DNA from: Temnopleurus reevesii | Lineage: Eukaryota; Echinodermata; Echinoidea; Temnopleuroida; Temnopleuridae | Length of the DNA stretch: 64,000 nt | NCBI GenBank assembly: GCA_036244855.1 | Contig: BQKZ01000031.1 | Location: 169,767 to 233,766, forward strand | Direction of reading: 5' to 3' | Part shown: piece after piece, positions 1-64,000 of the stretch | Layout: the number at the start of each line of letters is the position of its first letter | Position numbering within the stretch: the first letter of the stretch is position 1 | The notes under the pieces: model-generated | Database searches by the model: none | The model's input: the letters and a program-made list of their open reading frames with translations, nothing else | What the model was told of the DNA's origin: nothing | Program-made: the position numbers and the translations under genes

Positions 1-3000
1 ATGAAATAATAATACTAACATTCTACAAGATATAACCATAAATTTCTAAATCAAATTTCTATTGCAACAAGCCATTGCATTTTTGTTACATTTTACCTTG
101 ATCTCAAGATTCTGAAAGAGCATTTTGCACAAACTTGCCAATCAAAGCAGAGTTAAGGGGCAAAATAGGTTGTTTAAATATTTTGTTAAAGTTGACAGTG
201 TCAACAGTGTGTTGCCAAACCTATGATTCATATTATATCACGGCTCAGGAGAAAGAAGGGAATATAGTTGACCGTATCATCTCTGATTCCCCTAGTGATT
301 TCAAGGAGTTCTCCAAACTTTATCTCATTCTGGTATGCATCTTCATTCCATCAACAACCTTTCAATCGCATGGCCATCTATTTTATCAACGACAAAGTGG
401 CCCATCATTCTTATTCTCAATTTCACTTTAGGGTCAATTGTTAAAAGAAATTATAAAGTTTGAAACACAATTTTGATCAATCTATTGAATTATGGGGCAT
501 ATGACATTAAACATGAATTGTAGGATGTGGGTAAACTTGGGGTTTTAATTGTCTGATTTTCAGGAATAATTTTGACATTTCTGCAAGTATATTCCCTCCT
601 GTGCGTATGACAAGTTTTGCCAGGAAAGCTCATGGTGTCACGGTGATAGGAAGTCTATTCCCTTCTATGGTCCCAAACAGGTGTAATACTCTTGGCTCTA
701 GACAATAGAGAGTCAGGGATATTAACACTTCTCAGCTCCTTTCACACTGGAGGCTGCTTGTATCATTTCAGTTTTGTTCTTCATCCTTTGTCTGTTGTCT
801 GTTGTAGTATGAAATAGGCATGTATTTTGAAATTTAAAGTCAAGACTTAGGTTTTATGATTATCATAGATATCAGTTCTTTCAGCCTGTAGAGAAATATT
901 TTTTTATGTAAAAAAAAATAGATCTACCCTGTCAAAATGATTATTTTGTAAACAACCTGGACGTTTCTTCTTTTCTATGTTCCCGTTCTAAATGATTGTT
1001 TAAAAATGTGATTATCCTTGCATTGCTCTTGGCTGAACACATATAAAGTTTGTAACTCTAAACAGGGATTGGGCAGGGGTTTTTTTTTAGACCTTGATAG
1101 AACCAAGAATTCTGTTGTGGGTTGGTGTGCCATATGTTACTGAACTTGTGAATTACAAAGGGACATTCAAGGTATAGCTTCAGTGTTTAAGGGAGGAAAA
1201 GGTTGCAAAAAACAGGGTACAAAGAGCTTCAACTAAGAATCCTTTGTAATATATCATGGAACTCTGTAGGTTTGTGGTAATATGGATGAACAAAACATAG
1301 TATCTATTATACATTGTAGTTTATTCTGACACATCAAATAATAGACCTCTTCATAGCTGATGTGCCATGCTCGTAATACATTTATCTATATAATAATACA
1401 TTTATCTATATCTATTCATATACAGTAATACATCTATCTATACATATGTACTTTATATTCTTATATTTCTTATAATCAGTTTCCTATTCAGTTCTCTGTT
1501 ATATTTTTCCTTAATGATTATATTAATTGTAGGATTATTTTAACTTAATTAGGATTAAATTATATTAATTGATAAAAGTGGAACAGCTGTACTTGTGAAA
1601 AGTGTCTGCACTTACATTTAAGCTTAAGGAGCAATTGTAATGATTTACAAGGTCGATTAACAAGGAGACCTGTTTAAACTGTTGTATAATCATAAATCGC
1701 AATTTAATACATGTATAACGAAGTAGCGTCTCAAAATCATTATTTTATTCCAACATATGCATAGAAGGATACACTTGACTATAAGTCATTGTATTAATTA
1801 ATAATGGTGAGTAAGTCAACTTAAGGCATGTCTGAAAGCCAGTGCATGAATCAGAGGATCAGAAAGGCTTATTAAAGGACAGGATATCATTATCAAGTAT
1901 AACACCCGAACAAGGTTTAAATCATGCATGATTTTGATTAATAAATACATAGTATGAAGGTTTTACTTTATCAACATAAAATGTAAAAATATGCTTTCAT
2001 TAAAAATCAAAAGAATCGCGAATCCATCTAAAACTTCATGCTCAAACTTGATTGTTCAGATGAGATCTGACCACAAGTTAGAGTATCCTTTTTTGACATT
2101 GACTCTGAGCTAAAATAGGGATAAATAACGAGAACTGCTGAAACTGCTTATCCGATAATGGGGAGCTGTGGACTAAAATGAAGTAAAACAAAAAAATCTT
2201 GAGCTTTCGATCCTAGCAGAATCTTAATCATAAGCAAAATGACAGAGAAATGAAGTGAACACACAAGTATATAGAAAAAGCTAAACAGGGAGGTAAAATA
2301 GGGATGTAAGCTCAAGATAATTGCTTTAAAACAAAAAGTAGTGAATTTTCCATTGTTGAATATATATTGAATATCATTTCCCCAATTAAATATTTTGTTG
2401 TCATTCTATAATCGAATACACTTTCTTGACCAGTTGATGTGATACAATCAAATAATCAAATGCGGTAATCTTAATGGCAGGAAGGGGTGATGATGGTTGA
2501 TGTCCATCATCAGAAATGGCTTCATTTCAGAAAACTAAGGTTATGTCTTTCTCTCGATAAATTGACAATTTCATTATTTCCAGCATGTTGTAATCAAATT
2601 TCACATAATTAATGGCAGATGGTTGGTCACAGTATCTTCAATTATGTGGGAGAAATAACTTGAGCTATAACTTCAAATTTTAAGAGGTAGAATTGTGCAC
2701 TAAAATTTTAAATGGCGTGATATGGCAGATTGCATTCCTTAGTCACTTGCAGTGTAAGCTGTCCATAAAGTTATGAAATGAGTGAAGGTCATATCTTGAT
2801 TCAATCAAATCTGATATCCTGATGTAAAGCAGGGTCCCAAGTGAACCACAGCCAAGGAAACATCAAGTTTACTTCTCGATTATATGATATGTTTAATTCT
2901 GAATTGAGGTGTAAATTGAAGAATTATTAGTGACTGACATGGGAAGTTATTTGTTGGTAATGAGAAAGAAAATGTATGAATTATCAGACATATTCTATTT

Positions 3001-3868
3001 TAGCTCATAAGAAGATAAGGTTTTTAAAGATATGAATTTGATTTACAATTATAAGGTAGCCTATATCAATACTTGAAATGCAGCCATGTTTTTAATGAAA
3101 TTGGTGGAAATGGTCATGTGCATAGCTGATTTAAGAGAGGATTAATAATAATTATGAAGATGTGTTATAAAAAATGAATCATGATAATAATCTAATTATT
3201 GTACAGTTATTTATAGGAAAGTGTTTTATCATTTTCAATTAATTGAGGAATATCTTAAATTCCTGCTCCATTTTGGCACATTTTCAGAAAGTTCTGTAGG
3301 CCAACAATGAATATATCTGTTCACGATATAAGCCCCATATAGAATTTACTATGGCACTGAAAGATGTTATTTTGAACACTTTATGACCCTTTCCTTTCCT
3401 GTAATGAGATAATGAATGTAATGAGTTTATTGTCCTGAAGAGATGATAGTCCCACAGCATGAAATCTGTGTAGTTACTACCCAGCTTCCTTTGCTAATGG
3501 CTAAAGAGGTTACTAGTGTTGAGCACTTACAGATGACTTGTTCAGGCTTAGGATATAAAGATTTTTGGTCATTAATACTTCATCCATTGAAGCCCAAATT
3601 AATGGAATACATGTCTGGAAATGTTTTTTATGTACCTGTTAGAAAAATATGAGTGATCAAAATGGCAATTATCTGTAGAATAACCTGGGTTTATAGAGGT
3701 AAGTGAATAATTTCCTTATTATCAAGCAGTTTGTAAGAATGTAATCGTTCCATGTTTGAAAAATGACCTTTTTTGTTGCATTGAATTAATATTTCTGTTA
3801 CTTTCTTTATTCCTCCTGTCTCCTATTCCTCCATCTTTCTGTCCCTTCCATCACCTTCTCACAAACAG
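1..3868 (+). other. MYO5: Presumed MYO5 intron upstream of the first visible exon
   Basis: I find no motor-domain exon here; the exon that should precede the converter was looked for and not seen. The stretch is AT-rich with no long convincing ORF. It contains one copy (2181-2240) of a short sequence that recurs in inverse orientation at 46782-46838. Confidence 0.6.
2181..2240 (+). repeat. Dispersed short repeat, copy 1
   Basis: About 60 bp (core ttgagctttcgatcctagca) is the inverse complement of 46782-46838. Confidence 0.6.
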
Positions 3869-3980
3869 GTGGTCGTATTCAGAGTTCTTCACCCGCTATC
3901 GAGTTTTGATGGTGCGGAAAGAAATCAACAAGAAAGACGTAAGAGGTACCAGTGAGAAGACACTCAAACGACTCATCGTG
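3869..3980 (+). CDS. MYO5: MYO5 exon: converter region of the motor
   Basis: Encodes [15 protein letters not shown] and KTLKRLIV. It enters with one base finishing a codon after acceptor acaaacag and leaves in phase 0 at GTG|gtaagt. Preceding motor exons are not in the window. Confidence 0.94.
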
Positions 3981-6900
3981 GTAAGTGTCCAGACTCTTAG
4001 GATTAAATGCAAGCTTAAGTAATAACTCAATGATGTAGCTGCGCCACTTACCTATTACGACAATTACTTTAACTTTTCTTTCAAGAATACCATATACAAT
4101 GACTTGGCAAAGAATCAGCATTGTTACTTGTCTCACCTTCAGACAAATCCTCCAAATCAAAACTCTCATTTTATAAGTGAATCAAATTCAATTCATTGTC
4201 AAGAATTGTCTACACATGCCTAGCCTTGGTCAGCATCATAATGAAATAATAGTAATCTAAGGTCACTTTCAAATTATTTTGAGTTAGGTACAAAGACATA
4301 TCTTCTCTCTTTTTTCAGTTCCAAATGACTAGGCATAAAATTCCAGAATTTTATGATTGAATGAATAATTGATTCAGTTATCCTGCTATTGAATTTTTAT
4401 TTTTAGTTTGAAATGGTTCAGTTTGTGAAGAAAATGAGAAAGGAAAGTTAATTTTAGATATATAGAGAACGTTAAATTATGATGAATAAAAAATTTGATT
4501 TTAAGAAATTTTGATAGATTTAAAAGAAAAGTCCATTTTATTTGTATTAAGAATATCTTAAAATGAATTGTTAGATTTGTTTATTTTGATCTCTTTAAAT
4601 CAAGAATAAAAGGAAGTGAAATAAGGAAAGAATGGTTCAATGCTATGTACAGTGTCTGAAGAAAAGGTTTCCCAAATGAAAGATTTAGCATAAAAGCACT
4701 AAGCCAATATAGTGTTCTTTCCAACATCGCGAGAAAGGGATGTTTATAAATTGCTAACACTCATAAGCCTCAGATTTTACATATGAGGAACACACACAGG
4801 GGCACACCTGTGGTGAAAGCGGTAAATTAATTTGGCATTTTTGGTCCGACGGCTTGCCCAGAGGATTACAATGTGACTCAACGTCCATCGGTCCCTGTTG
4901 TAAGGTGTCTGATTAGTTCCAAGGTTAGCTTTTACACATGTTGTCCTGCTGCTCTTTCTCTTTCAATGGCAATGAGCTGATATGGACAAGACTAGAATTA
5001 CAGTGTACAATTCTTGGACAATTTCCTACTTTGTCAACTCTGGGGAAACTATTCAGAAGTCCATGTATCAGAAACAGAACATTTTTTTGGGGGTGTAGCA
5101 TTTCCTTTTACTTGAAATCAATGAATAGGTCAGTCTTTAAAGCTTTATACGTGGATTTTATTGAATAAATATTAATTTCCCTAACCAAAAACTTTAGATT
5201 AGCTGTTTATTATATTTCAAGTTAATCTTTATGACAAATGAAATATTTAAAGGTTTATTATGTAGATTGTCAGCAGAAAGTGATTTTATTTTCTATGTTA
5301 GCAATCAGCATTCTAAATTTTTATTCTTTTGCTTATTCAATTCATTATTTGCATATCGATATCTTATAATTTTATCTTCAATATCATAGAAGCGTGAAAA
5401 TCCAAAGGTTTGTAGTTTCTTATTTTTATGATTTTAAAATGGGACAAAAGGTGCATGAAATAATGTTTGTTTGTTTTTATTTCTACTATCTTTCAACTTA
5501 TTCTTTTATTCGAAAAGACATTTCTTGCTCTAGAAGAAGAAAAAATGTGCAAATGATTCCTTTGACTCAATTTTTTTGAGAGAGTCATTAGTATGAATGT
5601 TATTGTTTATCATATTAATTCACTACAGTTTTTACATCAAATGGTCATAAAACCAATCTACATTTAGGTGTTTTTTGTATTTTTCTTCATCTTTACATTA
5701 AAAAAAACGTAGAAAAAAGGGCATTTTGGCGAACCATTGCTGTTTCAAATTGGTAGTTAGAGATTTGTTTTTGAGGTGATGTTTTCATCTGCATGTTCAT
5801 AATAGGGTATAAAAGGAATGGTGTGATGTGTATTTTGGGGAACATGGTATTCAGTTAGGAATATTGTTTATTCATATGAAATGTCTTACTTTTGTGCTAG
5901 AAAACTTTTGTTGAGATTTTAAAAAAATGAGAATGAATTCAGCAGAAAAATGTAGAAATATCTCATCCACTTTTTGTGGTTGCTGAACTTTGCATGAAAT
6001 TAAATTTTGTGGTGTACAAATTCATCGTCATTTCTTGCTCATTAACTGGAAGTATTGACATCTATTAAACCTATTTGTGTTTCTATTTTCTCTACTGATT
6101 CAGAAATAAAATTGTTTCAACAGCACAATATGACTGTAGATATGAGTATTAGGTGAAATGATTCCTTTGAAATGTTTGTGATGGTTTTAGTTTCATGTTG
6201 AAAAATCCTATTAAATTACATTTGTACTTCTTTCAAAATCAAACCTTTTGCAATTTACATTTTCAAGCAATGATATCATGTACAAAATAATTTCCAAAAT
6301 GCATTATGATTTTCATAGAAGCTGTCATTGATTACAATCACTAATGAAAGTATCATGTGCCAAAAGCAAAGGTAAATTATTAAGCTCATCTGAAGATTTA
6401 CAAAGTGTCAGGAATTCCAGTCTAAATGTAGGACTAATCTTGCGCTGCACTCAAAACAACTAAATAACAATTCTTCAACAATTCCTCAATAATGGATCAT
6501 GTACCCAATTAAGAAGTTTAGCAAAAAATGTTTTGACATGCTTATCAAGGCAAATTTATGACAACTTGAAGAGGCTGAGGACCCCAACTTTTAACAAAAA
6601 ATATTGCTCAGGAGCACAATTCATCCACAAATATTTTATTCTTATTTTGTGAATATTCTTTGTAGGATCCTGACAAGTACCAGTTTGGTAAATCCAAGAT
6701 CTTCTTCCGTGCGGGCCAGGTGGCTTACCTGGAGAAGCTGAGAGCCGACAAGTTACGTGCTGCATGTGTGTTGATGCAGAAGACTGTACGAGGCTGGATG
6801 CAGCGAACCAAGTACCAGAGGCTGCGGGCAGCAACCATCGTTATGCAGAAGTACACCAGAGCCTTACTTGCCAGAAAGTGAGTAAAACATTAGATTAAAG

Positions 6901-9900
6901 GCGGGAGCCAGTTATTGAATGATGTAATATAATACGAGGGGCCTGTGAAACAAAGATGTATATCCTGCTTGGCAGGTTGGGAAAAAAATTGTTCACATAT
7001 ATTGGTTTGCATTATGAAAATGCGTATGGAAATGAAATCTAAAAGGACAATTTGGTTTCTTTAGGTATAAAGAAACATTTTATGTCATTTTCTTTGTGAA
7101 TAAAGTCCCATTTTCATAGACATTTTTCCGCTAAAAAGTTTGACTTAAGTCTTTGTGTTACTGGACCCTCAAATTATATTACTGTACTTCAATTTTGGCT
7201 CTCCTAACCCAGAACCAAATGCAGTAACCAATTTGAAGTTATGCAAAATATCTCGGTTGCACCCTGTAGAATTACCGGATAATCCTAGAGTTTTTTTTAA
7301 TATTTATAGACAGATAATCTTAGAGTTAGCATAGATGTCAATGTGATCTATCTTACTTGTAGAAAATGTCCACCTACATTTCATAAGTAAACATCAGTTT
7401 TTGGACCCTTTGACCATGTCTTTTGAATTAGTGAATTAAGATTAAACTTCCTCCGATTAAGCCATTGACAGTTTCTGTGTATGGCAGGTTTTTAGGGAAA
7501 GGCTTTACTGTGTAGATTTAATGCATGACATGTTAATCTCTCACCCCTGCTGCTGATAGAATCCGGATAGTATGGTTATCGGGAACGACCAAGCACAACC
7601 CAAGACAGATTACTTTAATTCGATCTGAGTTTAGGACCCTAGATAAAAGTGCAAACCTCAGAGATCTTTTTCATTGATTATGTGGTGGGTATTCAAAGAA
7701 TGAATCTACATAGGGAGAGGTTTCTAATGAAGTGGGTGAGAGTAGATGAAGCATTCTAGCCTAGTCATCGTCATATATGGTTGGCCTGTTCCACAGGAAA
7801 CCAGAGGAAATTGTAACAATTTGGCAATTGCAGGAGATGGTCGTTTTCTATTCGAGTTCTTGCCTCGGACTTGGTCACCCGCTGGAGTCGTCTACCTTGC
7901 TTAATCTTTTTCTTGAGCTTTTAATTTGTCTGCTCTTAATTGTATACGTGACCAAATCGGTGTCTTCTTGTAGTAAATTGGCATCATTTATGATTTACTG
8001 CAAGTCTTTTGAGGAGGAGGGGCAGGTGAGGGTTTTAAATACTGAAAACCTATATTTTTAAGGTGAACTTTATTCTAAAGTGCTTGCATTGAAATAGACA
8101 CTCACCTATTCTTTGTTTTTTTTTTTGGAGGGGGGGGGGGGGGGGGATTGTAGATGGATTTCTCAAGAAGTATTTATGATGTAAATTTAAATGCATAAAG
8201 ATTTGTATTTATAATCCAAGGGAAAGGACTTTAAGTTATGTTTCAGTGTTACCCAATCTGAATTACTTTGTACAATACGGTCCTGGCAATTCCTTTTAGC
8301 CACCATTGATACCATGCTCATATTAGGACCTCAAAATTACTTTGACTTTTGCTCCAGACATCCTACTTCCATTCTATTTTTGTACCAAACTCCCTTAAAA
8401 CAAGGCACAATAAGATTTCCTTCATTTCATTCCAAATTACCATCATTTTAGGCATGGTTGTACCTTATTCCCTCACTTCCAGAATTGTTTTAATGGAAAT
8501 CTATAATTTCCCCGTGTCTCCCAGTGGCTAGTATAGACATATATGTGACCTCTGAAGGATAAATCTGACCCCCTATCTCCTTCCTATCTCTTTGATTTAT
8601 TCTAAATCCACCAGATATCCAGGTTGATTCAAGCTGGTGATTGAGTCATCACACATAGATATATTAAAAAGAGATTTCAATTTAGATAAAGCAATCCATC
8701 ATTTCTCATTAATAAACTCTTATCATTAGATTCTGACACATTACAAATGCATGGATATATTAGTACCTTGCTTTCTGTTGGGAGGAGCTAAGATGTATTA
8801 TGAGGGAAGTAGCACCAAGATATCTTGCTAATTTCATCCATGGGTGCGAGTTGTCTCGTTAGTTCCTGCCTATACGATGTTACAACAGCTGTTGACATCA
8901 CACTTTTCACCCATGGGATGGGTAGCGCTTGCTTTGTGTCATCTCTCTGTCTCTCACTCCGCTGAGGAAAAGAACCAAGGAGAGTCAAAATTACCCATGG
9001 TCAGCGACACGTACCCTAGGAGCTAGCTATCGACCTCCTCACCCCGCTACTCTCAGATGAGAAGCTGTAGTTTAACCTAAAGCCTCATGTATCAAGCGGA
9101 TCAGTAGGGCTTTGCACTGTCGATGATTATTTGATGATGGTTTTCTTTGAGGCTTGACTAATTTTCTTCAAGTCTGATTCAGCTTCACTCCGTCCTGTGT
9201 CAGGCTGTTTCTCATAAAGTTTTCCTTGCTGAGAGTTCATGTGGGATTGATATAAACGTGCTCTGTGTTGTTTATGATACAATTTGATTACATTCAAGGT
9301 TCTGCCTTTCAAGACAGTTTGGACAGCTTCGTCATGTTGTTCATCTTCGTAGATTCTTATGAGTAGATGCGGAATGGGAATTGAATGTCAAAGGAATCTT
9401 ATGCTTGACATTGAAATAATGATTTCATTGTTAATTTTTCCTGGAAATTTGAGTTTGAAAGTTTTTCCTGGAATTGCAATTATGACAGATGGAGGCTGCA
9501 ATGTTTACTGTCCTAGAATTTTGTGACAATATTAGTGTGAAGCATGTGTCTCTTTGAAAATAAGTCAGAATTTCATCAAACATCTTTTCAGTGAAGAGCC
9601 ATTAGGATTATTTAAATTTTATGTGGCAAGTTATAATAATGTGTGATATTTGTTCTTTAAGATGTATGTGCATTCAACGATTTGAAAATTGGATATTAGC
9701 ATAAATATTCTGTGGGAATCATTTTGAAACAAAATGCCTCGCAATCCGCAGCTTCGCTCACTCCAAAACACCCTTCTTATTGTCAGGCTCACCAAGTTTC
9801 TCCGAGAGACAAGGGCCTCAATCATCATCCAGAAGCAATGGCGTAGCTACCGATGCCGCCGGGACTTCCTCATCATCCGCAATGCCACACTCAAGATTCA

Positions 9901-12900
9901 GTCGTACTACCGTGGAATGGTTGGTCGCAACATCTACATGGAGGCACTCCGACAGCACCGAGCTACCACGATACAGAGGTACATCAGAGGATGGAAAGTG
10001 CGGACATGGTTCCGGAGGACAAGAAGAGCTCTCATCTTGTTGCAGTGCTGCGTGAGGAGATGGAAGGCAAAGAAGGAACTCAAACTACTCAAGGTAAGAT
10101 TCATGTAAATATTGAATATTTTGCATGAACATTTCAATAAATGAAACAAAAGCTTTAATGGATCATTTTTTGTAGCTTTAGGTTTACTGGATTAATATGA
10201 CATTCATTGAAACCTGATGATAGGCTAGTGATAATGAAATTGGAACTTGAAATCAGTAGCAACTTTCGTGTATCAACCTATTTATTTTTGCCATATTGCA
10301 TGATGACAGATAAGTATCATCACCTGAAGCTCCCATCAGAAACAATCTTTTAAAATGTTTGGTCTTGCAGTCTGTGGAAAAAGTAGTTTTCAAAATATTA
10401 CTTAATTATACCTTTTGCAACCCCAAGATGGAAGTGGCATCAAAAGGTGAAAAGTACCTCAAAGTTCAACATTCTAAGGAAAAAAAGAGAACATTTTGAT
10501 ATGTGTTCATTATGAAAACATTAAAATATGATAGATCCTCAGTTTGATCATTAATTATTCTAGTCAACATTTATCCTTCTATAAGGTTTATTTACTTTCG
10601 TGCCATGAATACACTTCTTTCTTCCACTTCTGTTTGTCTTGAGTGTAAAGAAAATCCATTTTTAATACAACACTGAGATTGTTCCTCTCCCTACCATCAA
10701 ATTTTTTGTCTTTGTTGAGTTAAGCCTTTCTCAAAGAGCTTTCTGCACCTTAATCAGTCTCAGAATGAGCTTGAAAGTCAAAGGGAAGTATCTGTTTAGA
10801 CAATCTGTCAACAAACAGCCAATATATTTTAACCACAAAGAGATATGATCTATTGATAAAAGCCTACTCATACATATATGATCACACTCACTGAAATAGA
10901 TAAGCAACCAGAACAGAAATAAAAGAAACTTTTCCTTTCAGAATTCCTATTTTGATCAACAAATTAGGGGTGTAACCGTTAAAGTAGGCTTTCCATGCCT
11001 GACTTAATATGCTTCCATTTAAAGGTGGAGATTGGCCTTCACCTGTTTTAGAGGGAAGCAGGAAAGATTTGGGCAAGAGGGAAAAGCCACATTAACATTG
11101 TCAATATGGTAGAAGGCTTTAGATTCCCTCTAAATCCTGCTACTCAAACTTGAAATCTGAAGACTAAATTTGAAAAAGCTTTTTGCTATTTCCATCTTGT
11201 GATTCAGATGAGGTTTTCTTAGATCTTGGCTCGTAAATGGAGCCAAGGCTTTCCTGTACGTTATATCAGAGTTAAGTGCAGAGTGTTCATTGTATTAGAC
11301 TCTCTTTGGCTGCTTGACATGACTTAGGCAAGTATTTGCTTTTAGTCATACTTTAACCTCTTTCCTTTCTTTTATTGTTTCCTTCCTTTATAATCTCTCA
11401 ATACCCTAAGATGGAGAGATATTACCAGATCCAATATATAAAACGAGTACAACTATATTAACTGTATGTAGACCTAGTTCAAAACATTGTGATTACATCA
11501 GCCTTCTTGGGGAGTAGTTCTGTAGCTAGTGTCTTGATCTACAAAGATTGTTTCGTATTTGAAAGTAAGAAATAAACAGTAGTTCTAGTAAACTTCCTTG
11601 GCTTGATGACCATCCTATCATTTCTATCTTATATTTCTCTTCCTTCATTCTCCTTTGCCAGACATGTTGATTTCAACAGTTAAAAAACAAGCATATGGCT
11701 AACAAGTTTAAATGATGAAATGAGGATCATGATAGGAATCAACAGGCAATTCTAGTTACTGACCATCTAAAGCTGATGAATAGGCAATTAACAGAGTTGT
11801 TGATGATCTGAAGAAAATGACTCAATTTGATGACAGGGTTGTGGAAACTACATATGAAAACAATCATCATGGGCTATGAAAATGTATGGAAAATTTACCC
11901 AAACAAACACAAACTTTTCTTTTCACATTTGTTGCTCAGTTTGTTATAAGGTGTTGAACTTTATAGATGGTTTTTAAAAATTGATTCAGAGTGAGCAATG
12001 TATTCTTTGTAATGGATTTCTTTGATGAAGATAATGATATACATGTATAGAGTGTGGATATCAGTATTAAGATTAAATCTGTTCATATTCAAGCAAGGTC
12101 ACTGCACTTATGCATTAGAAAGTTCTATTTGACCTATTTATGATTCAGCTCTGATTACCAAGATAAGAAAAGGTATCATACCTAATTCCTACTTGTTTAT
12201 CATTTAAATGTGACATATAATGACTAAAGCAAAGATTTAGATGAACATGAGCCGTATTGCTATCAATTTACCTAACAAAGAGCATAGTCCCTTGAACTCT
12301 AAATCGACTGTGACATATATTATATGACACAGAGATGATACACATTATACTCAAGTTGAATATAAACCCTTCTTTTATATCATTCTCTACAGGTTGTACT
12401 TGTTTAATTAATCGCTAATTAGTATTAATTAATAGATAATTAATTTTTTGATGGTTAAAGTTATCTTTCTTTAAATGCTGTACTTATTCACACCCCTCGC
12501 TGTTCTCTAATATCCATTCCAACAATCATTTTCCCTCAAGCTAATGTCATTGCCTTAATTATTCCTATCACCAAAACAATGGTGAGACATTACTAGCTTT
12601 TATATCAAAGTATACTTGTCTACTGTGGATGTCCTTTTCCTCATTTAACAAGCTCAGACCTTCCCAACCCCTTCCTATTCCCGCATCCTACTCCAACCAT
12701 ACTTGTATGCAGCCATTTTCCTTGTCTATTTTGGACCTAGACTTCCTATAGTAAGCTAAAGCATCCTCATATTTCTATTTTCATCACTTTTCCCACATTG
12801 TTTGCTTGGTTTAGAATCTGGAGGAATTGTTATAGTCCATTGAACTTTATTCTCAACACATTTCTAAATCCTATTCCACCCTTCTCTTTAAAAACAACTA

Positions 12901-15900
12901 ATCCCAGTTCCTCTGACTTCTTTCTCCTTTTCTATGTTTTTTAAGCGCTTAGGGACTTTCGCATGATTGTTTTATGCGCTATATAAAAGTGTTTCATTAT
13001 TTTTATTATTATTCCTGGGTCTACTTTCATTTGGGTACTCCACATAACACATAAATTAGCCTGCTTTCACCTCATGGCGTAAATATTTGTTAATGAATGA
13101 TAAATGCCTTAAAATCCAAATTTAGTTAGTTAGTTTTCTTGTCTATTGTACATTATAGAGCTAGATGCATAACTCAAGACAATTCGCTCTATCTTACATG
13201 GGTTGGCACTTAAGTTTCCGTATCTATTGAGCTTTATTCTGTAGATTTAATCCTATGACAGCACTTTACACTTCTCCCCTAAACCAGATACCTACTATTA
13301 TGTTGGTAAAGTTGATACTCTTCTTTAATTTACTGAACCAAAACCTGAATTCCAACTGCACCCCTATGCTGCTGGAGATAATACACTCCCTGACTTTGCT
13401 CAACCAACCTCCTGAATCACACTTACGCCCTTTGCTATAATTGAAGTTACTGCCACCACCTGAATTTCATTTGCACACCTGTGCTGTTTGCCAAATACTC
13501 TCCTGGACTTTGCCTATCCCCCACCCTGCTTCTCACCTGCTCCCTCCCTCTACAATGAATCCGGCCACACTGCACTCCTGTGCTGTACTCTCCTGGACTT
13601 TGCTTCTCTTCTTTAAATCCCACCTGCACACCCGTGTTGGGTACTGTAAAAGCCAAATGAATATTTTTTAAAAGTCTACTTAAATTTGAATGAATCAACA
13701 GAATTTCATGCTTTTTCTCTCATTAGGAAGTTTTCACATTTTGACGGATTATTGTACACAAGTTTGTGTACATTCTAATTAGTGAAAATTTAGTAAATAT
13801 ACGGTCTAGGAATCAGCGAAAATATCAGGGTTTACAGTAAGTCCATGTACTTTGCTTAGCCCCACCCCCCCCCCCCAACTCCCTTCAACCTCCTAAAAAA
13901 TCCTGAATCCCACCTGTGCCGTATGCTGTTAAAGTTGATACTCTCCTTGACTTTGCACTTCCCTCTTGTGGCCTGTCCTAGGAGAGGAGTTTGTGACAGA
14001 GTATTGCTTCATGGGATAGCGGGGTCACAATATCACTTACTTTGAAAGTTAATCAGGTCACAACTTCAGGGTCGTTTCAAAGTGATTTTGAATGGTATTC
14101 ATGATTATGTTTCAATCTTATAGCTTCATCTTAATTACTAAATTACCAAATTATTATGTACAAAATGATCAAATTTCATAGTCTTTTGCTGTTAAGTAAA
14201 ACATCCCTGAAGTAATAATTATGTAATGATAAAGACGAAATCAATTCAGTTAGAACTATTTTCATTTGATTGCATCAAGGTTTCCTCCATGCATAGTTCT
14301 TCTTTGTAATTTGACAGCCAGAGTCAGGGTGACTCAATCCCACCTACACCTGTGAAACTATTTTTTGTTTTGAAAGTTTGTAATACATGTAATTAGACAT
14401 GTCGCACTATAATCATTAATAAATTTTATAATATATCATAATCATCACATATTGAATCAATGAGTCTTACTACTTTGTAATTAGCACAGAATTCTGATGA
14501 AGCTTGGTTATTTTTTTTAAAAATATTTTTTTTTACAACACTCTAATTTACCATAATACACACAATTATGAGCAATATCTTTTTATAAGTACAATAATTA
14601 ATTCATATACAGAGATATATCTTGAGCCTCAAACCTTTCCCAGCAGACCAAAGTGCATACAAATCTGAATGATTACCCCTTGTTTCAGAAGTCCAGATCA
14701 TTAATTAACATACATTGTGATATATCCTGTTGTAGAGGAAGGGTAATTGAGTCACCATGACTCTGGCTGTCAAATTAGTCAACCTTGGAAATGCTTCAAA
14801 CATTTCAATCATTGGTCTTGCGGTATCATGCAGTGATATCTAGACTAACAGCATAAGTTTAGACAGAAATCATTTGGTTTAAATGGCTGACAGCCAGTTC
14901 ACACTACATTGATTTCAGGACCGCAGCAATTGAAAGACATTCTATGAAATGTGTTTGTATTGCCAGAGCAGATGAGAAATGCAGACATATCTAGGGTGTC
15001 TTTATACCCCCTCCCCAACCCAATAGGCATAAGAGTTATGGAGATCCAGCTGCTTTGTGCCATGCTCATTTTGGAATGTGATGATTATCTACAGTTCTGT
15101 TGTGTACTAAGAATTGTCAAAAACTTCATCGTTTGATATTAAGAAATTATGAATTATGTCTATTTGGGAATGAGAATAATCATGTTGTAGAATACTGTTG
15201 TTTATTTTTTTTAAATTTATTTCCCTTGTTTGACTCAGAAGAAAATTCAGGTCATTATCCATGGAATTAATCAATTAACATAATATCTTATTTGAGTGGC
15301 GTTCATAGAAGTGGCAGGTGATTTAAGTGAGAGTGAATTTTACAACTTTTTGAACAAGTTCAATTCAAATTAAGCTTTATCAAGTTGTAAGGTGGCATGA
15401 ATTATTTCCTCGCCTGACCGTGTGATATAAGCCACCTTACTCACATCCGATTGGTCAACGGTCAACTCTATTCACTTACCTCTAGTTTTATGACTTCAAT
15501 CTGTGGCGCCCAGGGTTCTATGCAGGGCTCGATCCAAAAGTAGGTCAACCTAGGACTTGATTTTTCAAAGAGATTTTTAATTTGACATTTGTACCTCATT
15601 TGAAAGCCCAAAGTCTATATTTTATGAATTCATATTGGTCTCTGTGCCTCTTCGCTTCATCTTGCAGAAATTGGCATCTGAACTTGAAAAGCGCCCTCAT
15701 CAAAGTGACGGGACGGAATTTTTTAAATCTCTTTCTCACTGCTTATGCTGAATTATTTTCAAAAAATAAATCATGGTGATTTGTTAGGTAATTCTAATGT
15801 AACAATAATGTAAAAAACAATTTTTAGAAAATTTCCATAAATTTTCGTAAAATTACATTTTTTGGCCAAAAATGCACATTTTTAGCACTTTGACTCGTTA

Positions 15901-18900
15901 AAGTTTAATTTTTGTAATATTCAGGTAAAATTGTGAGCTGAAACTTTTTTAACATTCAATGAATAAGTGCCCAAACACAAATAATCCATTCAATTTGAAA
16001 TAAATATCCTTGTGTAGAAATGGGAGGTTCCCAACTTTTTTTCCGTCCCGTCACCTTTTCTCCAATTATGGGTGACGGGACATAATTTAGCCCAGTCCCA
16101 CATGTGCAAGATTTTGTGCAGTTTACATTTTTCGTATAAGGAGGGTGTCTACAACCAAAATTCAAATGAGCAATAATATTGAAGGTGTTTTCACATGATA
16201 TATGAAACAAAATTAAAAAAAAAGTTTCAAAATTGTCAAAATATAGTCAAATGTATGTGTCACGAGATCCCAAATATGTAGGTTTTGATGCTAGAAAATC
16301 TGAAATACTCAATATATCGGCAGATATAAAAATATTTTAAGATACAATTAGGTATGACAACACTCTATTACTAAATTTTAGTTGTTACTGACATTTCAAC
16401 AGCTTTAATTCTCCTATTATAGCAAAAAAAACCTTAAAAAATGAAATTTACTAAAATCACCATTCGTTTTGTACATGGTTAAGATATTCCGTCCCGTCAC
16501 TTTCCGTCCCGTCACCAGATATGCGTTGCGTAAATCTCAAATATTTCTGTAACCATTTGGCTAAAAGCTTAGGTCAATAGTGGATTGTGATCTCAAGGGA
16601 TATAGCTTTGATAATATAATGTCTTGATAAATCATTTCTTTTAACTTTGATAGAATATCACTTTGAATTTGATGTACAGAATTTTGGCATTTTATCATTC
16701 CGTCCCGTCACCTTTTGAGGACTTTTGGATCGGGCCCTGCACTGGAATTTAGATGATACTCGAGTCATGATTTATTAAGACCCTGTAGATTGTATTGTCT
16801 ACGTTATTCACTTGTCATAACTGTAAGTGTGTATAAAGAGGGAGGAGAAAACCCAAAGTGTATTCAATGTACTTGAAGCAAAATCTTTACCATGTTATGC
16901 AATATGGTCTAATACTCCATTATTGACTGCAATATTATAGCGTTATTAATAAATAACAATGATGGAAATTCAGTGATATTGTTGTGTACGTCAGGAGATC
17001 ATATGATGGATAGATTGTTTATTTTCTCCAATATTGAAGTTCATTATTATTTCTCTCATGTTTTTATGTGCAGATCGAGGCTCGTTCAGTGGAACATTAC
17101 AAAGCACTCAACCGTGGTATGGAGAACAAGATTATCTCTATCACACACAAGGTGGATGAACTGGTAAGTACACTGGATTTTTTTCTATCTAAAGCATTTA
17201 TCGCGATTATTGAATTTATGAATATCCTTTCATTGTCAATGCTCATTTTACTTCTATTGGAAACTTGCCAATCATTTATTTTCATGATGAATCCTTCTCT
17301 AGCAAGACTCATGTTTCCTTTTTTCTTAAAAATTTGATAGTTGAAAGCAGATATCAATAATTGTAGTAAATTATTTGATAGAGAATTCTCAAGTAATCTA
17401 CCCTTACAGGCTCCCGAAGGTAAATGTATTCATATAAATCATGAATGGTTTAAGTTGTATCCTGCTTTGGAGGACTTTTCTTTAATCAACACAATTCAAA
17501 TTTATGTTTGCTATATATATATCAGGATAAAGCATTTTTGCAATTATTACTTTTCATGAGTCTTAAAGCAATTCTTACACTCTAAAGCTTCTGGGAAAGA
17601 TTCTTATTTTTTTAACTATATAAATGTATCAAGTACGCATTTACAAAAGGTATTTAAATGTTTGCTGCTAACGAGTGGGGAAGACCATTCTCAGATTGTT
17701 TCTATTTCTCACAAGTAAATTGGAAGAGGATGAGAACCCTCTCTCGTGGCCCTTTTAGCAAAACACAGTGATAATGAAAAGGAACACATATGCTGTTGAG
17801 AGCTGCTGGGATATATATTCCAAGTGTTTCCTCTCTACTTCCAAGTGATGAAAGATGCTTGACTTCCTGGCAATGAATAACGCAAGGAAATCAACATTTC
17901 TTCCTCTTTTGACTAAAAAGTACAATTACAATGTGGGAAAAGACCTGTTCTGGATGCCAAAATGTACAATACATGTATATCTCCGGGGGTTAAAGATTTC
18001 TGTCGACGGCTGAAATTAAACAGTGATTGTGATGACCAGCATAAATATAGTGTAGAATTTTTACCTTTCCTATTAAAATCCATTGCTTTACGTTGTTAGA
18101 TATAGCTTTTTTCTATTACCTGTAATTTTACATACATGTACTCAAAATTTGTGAACAAAAACTTCCATTGCCTCAAGTTTTCAAGCTTTAATAAGAAGAG
18201 TAAAAGAGAAGGCATAGAAGGAGTGGGGTGGGGTGCTACAGACAGTGCAAAACAAGAGTTGAGAATGACTTAGCATTACAGGTACCCCAAAGGAGGAAAG
18301 GGATATAACTTTCAAGAGTGGAATAGGTTAAATGATCACAGGGGCAAGGCAAAGCTTGGTGTAAGTCACTATCCAAACAGTGAATGGTGCTTTAGTCCCG
18401 GCCATTGACACTTCTGTCAGTCTTCCCATACCTCGACACCTCTTGATATATGGTTCTGACTTTTACTAGCAAGTGCTTCCTCTACGTCTTTCTGATGCCA
18501 TAAAATTCCTCCCTTATCCGATAGATGTGCCCCCTTCCTCCCTCTCTACTTCCCTTCCCCTCCTCCCCTTCCTTATTTTGACGTCCAATCTTGATAATTA
18601 AAGTACCAATATCAGGCGTCCAATCAAAATTCCTGTTCCTCCCTTTTAATTTCGGCCCCAAACAAACAATTTTAGTTATTTTTACTTTTTTCAACCAGTA
18701 TTATGAATAATTTTCTTTGCTACATTTTCAGATCCAAAGCATCAGAACTTATTTTGCAAGAAATCATGTAGTTAAATTGTGCACAGTGCACCAGTCCTGT
18801 TTTCAAAAGTTCTTTAAGTTGAAAACTCATTTAGAGTACATGTTCAGTACTCTACACTTTCAAGAAGTTTAGAGCCAATTTGATATGAAGGGGAAAAATG

Positions 18901-21900
18901 ATGTAATAAAGAATTATTTATATTAATCATATCACTGGACCAGCTTCTTCCAAACACCTTGATATTTTATATGTGGAATCCAAAATATTTCAGTATTTAT
19001 TAGAGATAACAGTATGTGATTGTGACAATGGACTTCTATAATCCCAAACATCATTTCGATTGTGATGTATTACATTTCTACAATATTTGATCCTTGTAGA
19101 TTAGCCTGGGAATTATGGAATAAAACATGTCATTAATATTTTCATTTCTAGATATTATAATTAACAAATTTATAATCCTTACCAAATTCCTGTCACCACA
19201 TCTAATTACTGCTTTACATAGAATAACTCTATTTCAATTCTTAACTAAGCCAATTTGATGATAATTTATGGAAGCTCCAGTAATCAACATGATTGTATGG
19301 ATTATAAAGGGATCGTTTCTATGGTAACTTTTTTTTCCATGAGTATTATTTTTCCCTTGATAAACTATTCCCCTCTGCCACTTCTTAGTTTCTCTTTGAT
19401 TCATCCTCTCTTTCTTTGTTCTATCATTACCTCCTTCTATATATGTCCCACTATAATTTGGTCTGGAATCATTTTTATACATCCTTTCATTAGGGAAATA
19501 ATCAATCTATATTAAATGTTTGAATGTAGCTGGCAGACATCCAGCATAAAAGATTAGACTATCCATATAGGAAACGAAAGAGAAGTGTATTTTCCTTGCT
19601 TCTATTCCCTCACACATCCAGCTCCCAAAATACCTTGTCTGCTGTATCACTGAAAGATGAGAGTGTTACGGAATATCGTCACTAGCGTATCCTCAGTCAT
19701 CCCTGTTTCTTTCTGACCCTCAACTAGCCATTCAGACAGGAGACACAGTTAAGGTCTGCTCTCTAACCTTGATGTGTTCTTTTAATGCTGTTCTTCAACA
19801 GGTTAAAGATAGCTAGGGTGGGACGTGGGAGGTTTGTCACTCAGTAAGAGAGGGTTTTCTTTTTATGCTGTGCACCTGAAATTTGATCTTGGAAGCCTAA
19901 ACCACAATGAGACATACTTGAAGCAAATGAAGAAGTGAAGAAATATCACTTCCACCAAAAATCAATGTACTGGATATTTATATTAGAGAAAGTTTGTGTG
20001 AGATTGTGGATATGCAAGTCTCTGGAGCAGTTGCTGGTTGGTTCTGATTAGCCTTCGGTTGTGGATTTGTGGTGTCTAGCCATATGCTCTGAATTGTGGA
20101 AAGATTGCAGTATGCTTAGATATTTCTGAGTCCATCACATTTAATTCATACATCACACAGACGGATAGGAAATATACAATCAGCGTTTGATTCTCTCCGC
20201 CCCTGGAATTAAACCTCTAAGATTATGTGCAGGGAAGGAATTTTACTATATGCAACAGGTTTATTTTGTTGAAGTGAAATTTTGATTCTGTTGTAGTAGA
20301 CTTTGGATTCTGTATTTCATGGAATATCTTCATACGTGTAAATTGACCATGGATTACCTTCATAAAATGGTATGTAATTCCAGTGGATATAATGAGGTGT
20401 ATCATCCTTTACTTGGATGATTGATGTGTTATTCTATTCTACTACACAAATTTTGTTTAAAAGTGTTTCATTAGTATGTCTTTATCATGTATGATTTTGT
20501 TTTGATTTAGAGAAGCTCGTATTTTACTTGAAACAATCAAACACTCAAATAGATCAGGAAAGCAATAATAAGCAGTAATATATCAAATGAGATTTCTATA
20601 CATTATAAATGTATGTCTGTGATAATATTCATCCAAATTTAATCATCTTTCAAAATATGTAAATGGTTCTTCAATTGTGCTGGCCTATAAATAGTTTATA
20701 TATATATACTGGCACAAGGTGTTAAGCATATATTGCAAAGTTCTTTAAAGGCTAGCTAACGCCACCTTCCATATTGAAGGAAGGTCTCTTCAGTGGATCA
20801 CTATGGTGCTTGTTCTTGAGTGAACGGGATTTAGGGTACCTGGTTTTTACCACGGTGTCAACTTAATAAAGTTAATTTTCTTCTGGGTTCTCTACACATA
20901 ACAAGAAGAATACATGAACAAGTGAAGTAATGATTAAGCTGAAGTATGACCATAATTTGGAGAAGTGGTTGAGACACTTGTGTGCTTGGGTAATATGTAG
21001 ATGTCTATTCTCATCTTTAACATGTCTCACAACACAGGAGAATGTAGAACTGAAATAGGCTGCTGATGTAATAAGCACACTTTTTGTGAGGCATTTTGCA
21101 GATATTCCATTTCTTTCCTCTATCACAGAAATAGGAAAATATATACTCTTGGAGTATGACCCACTTTGTTTTCTTTAGACAGTAAAGGTCTTTCGGTGCA
21201 AGCACTGCTCTCACTGGGGGCCCTGAATTTACATTTGAAACTTAGAAATAATAGACAAAGAAGTTGAAAGAATGCAAGTATTGTCTAATTAGGACGAATA
21301 GTACGCACTTGTTACTCAATATCCTGCAGTTGTTCTGACTTTAATCCCTGTTATATTCTTAGAAAACAAGATGAATAAAAGACTATAAGAATGCGGTCAT
21401 GGATTCTGGGTTAGTTCAATAACGGTTGCCTAACATGGGGCATTTTATTTTGCAGCTGTCTTAAGTCATCCCCATTTTCTCTCTGTCACAGAACAAGGAG
21501 AATGCACGACTGCGGGACTCAGAACAGGTTATGTTCAAGCTGAAGGAAGACATTGGTAATCTAGAGAAGGTGAAAGCAGAGTCCAAGGAGCTGAATAAGA
21601 CTGTTCATGACCAGGAGACAGAGTTAGAGAAGCTGCGTAGGCTCCTGCAGGAGACACAGACTGAGAAGGGTATTGTGGAGGAAGAACTACAGTCTGTCAA
21701 GAAGGCTAGAGCTGAGGTAGGAGACTTGAATCATTTCATTGATCTTATCATCAGTGATGATAATCATTTCTAAAAGCATAATTTAGCTTGAATGCTATCG
21801 TGAATGCTTTATTTGATTTAAGAACTAGAAGGATGTATTATGCGTCTTTGGCTTATGTAAGTGATTAGACCTGTTTGATATTTGTTGCTGAAATATTGCA

Positions 21901-24900
21901 TTTCATTATAATATTAAGAAATCTGCAAAGTTTCTCCTTTTCATACATTCACCTATTAATATAATTGAATTCCCCCTAGTTTTTAATGCATTCTACTATA
22001 GAGCTTATATTTCAATAAGTTTTTCTTGCTTACTCAAGACTTTACTTGTGTTGACATCTGGTCAAGAAAACTGTAACCTAAGATATTGCTTGAAACGCCC
22101 AATCTAGAGCTGCATGTTTAAGATCAATGCACATCTGTCATGTCCTTTTGAAGCAAAGATACTCTTACATCATAACTGAAGAAAATCTTTTAACTTAATA
22201 CCATATAAAATCAACTTAAGAAATAAATAGGTCAAAGTTTTAACTCTGTGGCTTACTATGAAGGGTGTGGTGTGACGTTGACTAGAATATTGATGCACTT
22301 TTAATAGGATGTGATATTTATAGACTCGGTATATTTGGCACGAAGTTGCACGCTCTAATCTTATAAAGAATCTTTGACTCAAATATCCTCAAGTGCTGAA
22401 ATACTGCTTAATATGCTGTTTTGTATAGAATGAAGATGAATTGTAAGTTTCAACAAAGTTAATTACATTTGGTGCAAAAGCTATAAACCAAATGTTCCTA
22501 CATTCTATATCTATGTATTTTATATGTACAAGACGTTATCAGCTTTAAGAATTCTTGAAGTAAAAATATGTATGAGGCTGGCAATGTGCTAAAAAGAACT
22601 TTTGTTTCAAATAGGAAAGAGGTACAGACCTGTGTGGTTAAAACAATGCCTCACCCTGTCTGGCAAGATATCATATGGTTTGAATTTGCAGATTTATATT
22701 CCACCCATGCACCTGATATCGGTACTTTCTTTTTAAATCTTGTGCTTTAATATGTTGTAAATTAGCTTTTTCTTCTTTTGCACTTTATGATAAGTAAGTG
22801 TCTTAAAAATATCTGCTTTCTTAATACTTTATGTCAATTATTTCAACTTCTTTTCAGTTTTCCATTTTTTCCCATTTGAATACCAGTTTCAGCTAACCAT
22901 ATTTCAACAACCCTATCAAAATTGCATGAGATACATCAATTGATTTCTTAATTGTTGTGTTCATCTTTAAGTTTATATTCAAATGAAAGCTTCCATTAAA
23001 GCGCTTTGTTCATATCCTTTTTCAGGAGACCAAGTTGTACGAAGAAGAGAGTGGCAAGATGAAGATCACAATCGAGGAACAAGAGAACAAACTGAGAGAA
23101 CTGGAGGAAAGCATAGAAGGTGAGAGAATCACAGTCAAATAGTCATTTCTAAAAGTTGATGACAAAATTTGATGTGGGTGTAAAACTAGATTGCTTGTTC
23201 CCAAAATGCTAGAATGGAATATTGACTTGGAGAAGTCCAAAACTAATGTCCTGTGTTGATTGAACATCACGGTAATTTGTCACTTTATTTGTCTATTTGT
23301 TAGTTCTCTCTGGTACCATGAACATATTTATTTTGTAGACATCATTTGTCCTTCCTTTAAAAAGAATTTATTCCAAATGAGAAAAACAAAAAGCACAATG
23401 GAAAATGAATGTAAATATGAATGTAAACATGAATTACGTGATTAAACAGGATTATTTTTTACCTTTGTGTATTTGATTGTGTTATTTAATTTGATTGGTA
23501 CTAAAGACCTATCTTTTCCCCACTCCCTTGTCGTCACAAGAATAACCATATCATACCACCGCTGGGAGTTCTTGGACTGAAAGATAAACCATAGCAATGA
23601 TTAGGACATTGAAATCTGTGAGACATTATTTTGAGTAATTTTGAGCATCACTCCTTAAAAGAGTCTTCCTCTTCCCGCTCTCATTGTTTCACACAGTATG
23701 CGGATATTCCAAATAAAAGGCCCAAATCCCTCATGAATTTACTACAATGTGACGTTTATCAGTACAGCTGCGATGAATAAAGTAGCTTCCCATCGCATAT
23801 CATAGCTTACAACATTTATGGGATGCAGAAAGAGGAAAACCATTCCCTTGGTCTTAGAAACATCCATTCACTACAGTACATTTTAGGGAATTTAATGTTT
23901 ACTTGGAAAACTTGTAAATGTTATATTGTATCTGCATTGCCTAGACAATGCCAAGGCAACAAGAAAACGAAAATTGTTAATGGCTACATATATATTATGA
24001 GTGCACATCCAATGGGAAGTATCATAATTATTTGAATGATAGAAGTTGTATTATATTTTAGATGGATGAACAATTGTATCTTTTTATATAAGGAGATATG
24101 TGATGATATGTTAAGAATAAGTGACAGTGAAAAAATGTGTTCCAACAAAGTAAAAGAAAGGGGCAATTAACCATCCACGTTATTTTCAAGAATGAAGCCA
24201 TATATATCTATGTGGATTTTTTTTTTCGCAAGAATGAAATATTATTCTCTAATCTTGTATATAGTGTAGTATTATCAATATTTTCAAAATCAGTTTGATT
24301 AAGGAATGAACAAGTTATTAAGCAGCTTTTCATGAATGCTAGTAGATTCCTCAAAGATAAAAGTTGAAGGGTATGATATATGAAAGCATGCATGATGAAT
24401 CTTTCTGTCTAGACCTTAAACTCTGGGGATTAAAATCAATCTATCCAGCTGTCCTAGATCTATTATCCTTATCACCCTTACTATGGATGAGATATCTTCC
24501 TGTGTTCTAATTACCTCCAACATGGCTGCCCCTGAAACGGACCTTCCCTTGTCCTGATTATCTCCACCTTGGACCAAGAATCTTGACTTTAATGAAAGGG
24601 TTTTATGGGGAGAGTTAAGGGTCGTGGAAATCTGTGCGGAAAGACAGGGATTTCCTTGTGTTCCTCCACCCTGGATGATGGGGATGTTCAGTGAGCCAAG
24701 GGATTAGTTAATCCTACCCTCTCAGCTTCCATGGTAGCACCACCCTGTCTAGTTTTAATCAAGGAAAGAGGATCTCAAGAAGTTGTTCATTTTAGCACTA
24801 AGCTGTGAGTGTTATGAAATGATCAGTTTATAATTAACAGTGATGTGAATTTTAACGTCCTGTTTAATGTGCTACATAATTTACATTATAATTGATCTTC

Positions 24901-25531
24901 CCCTTTCACCTCTCATCCTTTGTCTGCATTTTATATCTTGGTAATCTTAGCTCTCTCAGATGTTTAGATATGATTGAGTCTTCTCTATTTAGATGCATCT
25001 TTCAAAGAATATTTTTAGATCAATTCAGAAGGAGGTGGGTGAAATCATTTTTTTCTGCAACATATGAGGAATAATGAGTTTAATTGAGGTTTGATAAAGA
25101 TTTTGTGTTGTATTATCAAATTTTACAAATAGGAAATATATGATTTAATGGTTGTAGTATATCTGATAAAACTTGCATTGTGAAAGAAGGATAGAGGAAT
25201 TACCATACTTTTCTTCTTTTCTTCTTTGTACCCTCTCATTCATGTAGTTCAAGTTGATACGGCAGTAGCGGAGACCAAAGAGCACCTTATCGCTGAGTTT
25301 GAAGATGAAAGAACACGTCACCAGAAGCTCCTTCAAGATTACACACGTCTAGAGCAACGCTTTGACAATCTGAAAGAAGACATGCAAGCTATGGAGAGTA
25401 GTCCAACATCACACATGAATGGTGGAATGCGCCATGTACGGGCGGACAGTAGCGAGGGCGCTGAGTCTGGATATGGCACTCTGGCCACAACGACCACGGA
25501 AGATGCTGAAAATGTGGAAGTAGAGATTGAA
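3869..25531 (+). CDS. MYO5: Myosin V heavy chain, part 1: converter, six IQ motifs, first coiled coil (7 exons)
   Basis: Class V myosins are two-headed actin motors that carry vesicles and organelles. Seven exons here encode about 441 codons. The first visible residues ([15 protein letters not shown]) are the converter region, so the N-terminal ~690 residues of the motor lie upstream of the window. [12 protein letters not shown] ends the motor. Six IQ motifs follow, the canonical class V number for calmodulin and light-chain binding, then heptad-rich coiled coil beginning [20 protein letters not shown], a stretch very close to vertebrate myosin Va. All introns have GT-AG borders and phases agree throughout. 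The block ends at a phase-0 donor shortly before the N at 25937. The next exon in the sequence is from the far C-terminus, so the true continuation is the block starting at 38798. The family assignment is secure; the paralogue letter cannot be given, since invertebrates usually have one myosin V. Confidence 0.95.
3981..6665 (+). other. MYO5 intron
   Basis: AT-rich intron between the converter exon and IQ motifs 1-2. I see no repeat or ORF that I can support in it. Confidence 0.8.
6666..6877 (+). CDS. MYO5: MYO5 exon: end of motor, IQ motifs 1-2
   Basis: Encodes [20 protein letters not shown], then IQ1 ([11 protein letters not shown]) and IQ2 ([11 protein letters not shown]). Phase 0 in, phase 2 out at the gtgagt donor. 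Confidence 0.95.
6878..9786 (+). other. MYO5 intron with a homopolymer tract
   Basis: Between the two IQ exons. It holds a T-run followed by a long G-run near 8116-8146. Nothing else supportable is visible. Confidence 0.8.
9787..10093 (+). CDS. MYO5: MYO5 exon: IQ motifs 3-6 of the lever arm
   Basis: Holds four light-chain sites in a row: [35 protein letters not shown] and [11 protein letters not shown]. Spacing alternates near 23 and 25 residues as in other class V lever arms. Phase 2 in, phase 0 out (AAG|gtaaga). Confidence 0.96.
13255..13970 (+). repeat. Degenerate tandem repeat, unit about 90-100 bp
   Basis: Motifs such as ctcctggactttgc, cacacctgtgctgt and gttggtaaagttgatact recur in order several times, with point changes and indels. 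Short ORFs here come from the repeat. The array is interrupted at 13644-13837 by an inserted element. Confidence 0.65.
13644..13837. mobile_element. Short MITE-like element with TA flanks
   Basis: Ends TA|CTGTAAA and TTTACAG|TA are mirror images, about 194 bp apart. The insertion splits one unit of the surrounding tandem repeat at its ggTAaagt position, which supports a TA target-site duplication. No coding capacity. Confidence 0.55.
15521..16742. mobile_element. Non-autonomous DNA element with ~21-bp terminal inverted repeats
   Basis: The left end TGCAGGGCTCGATCCAAAAG is mirrored at the right end by CTTTTGGATCGGGCCCTGCA with one mismatch. Inside, the motif GTGACGGGACGGA or its complement recurs at about 15704, 16042, 16066, 16486, 16502 and 16700. 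No transposase ORF is visible. The ends could be TIRs plus a TGCA duplication; an 8-bp duplication as in hAT is not seen. Confidence 0.65.
17074..17163 (+). CDS. MYO5: MYO5 exon: start of the coiled coil
   Basis: Thirty codons, [20 protein letters not shown] then [10 protein letters not shown], nearly the vertebrate sequence at the lever-arm to coil junction. Phase 0 at both ends. Confidence 0.95.
17164..21491 (+). other. MYO5 intron
   Basis: A 4.3-kb intron with pyrimidine-rich patches (for example 18520-18575 and 19330-19440) and a short AT dinucleotide run near 20697-20708. No gene or recognisable element seen. Confidence 0.75.
21492..21716 (+). CDS. MYO5: MYO5 exon: proximal coiled coil
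   Basis: Seventy-five codons of Leu/Glu/Lys-rich heptads (for example [18 protein letters not shown]). Acceptor gtcacag, donor GAG|gtagga, phase 0 at both ends. Confidence 0.93.
21717..25247 (+). other. Two MYO5 introns around the exon at 23026
   Basis: Both introns are AT-rich and, apart from the 94-bp exon between them, hold nothing I can support as a gene or a defined repeat. Confidence 0.7.
23026..23119 (+). CDS. MYO5: MYO5 exon: coiled coil
   Basis: Encodes [20 protein letters not shown] and [10 protein letters not shown]. Acceptor tttttcag, donor GAAG|gtgaga, phase 0 in and phase 1 out. Confidence 0.92.
25248..25531 (+). CDS. MYO5: MYO5 exon: end of proximal coil and a Ser/Thr-rich linker
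   Basis: [20 protein letters not shown] continues the proximal coil and matches the vertebrate region. A polar linker ([20 protein letters not shown]) follows, ending VEVEIE at a phase-0 gtgagt donor. This is the last exon before the misplaced block. Confidence 0.94.
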
Positions 25532-25945
25532 GTGAGTTTCTATCGTTTGGGGACCGTGAGCTCAGCTAGCCCCTGAATGATCAAAGCTGTGCAGCCATCA
25601 TTTGTGTTTGTTTCGTAAATGTGTTTAGTTTACTTTCTTTTAATTGTTATTTCCTTGTTTGTTTGTTTGTTTTTGTCACATTATTTTTAGCTTCCTTGCA
25701 ATCTTTATTTGTTTTTTAGTTTTGTCATCTTTTATTGGTTTGCTGAGTGGCTGTATATTATTTGTTTTCAGATATAATTTTGAAGTTTTATGAAGGATGA
25801 ATGATAATAAATGACAATGAATTACTTTAGCAAGATTATTAATCTAGGATATTGAAACTTACAAAAATGATATAGTTACATCTCATCATCATTCATAATC
25901 AAAGTCTATATAAATGATGTAGTAAACACCTTTTCCNTTTTGCAG

Positions 25946-26031
25946 ACCATGTATTTGATCACAGCCAGTACTATTAATAACATCCTCCTTAGGAAAGACA
26001 TGTGCCATTGGTCTAAAGGAGTCCAAATCAG
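25946..26031 (+). CDS. MYO5: MYO5 exon: globular tail
   Basis: Encodes [20 protein letters not shown] and HWSKGVQI. Acceptor tttgcag, donor AG|gtaaag, phase 0 in and phase 2 out. Its upstream partner exon is missing from the window. Confidence 0.94.
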
Positions 26032-27291
26032 GTAAAGTTGATCATCTGAATGTAGTCATTTCATTTTGTGGAGTGCTGAATTTTGACATAATTGCTCGAA
26101 CTCTAAAACCAAACTAGTCTTTCCCATGCAGTACTATCATTAAAAAAAATGTTAATTGTTAACAGTAGCAATTCATTGCTAAAATAATTCTAATGAGGTT
26201 TCAAAATGTATTCAAATTTTATCTTCTTTAATACCACTTCAAACCCTCACATCACGAGGCATAATGTTGCCTTTAAATCATTTGTGTGAGCATCATTTAT
26301 ATTAAAAAAAATGTGTGAATGGAGAGCATGATATTGTTTTTTGTCTGTTTCTAAATTCCTGTCCTCAATCTTTCTTTCCCTCTCTCCCCCAAAGGTATAA
26401 CCTGAGTGAGCTTGAGGAGTGGCTTAGGTCAAGTCGTCTCTATGACAAGATGATGGAGACGACCCTTGAACCCTTGGTACAGGTCGCTCAGCTGCTCCAG
26501 GTCAAGAAGAGAACTGATGATGATGTGGGCATCATCTGTGAAACATGTACTCAACTCACAGTCACACAGGTGAGGAAAAAACACTGTATTAGTGATCAGT
26601 TTTATGATGTAGAAGATAAGTTGTGGTTGACGCTCTTTTATCACCAGTACAGTTTAACTGAATTTTTTTTTTTATAATCCACAAATTTGAATTTTTCCTA
26701 TCTCAATCGGGTTTTGTGTTCCCAAGAGATATGCCTTGGCAGAATTATCCATACTTTGAAATTCAAATACTTTGGAGCAATGAAATACTTAGGAGCAGCC
26801 CTTTCTTAAACTTTATATTTTAATTTGAAAATTAAATTTAACAGTGCCTCTCATTCTCTCAACGTGAGCATGTAGTGTTTTCCTCTTCAGTGATATTAGT
26901 GTTACATAAAAATGGTGCTTATACATGTAGTATCAAGTAATAGAGTTGATGCCCAGTGTTAGGGAAACTGATCAATGACTTTTTAGATGTTGCCTTTTAT
27001 AGTCATCATTTGTTCAGACATGTATATTTTTATACCTTGTTCTTTCCTCAGATCATCAAGATCCTCAATCTGTACACTCCGGATGAATACGAGAAGAGAA
27101 CCGAGATCGCATTCATCCGTAAAGTACAAGGACGTCTGGGAACGCGAGATGATCCCAAGCGCGAATCCCAGCTCCTCATCGATGCCAAACACACATTCCC
27201 TGTCACGTTCCCATACAATCCATCAAGCGTAGAGCTGAATGAAATCACAATACCAACCTCATTTCACTTGGAATTCCTCAAAAAACTCTGA
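25946..27291 (+). CDS. MYO5: Myosin V heavy chain, C-terminal end of the globular tail with stop codon (3 exons)
   Basis: Three exons encode the last ~166 residues of the cargo-binding globular tail (DIL domain). Recognisable stretches are [56 protein letters not shown] and [16 protein letters not shown], all in the order and spacing seen in vertebrate myosin V tails; the ORF ends with TGA at 27289-27291. This part of the tail binds adaptors and contributes to autoinhibition in the family. It lies directly after coiled-coil part 1 in the window, although about 500 residues should separate them. That missing material is found downstream at 36071-47127. The first exon begins only nine bases after an N. 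It should be the last piece of the gene. Confidence 0.95.
26395..26569 (+). CDS. MYO5: MYO5 exon: globular tail
   Basis: Encodes [20 protein letters not shown] through [20 protein letters not shown]. Acceptor cccaaag, donor CAG|gtgagg, phase 2 in and phase 0 out. Confidence 0.95.
27052..27291 (+). CDS. MYO5: MYO5 terminal coding exon
   Basis: Eighty codons with TGA stop: [16 protein letters not shown], then [16 protein letters not shown], ending LKKL. Length and end point match vertebrate myosin V tails. Confidence 0.96.
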   Translation: MIKILNLYTPDEYEKRTEIAFIRKVQGRLGTRDDPKRESQLLIDAKHTFPVTFPYNPSSVELNEITIPTSFHLEFLKKL

Positions 27292-27816
27292 ATATGGTAA
27301 TGGATACCAGGACATACACTGACTAGTGGACGTGTAAAAGAGACTTCATATATGATGGATAGATCATTCTACAAGTATTATCCCATTATAGATGGTTATG
27401 ATCGGGTACTATGGCTATTTCAGGACTGGAGAATACTTTAGAATGTAATTCTGGATCATGCATTGCTTTAGTAGAGGAGCAAGATATAATCGCTATGTTC
27501 ATATTCGAATTGTTGTGTCTTTCCTGTTGAATCTTTCCAATCTATATCATATGGTAACCAACCCTCCTTAGATGTATCTTAAAATATCAACACAAAGTAA
27601 TTTTTCATGAAAGGAACGCTTTTCCAAAAGTAATGATTTTTAAATGTTCAAACAGTAATTTGGCTACTAATTATAGCTCTATGAATAAGTAAGAAAACAA
27701 CCATGTGAGTTCAAAAGTTCTGCAAAAGGAAAAATCGTTCACTTTGAAGATGACTTTTACATACAAGTGAAAAGTGTGAGTTCACAAATAATCATGGTCT
27801 TTGGATGATGCATTGA

Positions 27817-27822
27817 AATAAA
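27817..27822 (+). promoter_or_regulatory. Candidate polyadenylation hexamer for MYO5
   Basis: First canonical AATAAA after the stop codon, about 525 bp downstream. Others occur further on, so use of this one is a guess. Confidence 0.3.
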
Positions 27823-29121
27823 ATGCTTACACGGGCTGCAGAGAATGAGATAGGACAATACTATGAGGTTAATCTCTAAAAAGAATTTAGTGATAGGATA
27901 AGCTGCATTCAGTGGAAAACAGACTAGATTGTTCCATTTTATAGAGCATTCTTAATTTCTAGTCAATCATAGTTGAGCAGTAGCTTTCTCGTGCAGAAAT
28001 AGTTGATTACTTTTTGTGATTTATTTCTCGCAGAGTGTTGTAATAAAATAGAATTGAAATATATAGGTAGACTTTTGCTAGTGGTATAGTGAATGCTGTA
28101 GAGCAAGTATTCTTTAAAAAAAACTTTGGCATATCCTGCATCAACTGCAAAGATAATTTTTGTCTCTTTTGCACTTTTACAAGAATCTTTCACCTCTCAT
28201 TATTGAAAGACACAACTATTTTCCAAATGTTTGTGTGTTATTATCAGCACCAATTCTATTGGCAATGAATGTTTGTGATATTCCAAGATTACTGCAGAGG
28301 TACAAGGCTTTCTTTATGAATTATAGCTTGCATATATAGTGAAGGCATTGGAATGTAGTTTAAAGTAGCACTCGTGTGTTTCGCTGACCACAATTTTCTA
28401 TTAGTTACATTATGTGTAGTTTGTAGCAAGAGAATTGAGTTGAGGAACATGAAAAATGCTTTCGTCATTGATATTGCCTTTATCCTACACAATGAGGTAT
28501 GTAGACATTTGATGCCATACTATAGTATTGAAAGTTGTACTTTGAGCATTCACTAAATAGAGACGAGTTGTAGTGTTCTTTTAATGTGGTGAGGCACTAC
28601 AGACAGAATGATATTTGCACCTATATAAACTCTCTGAAAGATGACATACTGCATAACATATAGAACTCTATGAAGGGTTATTTATATAAACTGACTAGCT
28701 CTTGTCTCAATATTTTAGACTAGAGGCAAGATTACAGATCTACCAATTCTCCTTCCTTAATCTGTTTAAATGTTCAGATCTTTCACTCAGAATGACTGAT
28801 ATATAATTCACTGTCCTGTATTTTCATGTAATTGCATTCACAAAAGATGTGTATGGTTTATTCATATTGTAATGTTTGTATATGTGAACTGGAGTTGAAA
28901 CTGATATTCTTCATGCTACATATCTGTATGCCAACTTAACAGTGCTTCCAGCCATGTATTAGAGTGATAATGATCAAACTTGTGATTGCCATTGGTCATT
29001 TCTTCCCTCCTCTTCATCTGTTCTCTTTCCTCCAATTCTGTCTCTTCTATCCTCTCTTTATCTCTATATCCATCTTCTTTTCACTTTCCTTCCATTCCCT
29101 TTTCAACTACCGATCCCTCCC

Positions 29122-29146
29122 TCTTTCTCTCTCTCTCTCTCTCTTG
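29122..29146. repeat. TC dinucleotide microsatellite
   Basis: Run of ctctctct in a pyrimidine-rich part of the MYO5 downstream region. It generates two overlapping low-complexity ORFs that are not genes. Confidence 0.75.
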
Positions 29147-32019
29147 TTCTTCTCTGATTTCTAGGTGTTGTTTTACTGGTCTTTAGAATCCCGACATCTT
29201 TATCTTCTTCTCGCACTTGTTGTAGCACAATGCATTCCAAAACTTTGTACATATCTCCTTTCTTTTCATTGTTATCCTATTGTATTCTGTGAAAGATATA
29301 TAAAATTGTTTCACATCATATTTCTTTGTTGGAAATGTTTTATGATTATACATTGGGGAGTTGGTTTTAGTCTGTAAATTGGACACTTTATTTATGACTT
29401 TGAAATTAGCATATTGATTATTTTACAGTTGAAATAGACAATAAGACATTCCTCATCAGGAAATTTTTGATTTATGTAAACAAATTATGATAGTATTCGT
29501 TTGGGAAGTAGTATTTGTAAGTATTTGTTTCAGTTATATCCAGAGATATGTATGTAAAAAATATTATTTCACATAAGAGTATTTTTATAAGATGTGAGTG
29601 ATATCGGGATGATGTGAAGTTTATGTGGACACCAATATGCTTTCTTCCCAAAACAGCATAAAGCACATTTTCCTCCCATGTATGTTAATAGCAAAAGAAA
29701 AAAATAGACAACTGTATCGTGGCTGCAAAGGAAAATCAGTAAATATAGCACATAATTTTGAACATATATTCATTTGGGATAAGATTGAAAAAATATATAT
29801 TTCTTGGATTGCAAGAATGGATAATTATGGCACACTGTAGGTTATTTGCTCAAATGATAAATCAAATTCAAATTCTTGCATATATGCTCGATGTATAGAA
29901 ATAAAGTTATACAAAGTCATATATATGCACTCACGACCAATATTGTTAAAAAAAAAAACAATTATATTTGAAAATTGAGATTGCAAGAATTAACAGACTA
30001 ACTGAAGCTGAATTTGACTTATATATAGTTTGTATATCTGCAATTATAATGTCCATATATAAAATGGGTTAATATGGAATATAGAAAAACAGTACTCATG
30101 GTATTTTTTGATAACATGATCCCAAGTTTATTATGTTGTGTATTGACAATCAGAGTGTAATCAATAGATGTAAATTTGTATTCATAGAATTGTCTATCCA
30201 TATTTTCTGCAATCATGTAGCAAAATGTTTGCAAGAAGTTGGATTGAATTAAAGATATTACTGTTTACAAAATGTTTTAAACAGCACAAGTATTTCAACA
30301 TGCCCCTGCAATCTTGTGTTAAAGTATTCATTTGATAAAATTATGCACATTTCATAATATGGCAGAATAATGTTGATTCATGTAGCATGTGACAAAAACG
30401 TAGCAACCAAGCAGCAGATAACATTTACAGAAATGAACACCCCTGCTTTGAAGTTATGTGATCAGCATTTATAGCATGTACCTCAATTAATGATGCATAA
30501 AACCCTATGCTTCTGATATTCAAGTTCCAATCCATATAAAGCAAGGCAGTCTTTCATTATTAATCGAAAAGAAGCATGTATGACATAACTGGCAAATATT
30601 TCATTGCCTAATTTTGATTATACAATAAAATAAGAGATGCTAATATGTGTACATGTATGTCCATATGTTCCATACATGTAATGTACATGAAACAGCTCAT
30701 AAACCTACAAATTTACTCATCAAACTTTGTTCTTCTTATTTTTATTTCATGTATTTTTGCTTCTGATGTTTTGATTTTGTAGTTATATGATTACTTGTAT
30801 TAGAGAGGGTGGTACATTGTAGGATTTACTTTTCGTTTGAGCAATACAATATGATTTGAAATAGATACAAATGTATGTTTAATTTATTCATAGACTATCT
30901 AATGGATTGGTGTGTGAAGATTCAGTATAAATGAAATAATTTCAAATCTTGTTTTCAATCTACTTATTATATTTTGTGATCAATTATCTCATATCTTTCT
31001 TTTTTTATATAGCTTTCAATTAAATGATTATTGAAATAATTTGAAAATTCATAAGCCATATGAATTATCTTTGTGTATTGGTATATTACCAATTACACTC
31101 TATATTTCTCAGATATTCTTCTCACAATTTGGGGTTGAAGTCCGAGTTGTCTGGTGGACGCTTGATATTTTGATGTAGATATTATGACCTGAAGAAGAGA
31201 TTATGTATAGCAGCTTTAAGTGGTAAAGTATATGTGGTGTACATGTTCAAGAAAATTGTTTTTACAGTAAAAACAGACTCCATTAAATGCACCTAAATGT
31301 AGCAAAATTGCAAGCTTATTTTTCATTATTTCATGTGTTAAATCCTATTCTGTACACTTATGGCTCCATTATGTTTGACCAAAGAGTACAATACATGTAT
31401 ATCTGTGATGATTTTATAATACAATATTAATGCTTTACACCTGTCTCCTCCAACATGTGTATTACCATTAATATGACTTCCAAAAAAAAGTGTCTTCTGA
31501 ATCATAAAAATTAGTAGGTTAACGTCAGAGGATAATTAACTTTTTTTTCAATGAAATAGGTGGTTTCACAATGGCAATGTTTTGTTGCAATGCATTATCA
31601 GCATCTATAGAATTTGGTACTCTCAGCATAATATGTTACTAACATGCTACATGTAGTGTGGCTGGTCTGTCATACTTATATTCATTCAGGGCAAGTGGAA
31701 AAGCTGAAGTTAAGGATTTTGAAAAAACAGAAGGGTTTTTGACAAAGTAAACAACTTCCATTCGCAATACCTATATGAACACAAAATACATTTCCTTCTC
31801 CCTTATTCTGCTGAGAAATGTCAGACAGGTGTCGCACAACGAACGGGGAAGCTGCTTTCTTTTATGTTCATTGAATTATTGTCAAGGCTTGAATGAAGTT
31901 GTTTTCTTTGTCCAAAATCCTTTTTCTTTCTGCTCACAGTACTGGCAAGCTCCAAGAAGACTGTCACACCTGTATGATCATAATAATCATCAAGTGCAGT
32001 ATTTCTATTGCAATATATA

Positions 32020-32151
32020 CAGTGGAACTTTACAAGCTCTCATATAACAAACTCTTGTTATAATGAAATAATTTACCCTCATACAATGTTTCCGTATTGA
32101 GAGGAAATTTATCTGGTCGCAAAAAAAACTTGTTATAATGAGGCTCCACTG
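32020..32151. mobile_element. MITE-like element, TA-flanked (132 bp)
   Basis: CAGTGGAAC at the left is mirrored by CTCCACTG at the right, with TA on both sides. Internal gttataatga motifs resemble the element at 32712, so the two are related. Confidence 0.6.
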
Positions 32152-32711
32152 TACAAATTTTGCAAATTTCACTACAGGTACATGTAACTCTGCCCAAGTC
32201 GAATCTGTTGGGACCACACAAATCTTAGGAGAGGCAAATAGCACTGGTTTTTGTATTATTTGTTCAAAAAAAACTCACATCTTTCGACTTAGACAAGTTC
32301 AACTTTGGCAGAGTTGACTGTATTTACAAAAAAGTTAGGGATCACTCTTAAATGTGTATATAAATTTAAATCAAGATGTCATAAATCTGAACATAACCAA
32401 ATGCCACTGTTCTGAAAAGTCATCAAACATACACAAGTGATTTTAGCCATTGAATATTTCTCGTTCCAGTACACATCCTTAAAAGTGTAACCATTCTTAA
32501 ATGGCATAATTAAGAAATGATACCTATCTTTATTTAGTAGTGTTCATGTATTACACCAGCATTAGCCGAGCTATGAGGATTTAAAAGGATTTCTTTCTGA
32601 GGGTAGCAATTTTCACATAGGTTCAGAGCTGCAAAAAGTTTACAAGGAGTGTGCATTAATACGCTTTCATTGGTAGAGCAAGATTCTTGGAATCGTGAAA
32701 ATATTACTGTA

Positions 32712-32886
32712 CAGTCAAACCTCGTTATAAAGAGCACTGATATAATGAGCTCTCGTTATATCAAGATAATTTTCCTGGTACCATCTCTTTGTATTTTATT
32801 GTATTTTGGCCCTGATATAACAAGGTTTCAATATAAAGAGGTACTTACTCTGTGTCCAACAACCTTGTTATAATGAGGTTAGACTG
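32712..32886. mobile_element. MITE-like element (175 bp), same family as 32020
   Basis: CAGTCAAACCTCGTTATAA at the left is mirrored by TTATAATGAGGTTAGACTG at the right. TA precedes it; TT follows, probably a mutated TA. Ends of this type are seen in Tc1/pogo-like MITEs. Confidence 0.6.
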
Positions 32887-33635
32887 TTTCAGGAATTTCA
32901 CACATTTTCTGTACACTATTTACAGGTGTAAATTTTCTACTTTCCAATCATTCCTTTCTTCTCAATACCAGAACACTTTTCAATCACTTCATATGCCGAT
33001 TTATTCAAATAGATATTTCAACACACTCTCCTGAGAAACTTGAATTCACGCAAAACTGTTGTTGCGGTGTCTTGTACAGCGCAAAACATAAACATTCAAG
33101 CACAGATATTTTTTGCAACTTTTCAAGCAAACTTTATTTTCATTGCACACAACCTTTTTAAACACATACAAACAAACAAAGGTATTAAGTTATTTTTATA
33201 TAAATACTACATATTTAGATATCTATCTACATATCAAGTCCTATGTTCACTGCAAATTATAAAACATATGTTATCAATACTGCTTTACTTTGTGCTGGAA
33301 AGTCTGTGAGCTTGTGTGAGTTGTTCATTTCTAGTCAAATTGTTTTGTGCCTTAGGTCTTCCAGAGACAATATCTCTGATGAAGAATCAGTGAAATATGT
33401 ATGTGTAATAGTAAAAAAACAAAAAAACATTTATCAAGAAAATGGTCATCAAATATACAGGTGAACATTTACATGAACTAAAATCTGCAGGCGGAGTAAA
33501 TGCAAGTTTTCGAAAAATTTGTTTCATCTTCACTCCCATATATCAGTCTATTATTCAGGACAAGAATTATTTTACAACAAATTCAATCACTATAATTACT
33601 TTCCTAAATTAGCAACACTAAAATTCTGAATTCTN

Positions 33636-36070
33636 TGTACATGTACAGTACTTTTTAAACATACCTTCATTGGCAGAACCATAATTGTTCCTTATCCATG
33701 CAGATATATGTATCGGTTTTCAATCATATTTTTATCTTACTCATTAATTGTTGCCATAAATTGTGAATATTGTATTTTGAAGTGACCATTATTATGAATA
33801 AACCTCTTGAAATTCAACATATACCTGTATTTATTAATAGGTTGCCATCATCACATATTCACACACTGTACATGAAATGTTTGAGCTAATCTTCCCTTAC
33901 AGCCCTTGTGCCATACGTAAATACCACATTCCTCCGTCTTGTATAACTCCGTCTTCGCTCATCATGGATATTCAGAATATTAGCCTTTCCTTATTGGCTC
34001 TTTTGCCAACGGATCAGTAAGTACATTGAAGTCATGTGATCTTGGACGTACCATCAGCTAGTTCATATGGGAAAGGTAGTCTATGACCAAGACTCTGAAA
34101 CCTTTCTAGTAGCTCATCTAGTGTACCCCTCTTCCTTCTGCTCTGCCTGTGCTATCTTCTCTTAACAAATGTATAATCAAGCATGGTTAGAAATAACTCA
34201 ATATATCTATCGGTTGTAAACAAAACAAAAACTTTTAACACTGTCCAGAAAGGAAACTATGTGCATTTGATGATTGTAATGCATTATGGATCCGAGTATA
34301 ATCTGTGGTGAAAAATTAAATATGATTGATCTGATAATTGATTTTCATTTGGGAGAAAAATTGAAAATCAAGTTTGTACAGTTATATTATATGAACATTT
34401 TCATCCACTGAATCAAATGACAAAATGAATATATTTATAGCATAATATAAGATTATATAATAAATGATTATATATACGGCAGAGAAAGATATTTTGATTT
34501 TAAACCGTATTAAATAGATAAATAAATAAATGAATAATTTGGATGATTATTAATAGGTAATCATAATTTCACTCAAGATATCAATAAGAAATCAAAGATA
34601 TCTACATTTGCATGAAGGTCTTGAAAAAAATTCAACACAAAGAGAATCAAGCAACCGTTATATTTTTTTTTTCTGTTTTCTTATTTGGCAATCGGTGAAG
34701 GAAGATTATGAAATTATAGAATATGCATTGAAAAAAACATGCTTATGATCTATTGCTTCTTGGTCATTTTAACAGATTCTCTACTAATCTAACTTACTAA
34801 TATTGACAGATGAAATATTTCAATATTATCTTGTTCCTTTATTTTCAGAATATATATATATCCTGATCTGCACCAAATAGATATCATTATTGCACCTTAT
34901 GTATCTTCTCACGAGTAGAAATTTCAAGCTTTTATTTTGAGCTCTGTGTCACCAAACATTCTATTCTTTTTCATCTATGAGTATTCTCTCAAATCCTTCC
35001 TCCCTCTCACTATTCTCCAAAAATTATGGACGTCCAAGACAATGAATTTCAAGTACTTCTGTATTCAATGGTAATACTACATTGAAAATATCAATTTAAC
35101 CAGACTATTATGTTACTCTCCTTCAAGATATGATTATTGACATATAGATTTCTATATATATATGATTTTGTTTATGTTAATTATGTTTTAGATGTGTGGG
35201 TAAAAGGACATTAATGAATTTCATTGTAGATATTTGCACCTAATATTTTCGTTTGGAAATATTTTGATTATGTAAAGAATAATTAGATTTAACCAGAAAT
35301 TTGTTTTACTTTGAAACTCTTATAATATATTCATTCATGCACCTTAGAGTTCCATTCATGGGAAATATATTCATCAAATAACAGAGAGTTCATGTGTGAG
35401 TCCAATACTACAACTAATTACATTGCTCTTTTTAAGAGTTTAATAAGATATATAAATACAAATTGTTATATATTCTGTTGTAAGCTATTACAATCTACAG
35501 CTTTCATTTCATTTAATACGTTCATGTAATAATCTTCACAAGAGTGAATATTTTTTAGACAAAAAAAAAATCATGTCAAAACAAAGAGGACATGTCATTT
35601 TTTTTTAAATGTTAATGTTAACTTTTAAAAAAGCTTTGACATTATGCATAACTGCATTATATTACATTATTTAACTTTTTGAATAAATAGGTTCACAGTT
35701 ATTTGCAGTAGATGTAGAAACTAGAAGTAAATGCCTCATAAAGCAACAACAAATTGATGTAATTCTGAAGTATTTGTCACTGAATACATTTCTCAAAAAA
35801 TATCTTTATTACATGACAACCAACTTGAAAGCACAATATAGTTAATTGATATAATGATACACACATACACACACTCCATATGATCACCACAAACACAATA
35901 ATGCATCTCATTGGGCTTCACAAACTTGTTTCACATATTGTTATCAAAGCATTTTTCTCTTTCTGGGAATAGGAATTTCTTTCCGCATAATACTTCTGGT
36001 AATATTAAGGAAGTGGCATCTACTCGTCATTAATCTATTCTTACAACATTTCCCATTTTGTTGTTTACAG
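33636..36070 (+). other. Intronic sequence at the start of block C
   Basis: Between the N at 33635 and the first globular-tail exon. AT-rich, no supportable gene. In the corrected order it is the 3' part of the intron that begins at the GC donor at 47128. Confidence 0.6.
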
Positions 36071-36244
36071 TTGCCACAGCTAATAACATTACAGACACAC
36101 ACATGTCGGGGGTACCGTCAGAGTTCAGTGATACACCTGAGTCAAGTCATGCCAACGTGAGAGTAAAGGAACGAGAGGAGATGATGGGCATGCTTGAGTA
36201 TAATGCTGAGGAGGAACCTAAACTACTCAAGATTGTCATTATTG
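36071..36244 (+). CDS. MYO5: MYO5 exon: linker into the globular tail
   Basis: A polar stretch ([20 protein letters not shown]) leads to [20 protein letters not shown]. Acceptor tttacag, donor ATTG|gtaaac, phase 1 in and phase 1 out. Confidence 0.93.
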
Positions 36245-38763
36245 GTAAACACTCATAAATTTAGATCTTTTTGTATCATATTTCTTTTGTAAGCATTTGC
36301 TCTCTCTTGGTATTATATTAATATAGTCGGGCACAGAAGCTCTTCCTATTTGAGAAAGAAGGGGTAGAGCATTTAGATACCATAAGTATGGAAACATGAT
36401 ATTGAAGCATTATTTATAACTTAATTGTACATCTATTTCTGTTTCCTCTTCAGTGAAAATGAATTTTAGCCTTTGCTACAGATTCTTCATGTGGTCTCAA
36501 CCAATTCTGTAAGTGAGAGGATTTGAGAATGTATCAAAAAGGAAATTTGCAGACAAAGATCCATTGTCAAAAATTGTGTTCATTCCATTGTTTTATTTAA
36601 GCCTGAGATGTTTAAATATTTTTTATTAAATTGAACTGATAACACAATCAAGTTCATAAACTGAGATGATGTTCACAGAATAATGATAATAAACCCTTTC
36701 TCCCTTTGCTCCAATTTGTATACCAGACTTCATCCCTGAGGTAGCGGAGGGTCATCTACCAGGCTTACCAGCTTACATCATCTTCATGTGTATACGCCAT
36801 GCTGACTATGTAAATGACGATAGGAAGGTCAAATCCCTACTCACTGGGGTTATCAATGGCATCAAGAAGACTGTCAAGGTCAGTGTGAAAGTCATTTCAG
36901 TAGACAAGAAATAGGAATGTCAAGTTTCAAGGTCATTTCTGAACCTGGTACAGGCTCACAGAATTTGATATATAGGGTATTGTCTTTCTAAATTGAACTC
37001 AAAGATTTTCCCAATCTTCTTTTCAGTCTTTACTCAAGTCTGCATTTGACAATATCTATGCAAATTTTTCCAATATCAGAGGTTGTGCGTATTTTGGCTA
37101 AACCAGGATTATCAAATCTATATAATCATTGCCATATTCCTTTTGTTCCTTTGTTTTACAGAAACACTTTGAAGACTTTGAGTACGTGTCTTTCTGGTTG
37201 ACGAACACCACAAGGCTCCTTCATAATCTAAAACAGTACAGTGGAGAGGAGGTAAGATCATCTACTATAATGTTTATTTAATGAAGAACAAAACAACCAT
37301 AACAAAATCAACATATCTAAAATACAGTTTCTTTTCTTAAACATTTTAGTTGGTATACTCTGTGCATGTACATTTTAGAACATTTGATAGGCTTTTACTT
37401 GAGCATAGTTCATGAAATCTCATCTCTATTATTCTTTAACTGATTGAGTACAAGTAACACCAAATTGTCAAGATTTATTATAATATGTTATGTATCTATA
37501 ACTCTTTGTAATGAAAACCACTTAATGAGATTATTTTACTAATTTTGACAAATAATCCTTGGCACATCTGATGAGTAGGAAAGAAAAGCTATGAAGGTAA
37601 AGTAATCATGTTCCTTTGTGACAGAGGGCTTTTGTATCAAAGAAATTCTCATTTTTACAATAGCATTTTGGTGCATGCATGTGAAATGAATTGAAATCTA
37701 GTTGGTAGATTTGGGGTTATTTGCTATAAAATGAAAGAAGGTGATTGAGGTTAAATTTTTGAGGAAGTAATATGGTTAGGGAACCCCAAGAATTGAAAAT
37801 AATATCTAGTGATTTGCTTTAAACATTTCTATTTGAAAGGGTCTTGCTGTCTTTCCCCTTCCTTTTTTTCCTTTTCTTTCATTGTGCATTGTATTTTCCT
37901 CTCTGTCTCTTTGATAATGTTGAAATAATGGTATTGAAGAATAGATTATGTTTAAGGTGAATGAAACTGACACCAACTTTACTTTTCTCCCTTGCATTTT
38001 CTTGCTTTTTAAAAATCCCCAATATTGGAAATAAATGTCAACTTTTGTTATGCAGCCTCATGAAAATATAGTTTATAGATATCAAAGAGAGTTAATGTGT
38101 AATGACTTTCGGTTACAAACATTTTGCATTGATGGGAAAGTTATGGTGTTGTAAGGTTAGTTATGCTGAATGTCTGAGAAGAATATATGGGCCTATTATG
38201 TTCTTTTTACCTTTCTATTAATGCATTGACGTACAATCAAACCTGTCTTAGCAGCCACCTGTTTATATTGACCACCTATCTAAAGTGCCAACTAAATTTA
38301 TTACTTCCGGATCAAAAGGTGTTTTATAGAATTTGTCTATAGAGGTCACTTGTCTACAATGGCTAGTTTTCTGTCTCCCTTGGATGGCCACTAGACAGAA
38401 TTGACTGTATTGAGTTATTTTGAATTATGAATATTGATTTTTGAAGATGTTGGCACTTTTGAAACATTTACAAAGGCTAGACTTTTTTTTTTTTATTCAT
38501 GTCATTTGTCATCCTTTAACAGAATGCTTTAGCCCCCATAGTAATTTTGTACTTTTCTAACATCCAACAGCAATGTGGGTGTCTATGTCCCCTGAAAATG
38601 AGGAGAAATCCTAATATTGCATCAATGTTCTCCTCTGTACTCTTGTATGCAGAGTTTCTCATCAAAGAACACGGAGCGACAGAACGAGCACTGTTTGAGA
38701 AACTTTGACCTGTCAGAGTACCGTCACGTGATGAATGATCTAGGGATCCATATCTATCAGATG
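36071..38763 (+). CDS. MYO5: Myosin V heavy chain, N-terminal half of the globular tail (4 exons, last one cut)
   Basis: Four exons encode about 175 codons of the first half of the globular tail. [20 protein letters not shown] marks the domain start. [40 protein letters not shown] and [20 protein letters not shown] follow in the family's order. The first exon enters in phase 1, which is the phase left by the exon ending at 47127. The last exon runs straight into the N at 38764 after IYQM, with no donor site, so it is truncated by the assembly. The next ~75-80 residues known from the family are not in the window. The block ought to precede 25946-27291 and follow 38798-47127. Confidence 0.93.
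36727..36878 (+). CDS. MYO5: MYO5 exon: globular tail, subdomain 1
   Basis: Encodes [20 protein letters not shown] and [16 protein letters not shown], a highly conserved stretch. Phase 1 in, phase 0 out at AAG|gtcagt. Confidence 0.95.
37162..37251 (+). CDS. MYO5: MYO5 exon: globular tail
   Basis: Encodes [20 protein letters not shown] through [10 protein letters not shown]. Thirty codons, phase 0 at both ends. Confidence 0.95.
38234..38407. mobile_element. MITE-like element, TA-flanked (174 bp)
   Basis: Left end CAATCAAACCTGTCT, right end AGACAGAATTGACTG, flanked by TA on both sides. It lies in the MYO5 intron between the exons at 37162 and 38653. Internal ggccac/gtctat motifs recur in the copy near 39741. 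Confidence 0.6.
38653..38763 (+). CDS. MYO5: MYO5 exon: globular tail, cut by an N
   Basis: Encodes [20 protein letters not shown] and [17 protein letters not shown], then meets the N at 38764. The bases after the N are the 3' end of an unrelated intron, so the exon is incomplete. Confidence 0.93.
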
Positions 38764-38797
38764 NTCCTGACCAAATGTCATTCCATCATTGTTACAG

Positions 38798-38974
38798 GAG
38801 CAGGGAGAAGAAAAGGCTAGCATGGATATCAGTGTGTTCATCAAGCTGCAGCAGAGATGTAGAGATCTAGAGAAGGAAAAGAGTAAACTAGAAGTTCAGC
38901 TCGAGAAAAGGGAAGTTGATGGACGTAAAAGGGCTAACACTATTGAGAATGAACTTGATCATCTTCATCTTGCA
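38798..38974 (+). CDS. MYO5: MYO5 exon: medial coiled coil
   Basis: Encodes MDISVFIKLQQRCRDLEKEK and KRANTIENELDHLHLA. Acceptor gttacag lies 33 bases after the N. Phase 0 at both ends, fitting the exon that ends at 25531. Confidence 0.94.
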
Positions 38975-41900
38975 GTAAGTGTATTAACACGATTGTTTGA
39001 TTTCAGTAGGGTAACTCCATCTGTGATTGAATCACCGCTTTAAGTCATGGGAAGTTATTGGAGAGAACAAAATCTATAGGAATTATATATTTGCTCAAAC
39101 ATTTTTCATGAAAATGTCTGACATTGAGGTATCTTTGATATTAACCTTGAATTTGTTAAACACATGATTGTATTTTTCCTTTACTGACTAAGATTTTGAC
39201 AGAATTTGAATTGATTTTATACCTTGTCCTTTGGCATTTCATAGATTAAAAAAGCATGAACATGACAGGTCGCACCTGTGAAGAAATTGTCCTCTGGGGA
39301 GATGATACAGGAAATAATAGAATCATAACCTAATTGAAGAATGACCTGGACAACCTACGGCAAAATTATGAAGGTGATGAAAAAGAGCTGGCCGTTGTTC
39401 CGTTGACTTGGCGATTCACACAATCAAAGTCATGTCTTGTCTTGTCATCTACCTTCTTGTAGAACCAAGACCTGAAGGAAGAGAATAACCGACTAAAGAA
39501 TGACTTGGAGAACCTTCGACGGACCCTTGAAGGAGATGGAGATGAGAGTAATCCTGTCAAGATTCTCAATGATCAGGTGGATGTACTCAACCTGGAGAAT
39601 GAGAAACATCGGCAAGAAATCGTCAAACTCAAGACGGACCTCGTCAATAGGAGGCGGCAGTGGGCATTACAGGTCAGTGGAACATCAGTCATTCAGAGGA
39701 AAGGATTGTATTAAAAAAAGAGGATGTACACATTCAAATATAGTCAAACCTGTCTTAAATGTCAACTGTATATAGAATCTATCTATTCATAATGATCACA
39801 TATACTGTATCCTTATAGAATGAAAAAGTGGTATAGGACCTGTGTGAAATAGCCACTGGTCTATAGTGGACAACTATCCCATTATTCCTGTAGAACAAAG
39901 TAATGTAGGACCTGTATAAAATACTGAAACTGAAACATGATACATGATGACTGATTTGACTAACAAAGCTTGGAGATAAAATGTCAAGAGAAAGAATGTT
40001 AAGTTATGGCAGATATTCTTATGAAATTGCAGACCATTGGCTCTCTGTGTTGGTAGAATGATTATAATGTTTGTGGTTACCCAATTAACTAGTAATATAC
40101 ATCTGTATTATTTTAGACAATTATATTATTATTAATTATTATTAATTATTATTATTTTCCACATTTTCTCTCCGTTCCATCCCATGTATGCCATCAGGAA
40201 GGAGACAGTGTAGAGATAGGAATCAACACTGACCAGCACATGTTGGTCAGTGATGAAGATTTGGATAATCTACAGCTAGACTCAAGCCTTATCTCAGACT
40301 ACAAGTCCGTCAAGACAACCAGCCAGTAAGTCACATTATGAATATTCTTTACTCATTTTTTTCTTCAGATTTTCGCTTGGTGATTTTCAAGTATTACCAT
40401 TTTGTAGCGATAAATATTGTGTTCTGGTGCAGATTGGGTTTGACAGTTCTTCTCATCTCTTTGTAGATTATTTATGAGACAACATTGTGGAAGGCTACTT
40501 GATCATAAACTCTCTTTCTTTCTCTCTCTCTCTCTCTCTTTTCCTTTTTATTCTTCTTCCTCTTATTTTGTCTGGCTCTATGTCTCTGTATGATCATCTT
40601 TGATTTCTTACTATTCTCACCTAAATTGATAACATCACTGACTCATAACAGTACAAAGAGCTATGCTCTTCCCCACATAATATTGAATAGAAATCCTAAA
40701 ACAGAGATTACAAATTCTTGAACAACTTGATTTATGATCATTACTGAATGCACCTATTTTGGGAATACAGTAACAGAATTAATTTGTGGTTTCAAAGTAA
40801 GACTCAATTTCAATGGCTTATGCACATCATCAGCAGCCATCGAACAAACATTTAATTTCTAAAGTAAGTTCTTTTCCTTTCATGTAATAAAATACACTTC
40901 ATGAGCTTCATATACACAGTGCAAACTATCTCATGGGGCTGCAATTCATTCAAAGCTCAAATATTAACTGCTACTTTTTTCAAGTCAAATATTGACAATT
41001 TTTTTAGAAACTGACTTTTAGTCACTAGGCTTACTTGAATGATTGTATTGATTCGTAGGGCAAAGAAGCACATAGCATGAATAATTTGCACAAGTATCTA
41101 ATCATTCTGTGTCATATTCAGGAATATTTCAAAACAGTTTCCCAAGAACTAAGTGATCTGTTAAATAGGAAACCAAACTACAAAACTTCTGAGTATATTT
41201 GATTACAACTTTGGTATGTGTAAATAGAAAGTAGGATCTATTAAATTGTTTTTTGGATGTCCTAGGGTTACTGATAACCATTATCTACCTGTATATGATC
41301 CCTTTATTTCACAAAATAAATGAAAGACACGTCATGAGTACTAACACTGGTCGCTTTATTAAAAAAAATCATTTTGGATGTAGTCAATCTTAACAGGACT
41401 CATTTTAGAAGCGAGATAACAGTTTACCCATATTTTCAATCTTGTTATACTGTCAATACATGCTGTTCTAAACCCAAGTCAGCACTGTCAGTCACCTCAA
41501 CACATCACACATGTGCATGAAAATATTGTGTTCCCTTGTTTTATAACCAAGTACGCTTAGTATGCATGGTTCTATACGCGTGTGAAGTACATTTATTGTA
41601 ATCTGTGACGCTTCCTCTTTGTACTTTGTAGCCTTTTTAGTCGAACAAATTGATATGCATGCACAATGTCAGATAAGAGTTTCATATCATTTGAATGTAT
41701 TATTCTGATTGTTCTCCTTCAATGATAGAAATTTGTTGTTGTTTTTCATCTAGGTCTAGTTCTGTGGATCACTTCAAAGACAGTATTTGAAAACCTCTTT
41801 ATTTTGTAGTTATTGAATAATGTATTTCTTTAGTTATGATTTGTGAATATTTTTACTTCATTTTTTTTTTTACTGTACCTTTTCCCTATCCCAAATGACC

Positions 41901-44900
41901 ACTTCCATTCCCTTGGCTACCTAAAACATAAACCCCCTCACGCATATATCCAAAAAAAATCCTTTATTGATCATTATTGAATTCCCCTCACAAAACAAAA
42001 CAAAACCCCACAATTCCAATATGACCTTCCCGTACTTTTACCCCCACCACCCTGACACTTTTATTATTATCTTGCTTAGTTTGTTCAATGCCCTGGCACA
42101 CAGTCAAACGAGTCTAGAAGAGACTGTCACAAACTTCGGCAATCTGGCTGAAAATCACAATGACCTCCTGGTTGCTAAGATGTGAGTAACCATGGCAACG
42201 GTTTCTTGACCATTGCAAACACCTGTATTGGGGTGCTTTGGATATGTTATTGGGCATGTCAGAATGAAGGCTGCGGTGTTAATACAAACTTTAAAATTTA
42301 GAATGTCTGTAGGGACGAGTTGTATTGAATGGCTTTCATACATTTTAAACTATATTTGAGTTAGAATGATTTTGGGGCTGCTGTTTAATTCGCTAATAGG
42401 CTGTTCATCTCATAAAATTTTGGTTATTGATTCTGGTCTTGCTTTGCAGTTTGAAATAATTTTCTTGGTATATCCAACTTCATTCTCACTGAATTTCATG
42501 AATGAATTTCCTTCTGTCTAATCAGATTGAATAATAGCTGTGCTCTTATATCCATCTACATTACTCTTTGGTCATGACATCTGGGCTGCTTTGGCATCAA
42601 TGTGCACCCGCTTTCTCTCCACTTTTCTCTTGCATGTCAAAATAGCAGCTTAGTTGGATATCATACACATCTTCTGCATGCATTTTAGACTGTAGTCCCA
42701 TCTGTGCCTTTCCATGTTTGTTGAAGAGCTACCATCTCACAGCATCAAGCTCACGTTACTACCACATGGCTCTCAACTCTCCTCTTCATTTTGCTGAACA
42801 CAAGGAATCACACTGTATCTACATAGTTCTGACAATAGTGAACTGTTTAACATGTATAAATGATGCTTTTTTTCTATTTGAATAATAAAAATGGTTTGAT
42901 GAACCGTTGAAAAGTTGATATGAACACACAAAGATTGTGGTTATTATTGTTTGTTTAGTTTCAGAAGCAGGAAAGTACATGTAGGATTTATATAAATTCT
43001 TTGAGTTACAATTTACATGCAATTTATTATTCAACTCAAAGAGTTTGAGAAATGGCAAGTATATGCAAATGAAAAATATATCCTTTCATTTTCAGAAATT
43101 GATGCAAAATTTTGTATCATATAAACTGGATAATACTTATCTAGTTGAATGTTTTTCAGAAGTGATATTTTTCTCCTCTTAAATTTTAAACTTCTCCAAT
43201 GACAGAGTTTGTTTTCAAGATCAAAGCTTTTGACCCTGAGGCTATATTCTTACAATTCGTTTTTTATATTATATTAAAGTTTCAAATTCATTTTCTTAAT
43301 ATGAAGCATACCGGGTACCATAGAACAAATATGCTGGTTTCATATTTTGTATGGGAAGTTTATTGTAATTGCTGGTTGAAATGAAATGGCAGAAATACAA
43401 TTGCATGGCAGGCAAATGTTAGTCAGAATCAAATGTGGTTTTAGGCATGGATTCAAAGGGATAATGCAATATTTCTCAAATTAAGCTTTTTTCACAATTT
43501 TAAAGTGTCACCACATTATGTTATATTACACAGAGCACTTGCTTAATCCAAATTATTGTTAAACGCATATTCCTACCTCAAAATTATATTTTAGTCCAGT
43601 TGGAAGTATTCTCTGGCATTTACTCTCAAAACTCTTAGCCTTTTTATGAGATAATGAGATAACACATATGTATTCCCTCATATCGTCTGTGTTTTCACAA
43701 AGTGAAGGAAGCCAAAGAGTATGGTTACAAGAGATAAGTTACAAATCCATTGAAACGTGTCCTTCTATAGAATTAATAGGTTGTTCGATAGGATGTCCGT
43801 TGAAATGGTGCTATGTAAGAATTTCTTTGTCTTTATGCAAGAATGCCCTTTGGCTCCTGTCACTTCGTGAAAATACTGGCGATATATTTCACATAGATGT
43901 TTAAATACATCATTATATGTGTATTTTCCCCTCAGGGAAATGTGCTCATTTGTGCACATACTTGTACAATTCTGTATATTCAAAAAGAGATAGACGTTGA
44001 CAGCTTATTGTCAGGATATTGTTAACACATTTGTCTTTTAGTAATATCATTGATAATGAATGCAAATACTGTAGAGCTATTTACCCAATCATCCAAGTAG
44101 CTTCTTCAATGAGCTGCCTCAGGGATACATCACATGTACGCTCAACATATTTTATTTTGGAAAGATATAAAGGCCCCATCAAATTCATGTGGCTCTTTGG
44201 TCAGCACCATTTTTGGGGACAACTCCCCAGGGATTCCTCACATTGGAAAACTCCCCAAATGGGCTACTTCCAAAAAAAAAAAAAAATTCCCCTAACATTG
44301 ATCCCGCTAAACAATTCACCTGCAGGACAACCCCCCTTGTTAAAGACAAAATTAACCGAACATTAAGATATATTATCTTGGGTGGATCTATGCTCCAGAA
44401 AATGGGGGAAGTCATCCTCTGGCGGAATAGACCCCAGGGCTATTGTCCATGGGGAAAATTATCCTCTGGGGGAGTTGTCTAGTGTGAATTGTCCCTGGGA
44501 GAGCTTTCCTGACATGTTTACATTGCAATTACCATGCCACATGACAACCATGAATACATTTCATTTCACATTTACATTTCACATTTACATTTCACATGTA
44601 GGTAGACAAAACTCCATTATTCCGTACATTGGTTTGTTATGATTATTAAACTTCATTAATCATGAAAGTGATTCATGTCTTGTCCATTCCACTACATATT
44701 ATTGTTTATAACTCATTCATCTAATATTGATTATGGGATGTGTTGTTTGACTAAACCTTTTCTCTAAATGTATGTGCATTATCAAGATATAATGGGATGA
44801 AATGTGTATTCGATAACAGATTGTAGAAAATATTTGAGGCAAACATTTAGAATATTTTAACACTATGTTGAATGGAAGAATTGTCAATAACTTATTAAAC

Positions 44901-47127
44901 AGAATGGATTGAAAATTGTAATTAAATCATTTTATATTTAACCTTGCTGGCTATCAATTGAGCAGGTTTAAGAAAACAATAACTTAAAATATACCTTGTA
45001 TTAAAGTGATAACTACAATCAGACAAAGATGAAATTTGCTACTCGTCTAATTTAAAACATCGTTAAGGATATTTTGGGGGGCAATTAAGTTTTTTTTATA
45101 GTGTTTATATGCAGTGTGGATGAATAAAAATGAAGCTTATATATTTTCATGTTGTATCTAATAATTGATATTGTATTCATGGTCTTTTCTAAAAATGTAT
45201 GATTTCCTTCCTAATAGAATTCTTGAGAAAGAGATCCAGGCTCTTAGAATGAACTATGACTATGAGAAGGCTGATCTCAAGGAACAGATTGCCAAACTAC
45301 AGAAAGACAATGACAGACAACAAACTATCATTGGAGAGGTGAGCTGATTTATGAAGCAATGGTGTATAGGATAGTGACGAGATCTTGTTATGTCTATAAA
45401 TTTATGCTGCTATATGATCATAAAATGATATAAATTTGCATATTCCAAAGAAATAATCAGCTGGACTAGTTATGTCTATTATATTCCACGCGCTATAATT
45501 CCAAGCAAGATTTTGAAGCTTTGAGTAATCTGTAGTGGTGACTACGGACGCTGTGACCAGGCCTATCTATCACGTATTGGCCTTGTTAGTCACATGCGTG
45601 CGTGCAGTAGACGTTGACTGCCTTTATAAATCTTCATCCGCGAAGCAAAGCCAAGAGTGCTTTATGTGTTGGATAGTTTTATTTTCTTTGACATTGAATT
45701 CTGAATTATTAAAGATTAAAGATAAGAAAAGTATGGCTCTTTATTTTCGATCTTGGTTATGTAATGTACTTTACTCTCTAGTTAAAAGATACTTTTCTAC
45801 AATTTTACCAACAGAACCTGAAGCTGACACCCAATGCCAGGGTTAGCCAAGCAATACAGTTTGAGCTCTCAAGATTAACCAATGAGAATATTGTAAGTTG
45901 ATGTAATAATTCTTGTTCGTTGTGATGGTGATGGTGGTGATTATGATGATGGTGGTGTTTGTGATGGTGATGATGGTAGTGCTCATGGTGATGGTGCTGG
46001 TGATGATTACAATGATGGTTGTGGTGGTCCCGGTGGCAAAGTTAAGTGGTGGTGGTTGTGATGGTGGTACCGGTGGGGGTGGTGGTAGTGATAATGATGA
46101 TCATGATGATCATGATGATAGTGGTGGTGCTTGTGGAGATGTCAGTGGTGGTGATGATGAGGAGGAGGAGGAGGAGGATGATGATGATAATTATGATGAC
46201 AATGATGTGACTGATGATAGTTGGGACCTGTGAAATTATATGATAAATACTATTGTCTATACGGTAAAGTTATGATGAATTAGACAGTCCAGACAATCAG
46301 ATTGTTTCTGTTACTACAGCTTATTTATAAATAATTGTACTTCCTTCCATTTAGAATCTGATGGAGGAGAAAGAATATCTGGAGAAGTTTGTGAAGAAAT
46401 TAAAGAAGCAGCTGAAGTCAGCACACAAGAGATTACAATCATCATCATCTGCTGATGTCGGAGGAGGTAGATTATATGATCAGACTTACTTCATATTCCA
46501 ACTCCATTTAAAAGATAAATCAAGAAGACCTAGATTTCATTCAAACAAGATGTCGTACTTCACATACATCTAAAATTCCCCTGGCTAATTTTAAAGTTGT
46601 TTTTAATGAAACAATTTTCATAACACTTTGATGCATTACATTTTAAGACATTTTTTTCTGTTGTAATAGATAGTGCAAAGTTTGATTAATTTTCAAATTT
46701 ACTAATTGCTCCCCCATCCCTCAGCTGCAAAAGAAATTTACCTGGCGGGTGGATACGTTCAATTTAAACAAATTTAAACAAATTTTGCTTATGATTAAGA
46801 TTCTGCTAGGATCAAAAGCTCAAGCTCTTTTTTTACTTCAAATTTAAACAAAATGTGATATTAGTTACAAAATATATTACATGAAGAATGACTTAAGTAC
46901 CACCTTAGGTGGACGGAGGCATAAAAAATGGTGAATTATTGTTGTAGTAGCAACATAATGGAAGAGAGAAGTGTGATACTCCATCTTCACTGTTTCATAC
47001 CTTGTATATTACCCCCGGAATGCTTTGCATGTATGTTAAAACAGAGAAGTTATATGTTTGCACTAATCAGGATTAGATGGGCAGCTTGAAACAGTCATAG
47101 AATCGTCTCAAGAACAAGAAACAAATG
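38798..47127 (+). CDS. MYO5: Myosin V heavy chain, part 2 of the coiled-coil stalk (8 exons)
   Basis: Eight exons encode about 320 codons of the medial and distal stalk. MDISVFIKLQQRCRDLEKEK matches the vertebrate region where the second coil begins. Later landmarks are QTIIGENLKLTPNARVSQAI and ELSRLTNENINLMEEKEYLE, close to the distal coil of myosin Va just before the globular tail. The block enters in phase 0, fitting the end of the exon at 25531, and leaves in phase 1, fitting the exon at 36071. In the window it is wrongly placed after the globular-tail exons. The stretch around 40198-42181 (acidic, then EETVTNFGNLAENHNDLL) is less conserved and corresponds to the spacer between coils that is alternatively spliced in vertebrates. 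Confidence 0.93.
39323..39387 (+). pseudogene. Degenerate partial copy of the MYO5 exon at 39463
   Basis: About 65 bp similar to the adjacent exon; it reads LKNDLDNLRQNYEGDEKE beside LKNDLENLRRTLEGDGDE in the real exon. An in-frame TAA lies just upstream and no clean acceptor is visible. It is probably a relic of local exon duplication. Confidence 0.5.
39463..39672 (+). CDS. MYO5: MYO5 exon: medial coiled coil
   Basis: Seventy codons (NQDLKEENNRLKNDLENLRR, DVLNLENEKHRQEIVKLKTD). Acceptor cttgtag, donor CAG|gtcagt, phase 0 at both ends. A degenerate copy of part of this exon lies about 90 bp upstream. Confidence 0.93.
39741..39890. mobile_element. Decayed copy of the 38234 element
   Basis: Begins tagtcaaacctgtcttaa and contains agccactggtctatagtgg, both shared with the element at 38234. 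The right end is not clear, so it looks truncated. Confidence 0.45.
40110..40155. repeat. ATT trinucleotide microsatellite
   Basis: Imperfect run of att/aatt units just before the acceptor of the exon at 40198. Confidence 0.75.
40198..40325 (+). CDS. MYO5: MYO5 exon: acidic spacer of the stalk
   Basis: Encodes EGDSVEIGINTDQHMLVSDE and SSLISDYKSVKTTS. Low heptad content. Acceptor catcag, donor gtaagt, phase 0 in and phase 2 out. Confidence 0.87.
40510..40542. repeat. TC dinucleotide microsatellite
   Basis: Run of tc repeats in the MYO5 intron after 40325. The rest of that intron to 42103 holds nothing I can support. Confidence 0.75.
42104..42181 (+). CDS. MYO5: MYO5 exon: short spacer exon
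   Basis: Encodes QTSLEETVTNFGNLAENHND and LLVAK. It fits the flanking phases (2 in, 2 out) and has acceptor cacacag and donor AT|gtgagt. Too divergent to place by similarity alone; the reading frame and phase carry the call. Confidence 0.8.
42182..45217 (+). other. MYO5 intron with a small inverted-repeat cluster
   Basis: AT-rich. At 44217-44236 and 44461-44480 a gacaactcccc motif appears in opposite orientations, and related fragments lie between them, suggesting a degraded repeat. Nothing else is supportable. Confidence 0.6.
45218..45338 (+). CDS. MYO5: MYO5 exon: distal coiled coil
   Basis: Encodes ILEKEIQALRMNYDYEKADL and KEQIAKLQKDNDRQQTIIGE, close to the vertebrate distal coil. Phase 2 in, phase 0 out. 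Confidence 0.93.
45815..45892 (+). CDS. MYO5: MYO5 exon: distal coiled coil
   Basis: Encodes NLKLTPNARVSQAIQFELSR and LTNENI. Twenty-six codons, phase 0 at both ends, donor ATT|gtaagt. Confidence 0.93.
45918..46220. repeat. GATGGT-type simple repeat
   Basis: Long imperfect run of gatggtg/gatgat triplets in the short MYO5 intron between the exons at 45815 and 46355. It opens a low-complexity Met/Val then Gly/Asp ORF that is not a gene. Confidence 0.85.
46355..46466 (+). CDS. MYO5: MYO5 exon: end of the distal coil
   Basis: Encodes NLMEEKEYLEKFVKKLKKQL and SAHKRLQSSSSADVGG. Phase 0 in, phase 1 out at GAG|gtagat. Confidence 0.93.
46782..46838 (-). repeat. Dispersed short repeat, copy 2
   Basis: Inverse complement of 2181-2240, core tgctaggatcaaaagctcaa. 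Family not recognised. Confidence 0.6.
47071..47127 (+). CDS. MYO5: MYO5 exon with a GC donor: coil-to-tail linker
   Basis: Frame and phase (1 in, 1 out) bridge the exons ending at 46466 and starting at 36071. It encodes LDGQLETVIESSQEQETN, resembling the short vertebrate linker before the globular tail. The donor reads ATG|gcaagt, the common non-canonical GC-AG type. Too short to be found as an ORF; called from phase and position. Confidence 0.75.
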
Positions 47128-47741
47128 GCAAGTTATGAGAAGACATCACCACAAGTACCACTCACATTTAAAAATTACCCTTCACAGGAATATGTACCCG
47201 TCCCACTCTCTTGTCTTTATAACCCTTGTGATATTTTAACATATTTTAATCACATTCTTCAGTTCCAATGGAATTTACTGAGCATGGGATTACTCTTCTG
47301 CATTCAAACTCATTTTCACCATTTTCACTACACAAGGTCATGAAAATTCATATGTTGACCTACATTTATGCTTGTAACAAATGATAAAACATGTACACAC
47401 CCGAGTGTAACACTTTTAGAACTACATCAATTTACAGTTACAAGGTACATAANTGATTTTTGAATGATTTCTGCATTGCCAATTTAAGGATTTATGACCA
47501 TTCTAGTGATTATTTTCATTAAAAAAATTCTCTGCATCCAACAACTGATGGTGATATATGATAAAGGTCAGATCTAGTGTACAATTCTTTTCTCTTTCTG
47601 CTCATACATCAGGTATATTTTTAGAGCATTACATCGTCCTGAAAGGGTATTAACCCTAATCCCATTGGGATATTTCAATCACCTTGGTCCATTGGGGGGG
47701 GGGGGGCTTTTTTTCCCCCCCCTCTGATCTTCGCCGTCGAT

Positions 47742-48135
47742 CGCGCGATCGTGCCGAAATTTGGCATGCACATAGCCCGTGATGTTAACTCTTAGATTGC
47801 GTAGTCAAATTTTTCAAAAATCTGCTCATTATGCTAATTAGGCATTAATTATGTATGATTATGCGTCAATTCTAATAAAGAACAATAAATCACTTGGCGA
47901 AGCTCCAAATGTGCTTATTTTTGCTCTAGTTACTATAAGTAATGTTTCAGACATATTATCAAAGAAAAATGCAATCAAAATCAATTTCTTATGTATCTTA
48001 TTGTTTTTGTGAATTTCTCATGTATTCCTCTGTTGTTCGACTATATTATTTCAATTGTTTGTTTTTTTGGTTGAAATTGATGGTGACATTATTTGCAGCA
48101 TAAAAATTGGATATCAAATTCATTTCATCCATTAA
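47742..48135 (+). repeat. Direct repeat, copy 1
   Basis: Shares long identical runs with 48426-48815, for example cacttggcgaagctcc versus cacttggcaaagctcc and the shared ctagttactataagtaatg. Confidence 0.85.
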
Positions 48136-48425
48136 AGCCCAAGTACAGTTTTGGTAAAAGCGAATATTTCTATTGCCAAATTTTGTCTTCAAATCTATAT
48201 TAAATGAAAGATGATATCGTGAACATGCTGTACAATAGATTGTGCGAAAAATTAACAAGGTTTGGAAAAGTTATATGCTAAAATGTGCACAATATTTCAG
48301 CGTCGTGTCCCCCGACGCTAATTCAATATTTTCTTTCTTAATAAAGGACAACTTATCATGCACAGAATTGGATGAAAATTTCAGAATTAATTCTTTGTGT
48401 ATTCATTTTTATCATGTATTNGGCA

Positions 48426-48815
48426 ATCGCGCAGAAATTTGGCTTGCGCATATCCTATGATGTAAACTCTTCGATTGCATAGTCAAATTTTTCAAAAATC
48501 TACTAATTATGCTAATTATGCATTAGTTATGCATGATTATGCGTCAATTCTACATCTAATGAAGAACAATAAATCACTTGGCAAAGCTCCAAATGTGCTT
48601 ATTTTTGCTCTAGTTACTATAAGTAATGTTTCAGACATATTATCAAAGTAAACTGCAATCAAAATCAATTTCTTATGTATTTTATTGTTTTTGTGAATTT
48701 CTTATGTATTTCTCTGTTGTTCGACTATATTATTTCTATTGTTGTTTTCGGTTGAAATTGATGGTGACATTATTTGCAGCATAAAAATTGGATATCAAAT
48801 TCATTTCATCCATTA
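48426..48815 (+). repeat. Direct repeat, copy 2
   Basis: Begins within five bases of the N at 48421 and ends at the same catttcatccatta as copy 1. It may be a real tandem copy or a contig-join artefact. Confidence 0.85.
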
Positions 48816-49361
48816 ATATGAAAAATAGACAAGAATTTATGAATAGTGACTGAAAACACAATTTGCATTGACTTTGTACATGAAATCACAATTTTGACTC
48901 ATATCTGGCCCGACAATTTTTGTTCAAATGCACATAGTGCCAGTACCGCATACCCGATCGTCACTAAACTGGTCTAAAAAATTGCATGAGACTCGAAACA
49001 AAAAAGTCTGAAAAAATTATGGCGGGAGCTTTTTGTGTTTCAGACTTCTCACGGAAAATGGGATTAGGGTTAAATGTTGAGATATATTGTAGTATGAGGG
49101 CCTAAAAATAATTGCTCTGCATCACCAACTGATTTGAAAACTATAATGATGATGACTTCTATAGTTTCCTACAATTTCAAATCCCATTAAAATTGAATTC
49201 TCAGATAATTGGTACTATAGATTTAGGTATACTGCAAATGACGCACTCTATTCATCCACAAATGTTTTTTCATAAAAATCAGCTTCTTCCTAATCTATCT
49301 GGAATTTCAAATGGAATGCATTGTTTAAAAGAAATGCTATGATAGAGATTAAGGATGAATA

Positions 49362-49395
49362 ATGCCTCCATACCACCTTACGGTGTTGGAGGCAT
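49362..49395. repeat. Short hairpin tgcctcca...tggaggca
   Basis: Imperfect palindrome between the TTAA element and the KIFBP stop. The similar ccaccttaggtggacggaggcat occurs at 46901-46922, so this is probably a fragment of a dispersed repeat. Confidence 0.4.
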
Positions 49396-49562
49396 ACAAA
49401 TTTGCTCTGGTTATGAATATGGACTGAACATTGTTTAGCCAAAAAAAATTAATTTCATCGGCATCATGTTGCATATAGCTGAAAAGTTGAATTACAATAA
49501 TATTGGTTGTACTCCAGAATAAACTTTGAATGCTACGGCGGGTCCCGATGGGTAGAATACTT

Positions 49563-49568
49563 TTTAAT
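49563..49568 (-). promoter_or_regulatory. Candidate polyadenylation hexamer for KIFBP
   Basis: ATTAAA on the minus strand about 190 bp past the stop codon. It is the nearest plausible signal that I noticed; not proven. Confidence 0.25.
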
Positions 49569-49754
49569 TGATCTTGCTCTCAAGCCTTTTTTGCAGATTT
49601 TCTCTGAAACACAGATGACATTAGTCACACAATAAAACTCTAGTTAAGTCTAATTCAAGCCTGCACTACACAAAGAATTTCAAGCCACAGCCTTCATCAT
49701 GATGAAGTTATGCCACATCTACCATTATTTTGATGGCCATCTGATACAGCATCC

Positions 49755-49838
49755 TCATCTCATCTGGAGCTCTCCTCTGATGTTGGCCATTCTAAGTGGA
49801 ATCAGTTCCGTCATCTCTCGGCAAAGGTCTAGTTCCTC
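49755..49838 (-). CDS. KIFBP: KIFBP last exon with stop codon
   Basis: Encodes EELDLCREMTELIPLRMANI then RGELQMR and TGA. Acceptor tctgtag, phase 0 in. It matches the conserved C-terminal helix of the family. Confidence 0.93.
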   Translation of the reverse strand, partial: EELDLCREMTELIPLRMANIRGELQMR

Positions 49839-52800
49839 CTACAGAGCAGACATAGAAAAAGAAGATGGAAAGTTCAGAAATGAATGTATGCAATAAATAT
49901 GCACAAAGGGATCTTTTGAAGGAAATCACTCATGCAATCACGAATTCGAACGATAAACGCACTAATGTGGAATGACCTTCATTAAAAAAAAAAAGAATGG
50001 CAAAAAAAAAACGCATTCTTTCAACAATTTAGACTTAAAAACTACGAAATAAACACTATGATGATATGTAATTGAAATAATTCTTGCCTTATCACAACAT
50101 GGATGAACACTGATTGACAGTGATATATTGAGAAGCTGTGAAAAAAATTCACAGGCATTCACAGCTTCTTGGTATATCACTGTCAATTAGTGTTCATCCA
50201 TGTTGGGATAAGGCAAGAATTATTTCACTTATTTATCTACCCAGCCCAAAAATCATTCAATTGATATGATGATAGGGTGATCTTGGAAATTAACAGTATA
50301 GTCATCTTTTTAGGTACTGGCAATGGTAGGACATAGAGGGATAATGGATTATAGTATACAAACTGATATTAGTAACTTGAGATATACATGTATGCCTTTG
50401 TGAATATGTACTGGAGCATGCCCGGATTATGGTCTGATAACAATTTTGACCATAATCAGATAAGAGCAAAGTGTACGGTATTACTCTGTTGTTTTTCTTT
50501 TAGTTTAGTGTGAAGAGTGATCTTAAATGTTTTAAGATACTAGTAACCAATGAAGATTTGCTTATAAGTACAGAGAAAGAAGAGATATAAGATCTTTAAC
50601 TCAGAACATGAGCAGTAGAATTGTTTAGGTATGAATCGTACCTTGACTGTATCCTTATGGTTTGGGTTCTTCTCACAGTACTCTACTACAGCCTGGTAAT
50701 TATCCAAGCTGCCAATGAAAGGAAAGAGGAAAACAAATGCAACACCTTCAGAATGGTAATGTTTGGATTTGTAAAAAGGAAATTTTGTAACACAATGGTC
50801 TTCTACTAGTCTTTTAATTTGGGGAAGGGAGAGAAGATGAGGAAAATGAGAGAAATAAAAAAACATAGAAATAGAAGGAAGGGATGAGGGATGGAGACAG
50901 AGAAAAGGGAATAATGTTAACAAACATTCTTTTCTTCATCAATACCAGCATTCATTGTGCTTTTTAGTTTTTACAAAGCCCAGGTTAAACAATGTTCTAA
51001 ATGGAAATGAAAAGACTGAACGGCATGGTTTCCAACATTTCAAGAAATCAAGTTTCTTAAATTTTCTGTGATTTCACCATGATGGAGACACAAAATTACA
51101 GGAGAGTTACTTTGTATAAAGACAGACTAATACAAATTGATAATGGGCATATGACAACCAGTTTCAAATATGGAATCTATTTTTAGAACTATTACAGGCA
51201 AACTGATTACTTGCAATTCATGGGCAGGTGAAATTTCCCTAATGTGGTTCATTTTTATCTGATATCTCCCTGATTGCGAAATAAAAGCATTTTCCCCTTT
51301 ATTTCATGATTTCACTGGGTTTAGACCTCGGCTGGAAAGACGGTTCTACTCACCTAAATTGTAGATAGTCCAGTCTCTGTTGGGTGTTGGGTGTTACAAA
51401 CTTAGAGTATCTATATATATAGAATAATACAATGAGAATATGAGACTTCTACCAAAAGTAAAGGACCCATAACAAAAGATTCATTGCTTGCAACATTTGG
51501 GCTACATTTATTTCCAGAAAGAAGAATAAACCAGTTATATGAATATGACTGCATTTAATCTGGGTGATTTAGTAAAATACTGGTATATGTTTAGAATCAG
51601 CTATTTCAATGCAATTTGCTTATCAATTTTTACATAATGAATAAAAAATATGTAGAAGTTGTTAATTTTCTTTGTTTCAAATTGTAAAAATAGTACATAT
51701 AACAGTAAATCAGAAGACAAATACTTACAATCTACCAATACAGAAATATGCTACCAGCACAGGTCTCCGCATATCAGTCTCAAACTGATCAGGCAGCTTC
51801 CCCTCATGGTCCTTTGTTGAATCTAATCACAATGGAATAAACATATCATATCAAAGGTAATAAATTCCCACTCTTTGTTCAAGTCCCACTATTCTGAATT
51901 TTAAACGTTATCTGAGGCCCCCCAAATTCGCTAGTTGATAGTATACATATAAACCAACTTCCCTAAAAAATGCAGGATATTGGAGAGGTGTCAAAGTTTT
52001 TACATTATTGATTTTTTAAGATTGAACATTTCTCATGAAAAATCAAAAAATGACCTGTACGAAGACTACCTCATAAAGAGAAGCAATTGGATGGGCACAC
52101 AAAAGAGCCCTCCGTCATCTTATGCCTTTCAATCATTCAGAATTCCAACTTAAAAGGTATATATTAATCAAAGCTAATATTCTGGCACGTTCATTTAAAC
52201 CAAACTCATCAAGGGTTTTTGCAGGATAGATCAAAACTAGATGAATCCTCGACTGCGCACGGTCAAAATTTATGCCTCCGCCATCACGCAATCAGAAAGA
52301 TATGTACGGCTTGTTCCATGCCATCAGAAATCAAAAACATTTTACAAATTTTGGNTCATCTAAACCAAACTCATCAAGGGTTTTTGCAGGATAGATCCAC
52401 CATCCAGGTTTCTCAAAGGCATCAGAGGAGACTGAAGCATAATACCTGAGCCAGATTTTGACTCTAAAATACTACCAACGTAATTGACTATATCATAAAT
52501 GTTTGCAGATTTTCTTACAAGGCAACTTAAAAACCCAAACACAATAAAACATGATTTCCTCAGAATCCATAAGTCTCTTCAAGCAGATCATTTAACTTAT
52601 GAAATTCATCCCAGACTCAAAAAAATAAACACATCATCCTGCATGGATAATGGCAAATATCATTACAAATGTTAATACTTACCAATGAAATCTTTGTAGA
52701 ATGTCAAACTCTGCTTGCACCTGTAAAGATAAAACAAAACCATAAGACCCATACATTATATGCACATATTAAATCATTCAGAAAAGTTATATTCAACTGT

Positions 52801-55800
52801 TTTGTTTTCAGAACACATTGCCTTACATATTGCTATTTGAAATGACAGTGTGAGCATACCATACATGTAGTTAACTTCTTCAAATTCCAACTTCTTTAGA
52901 ATTTAGAATGTGTAAATAATAAAAAGACAATTTGAAATAAGAACGAGCACAGAAAATGTTATTGGTGTTTTCTATTCAATATGCTTTTAGCAATTTTCAA
53001 AAGTTTTAAATCGCTTTGAGTTTGACTCACAAGGTGTTGATCTTGCTTGCTACTTTGGGTGTAGGTGGTACTCTTTGTCTCTCAGCCAGAGATATCTTTA
53101 GATCCATCATCTCACTGGAAACAAGAAGATTAATATTGCATTTTCAACACGTGACAGTTTCATGGGAAATTGCGATATAAAAAATAGCAAATACATGTAT
53201 CACTTGGATACCAAATATAAATGTACAAGGTGATGGTATTTTCTTTCAAATAAATACATCTCACCCATACTTCTTTCACTAAAATATAATGTGAGGAAAA
53301 TGTAGGATGAAATACAATGCTTACTAATGATACAAAAAAAAAAGAGAAAATGAATCAAAGTTTTATTAATCAATGATCATTCCACATAAAAAAAGTAGGT
53401 CAGTTCATTGCAATTTTGCATACTATTAGAAGCAATACTAGGCTAAGTTCAATGTTGGAAGAGTGGATACACAAAGAGCACTAATGAGATAAAAACCAGG
53501 TCGTGTCATGGAGATTTATAATGCAACAGGAAGCATAAAGTTTAACCAGAAGAAGAAACCATAAATATGACACAGGAGACTAGTATAGATCATAATTTTA
53601 TGCAGTTTTAGTTGTAAATCTACTTGATATTTTCCTATCAGCTTATATGAATGAAGTAAAAGCGATTATTAGAGAGAAGAGGAATATGATGATAATTAGA
53701 AAGAGAGGTGAAAGATTTGATTCATATTGTGCCACATCCATTCATAAAGTTTGTAACAAAAATGAGTGCTTAAGTCTTCACATATGGAATTCAGATAATG
53801 TTATTTCTAAAGACTACTCTCTTGAAATTTTTGATGAGCTCAAGTATTGTTAAGAAGTACTGTTGATTCCCCATAGTGCTGTTTTAAATAGAGGATCAAT
53901 AATGAAATGCTTTATGCCAACCATTGCTTTAGTCGTATTTCAATATCATAGTCACAATTTCAATGATCCAAAATTTGTGCAATATCTGAAGCTCATTGAA
54001 AATTTACTTTTTCAGAGTGGTAAAAATTGTTTTAAGGAAGAGATATTGAACATCAAAGAGTATTTTGGACTATTCACAAATTATACAACATTGCTGACAG
54101 ACTACATGTACATTATCATATGTAAATTGAAGCCATGTCGCCCTCTCCCCCCCCCCCCCCCCCAAAAAAAAAAAAATCATTCTCAGGTGCGCTGTTCACA
54201 TAGCTCCTCACCTCGGTTTAAGAAGTGTCGTAGGAGAGCCTGTACAATCATCAACATCACACAGTGTATAAGTACTATCATTCGGTTTCACTAAACCAGT
54301 ACCCCATTTAAGAGATGGCTCACTACTCTTTAAAAAAAGTAGTCAACATTGACTTGAAGTATAGTGTGTACCCATGAAAGACAAGACCCAACAATTGTTT
54401 TACCTGTAAGTCTCTGCTAATTCAAACATAAGCTGTCTACAGATGGTTAGAAAGTGTTGTCTATTCAATCCATCCAGCATGTCAGTCAACATGTCTACCC
54501 GTCTTTTATGCATCTTACATCGCCGCTCAAAATCAGTCTCAAAGAATGCAACCAATTTGAACAACTGACTATGATCCTGTAGAAGTGGCAAGATAAAAGA
54601 ATTCAAAGAAACTGATGAATATAAAAAAGAAACATTTAGTAAAAAGAAAGTGATAACATATACTCTTCAAATACTATATTGTTGTAGAATTCATAATATA
54701 TTTTTTATAATGGCTTGTATTGTTCCCATTTCACTTTAATTTTCAATTCAATTTAGTTCCAAAATCAATCTGCTTTTATTGTCAAAATAATTACACCATA
54801 TATAATAAAGGAGTAATATCATTTTTGTCTGGACTGCACAGACAAAATACAAAACATAGACTGCTCCCCATTTTGATACAGTAGTTTAGGTCATAAACCA
54901 GTAAACAATGCAAATTACAATGAACACAAAAGACTTACTTTCACAATTTCTATATGATCAGAAACAAATCCATCAAGAACATAGTATTCTTTTGCAGAAT
55001 TAATCCACTTCTGAGCAGGTAAGAAAAGACTACGAGCCTGTACAAGATAATAGATATGAAATGCAATTTAAAATATAATTTTCACTGCATATTGCTTATT
55101 TACAACTTCTTTGAAATCAAGCACAAATAATCATTCTGCTACTATTTATAATATTTCAGAAATATCTACTTAAACCCTGCACAATAATTATTAATATTTC
55201 AATTGAGGAGGGATAAACATTCTAACATCTCTATCGTACACAAACATAATTAAATTGATAATTACAAACTGGTTATGAGATGATATCATCATTATTGGAA
55301 TGCCGCGAACGTGTTAATGAATATGTTAATAAATACAGTACAGCAGGTATCAAAAACTCATCCTTGACACATTGTCAGAAAACAATGTCCATGTGTATTG
55401 AGTAACATTTTACTAAAAAATGTCCATTGAAAATATGATGTCACATAATGAGAAAATCAAACAGTGATTCAGTAAACATATCAATGTAAAAATAATACCA
55501 ACCTAAGTAATTGAGTGAATGCCAGAGAAGAGCATATCGCCTGAACACAGGACAATATTTTCTGTTCTTTGATACCTCACCCAATGAATAGAAGGATTAA
55601 TTGTGCCCATTTCTCTACCTAGTTTTGTGTTTCATGCACTCCGAGCTTGCCAAAAAGCTTCCTAAAGCTCCAAACTTAGAACAGTGCACATTTAAGTAAA
55701 AATCAGCACTTCCTGTTCTTCCATTGTAAGCCTATGAATAGAGGGATTATTCTATTCACCTGAAACAAGATTGGCCTGTTTTGTTCCTTTGTTTCCTATT

Positions 55801-58800
55801 ACAAGGTGTGAGATACTAATCATCCTTCTAATCTCATTGCCTATCTATTCTCCTGCATAGAGATCATGTATTTGATAATCCATTTTCTGAAATTAGTGCA
55901 GTTGACATCCAAAACCATACATAAGGCTGCAATACATTTGGAAGAAAAAAATACCACTAAAATAGCTCTGTATCCAGTACACTGATGAACCAGTCACTTT
56001 TACTATTTTGTTCAATCTATCCTAGGATGTGAAAACAGTATGGCAGCATGTATGCAGGAACTAATCATCAATGCAGCCAGGTTTTACTACATTTGTAGAG
56101 CACTTATGGACTTCTCATAAAGAGGTGATGTGTGCTCTATAAAACCTGTTCATTAGTATTTGTAGTATCCTTGTGAAAGATTAAAAAAAAAATGTAATTA
56201 GTATATCTTCAGGAAATTACCTACCTTTAAAATTTTGTCTCCTACAGGAGCTAGAAAGGAAGCTGATACAAAACAATGCTATCAAACACAAAATATCAAC
56301 CCTTGTACCAATTGGCTTCTGAGTTCTGAAAATCACCAAAAGATTTCAACATCAAATATAAACCATGTAGTTTGGGTAAGTAAACTATTGATATCTACAC
56401 TGAGTGTAAAAAAAAATGCATTACTTACCTCATCAAATGTTGTAACAACCTCGTCTCTGACTTGGCTCTCTATTGATGTCAATTCTAATGATTCAAAGCG
56501 TTCAGCTAGCTTGTCATCTTCCGTCCCATTCGTTGTCTGATCATCTTGAGCTTGGGTTATAGAGGGCGTTTGTGTGCTGTTGCTAGATGAGGAGGGAATG
56601 CTTGATGCATTCTCTAGCGATCCATTCAGATCACGTTCTCTTTAAAATCAGAAGAAGGGAAAGTTGTCATAATATCAACTGATATGGCAGAGTTCAAATA
56701 ATCACATTGGACATAAATAAATACTGTATTAGGTGTTCTTAACTACCAACTTGGATTATATTGTACTAAACATCTTCATTGTCTTATATTTTCCATTATC
56801 ATGTTGTCTTAAGATGTCTAAATGTGATTGCAAACTATCTATATCAATTTGTACCTTAACCCTAAAAAAGGCCGGTGGGGGGGGGGGGGCGTTGAATCAA
56901 AACCCTCCATCTTGAACTTTCGCAGAATGTATCTGTAATGCGAAGAGGTATGTTTCAGAATGTTTCAGAATGATGGCGCAACTTTTTAATCCAAACTTGT
57001 TGTGCCCGGGGTTCGCTTTAGAAGCCCCGCCTACTTGAAAAAAAGACTTGACGAGCCCAAAATGGCTCTAAATTGTGATTTTTGTGTACAAAGTCAATGT
57101 AAATAATTTTTTCGGTAAATGTTAATAAATATATTGATATCTTCACTTGAATATGATCAGTAATAAGAGAATTGTCTTTTAAAGAGTGCAGGAATGGCTA
57201 GTGAATGAAGAGTGTGGTGAATTAAGTTCCTCGTACAGTGTTATTTTTTTTGCAATTAATCTTTATGTGCTGCATTAATTCTGAATGGAGGTAATTAGCT
57301 TGACCAGAACACAACTCCAGCAAATCAACTTTAAAAATGGAAAGTACTCAAAAATTAATATGCTCATTTCCTGTGTATTCATACACAAGAGAAACTCCCA
57401 TGCAAATCTGTGACTGAATCCGAAACATATTAACAATTTGGATTATTCTGTTTTTAAGAAAGGTAATACTTTCCTTCCTGTTCTTCCAATCTCGGAGACA
57501 ATTCTCCACACTGGAGGAAGCCAACCAAAGAAGAAGAAGAAGAATGTCTTACTTTGAGTACTGCAGTAATGCGATGCAGTATTTGACCCAGCATCTATTG
57601 ATGTCTGCCTTGCGACTTCTTATGTTTTCTTGCGAGGCATCCTTGTCATCTTTCTCCATGTCCTCTGGAATAGGCTTGTTTTCTGCTTCAGAATAGATGC
57701 GTGTTGCACTGGCTGTAAACAAATGGGTAAAGGAGAAGAACGATTCTATCATCACCTTTATAAATAATTTATTAAACCTATGATGGCTATAAATTAATCT
57801 CAGTTATTAGAATAATATTTTCAAAGGAAGAATCATAATTTATCACTATGGAGAAAACTAAGCTTTGTAATGATAAAAAGGAAAAGAAAAAATTGAAACC
57901 ATGTGATCTTTTAAAACAGATCAATAATTTATATATCATCTTTTTTTTACTAGAAAAAAAATCCATTGTTCATATAATTTTAATTCTTGTTTATACATCC
58001 AGAAGTGGCTACAAGTGGCCTCATTCTATGGGAGCCACTGTCGCAGAAAGCACAAGACCTATGTTGACACTTTACAAGCATATGCTGGAGCAGTTGGCAT
58101 AGACGAACTGAAAAATATCATGATGGACAGGTGTAACTCAAGGATCCATACTAGGTCTCGGTAGTTTAGCCGACCTGGTAGGTAGGTAGGTTTATACATT
58201 GACACTACAAATAGACTAAGAAAACTATGCAGGCTGAGAAGTGATACAATACATTACAAGATAATAAGGCTAATTATTGATGAATATAATGCATAAACCT
58301 CACCTAAGCAATGTCTCGCCCTTGAATAATCATCTTGTGTGATGTAATATTGTGAGAGAGTAGCACAGTTAAGAGCCCAATCTGTAGGATCGTATTGATG
58401 AGTTGTCAGCTGTCTTTGGAGTGTCATGTGACAATATTTGGCAGCCTGTAATCAACAACAAAAATAAATATAGTATTGATTATAAAACATGATAAAACTT
58501 TTACAAAACACTTCATAAATAGCTTTAAACATTTTGTGCATTATTACCCTGCTATAGAAAATCTTCCAAATCTGGCATTCATTATCTTTTAGGCATCTCT
58601 TTCTATGGGTACCCATTCCCCTTACTTGGTTCTCCTGTTTATTGCTGAAGGAAATATATGGTGAGATTTGAACCCTCTGGTCAAAAGGCTAAATTTATAA
58701 CCACTTCACCATAATACTTCCACACATAAAAGTAAAGCTAATTTATGGCACATAAGTTTCACATGTCAAGTCCAATTTGTTTACTAATTGCTAACAAGAT

Positions 58801-61800
58801 ATTTTTGCATGGTACATGCCAATATCTGATTCCCAATATAAGTTAGCTAAATAAATTTCAGTTAGAGATAAGTATCTATTATTAAGATTACCATATTGAA
58901 AAATATTGAAAAATAACCTGTGAAATAAAAAAATATTCAAAGCACATATCGGCACAATCAACGACAGATATGAATCAATACCCAAATATTGAATAGTTCC
59001 ATAGATCATAAAATGTCTACTCACAGTATGTTTTTCATCTTGTTTCTCATAAACCTGGGCCAGATAATAAAGTGTGAGAGTGTAGCATTTCTCAAACTCC
59101 CGTTCTCTGTCATGGTCTGATGGAAGATTTGCTTCTGACAGGAATAATCTAAGAAAATAACAAACAAATAGAATGTAAAAGAGAGGATCTTATTGTGTCC
59201 TTTATTGTGTTTTTTAAAAATTTCTTTATATATAACTGTTTTTACTTTTTGTTTTTCATTTTAATTTATTGGTGAGCTACTTCAAACCACATTTATTCTC
59301 AAATTAATTGATTTCATCCAATGTAACTATAAGTGAACATATCAATGAATCTACATGTATGAATATCTACTGAAAACATGATTTACATTGAATTTGTACC
59401 AACAAAAATCACGATATTTAGTCATTTGGTCTTGACAAATTATTTTCCAAGTGGGTATGGCTTCTAAACCCAAATCAACACCCAGGTACAACAAATTTGG
59501 TGTAACAAGTTGTGAAATTCTTAAAAGAAAAAAGTCAGGAAATTTTGCGTTACAAATATATCAAGCAAAAAGTTGTGGGGAGGGGTGTAATTCCTGTGAT
59601 CTACCTGAAAATGGTAGAGGAAAATGGTAATTATTATGTGGGCAAATGTAGTTTGATTATTGCAAAAGCCTTAAAAAAAATTGCATTCATTTTATCCTCA
59701 ATTTTCAATGAACTTTCTTTTGAAAAATATTAAATTCTTGTGACTGATATTTGTGTCCTAAAATAGTGAAAGTCTTTCTTAAAACATGAGATTTGACTGA
59801 TCAAATAATTCTTACTCATGGATGGAAGCTGGCGATGAACCCACATCTTTTTTGAAGGTCTTAAATAAAGATTGAGCTTCCTGCAATTGTTCAAGAAAAA
59901 AAGAGAGAAAACTTTTCATGATGCTGTGAGTAAAAATGTTCATTTAAATTAAAACAAATGTATTTACAGTTTGAAAATTACATAGCAACAACAAAGTTTT
60001 CTCAGAAATTTATATAACCTTTATGTATGTATTTAAAGTTTAAACTTTACATAGAACAACAAAGTTTTATCAGAGATTTATATAACTTTAATGTATTTAG
60101 AATAATTATCTAAATAATCATTAAAAAGTGACATACTTTGAGGAATTCCATTGCCTTGGCATGGTCTCTTCTTGTACACCAAAGAATTGCAAGCTGGAAG
60201 AAAACAAAACAAATGTGGGTGTTAAAATAGTGAACATTACAATAAAAAAAATAATGATATTGAAAATAAATGTAGATTATAGAGCACATGCCTCCACTCT
60301 ACAGAGTGCTTGAGGTGTTTTGTATCATTAATACCTCGTTACTACCCTGGCCTTAGAACGGCATACAAAAGTGCTCAACTTCAAAGAAAATTCCTGCAAG
60401 ATACCCATTCACCTCACCTGGGTTGAATGTGATCCTTTGTCTTATGGGCAACCAGTGTAATTCAATAAGCACAGGGGTAATATGAGAAAATCGAGAAGAG
60501 TTGGACACAAGTCTTGCACATGCATTTTGAACACGTTGAAGCCGGGAATCAGGCAAGCCGTACAACAATGCATTGCAATAATCTAATCTACTACTAATGA
60601 ATGCATGGATGAGGGTTTCAGTGTCCTACGAATGTGATGCAAGTTGTGTAACATATAAAATGCAGACTTGCACGTGTTGGAAATGTCCTTTTCCATATCT
60701 AAACGAGTGTCAAGCCAGACTCCAAGATTTTTTACACAACTAGATGATTTCACTTCAGAGCTACCAACTTTTATGACACATGAATCAAGCTTTGCCACTT
60801 GCCTTGGTGTACCAACAAGAAGAAACACTGTCTTCCCATCATTGAGCATTAACTTGTGTTGGCACAGCCAAGACCGGACATAGCTGATACATGATTCTAG
60901 GATTGAAATACTGTAAGTGTTATGTTCCCTGTCAGGGCTAAATAATATATACAATTGAGTGTCGTCTGCATAGCAATGACATGAAATGCTAAAGAAACGG
61001 CTTTGAATTGTGTCGAGAAGATTTGTTGTGTATAGTGTGAAAAGGAGGGGTCCGAGGCGTGATCCTTGCGGCACTCCATATGGAACATCAAAATTAAAAA
61101 TAGATTTGCGGTTGCACCGTGTAAGTGTGCAAGAGTCTTTCTAAAACATAGTCCTAAATCTACCCAAGATGGGTTAGTCAAATCTACCTAGAATATTGTG
61201 TCTTTATCATTCTTCTTGAGCCCTGCTCAGTCTTTCCAGGACAATATTCTAAAAAGATAAATTTACACATTACCAGGAGAAGCCGTAAATCTTTTCAAGT
61301 GGATAATTGCTGAAGGATATTAATGCCATGGGTGGGTTTCGAACCATAACACTCTGTTTAAAAAGGTGACAGTCAGAACCACTTTACCATGATGCTTACA
61401 TAAATGAACAATCACATATTATACAAAATAGATCCTGAAAGTATAAAAACATGAACTATCCCCACCTGGTTCAATGTGTTCAATGCTGTGGTGACACACC
61501 TAGGATCCAGCCTATGTTCCTTCAGGATACCCTCAGATTTAGTGAGATGCTCATGGCCTGAAGATGTCTCCTCCGTCTCAAGAAAGTTTACTCCCAATTG
61601 ATACTCAATCACTGCTGCCTGAAACTTGAGCTCTGACCAGGAAAATAAGTTACAAAGAGTTGGAACATATAAGGGTATCTTCTGAAAATATTTTCTCTCA
61701 AGATCCTAATGTCATTAAGCATTGAGCATAAACTAAGTTGAGAATTTTAGGTTAATGTAAAATGAAGTTGTTAGACTGCAAATTAAATTACATTTGACAA

Positions 61801-63733
61801 TTACAGATTTTTGCTTTGCTCATTCTTGTTTACTTTTTTTTTTTTTAGATTCTCTACTTTTCTTTCAGGGCAAGACCATACCTAGAGATTAAGTCATTTG
61901 ATATTGCTGCTGAAAAGGGCCAACAGTTTACATGATATTTCTGTATTGAATTTTCCAAGCTCCTTTCTTATCTTAATCATATATTGACCGACATCACAAA
62001 CCAATGCATGTACAAATAGGACAATTGTCACACATAGTACATTTCTAACTAATAAACAATAGACTAATCACATCATGAATGATGAGAACTGTGTAGATTC
62101 CAAGAGCCACACCAACAGGCTAAAACAATATAATACATCTGATGGTAGAAAGTACCTTCAGAATCTGCTTCCCGCTCACTGCGATTCTCTACGTCTTTCC
62201 TTATTTCATGAAGTATCTCTCTTGCTTTGTACATGGACTTATAGGGATTGGTTTCTGGATCATTCTTGGAGTCCTGAGAGAAAGAGAGAGAAAGGAATTG
62301 ATTTTGAGTTATTAAATGACCTGGGGGGGCTGTAAAATAAAGAGAAACAATACATTTTGTAATTAATCATAACTCTGTTATACATTTTGGTATGGACTTA
62401 CAACTGACATCTATATTGTAAATTTAATTGCATCTTCTATATTACGGGCCCCTTATCTTGCACAACATATTGTTTTTCTTTTCAAATCCTTTATTGGATT
62501 TTATATAAGCAGTTTCGGCAGTTCTCTTCACATAAAATTAGAAATTGACATATTATCACTTTAATTGGCCATATAGTGCACACTGCACAGAATAAAATAA
62601 GGAGTTGAAGTATTGTTTGGGGAGATTTTTTAAAACATATTTTGTTTTTAAAAATTCTTTAAAACAGAGGCCAAAACATATTTACAAATGGAGATATTCT
62701 TCTTTTGATTGTAGCTCTTCTGGAAATGTAGATCTTAGCCAGACTGACTTTTGAAACTTAAGACATGCTGCACATTTGATGGTCAGTGACTGTCGGTATT
62801 TGATGAAAATGCAAATGCATGCAACGTCAAAACTGCATACCAAGTCGTCGCAAATTTGGTCTCTAAATTTGTACGAGACTCGAAAACAAAAAAAGTTTTC
62901 AAAAATCACAGCGCAAGCTTTTTGCGTTTCTAACTTCTAGCGAAAAATGTTGAGGGGGCCTAAAATCCCCCCCCCCCCCCCCATGGGATGGGGTTAACTC
63001 TCGAAACTTGTGGTGCAGGGCTAATGCAGTGCAAGTGCAACATTATCATTAACTATACTGCAGAGATACATAGTGCTGCATACCTCTCTGAACACTGGAA
63101 GTGCAACAGCAGTGAACTGGATAATATCAGTTCGGGAGTGTCCAAGAAACGTGAACAAATTCAATTGACCTTTTGCCCTAATCCGGATGCTTAATATGAA
63201 CGTCATTGGTCCTTATAAAATTCAGACAGTCAACAGCTACACATACATATGTGTTTCTGTCTGCTATCCATGTTAAGCAGAAATTAAAATCTCGCTTTTT
63301 AGTCGATGTTTGTTCCAATTTACTAGACTACTAGGATTTTGTTCCAAGCCACACAGAATTGGGATTTGTGATTTAAAAAGGCCCAAGGGATGATTTTCGG
63401 GGGATTTAAGCTCATTCATCCTGCTACTAAACGGGCTATATGGTGTAACGCCCATAGCTCTCTGGATAGTGACAATACAATGTAAAACATTCTACCGTTT
63501 TCTAAAGCATAAAGAACGGTAGAATTTGAGCCGATTCTATTACTAACAAAAAAGTCGACGTGTGGGACACAGGTGTCGAGCACTTAAAAAAAATCATATA
63601 TCATGGCCATGGGGATACATTTTCACTTTTACACCACGATCTGTACTCATACTCTCTGTCTACTTACCTCCTCTGATAGTTTTCTTGCTTCAGAGTATTT
63701 ATTGACGATATCATCACTCCGTGAGAAGGCCAT
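49755..63733 (-). CDS. KIFBP: KIF-binding protein (KBP, KIAA1279), complete, 17 coding exons
   Basis: KIFBP is a cytosolic helical-repeat (TPR-like) protein that binds the motor domains of a subset of kinesins and blocks their microtubule binding; loss in people causes Goldberg-Shprintzen syndrome. The 17 exons join in phase to 1806 bp, 601 residues plus stop, against about 620 in mammals. Landmarks: NDPETNPYKSMYKAREIL near residue 25, AAVIEYQLGVNFLETEETSS near 65, TLTLYYLAQVYEKQ near 190, AAKYCHMTLQRQLTTHQYDP near 200, ADINRCWVKYCIALLQYSK near 280, and the hallmark AFFETDFERRCKMHKRR near 415. The C-terminus NIRGELQMR sits where the mammalian protein ends. The least conserved part is a Ser/Thr/Asp-rich insert (residues ~310-340), which is variable and acidic in the family. 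The chosen ATG has an A at -3 and G at +4 and gives an N-terminus of mammalian length. The gene converges on MYO5. Confidence 0.96.
50073..50227. repeat. Foldback with 70-bp arms and 15-bp loop
   Basis: Arms 50073-50142 and 50158-50227 are inverse complements with about five mismatches. It lies in the last KIFBP intron, so the pre-mRNA could form a long hairpin. It could be a MITE without obvious target duplication. Confidence 0.8.
50642..50708 (-). CDS. KIFBP: KIFBP exon 16
   Basis: Encodes SLDNYQAVVEYCEKNPNHKD then TVK. Acceptor ttggcag; the donor AAG|gtacga is weak but needed to reach the last exon in phase 0. Confidence 0.92.
51354..51410 (-). CDS. KIFBP: KIFBP exon 15 (57 bp)
   Basis: Encodes YSKFVTPNTQQRLDYLQF. 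The acceptor is an AT-repeat (tatatatatag) with little pyrimidine tract. A nearer AG in cccaacag would drop conserved residues. Phase 2 in, phase 2 out at AG|gtgagt. Confidence 0.87.
51729..51822 (-). CDS. KIFBP: KIFBP exon 14
   Basis: Encodes DSTKDHEGKLPDQFETDMRR then PVLVAYFCIGR. Acceptor gattag, donor TT|gtaagt, phase 1 in and 2 out. Confidence 0.94.
52191..52397 (+). repeat. 42-bp direct repeat on both sides of an N
   Basis: 52191-52232 and 52356-52397 match with one difference (core ccaaactcatcaagggtttt). The second copy starts immediately after the N at 52355. In KIFBP intron 13, where exons on both sides remain in correct order. Confidence 0.75.
52683..52720 (-). CDS. KIFBP: KIFBP exon 13 (38 bp)
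   Basis: Encodes CKQSLTFYKDFI. Short, but frame, phase (2 in, 1 out), acceptor tttacag and donor ATTG|gtaagt all agree, and the residues align with the mammalian helix. Confidence 0.9.
53031..53114 (-). CDS. KIFBP: KIFBP exon 12
   Basis: Encodes EMMDLKISLAERQRVPPTPK then VASKINT. Acceptor ttccag, donor TT|gtgagt, phase 2 at both ends. Confidence 0.93.
54150..54176. repeat. C-run followed by A-run
   Basis: Homopolymer tract in the KIFBP intron between exons 11 and 12. It breaks a chance ORF and is prone to sequencing error. Confidence 0.8.
54404..54576 (-). CDS. KIFBP: KIFBP exon 11, hallmark segment
   Basis: Encodes DHSQLFKLVAFFETDFERRC then KMHKRRVDMLTDMLDGLNRQ, the best conserved part of the family. 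Phase 0 in, phase 2 out at AG|gtaaaa. Confidence 0.97.
54939..55037 (-). CDS. KIFBP: KIFBP exon 10
   Basis: Thirty-three codons: ARSLFLPAQKWINSAKEYYV then LDGFVSDHIEIVK, matching the mammalian segment. Phase 0 at both ends. Confidence 0.95.
56429..56639 (-). CDS. KIFBP: KIFBP exon 9, low-complexity insert
   Basis: Begins ERDLNGSLENASSIPSSSSN and ends VRDEVVTTFDE. The Ser/Thr/Gln/Asp-rich middle is the least conserved part of the protein. Acceptor ttaaag, donor GAG|gtaagt, phase 2 in and 0 out. Confidence 0.9.
56856..57130. mobile_element. Fragment related to the TTAA element family
   Basis: Begins TTAACCCTAAAAAAGGCCGG followed by a G-run, as in the 47650 element. A later gtacaaagtcaatgtaaa is the complement of sequence inside that element near 48868. 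No right end found. In the KIFBP intron between exons 8 and 9. Confidence 0.45.
57553..57712 (-). CDS. KIFBP: KIFBP exon 8
   Basis: Encodes ASATRIYSEAENKPIPEDME and KADINRCWVKYCIALLQYSK. Acceptor tttacag, donor AA|gtaaga, phase 1 in and 2 out. Confidence 0.95.
58304..58445 (-). CDS. KIFBP: KIFBP exon 7
   Basis: Encodes AAKYCHMTLQRQLTTHQYDP then DWALNCATLSQYYITQDDYS and RARHCL. Acceptor attacag, donor TTAG|gtgagg, phase 0 in and 1 out. Confidence 0.96.
58604..58720 (-). mobile_element. tRNA-derived SINE copy
   Basis: Minus strand carries a pol III A box (TGGTGAAGTGG, 58701-58711) and B box (GGTTCAAATC, 58665-58674) at tRNA-like spacing, then a non-tRNA tail with ccttcagcaat and aatgggtaccc. 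No intact tRNA cloverleaf. In KIFBP intron 6. Confidence 0.6.
59025..59148 (-). CDS. KIFBP: KIFBP exon 6
   Basis: Encodes LFLSEANLPSDHDREREFEK then CYTLTLYYLAQVYEKQDEKH. Acceptor ttcttag, donor ACT|gtgagt, phase 2 in and 0 out. Confidence 0.95.
59340..59590. repeat. Weakly related fragment of the TTAA element family
   Basis: Shares the tactgaaaacatgatttacattgaatttgta-like and ttgcgtt motifs with the internal part of the 47650 element (48840-49040), without ends. In the KIFBP intron between exons 5 and 6. Confidence 0.35.
59816..59880 (-). CDS. KIFBP: KIFBP exon 5
   Basis: Encodes EAQSLFKTFKKDVGSSPASI and H. Acceptor attgcag, donor GA|gtaaga, phase 0 in and 2 out. Confidence 0.91.
60137..60193 (-). 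CDS. KIFBP: KIFBP exon 4
   Basis: Nineteen codons, LAILWCTRRDHAKAMEFLK, a helical-repeat segment. Acceptor cttccag, donor gtatgt, phase 0 at both ends. Confidence 0.93.
60420..61140 (-). pseudogene. Broken non-LTR retrotransposon reverse transcriptase fragment
   Basis: The frame reads DVPYGVPQGSRLGPLLF, the catalytic box HCYADDTQLYI (YADD at 60961-60972), then VKNLGVWLD, typical of CR1/L2/Jockey-like LINE reverse transcriptases. A frameshift near 60615 moves the frame to ISSRLDYCNALLYGLPDS and IELHWLPIRQRITF. It is truncated at both ends and has no endonuclease. In KIFBP intron 3, same strand as the gene. Confidence 0.85.
61262..61396 (-). mobile_element. tRNA-derived SINE copy
   Basis: A box TGGTAAAGTGG (61379-61389) and B box GGTTCGAAACC (61335-61345) on the minus strand, followed by the tail motif ccttcagcaatt shared with the copy at 58604. 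In KIFBP intron 3. Confidence 0.65.
61466..61632 (-). CDS. KIFBP: KIFBP exon 3
   Basis: Encodes ELKFQAAVIEYQLGVNFLET and GHEHLTKSEGILKEHRLDPR. Acceptor ctggtcag, donor CAG|gtgggg, phase 1 in and 0 out. Confidence 0.94.
62156..62273 (-). CDS. KIFBP: KIFBP exon 2
   Basis: Encodes DSKNDPETNPYKSMYKAREI then LHEIRKDVENRSEREADSE. Acceptor tctcag, donor GAAG|gtactt, phase 0 in and 1 out. Confidence 0.94.
62790..62997. mobile_element. Truncated copy of the TTAA element family
   Basis: Right end is a C-run, then CCATGGGATGGGGTTAA, resembling the 49057-49073 terminus. The stretch gacgaga/cgagactcgaaa...gcaagctttttgcgttt parallels 48986-49045. The left end is missing. In KIFBP intron 1. Confidence 0.5.
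63668..63733 (-). CDS. KIFBP: KIFBP exon 1 with start codon
   Basis: Encodes MAFSRSDDIVNKYSEARKLS then EE. The frame is open upstream to another ATG at 63868, but similarity and mammalian length favour this start. Donor GAG|gtaagt, phase 0. Confidence 0.9.
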
Positions 63734-64000
63734 GTTGAGAGAAGACGAAACTTTGCACGCACAGAACCGATCGAGATGTTGTTCATGCAGTATTAATTTT
63801 AGTCCTTCACCCCTCACCCCGCCCCCCGCGCGCAACTCCCATGAAAAAAAGTAAAATAATCGAAACACTAATTATAATTTGGCGTATGGTCGCTGGTATT
63901 GGTTGTCTAATCATTTCTTATTATCATTGTCGATCGGTCTGAAGAAAATATTTCTTTCTTCTTTATTATTATTTGTTCAACAATTAATTTACCCCCCCCC
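63734..64000 (-). promoter_or_regulatory. KIFBP 5' UTR and proximal promoter region
   Basis: Upstream of the KIFBP ATG. On the minus strand there is a GC box (GGGGCGGGG, 63817-63825) within a CG-rich patch and an inverted CCAAT (plus-strand attgg at 63898-63902). These are common promoter parts, but the transcription start is not determinable here. The window ends in a C-run. Confidence 0.4.

Follow-up and report, generated by a model that had tools for sequence, protein, structure and literature searches.

The exons encoding the tail of a myosin V gene lie in scrambled order in the draft genome assembly of the sea urchin Temnopleurus reevesii, and on the sequence evidence set out below we regard this as very probably (roughly 0.96) an error of scaffolding and not new biology. 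The DNA analysed (the window) comprises 64,000 bases, C31:169767-233766, where C31 is sequence BQKZ01000031.1 of a 558-Mb assembly in 10,433 pieces. Read along the + strand, tblastn of the Lytechinus variegatus protein P0001 places residues 115-1179 on contig A, 1751-1916 on contig B, 1457-1670 on contig C and 1180-1456 on contig D, so that the scramble described in an earlier, sequence-only reading of this DNA (the initial annotation) is real; the same scramble was obtained with all 11 of the homologues tried (P0001-P0011, from 120 fetched). Of A, everything ahead of residue 730 falls upstream of the window, and residues 1-114 gave no match on the fetched stretch of C31.

By its domains the gene is an ordinary myosin V: a motor, IQ motifs, coiled coils and a DIL domain are all present. 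When its exon translations were used as the query, the best of the 2213 proteins over threshold was L. variegatus myosin-Va (P0001, 1916 aa), the next eight being six named echinoderm proteins (from a second sea urchin, two starfish, a sea cucumber and two crinoids) and two unnamed ones. Motor (PF00063) exons follow one another in the expected order along C31, the majority of them upstream of the window, whilst matches to the IQ motif (PF00612) comprise one stretch in 6666-6878 and three in 9776-10096, and those to the DIL domain (PF01843) lie at 25943-26032 and 26393-26569. In a Pfam scan of nine exon translations, four matched myosin V domains and four matched nothing. The coil exon at 25247-25531 matched four unrelated Pfam families, one of them barely above the cut-off (PF10400, 22.7 versus 22.4 bits), and these we take to be chance matches of a coiled coil. 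A search for the DIL domain identified a single myosin V tail in the assembly; a further DIL match, on C2332, is only distantly similar to P0001.

Six single Ns interrupt the window, at 25937, 33635, 38764, 47453, 48421 and 52355 (those named in the initial annotation were located at or adjoining the sites it gave), and upstream of the window C31 has seven more together with long runs that read N. Contig A, which occupies 1-25936 of the window and begins at C31:169104 after a single N, carries the end of the motor (exon match 3864-3980), the IQ motifs (6666-6878 and 9776-10096) and the first coiled-coil exons (17074-17163, 21492-21716, 23026-23119 and 25248-25531), all of these features and those that follow being on the + strand. 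At N 25937, which would be a false join, the gene passes from residue 1179 to residue 1751. Contig B (25938-33634) encodes the DIL domain and C terminus in the last three exons (25946-26031, 26395-26569 and 27052-27288, with the stop codon at 27289-27291) and would belong after C. N 33635, probably a second false join, takes the gene from residue 1916 to 1457, and contig C (33636-38763), the true place of which would be after D, carries a cassette exon with a TAA codon (33903-34016) followed by exons at 36071-36244, 36727-36878, 37162-37251 and 38653-38763. The last of these is cut by N 38764, the putative false join of C to D. Contig D (38765-47452), encoding the second coiled coil, would follow directly on A; its exons lie at 38798-38974, 39463-39672, 40198-40325, 45218-45338, 45815-45892 and 46355-46466, with a cassette exon at 42081-42182 that matches Diadema and two starfish. 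N 47453 joins D to contig E, a join that would become B to E were the order restored.

How closely the breaks in order follow the joins was examined using 31 exon matches of more than 40 bits, overlapping matches (including the D exon 46355-46466) having been dropped. Seven of the 30 intervals between these exons hold a single N, and all three discontinuities fall inside those seven, just as the initial annotation had it in placing every break at a single N; three breaks placed at random would all fall within N-containing intervals with a probability of 0.0086. In the 23 intervals free of N the order is kept throughout. The gene's four other single-N joins are also in order, residues 115-1179 being collinear across them up to 25531, and one of the four has an exon repeated on both sides. 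We then scored the 48 arrangements that are possible when B, C and D may change both place and direction. The proposal that A-D-C-B, with orientations kept, restores co-linearity was borne out, this arrangement being the best of the 48 with 2973 bits, compared with 2675 bits for the next best and 2335 bits for the order as assembled.

Further evidence comes from an unplaced scaffold, C10344, first seen in a survey of myosin head exons as a near-copy of a C31 motor exon. C10344 is 13,600 bases long with one single N, at 5332, and the whole of it aligns to the minus strand of C31 at 94.6-98.6% identity: bases 1-5331 correspond to C31:135690-130473 (split into two blocks by 199 bases that do not align) and bases 5333-13600 to C31:145133-136884. 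C10344 thus carries the motor region of this gene a second time, probably as the other allele. In the sense of the gene, residues 282-357 precede residues 225-302 on C10344, whereas on C31 the same two pieces stand in the correct order, 1193 bases apart, with no N anywhere in C31:130000-146000. The two pieces of C10344 are thus swapped at its single N with their orientation kept, and since C31 has the right order without an N, the assembly makes this type of error elsewhere in the same gene.

These results bear directly on the possibility that the order given, which is after all what the assembly states, reflects a real genomic rearrangement that broke myosin V in this individual or species and left it non-functional. 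The four single-N joins that are in order could be held to favour this. Each breakpoint would, however, have to coincide with an assembly join, the one myosin V tail found has most of its exons 80-100% identical to P0001, and C10344 displays a like swap at a single N where C31 is correctly ordered without one. We consider a rearrangement very improbable. The single myosin V tail also fits an assembly fault, as does the sequence missing between C and B (see below).

If the order A-D-C-B is restored, both the A-D (0/0) and the D-C (1/1) junction are in matching splice phase. The initial annotation had proposed that phase fits at 25531 to 38798 (0/0) and at 47127 to 36071 (1/1); the first junction is confirmed but the second lacks the backing of homologues. 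A 57-base open stretch with a GC donor does exist at 47071-47127, as the second junction needs, and would be an extra cassette exon with phase 1/1, but its LDGQ motif occurs in none of the 120 fetched homologues (each of which represents a cluster at 90% identity, in which an isoform could be hidden). The conserved route from D to C runs instead from 46466 (phase 1) through the cassette exon 33903-34016 to 36071 (phase 1), and direct joining of the D exon end at 46466 to 36071 is also in phase. The cassette exon, which has a counterpart in Lytechinus and Diadema, codes for a hydrophobic stretch and here contains the in-frame TAA; this may mark a poison exon, or else be a polymorphism or an error in the sequence.

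Residue 1670 is the last that C encodes, the contig breaking off inside a coding exon, and the exon of residue 1751 begins eight bases after the start of B. The 80 residues between C and B (1671-1750) gave no match with E up to 10 in the searchable assembly, which excludes the stretches of N, and sequence is therefore missing between these two contigs. Despite this, the joins at the ends of C and B are written as single Ns.

Matching phases at the A-D and D-C junctions, with a frame open apart from the TAA in 33903-34016, are also what would be seen if the DNA were truly scrambled and a complete protein were made via trans-splicing or the joining of separate transcripts. A normal gene whose scaffold had been misordered would show the same match just as well, however, and the records of the homologues are those of ordinary single proteins. 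We hold trans-splicing to be less probable even than rearrangement. Either of the two would need breakpoints that coincide exactly with the assembly joins, and nothing that we found favours one or the other. The homologues have their regions in the usual order, P0001 coming from a 75.8-Mb contig, although these are protein records and not genomic exon orders.

The initial annotation also stated that no region of the protein is encoded twice. This holds for the tail but not for the motor part outside the window, where a single N at C31:117940 has the exon of residues 126-174 both before and after it. This N is also flanked by tandem arrays (positions 7424-9511 of C31:110001-120000) in which a unit of about 177 bases, made up of the closing part of a myosin motor exon and intron sequence that follows it, is repeated. 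That each block might come from a different, tandemly duplicated myosin V copy is as improbable as trans-splicing: part of the gene is indeed present again on C10344, but blocks A, B, C and D cover each tail region once, end to end bar the 80 missing residues, and the DIL search gave no other myosin V copy, the similarity of the C2332 match to P0001 being only distant.

Further matches between contigs are seen beyond N 47453. The start of contig F (48422-48821) repeats an inner part of contig E (47745-48135), the two being about 91% identical, and a match of 42 bases links F to G close to where they are joined (52191-52232 versus 52356-52397); these matches may represent unmerged alleles or repeats. 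A reverse transcriptase fragment (PF00078) lies on the - strand at 60583-61140 and is probably a piece of a transposable element.

How might the scaffolding error have arisen? That contigs B, C and D were set in reverse order with orientation kept, as the initial annotation suggested, is backed both by the 48-arrangement test and by C10344, and we infer that in the draft scaffolding the tail contigs were reversed from a true order of A-D-C-B. The one-N joins would be accounted for if the estimated gaps were negative. The likeliest cause, held tentatively and at somewhat less than an even chance, is that a mate-pair library contained inward-facing pairs that were taken for outward-facing ones. 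A misreading of this sort would turn X-Y into Y-X with both orientations kept. The gap would then equal the insert less the lengths of the two contigs, a negative value wherever the contigs exceed the insert, as at 5-9 kb. Contaminated mate-pair libraries are reportedly the subject of a paper by Sahlin and others from 2016. Inward pairs are described in PMC3158087 as an artefact of mate-pair libraries, under 500 bases in length and easy to exclude. The 1193 bases that separate the C10344 pieces in C31 exceed that length, and both points speak against inward pairs as the cause. PMC4864936 describes, as a fault of scaffolders, local misordering of contigs where the constraints are weak. Insert-size noise was set aside as a cause for C10344, on the reasoning that the order in a two-piece scaffold should follow the strands of the linking reads.

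Contig ends and allelic sequence provided little further information on the true joins. When 300 bases from each end were compared on the same strand, the ends of A, B, C and D had no informative overlap in either the given or the restored order (the longest shared words being 7-10 bases), the F and G ends being the sole pair to share a long word (37 bases). In searches for an allelic bridge over the true joins, the end of A matched only itself, as did the end of D and the start of C; the end of C and start of D matched themselves and a dispersed repeat (40 of 792 candidates scored), and the C/B stretch, searched as protein, matched only C31.

Swaps of this kind look rare in this assembly. In the survey of myosin head exons, which scored 65 of the 201 candidates and yielded 71 matches across 22 scaffold strands (C31 among them), 42 of the 49 adjacent exon pairs run forward, six are repeats of the same part and one runs backward, whilst a parallel survey of dynein heavy chain (PF08393), with 103 of its 106 candidates scored and 97 matches across 18 scaffold strands, gave 66 forward pairs, 12 repeats and one backward pair out of 79. 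The two pairs that run backward each stem from an exon set present twice (a duplication), leaving no swap in 49 + 79 pairs, counts that do not measure an error rate per join as Ns were seen in few of the surveyed scaffolds. Three fetched stretches of these scaffolds contained one single-N join, which is in order and belongs to another myosin gene, and a run of at least 350 Ns. Exon sets occur twice in a row for a myosin head at C3849:22940-31846 (period about 7.8 kb) and for a dynein heavy chain at C1264:6-4222 (period about 2.4 kb), reflecting either real duplication or both alleles side by side.

As biology, the scramble is without importance. Its consequences are for users of the assembly: models of this gene will probably come out split or chimeric, and wherever contigs in this assembly are joined by a single N their order should be held unproven. 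A systematic comparison of probably allelic unplaced scaffolds with the main ones could reveal more swaps without recourse to reads.

Set beside its closest known relative, the gene resembles L. variegatus P0001 in its motor, IQ motifs, coiled coils and DIL domain, with most exons 80-100% identical, and differs in the order of the tail exons as assembled, in the 80 residues not found and in the TAA within one cassette exon. The fault itself resembles the scaffolding relocation error of read-pair scaffolders described in PMC4864936, in that neighbouring contigs are misordered within one scaffold whilst the contig sequence is intact; specific to the present case, by comparison with that description, are the reversed order with orientation kept and the single-N gap, seen both in the myosin V tail and in C10344.
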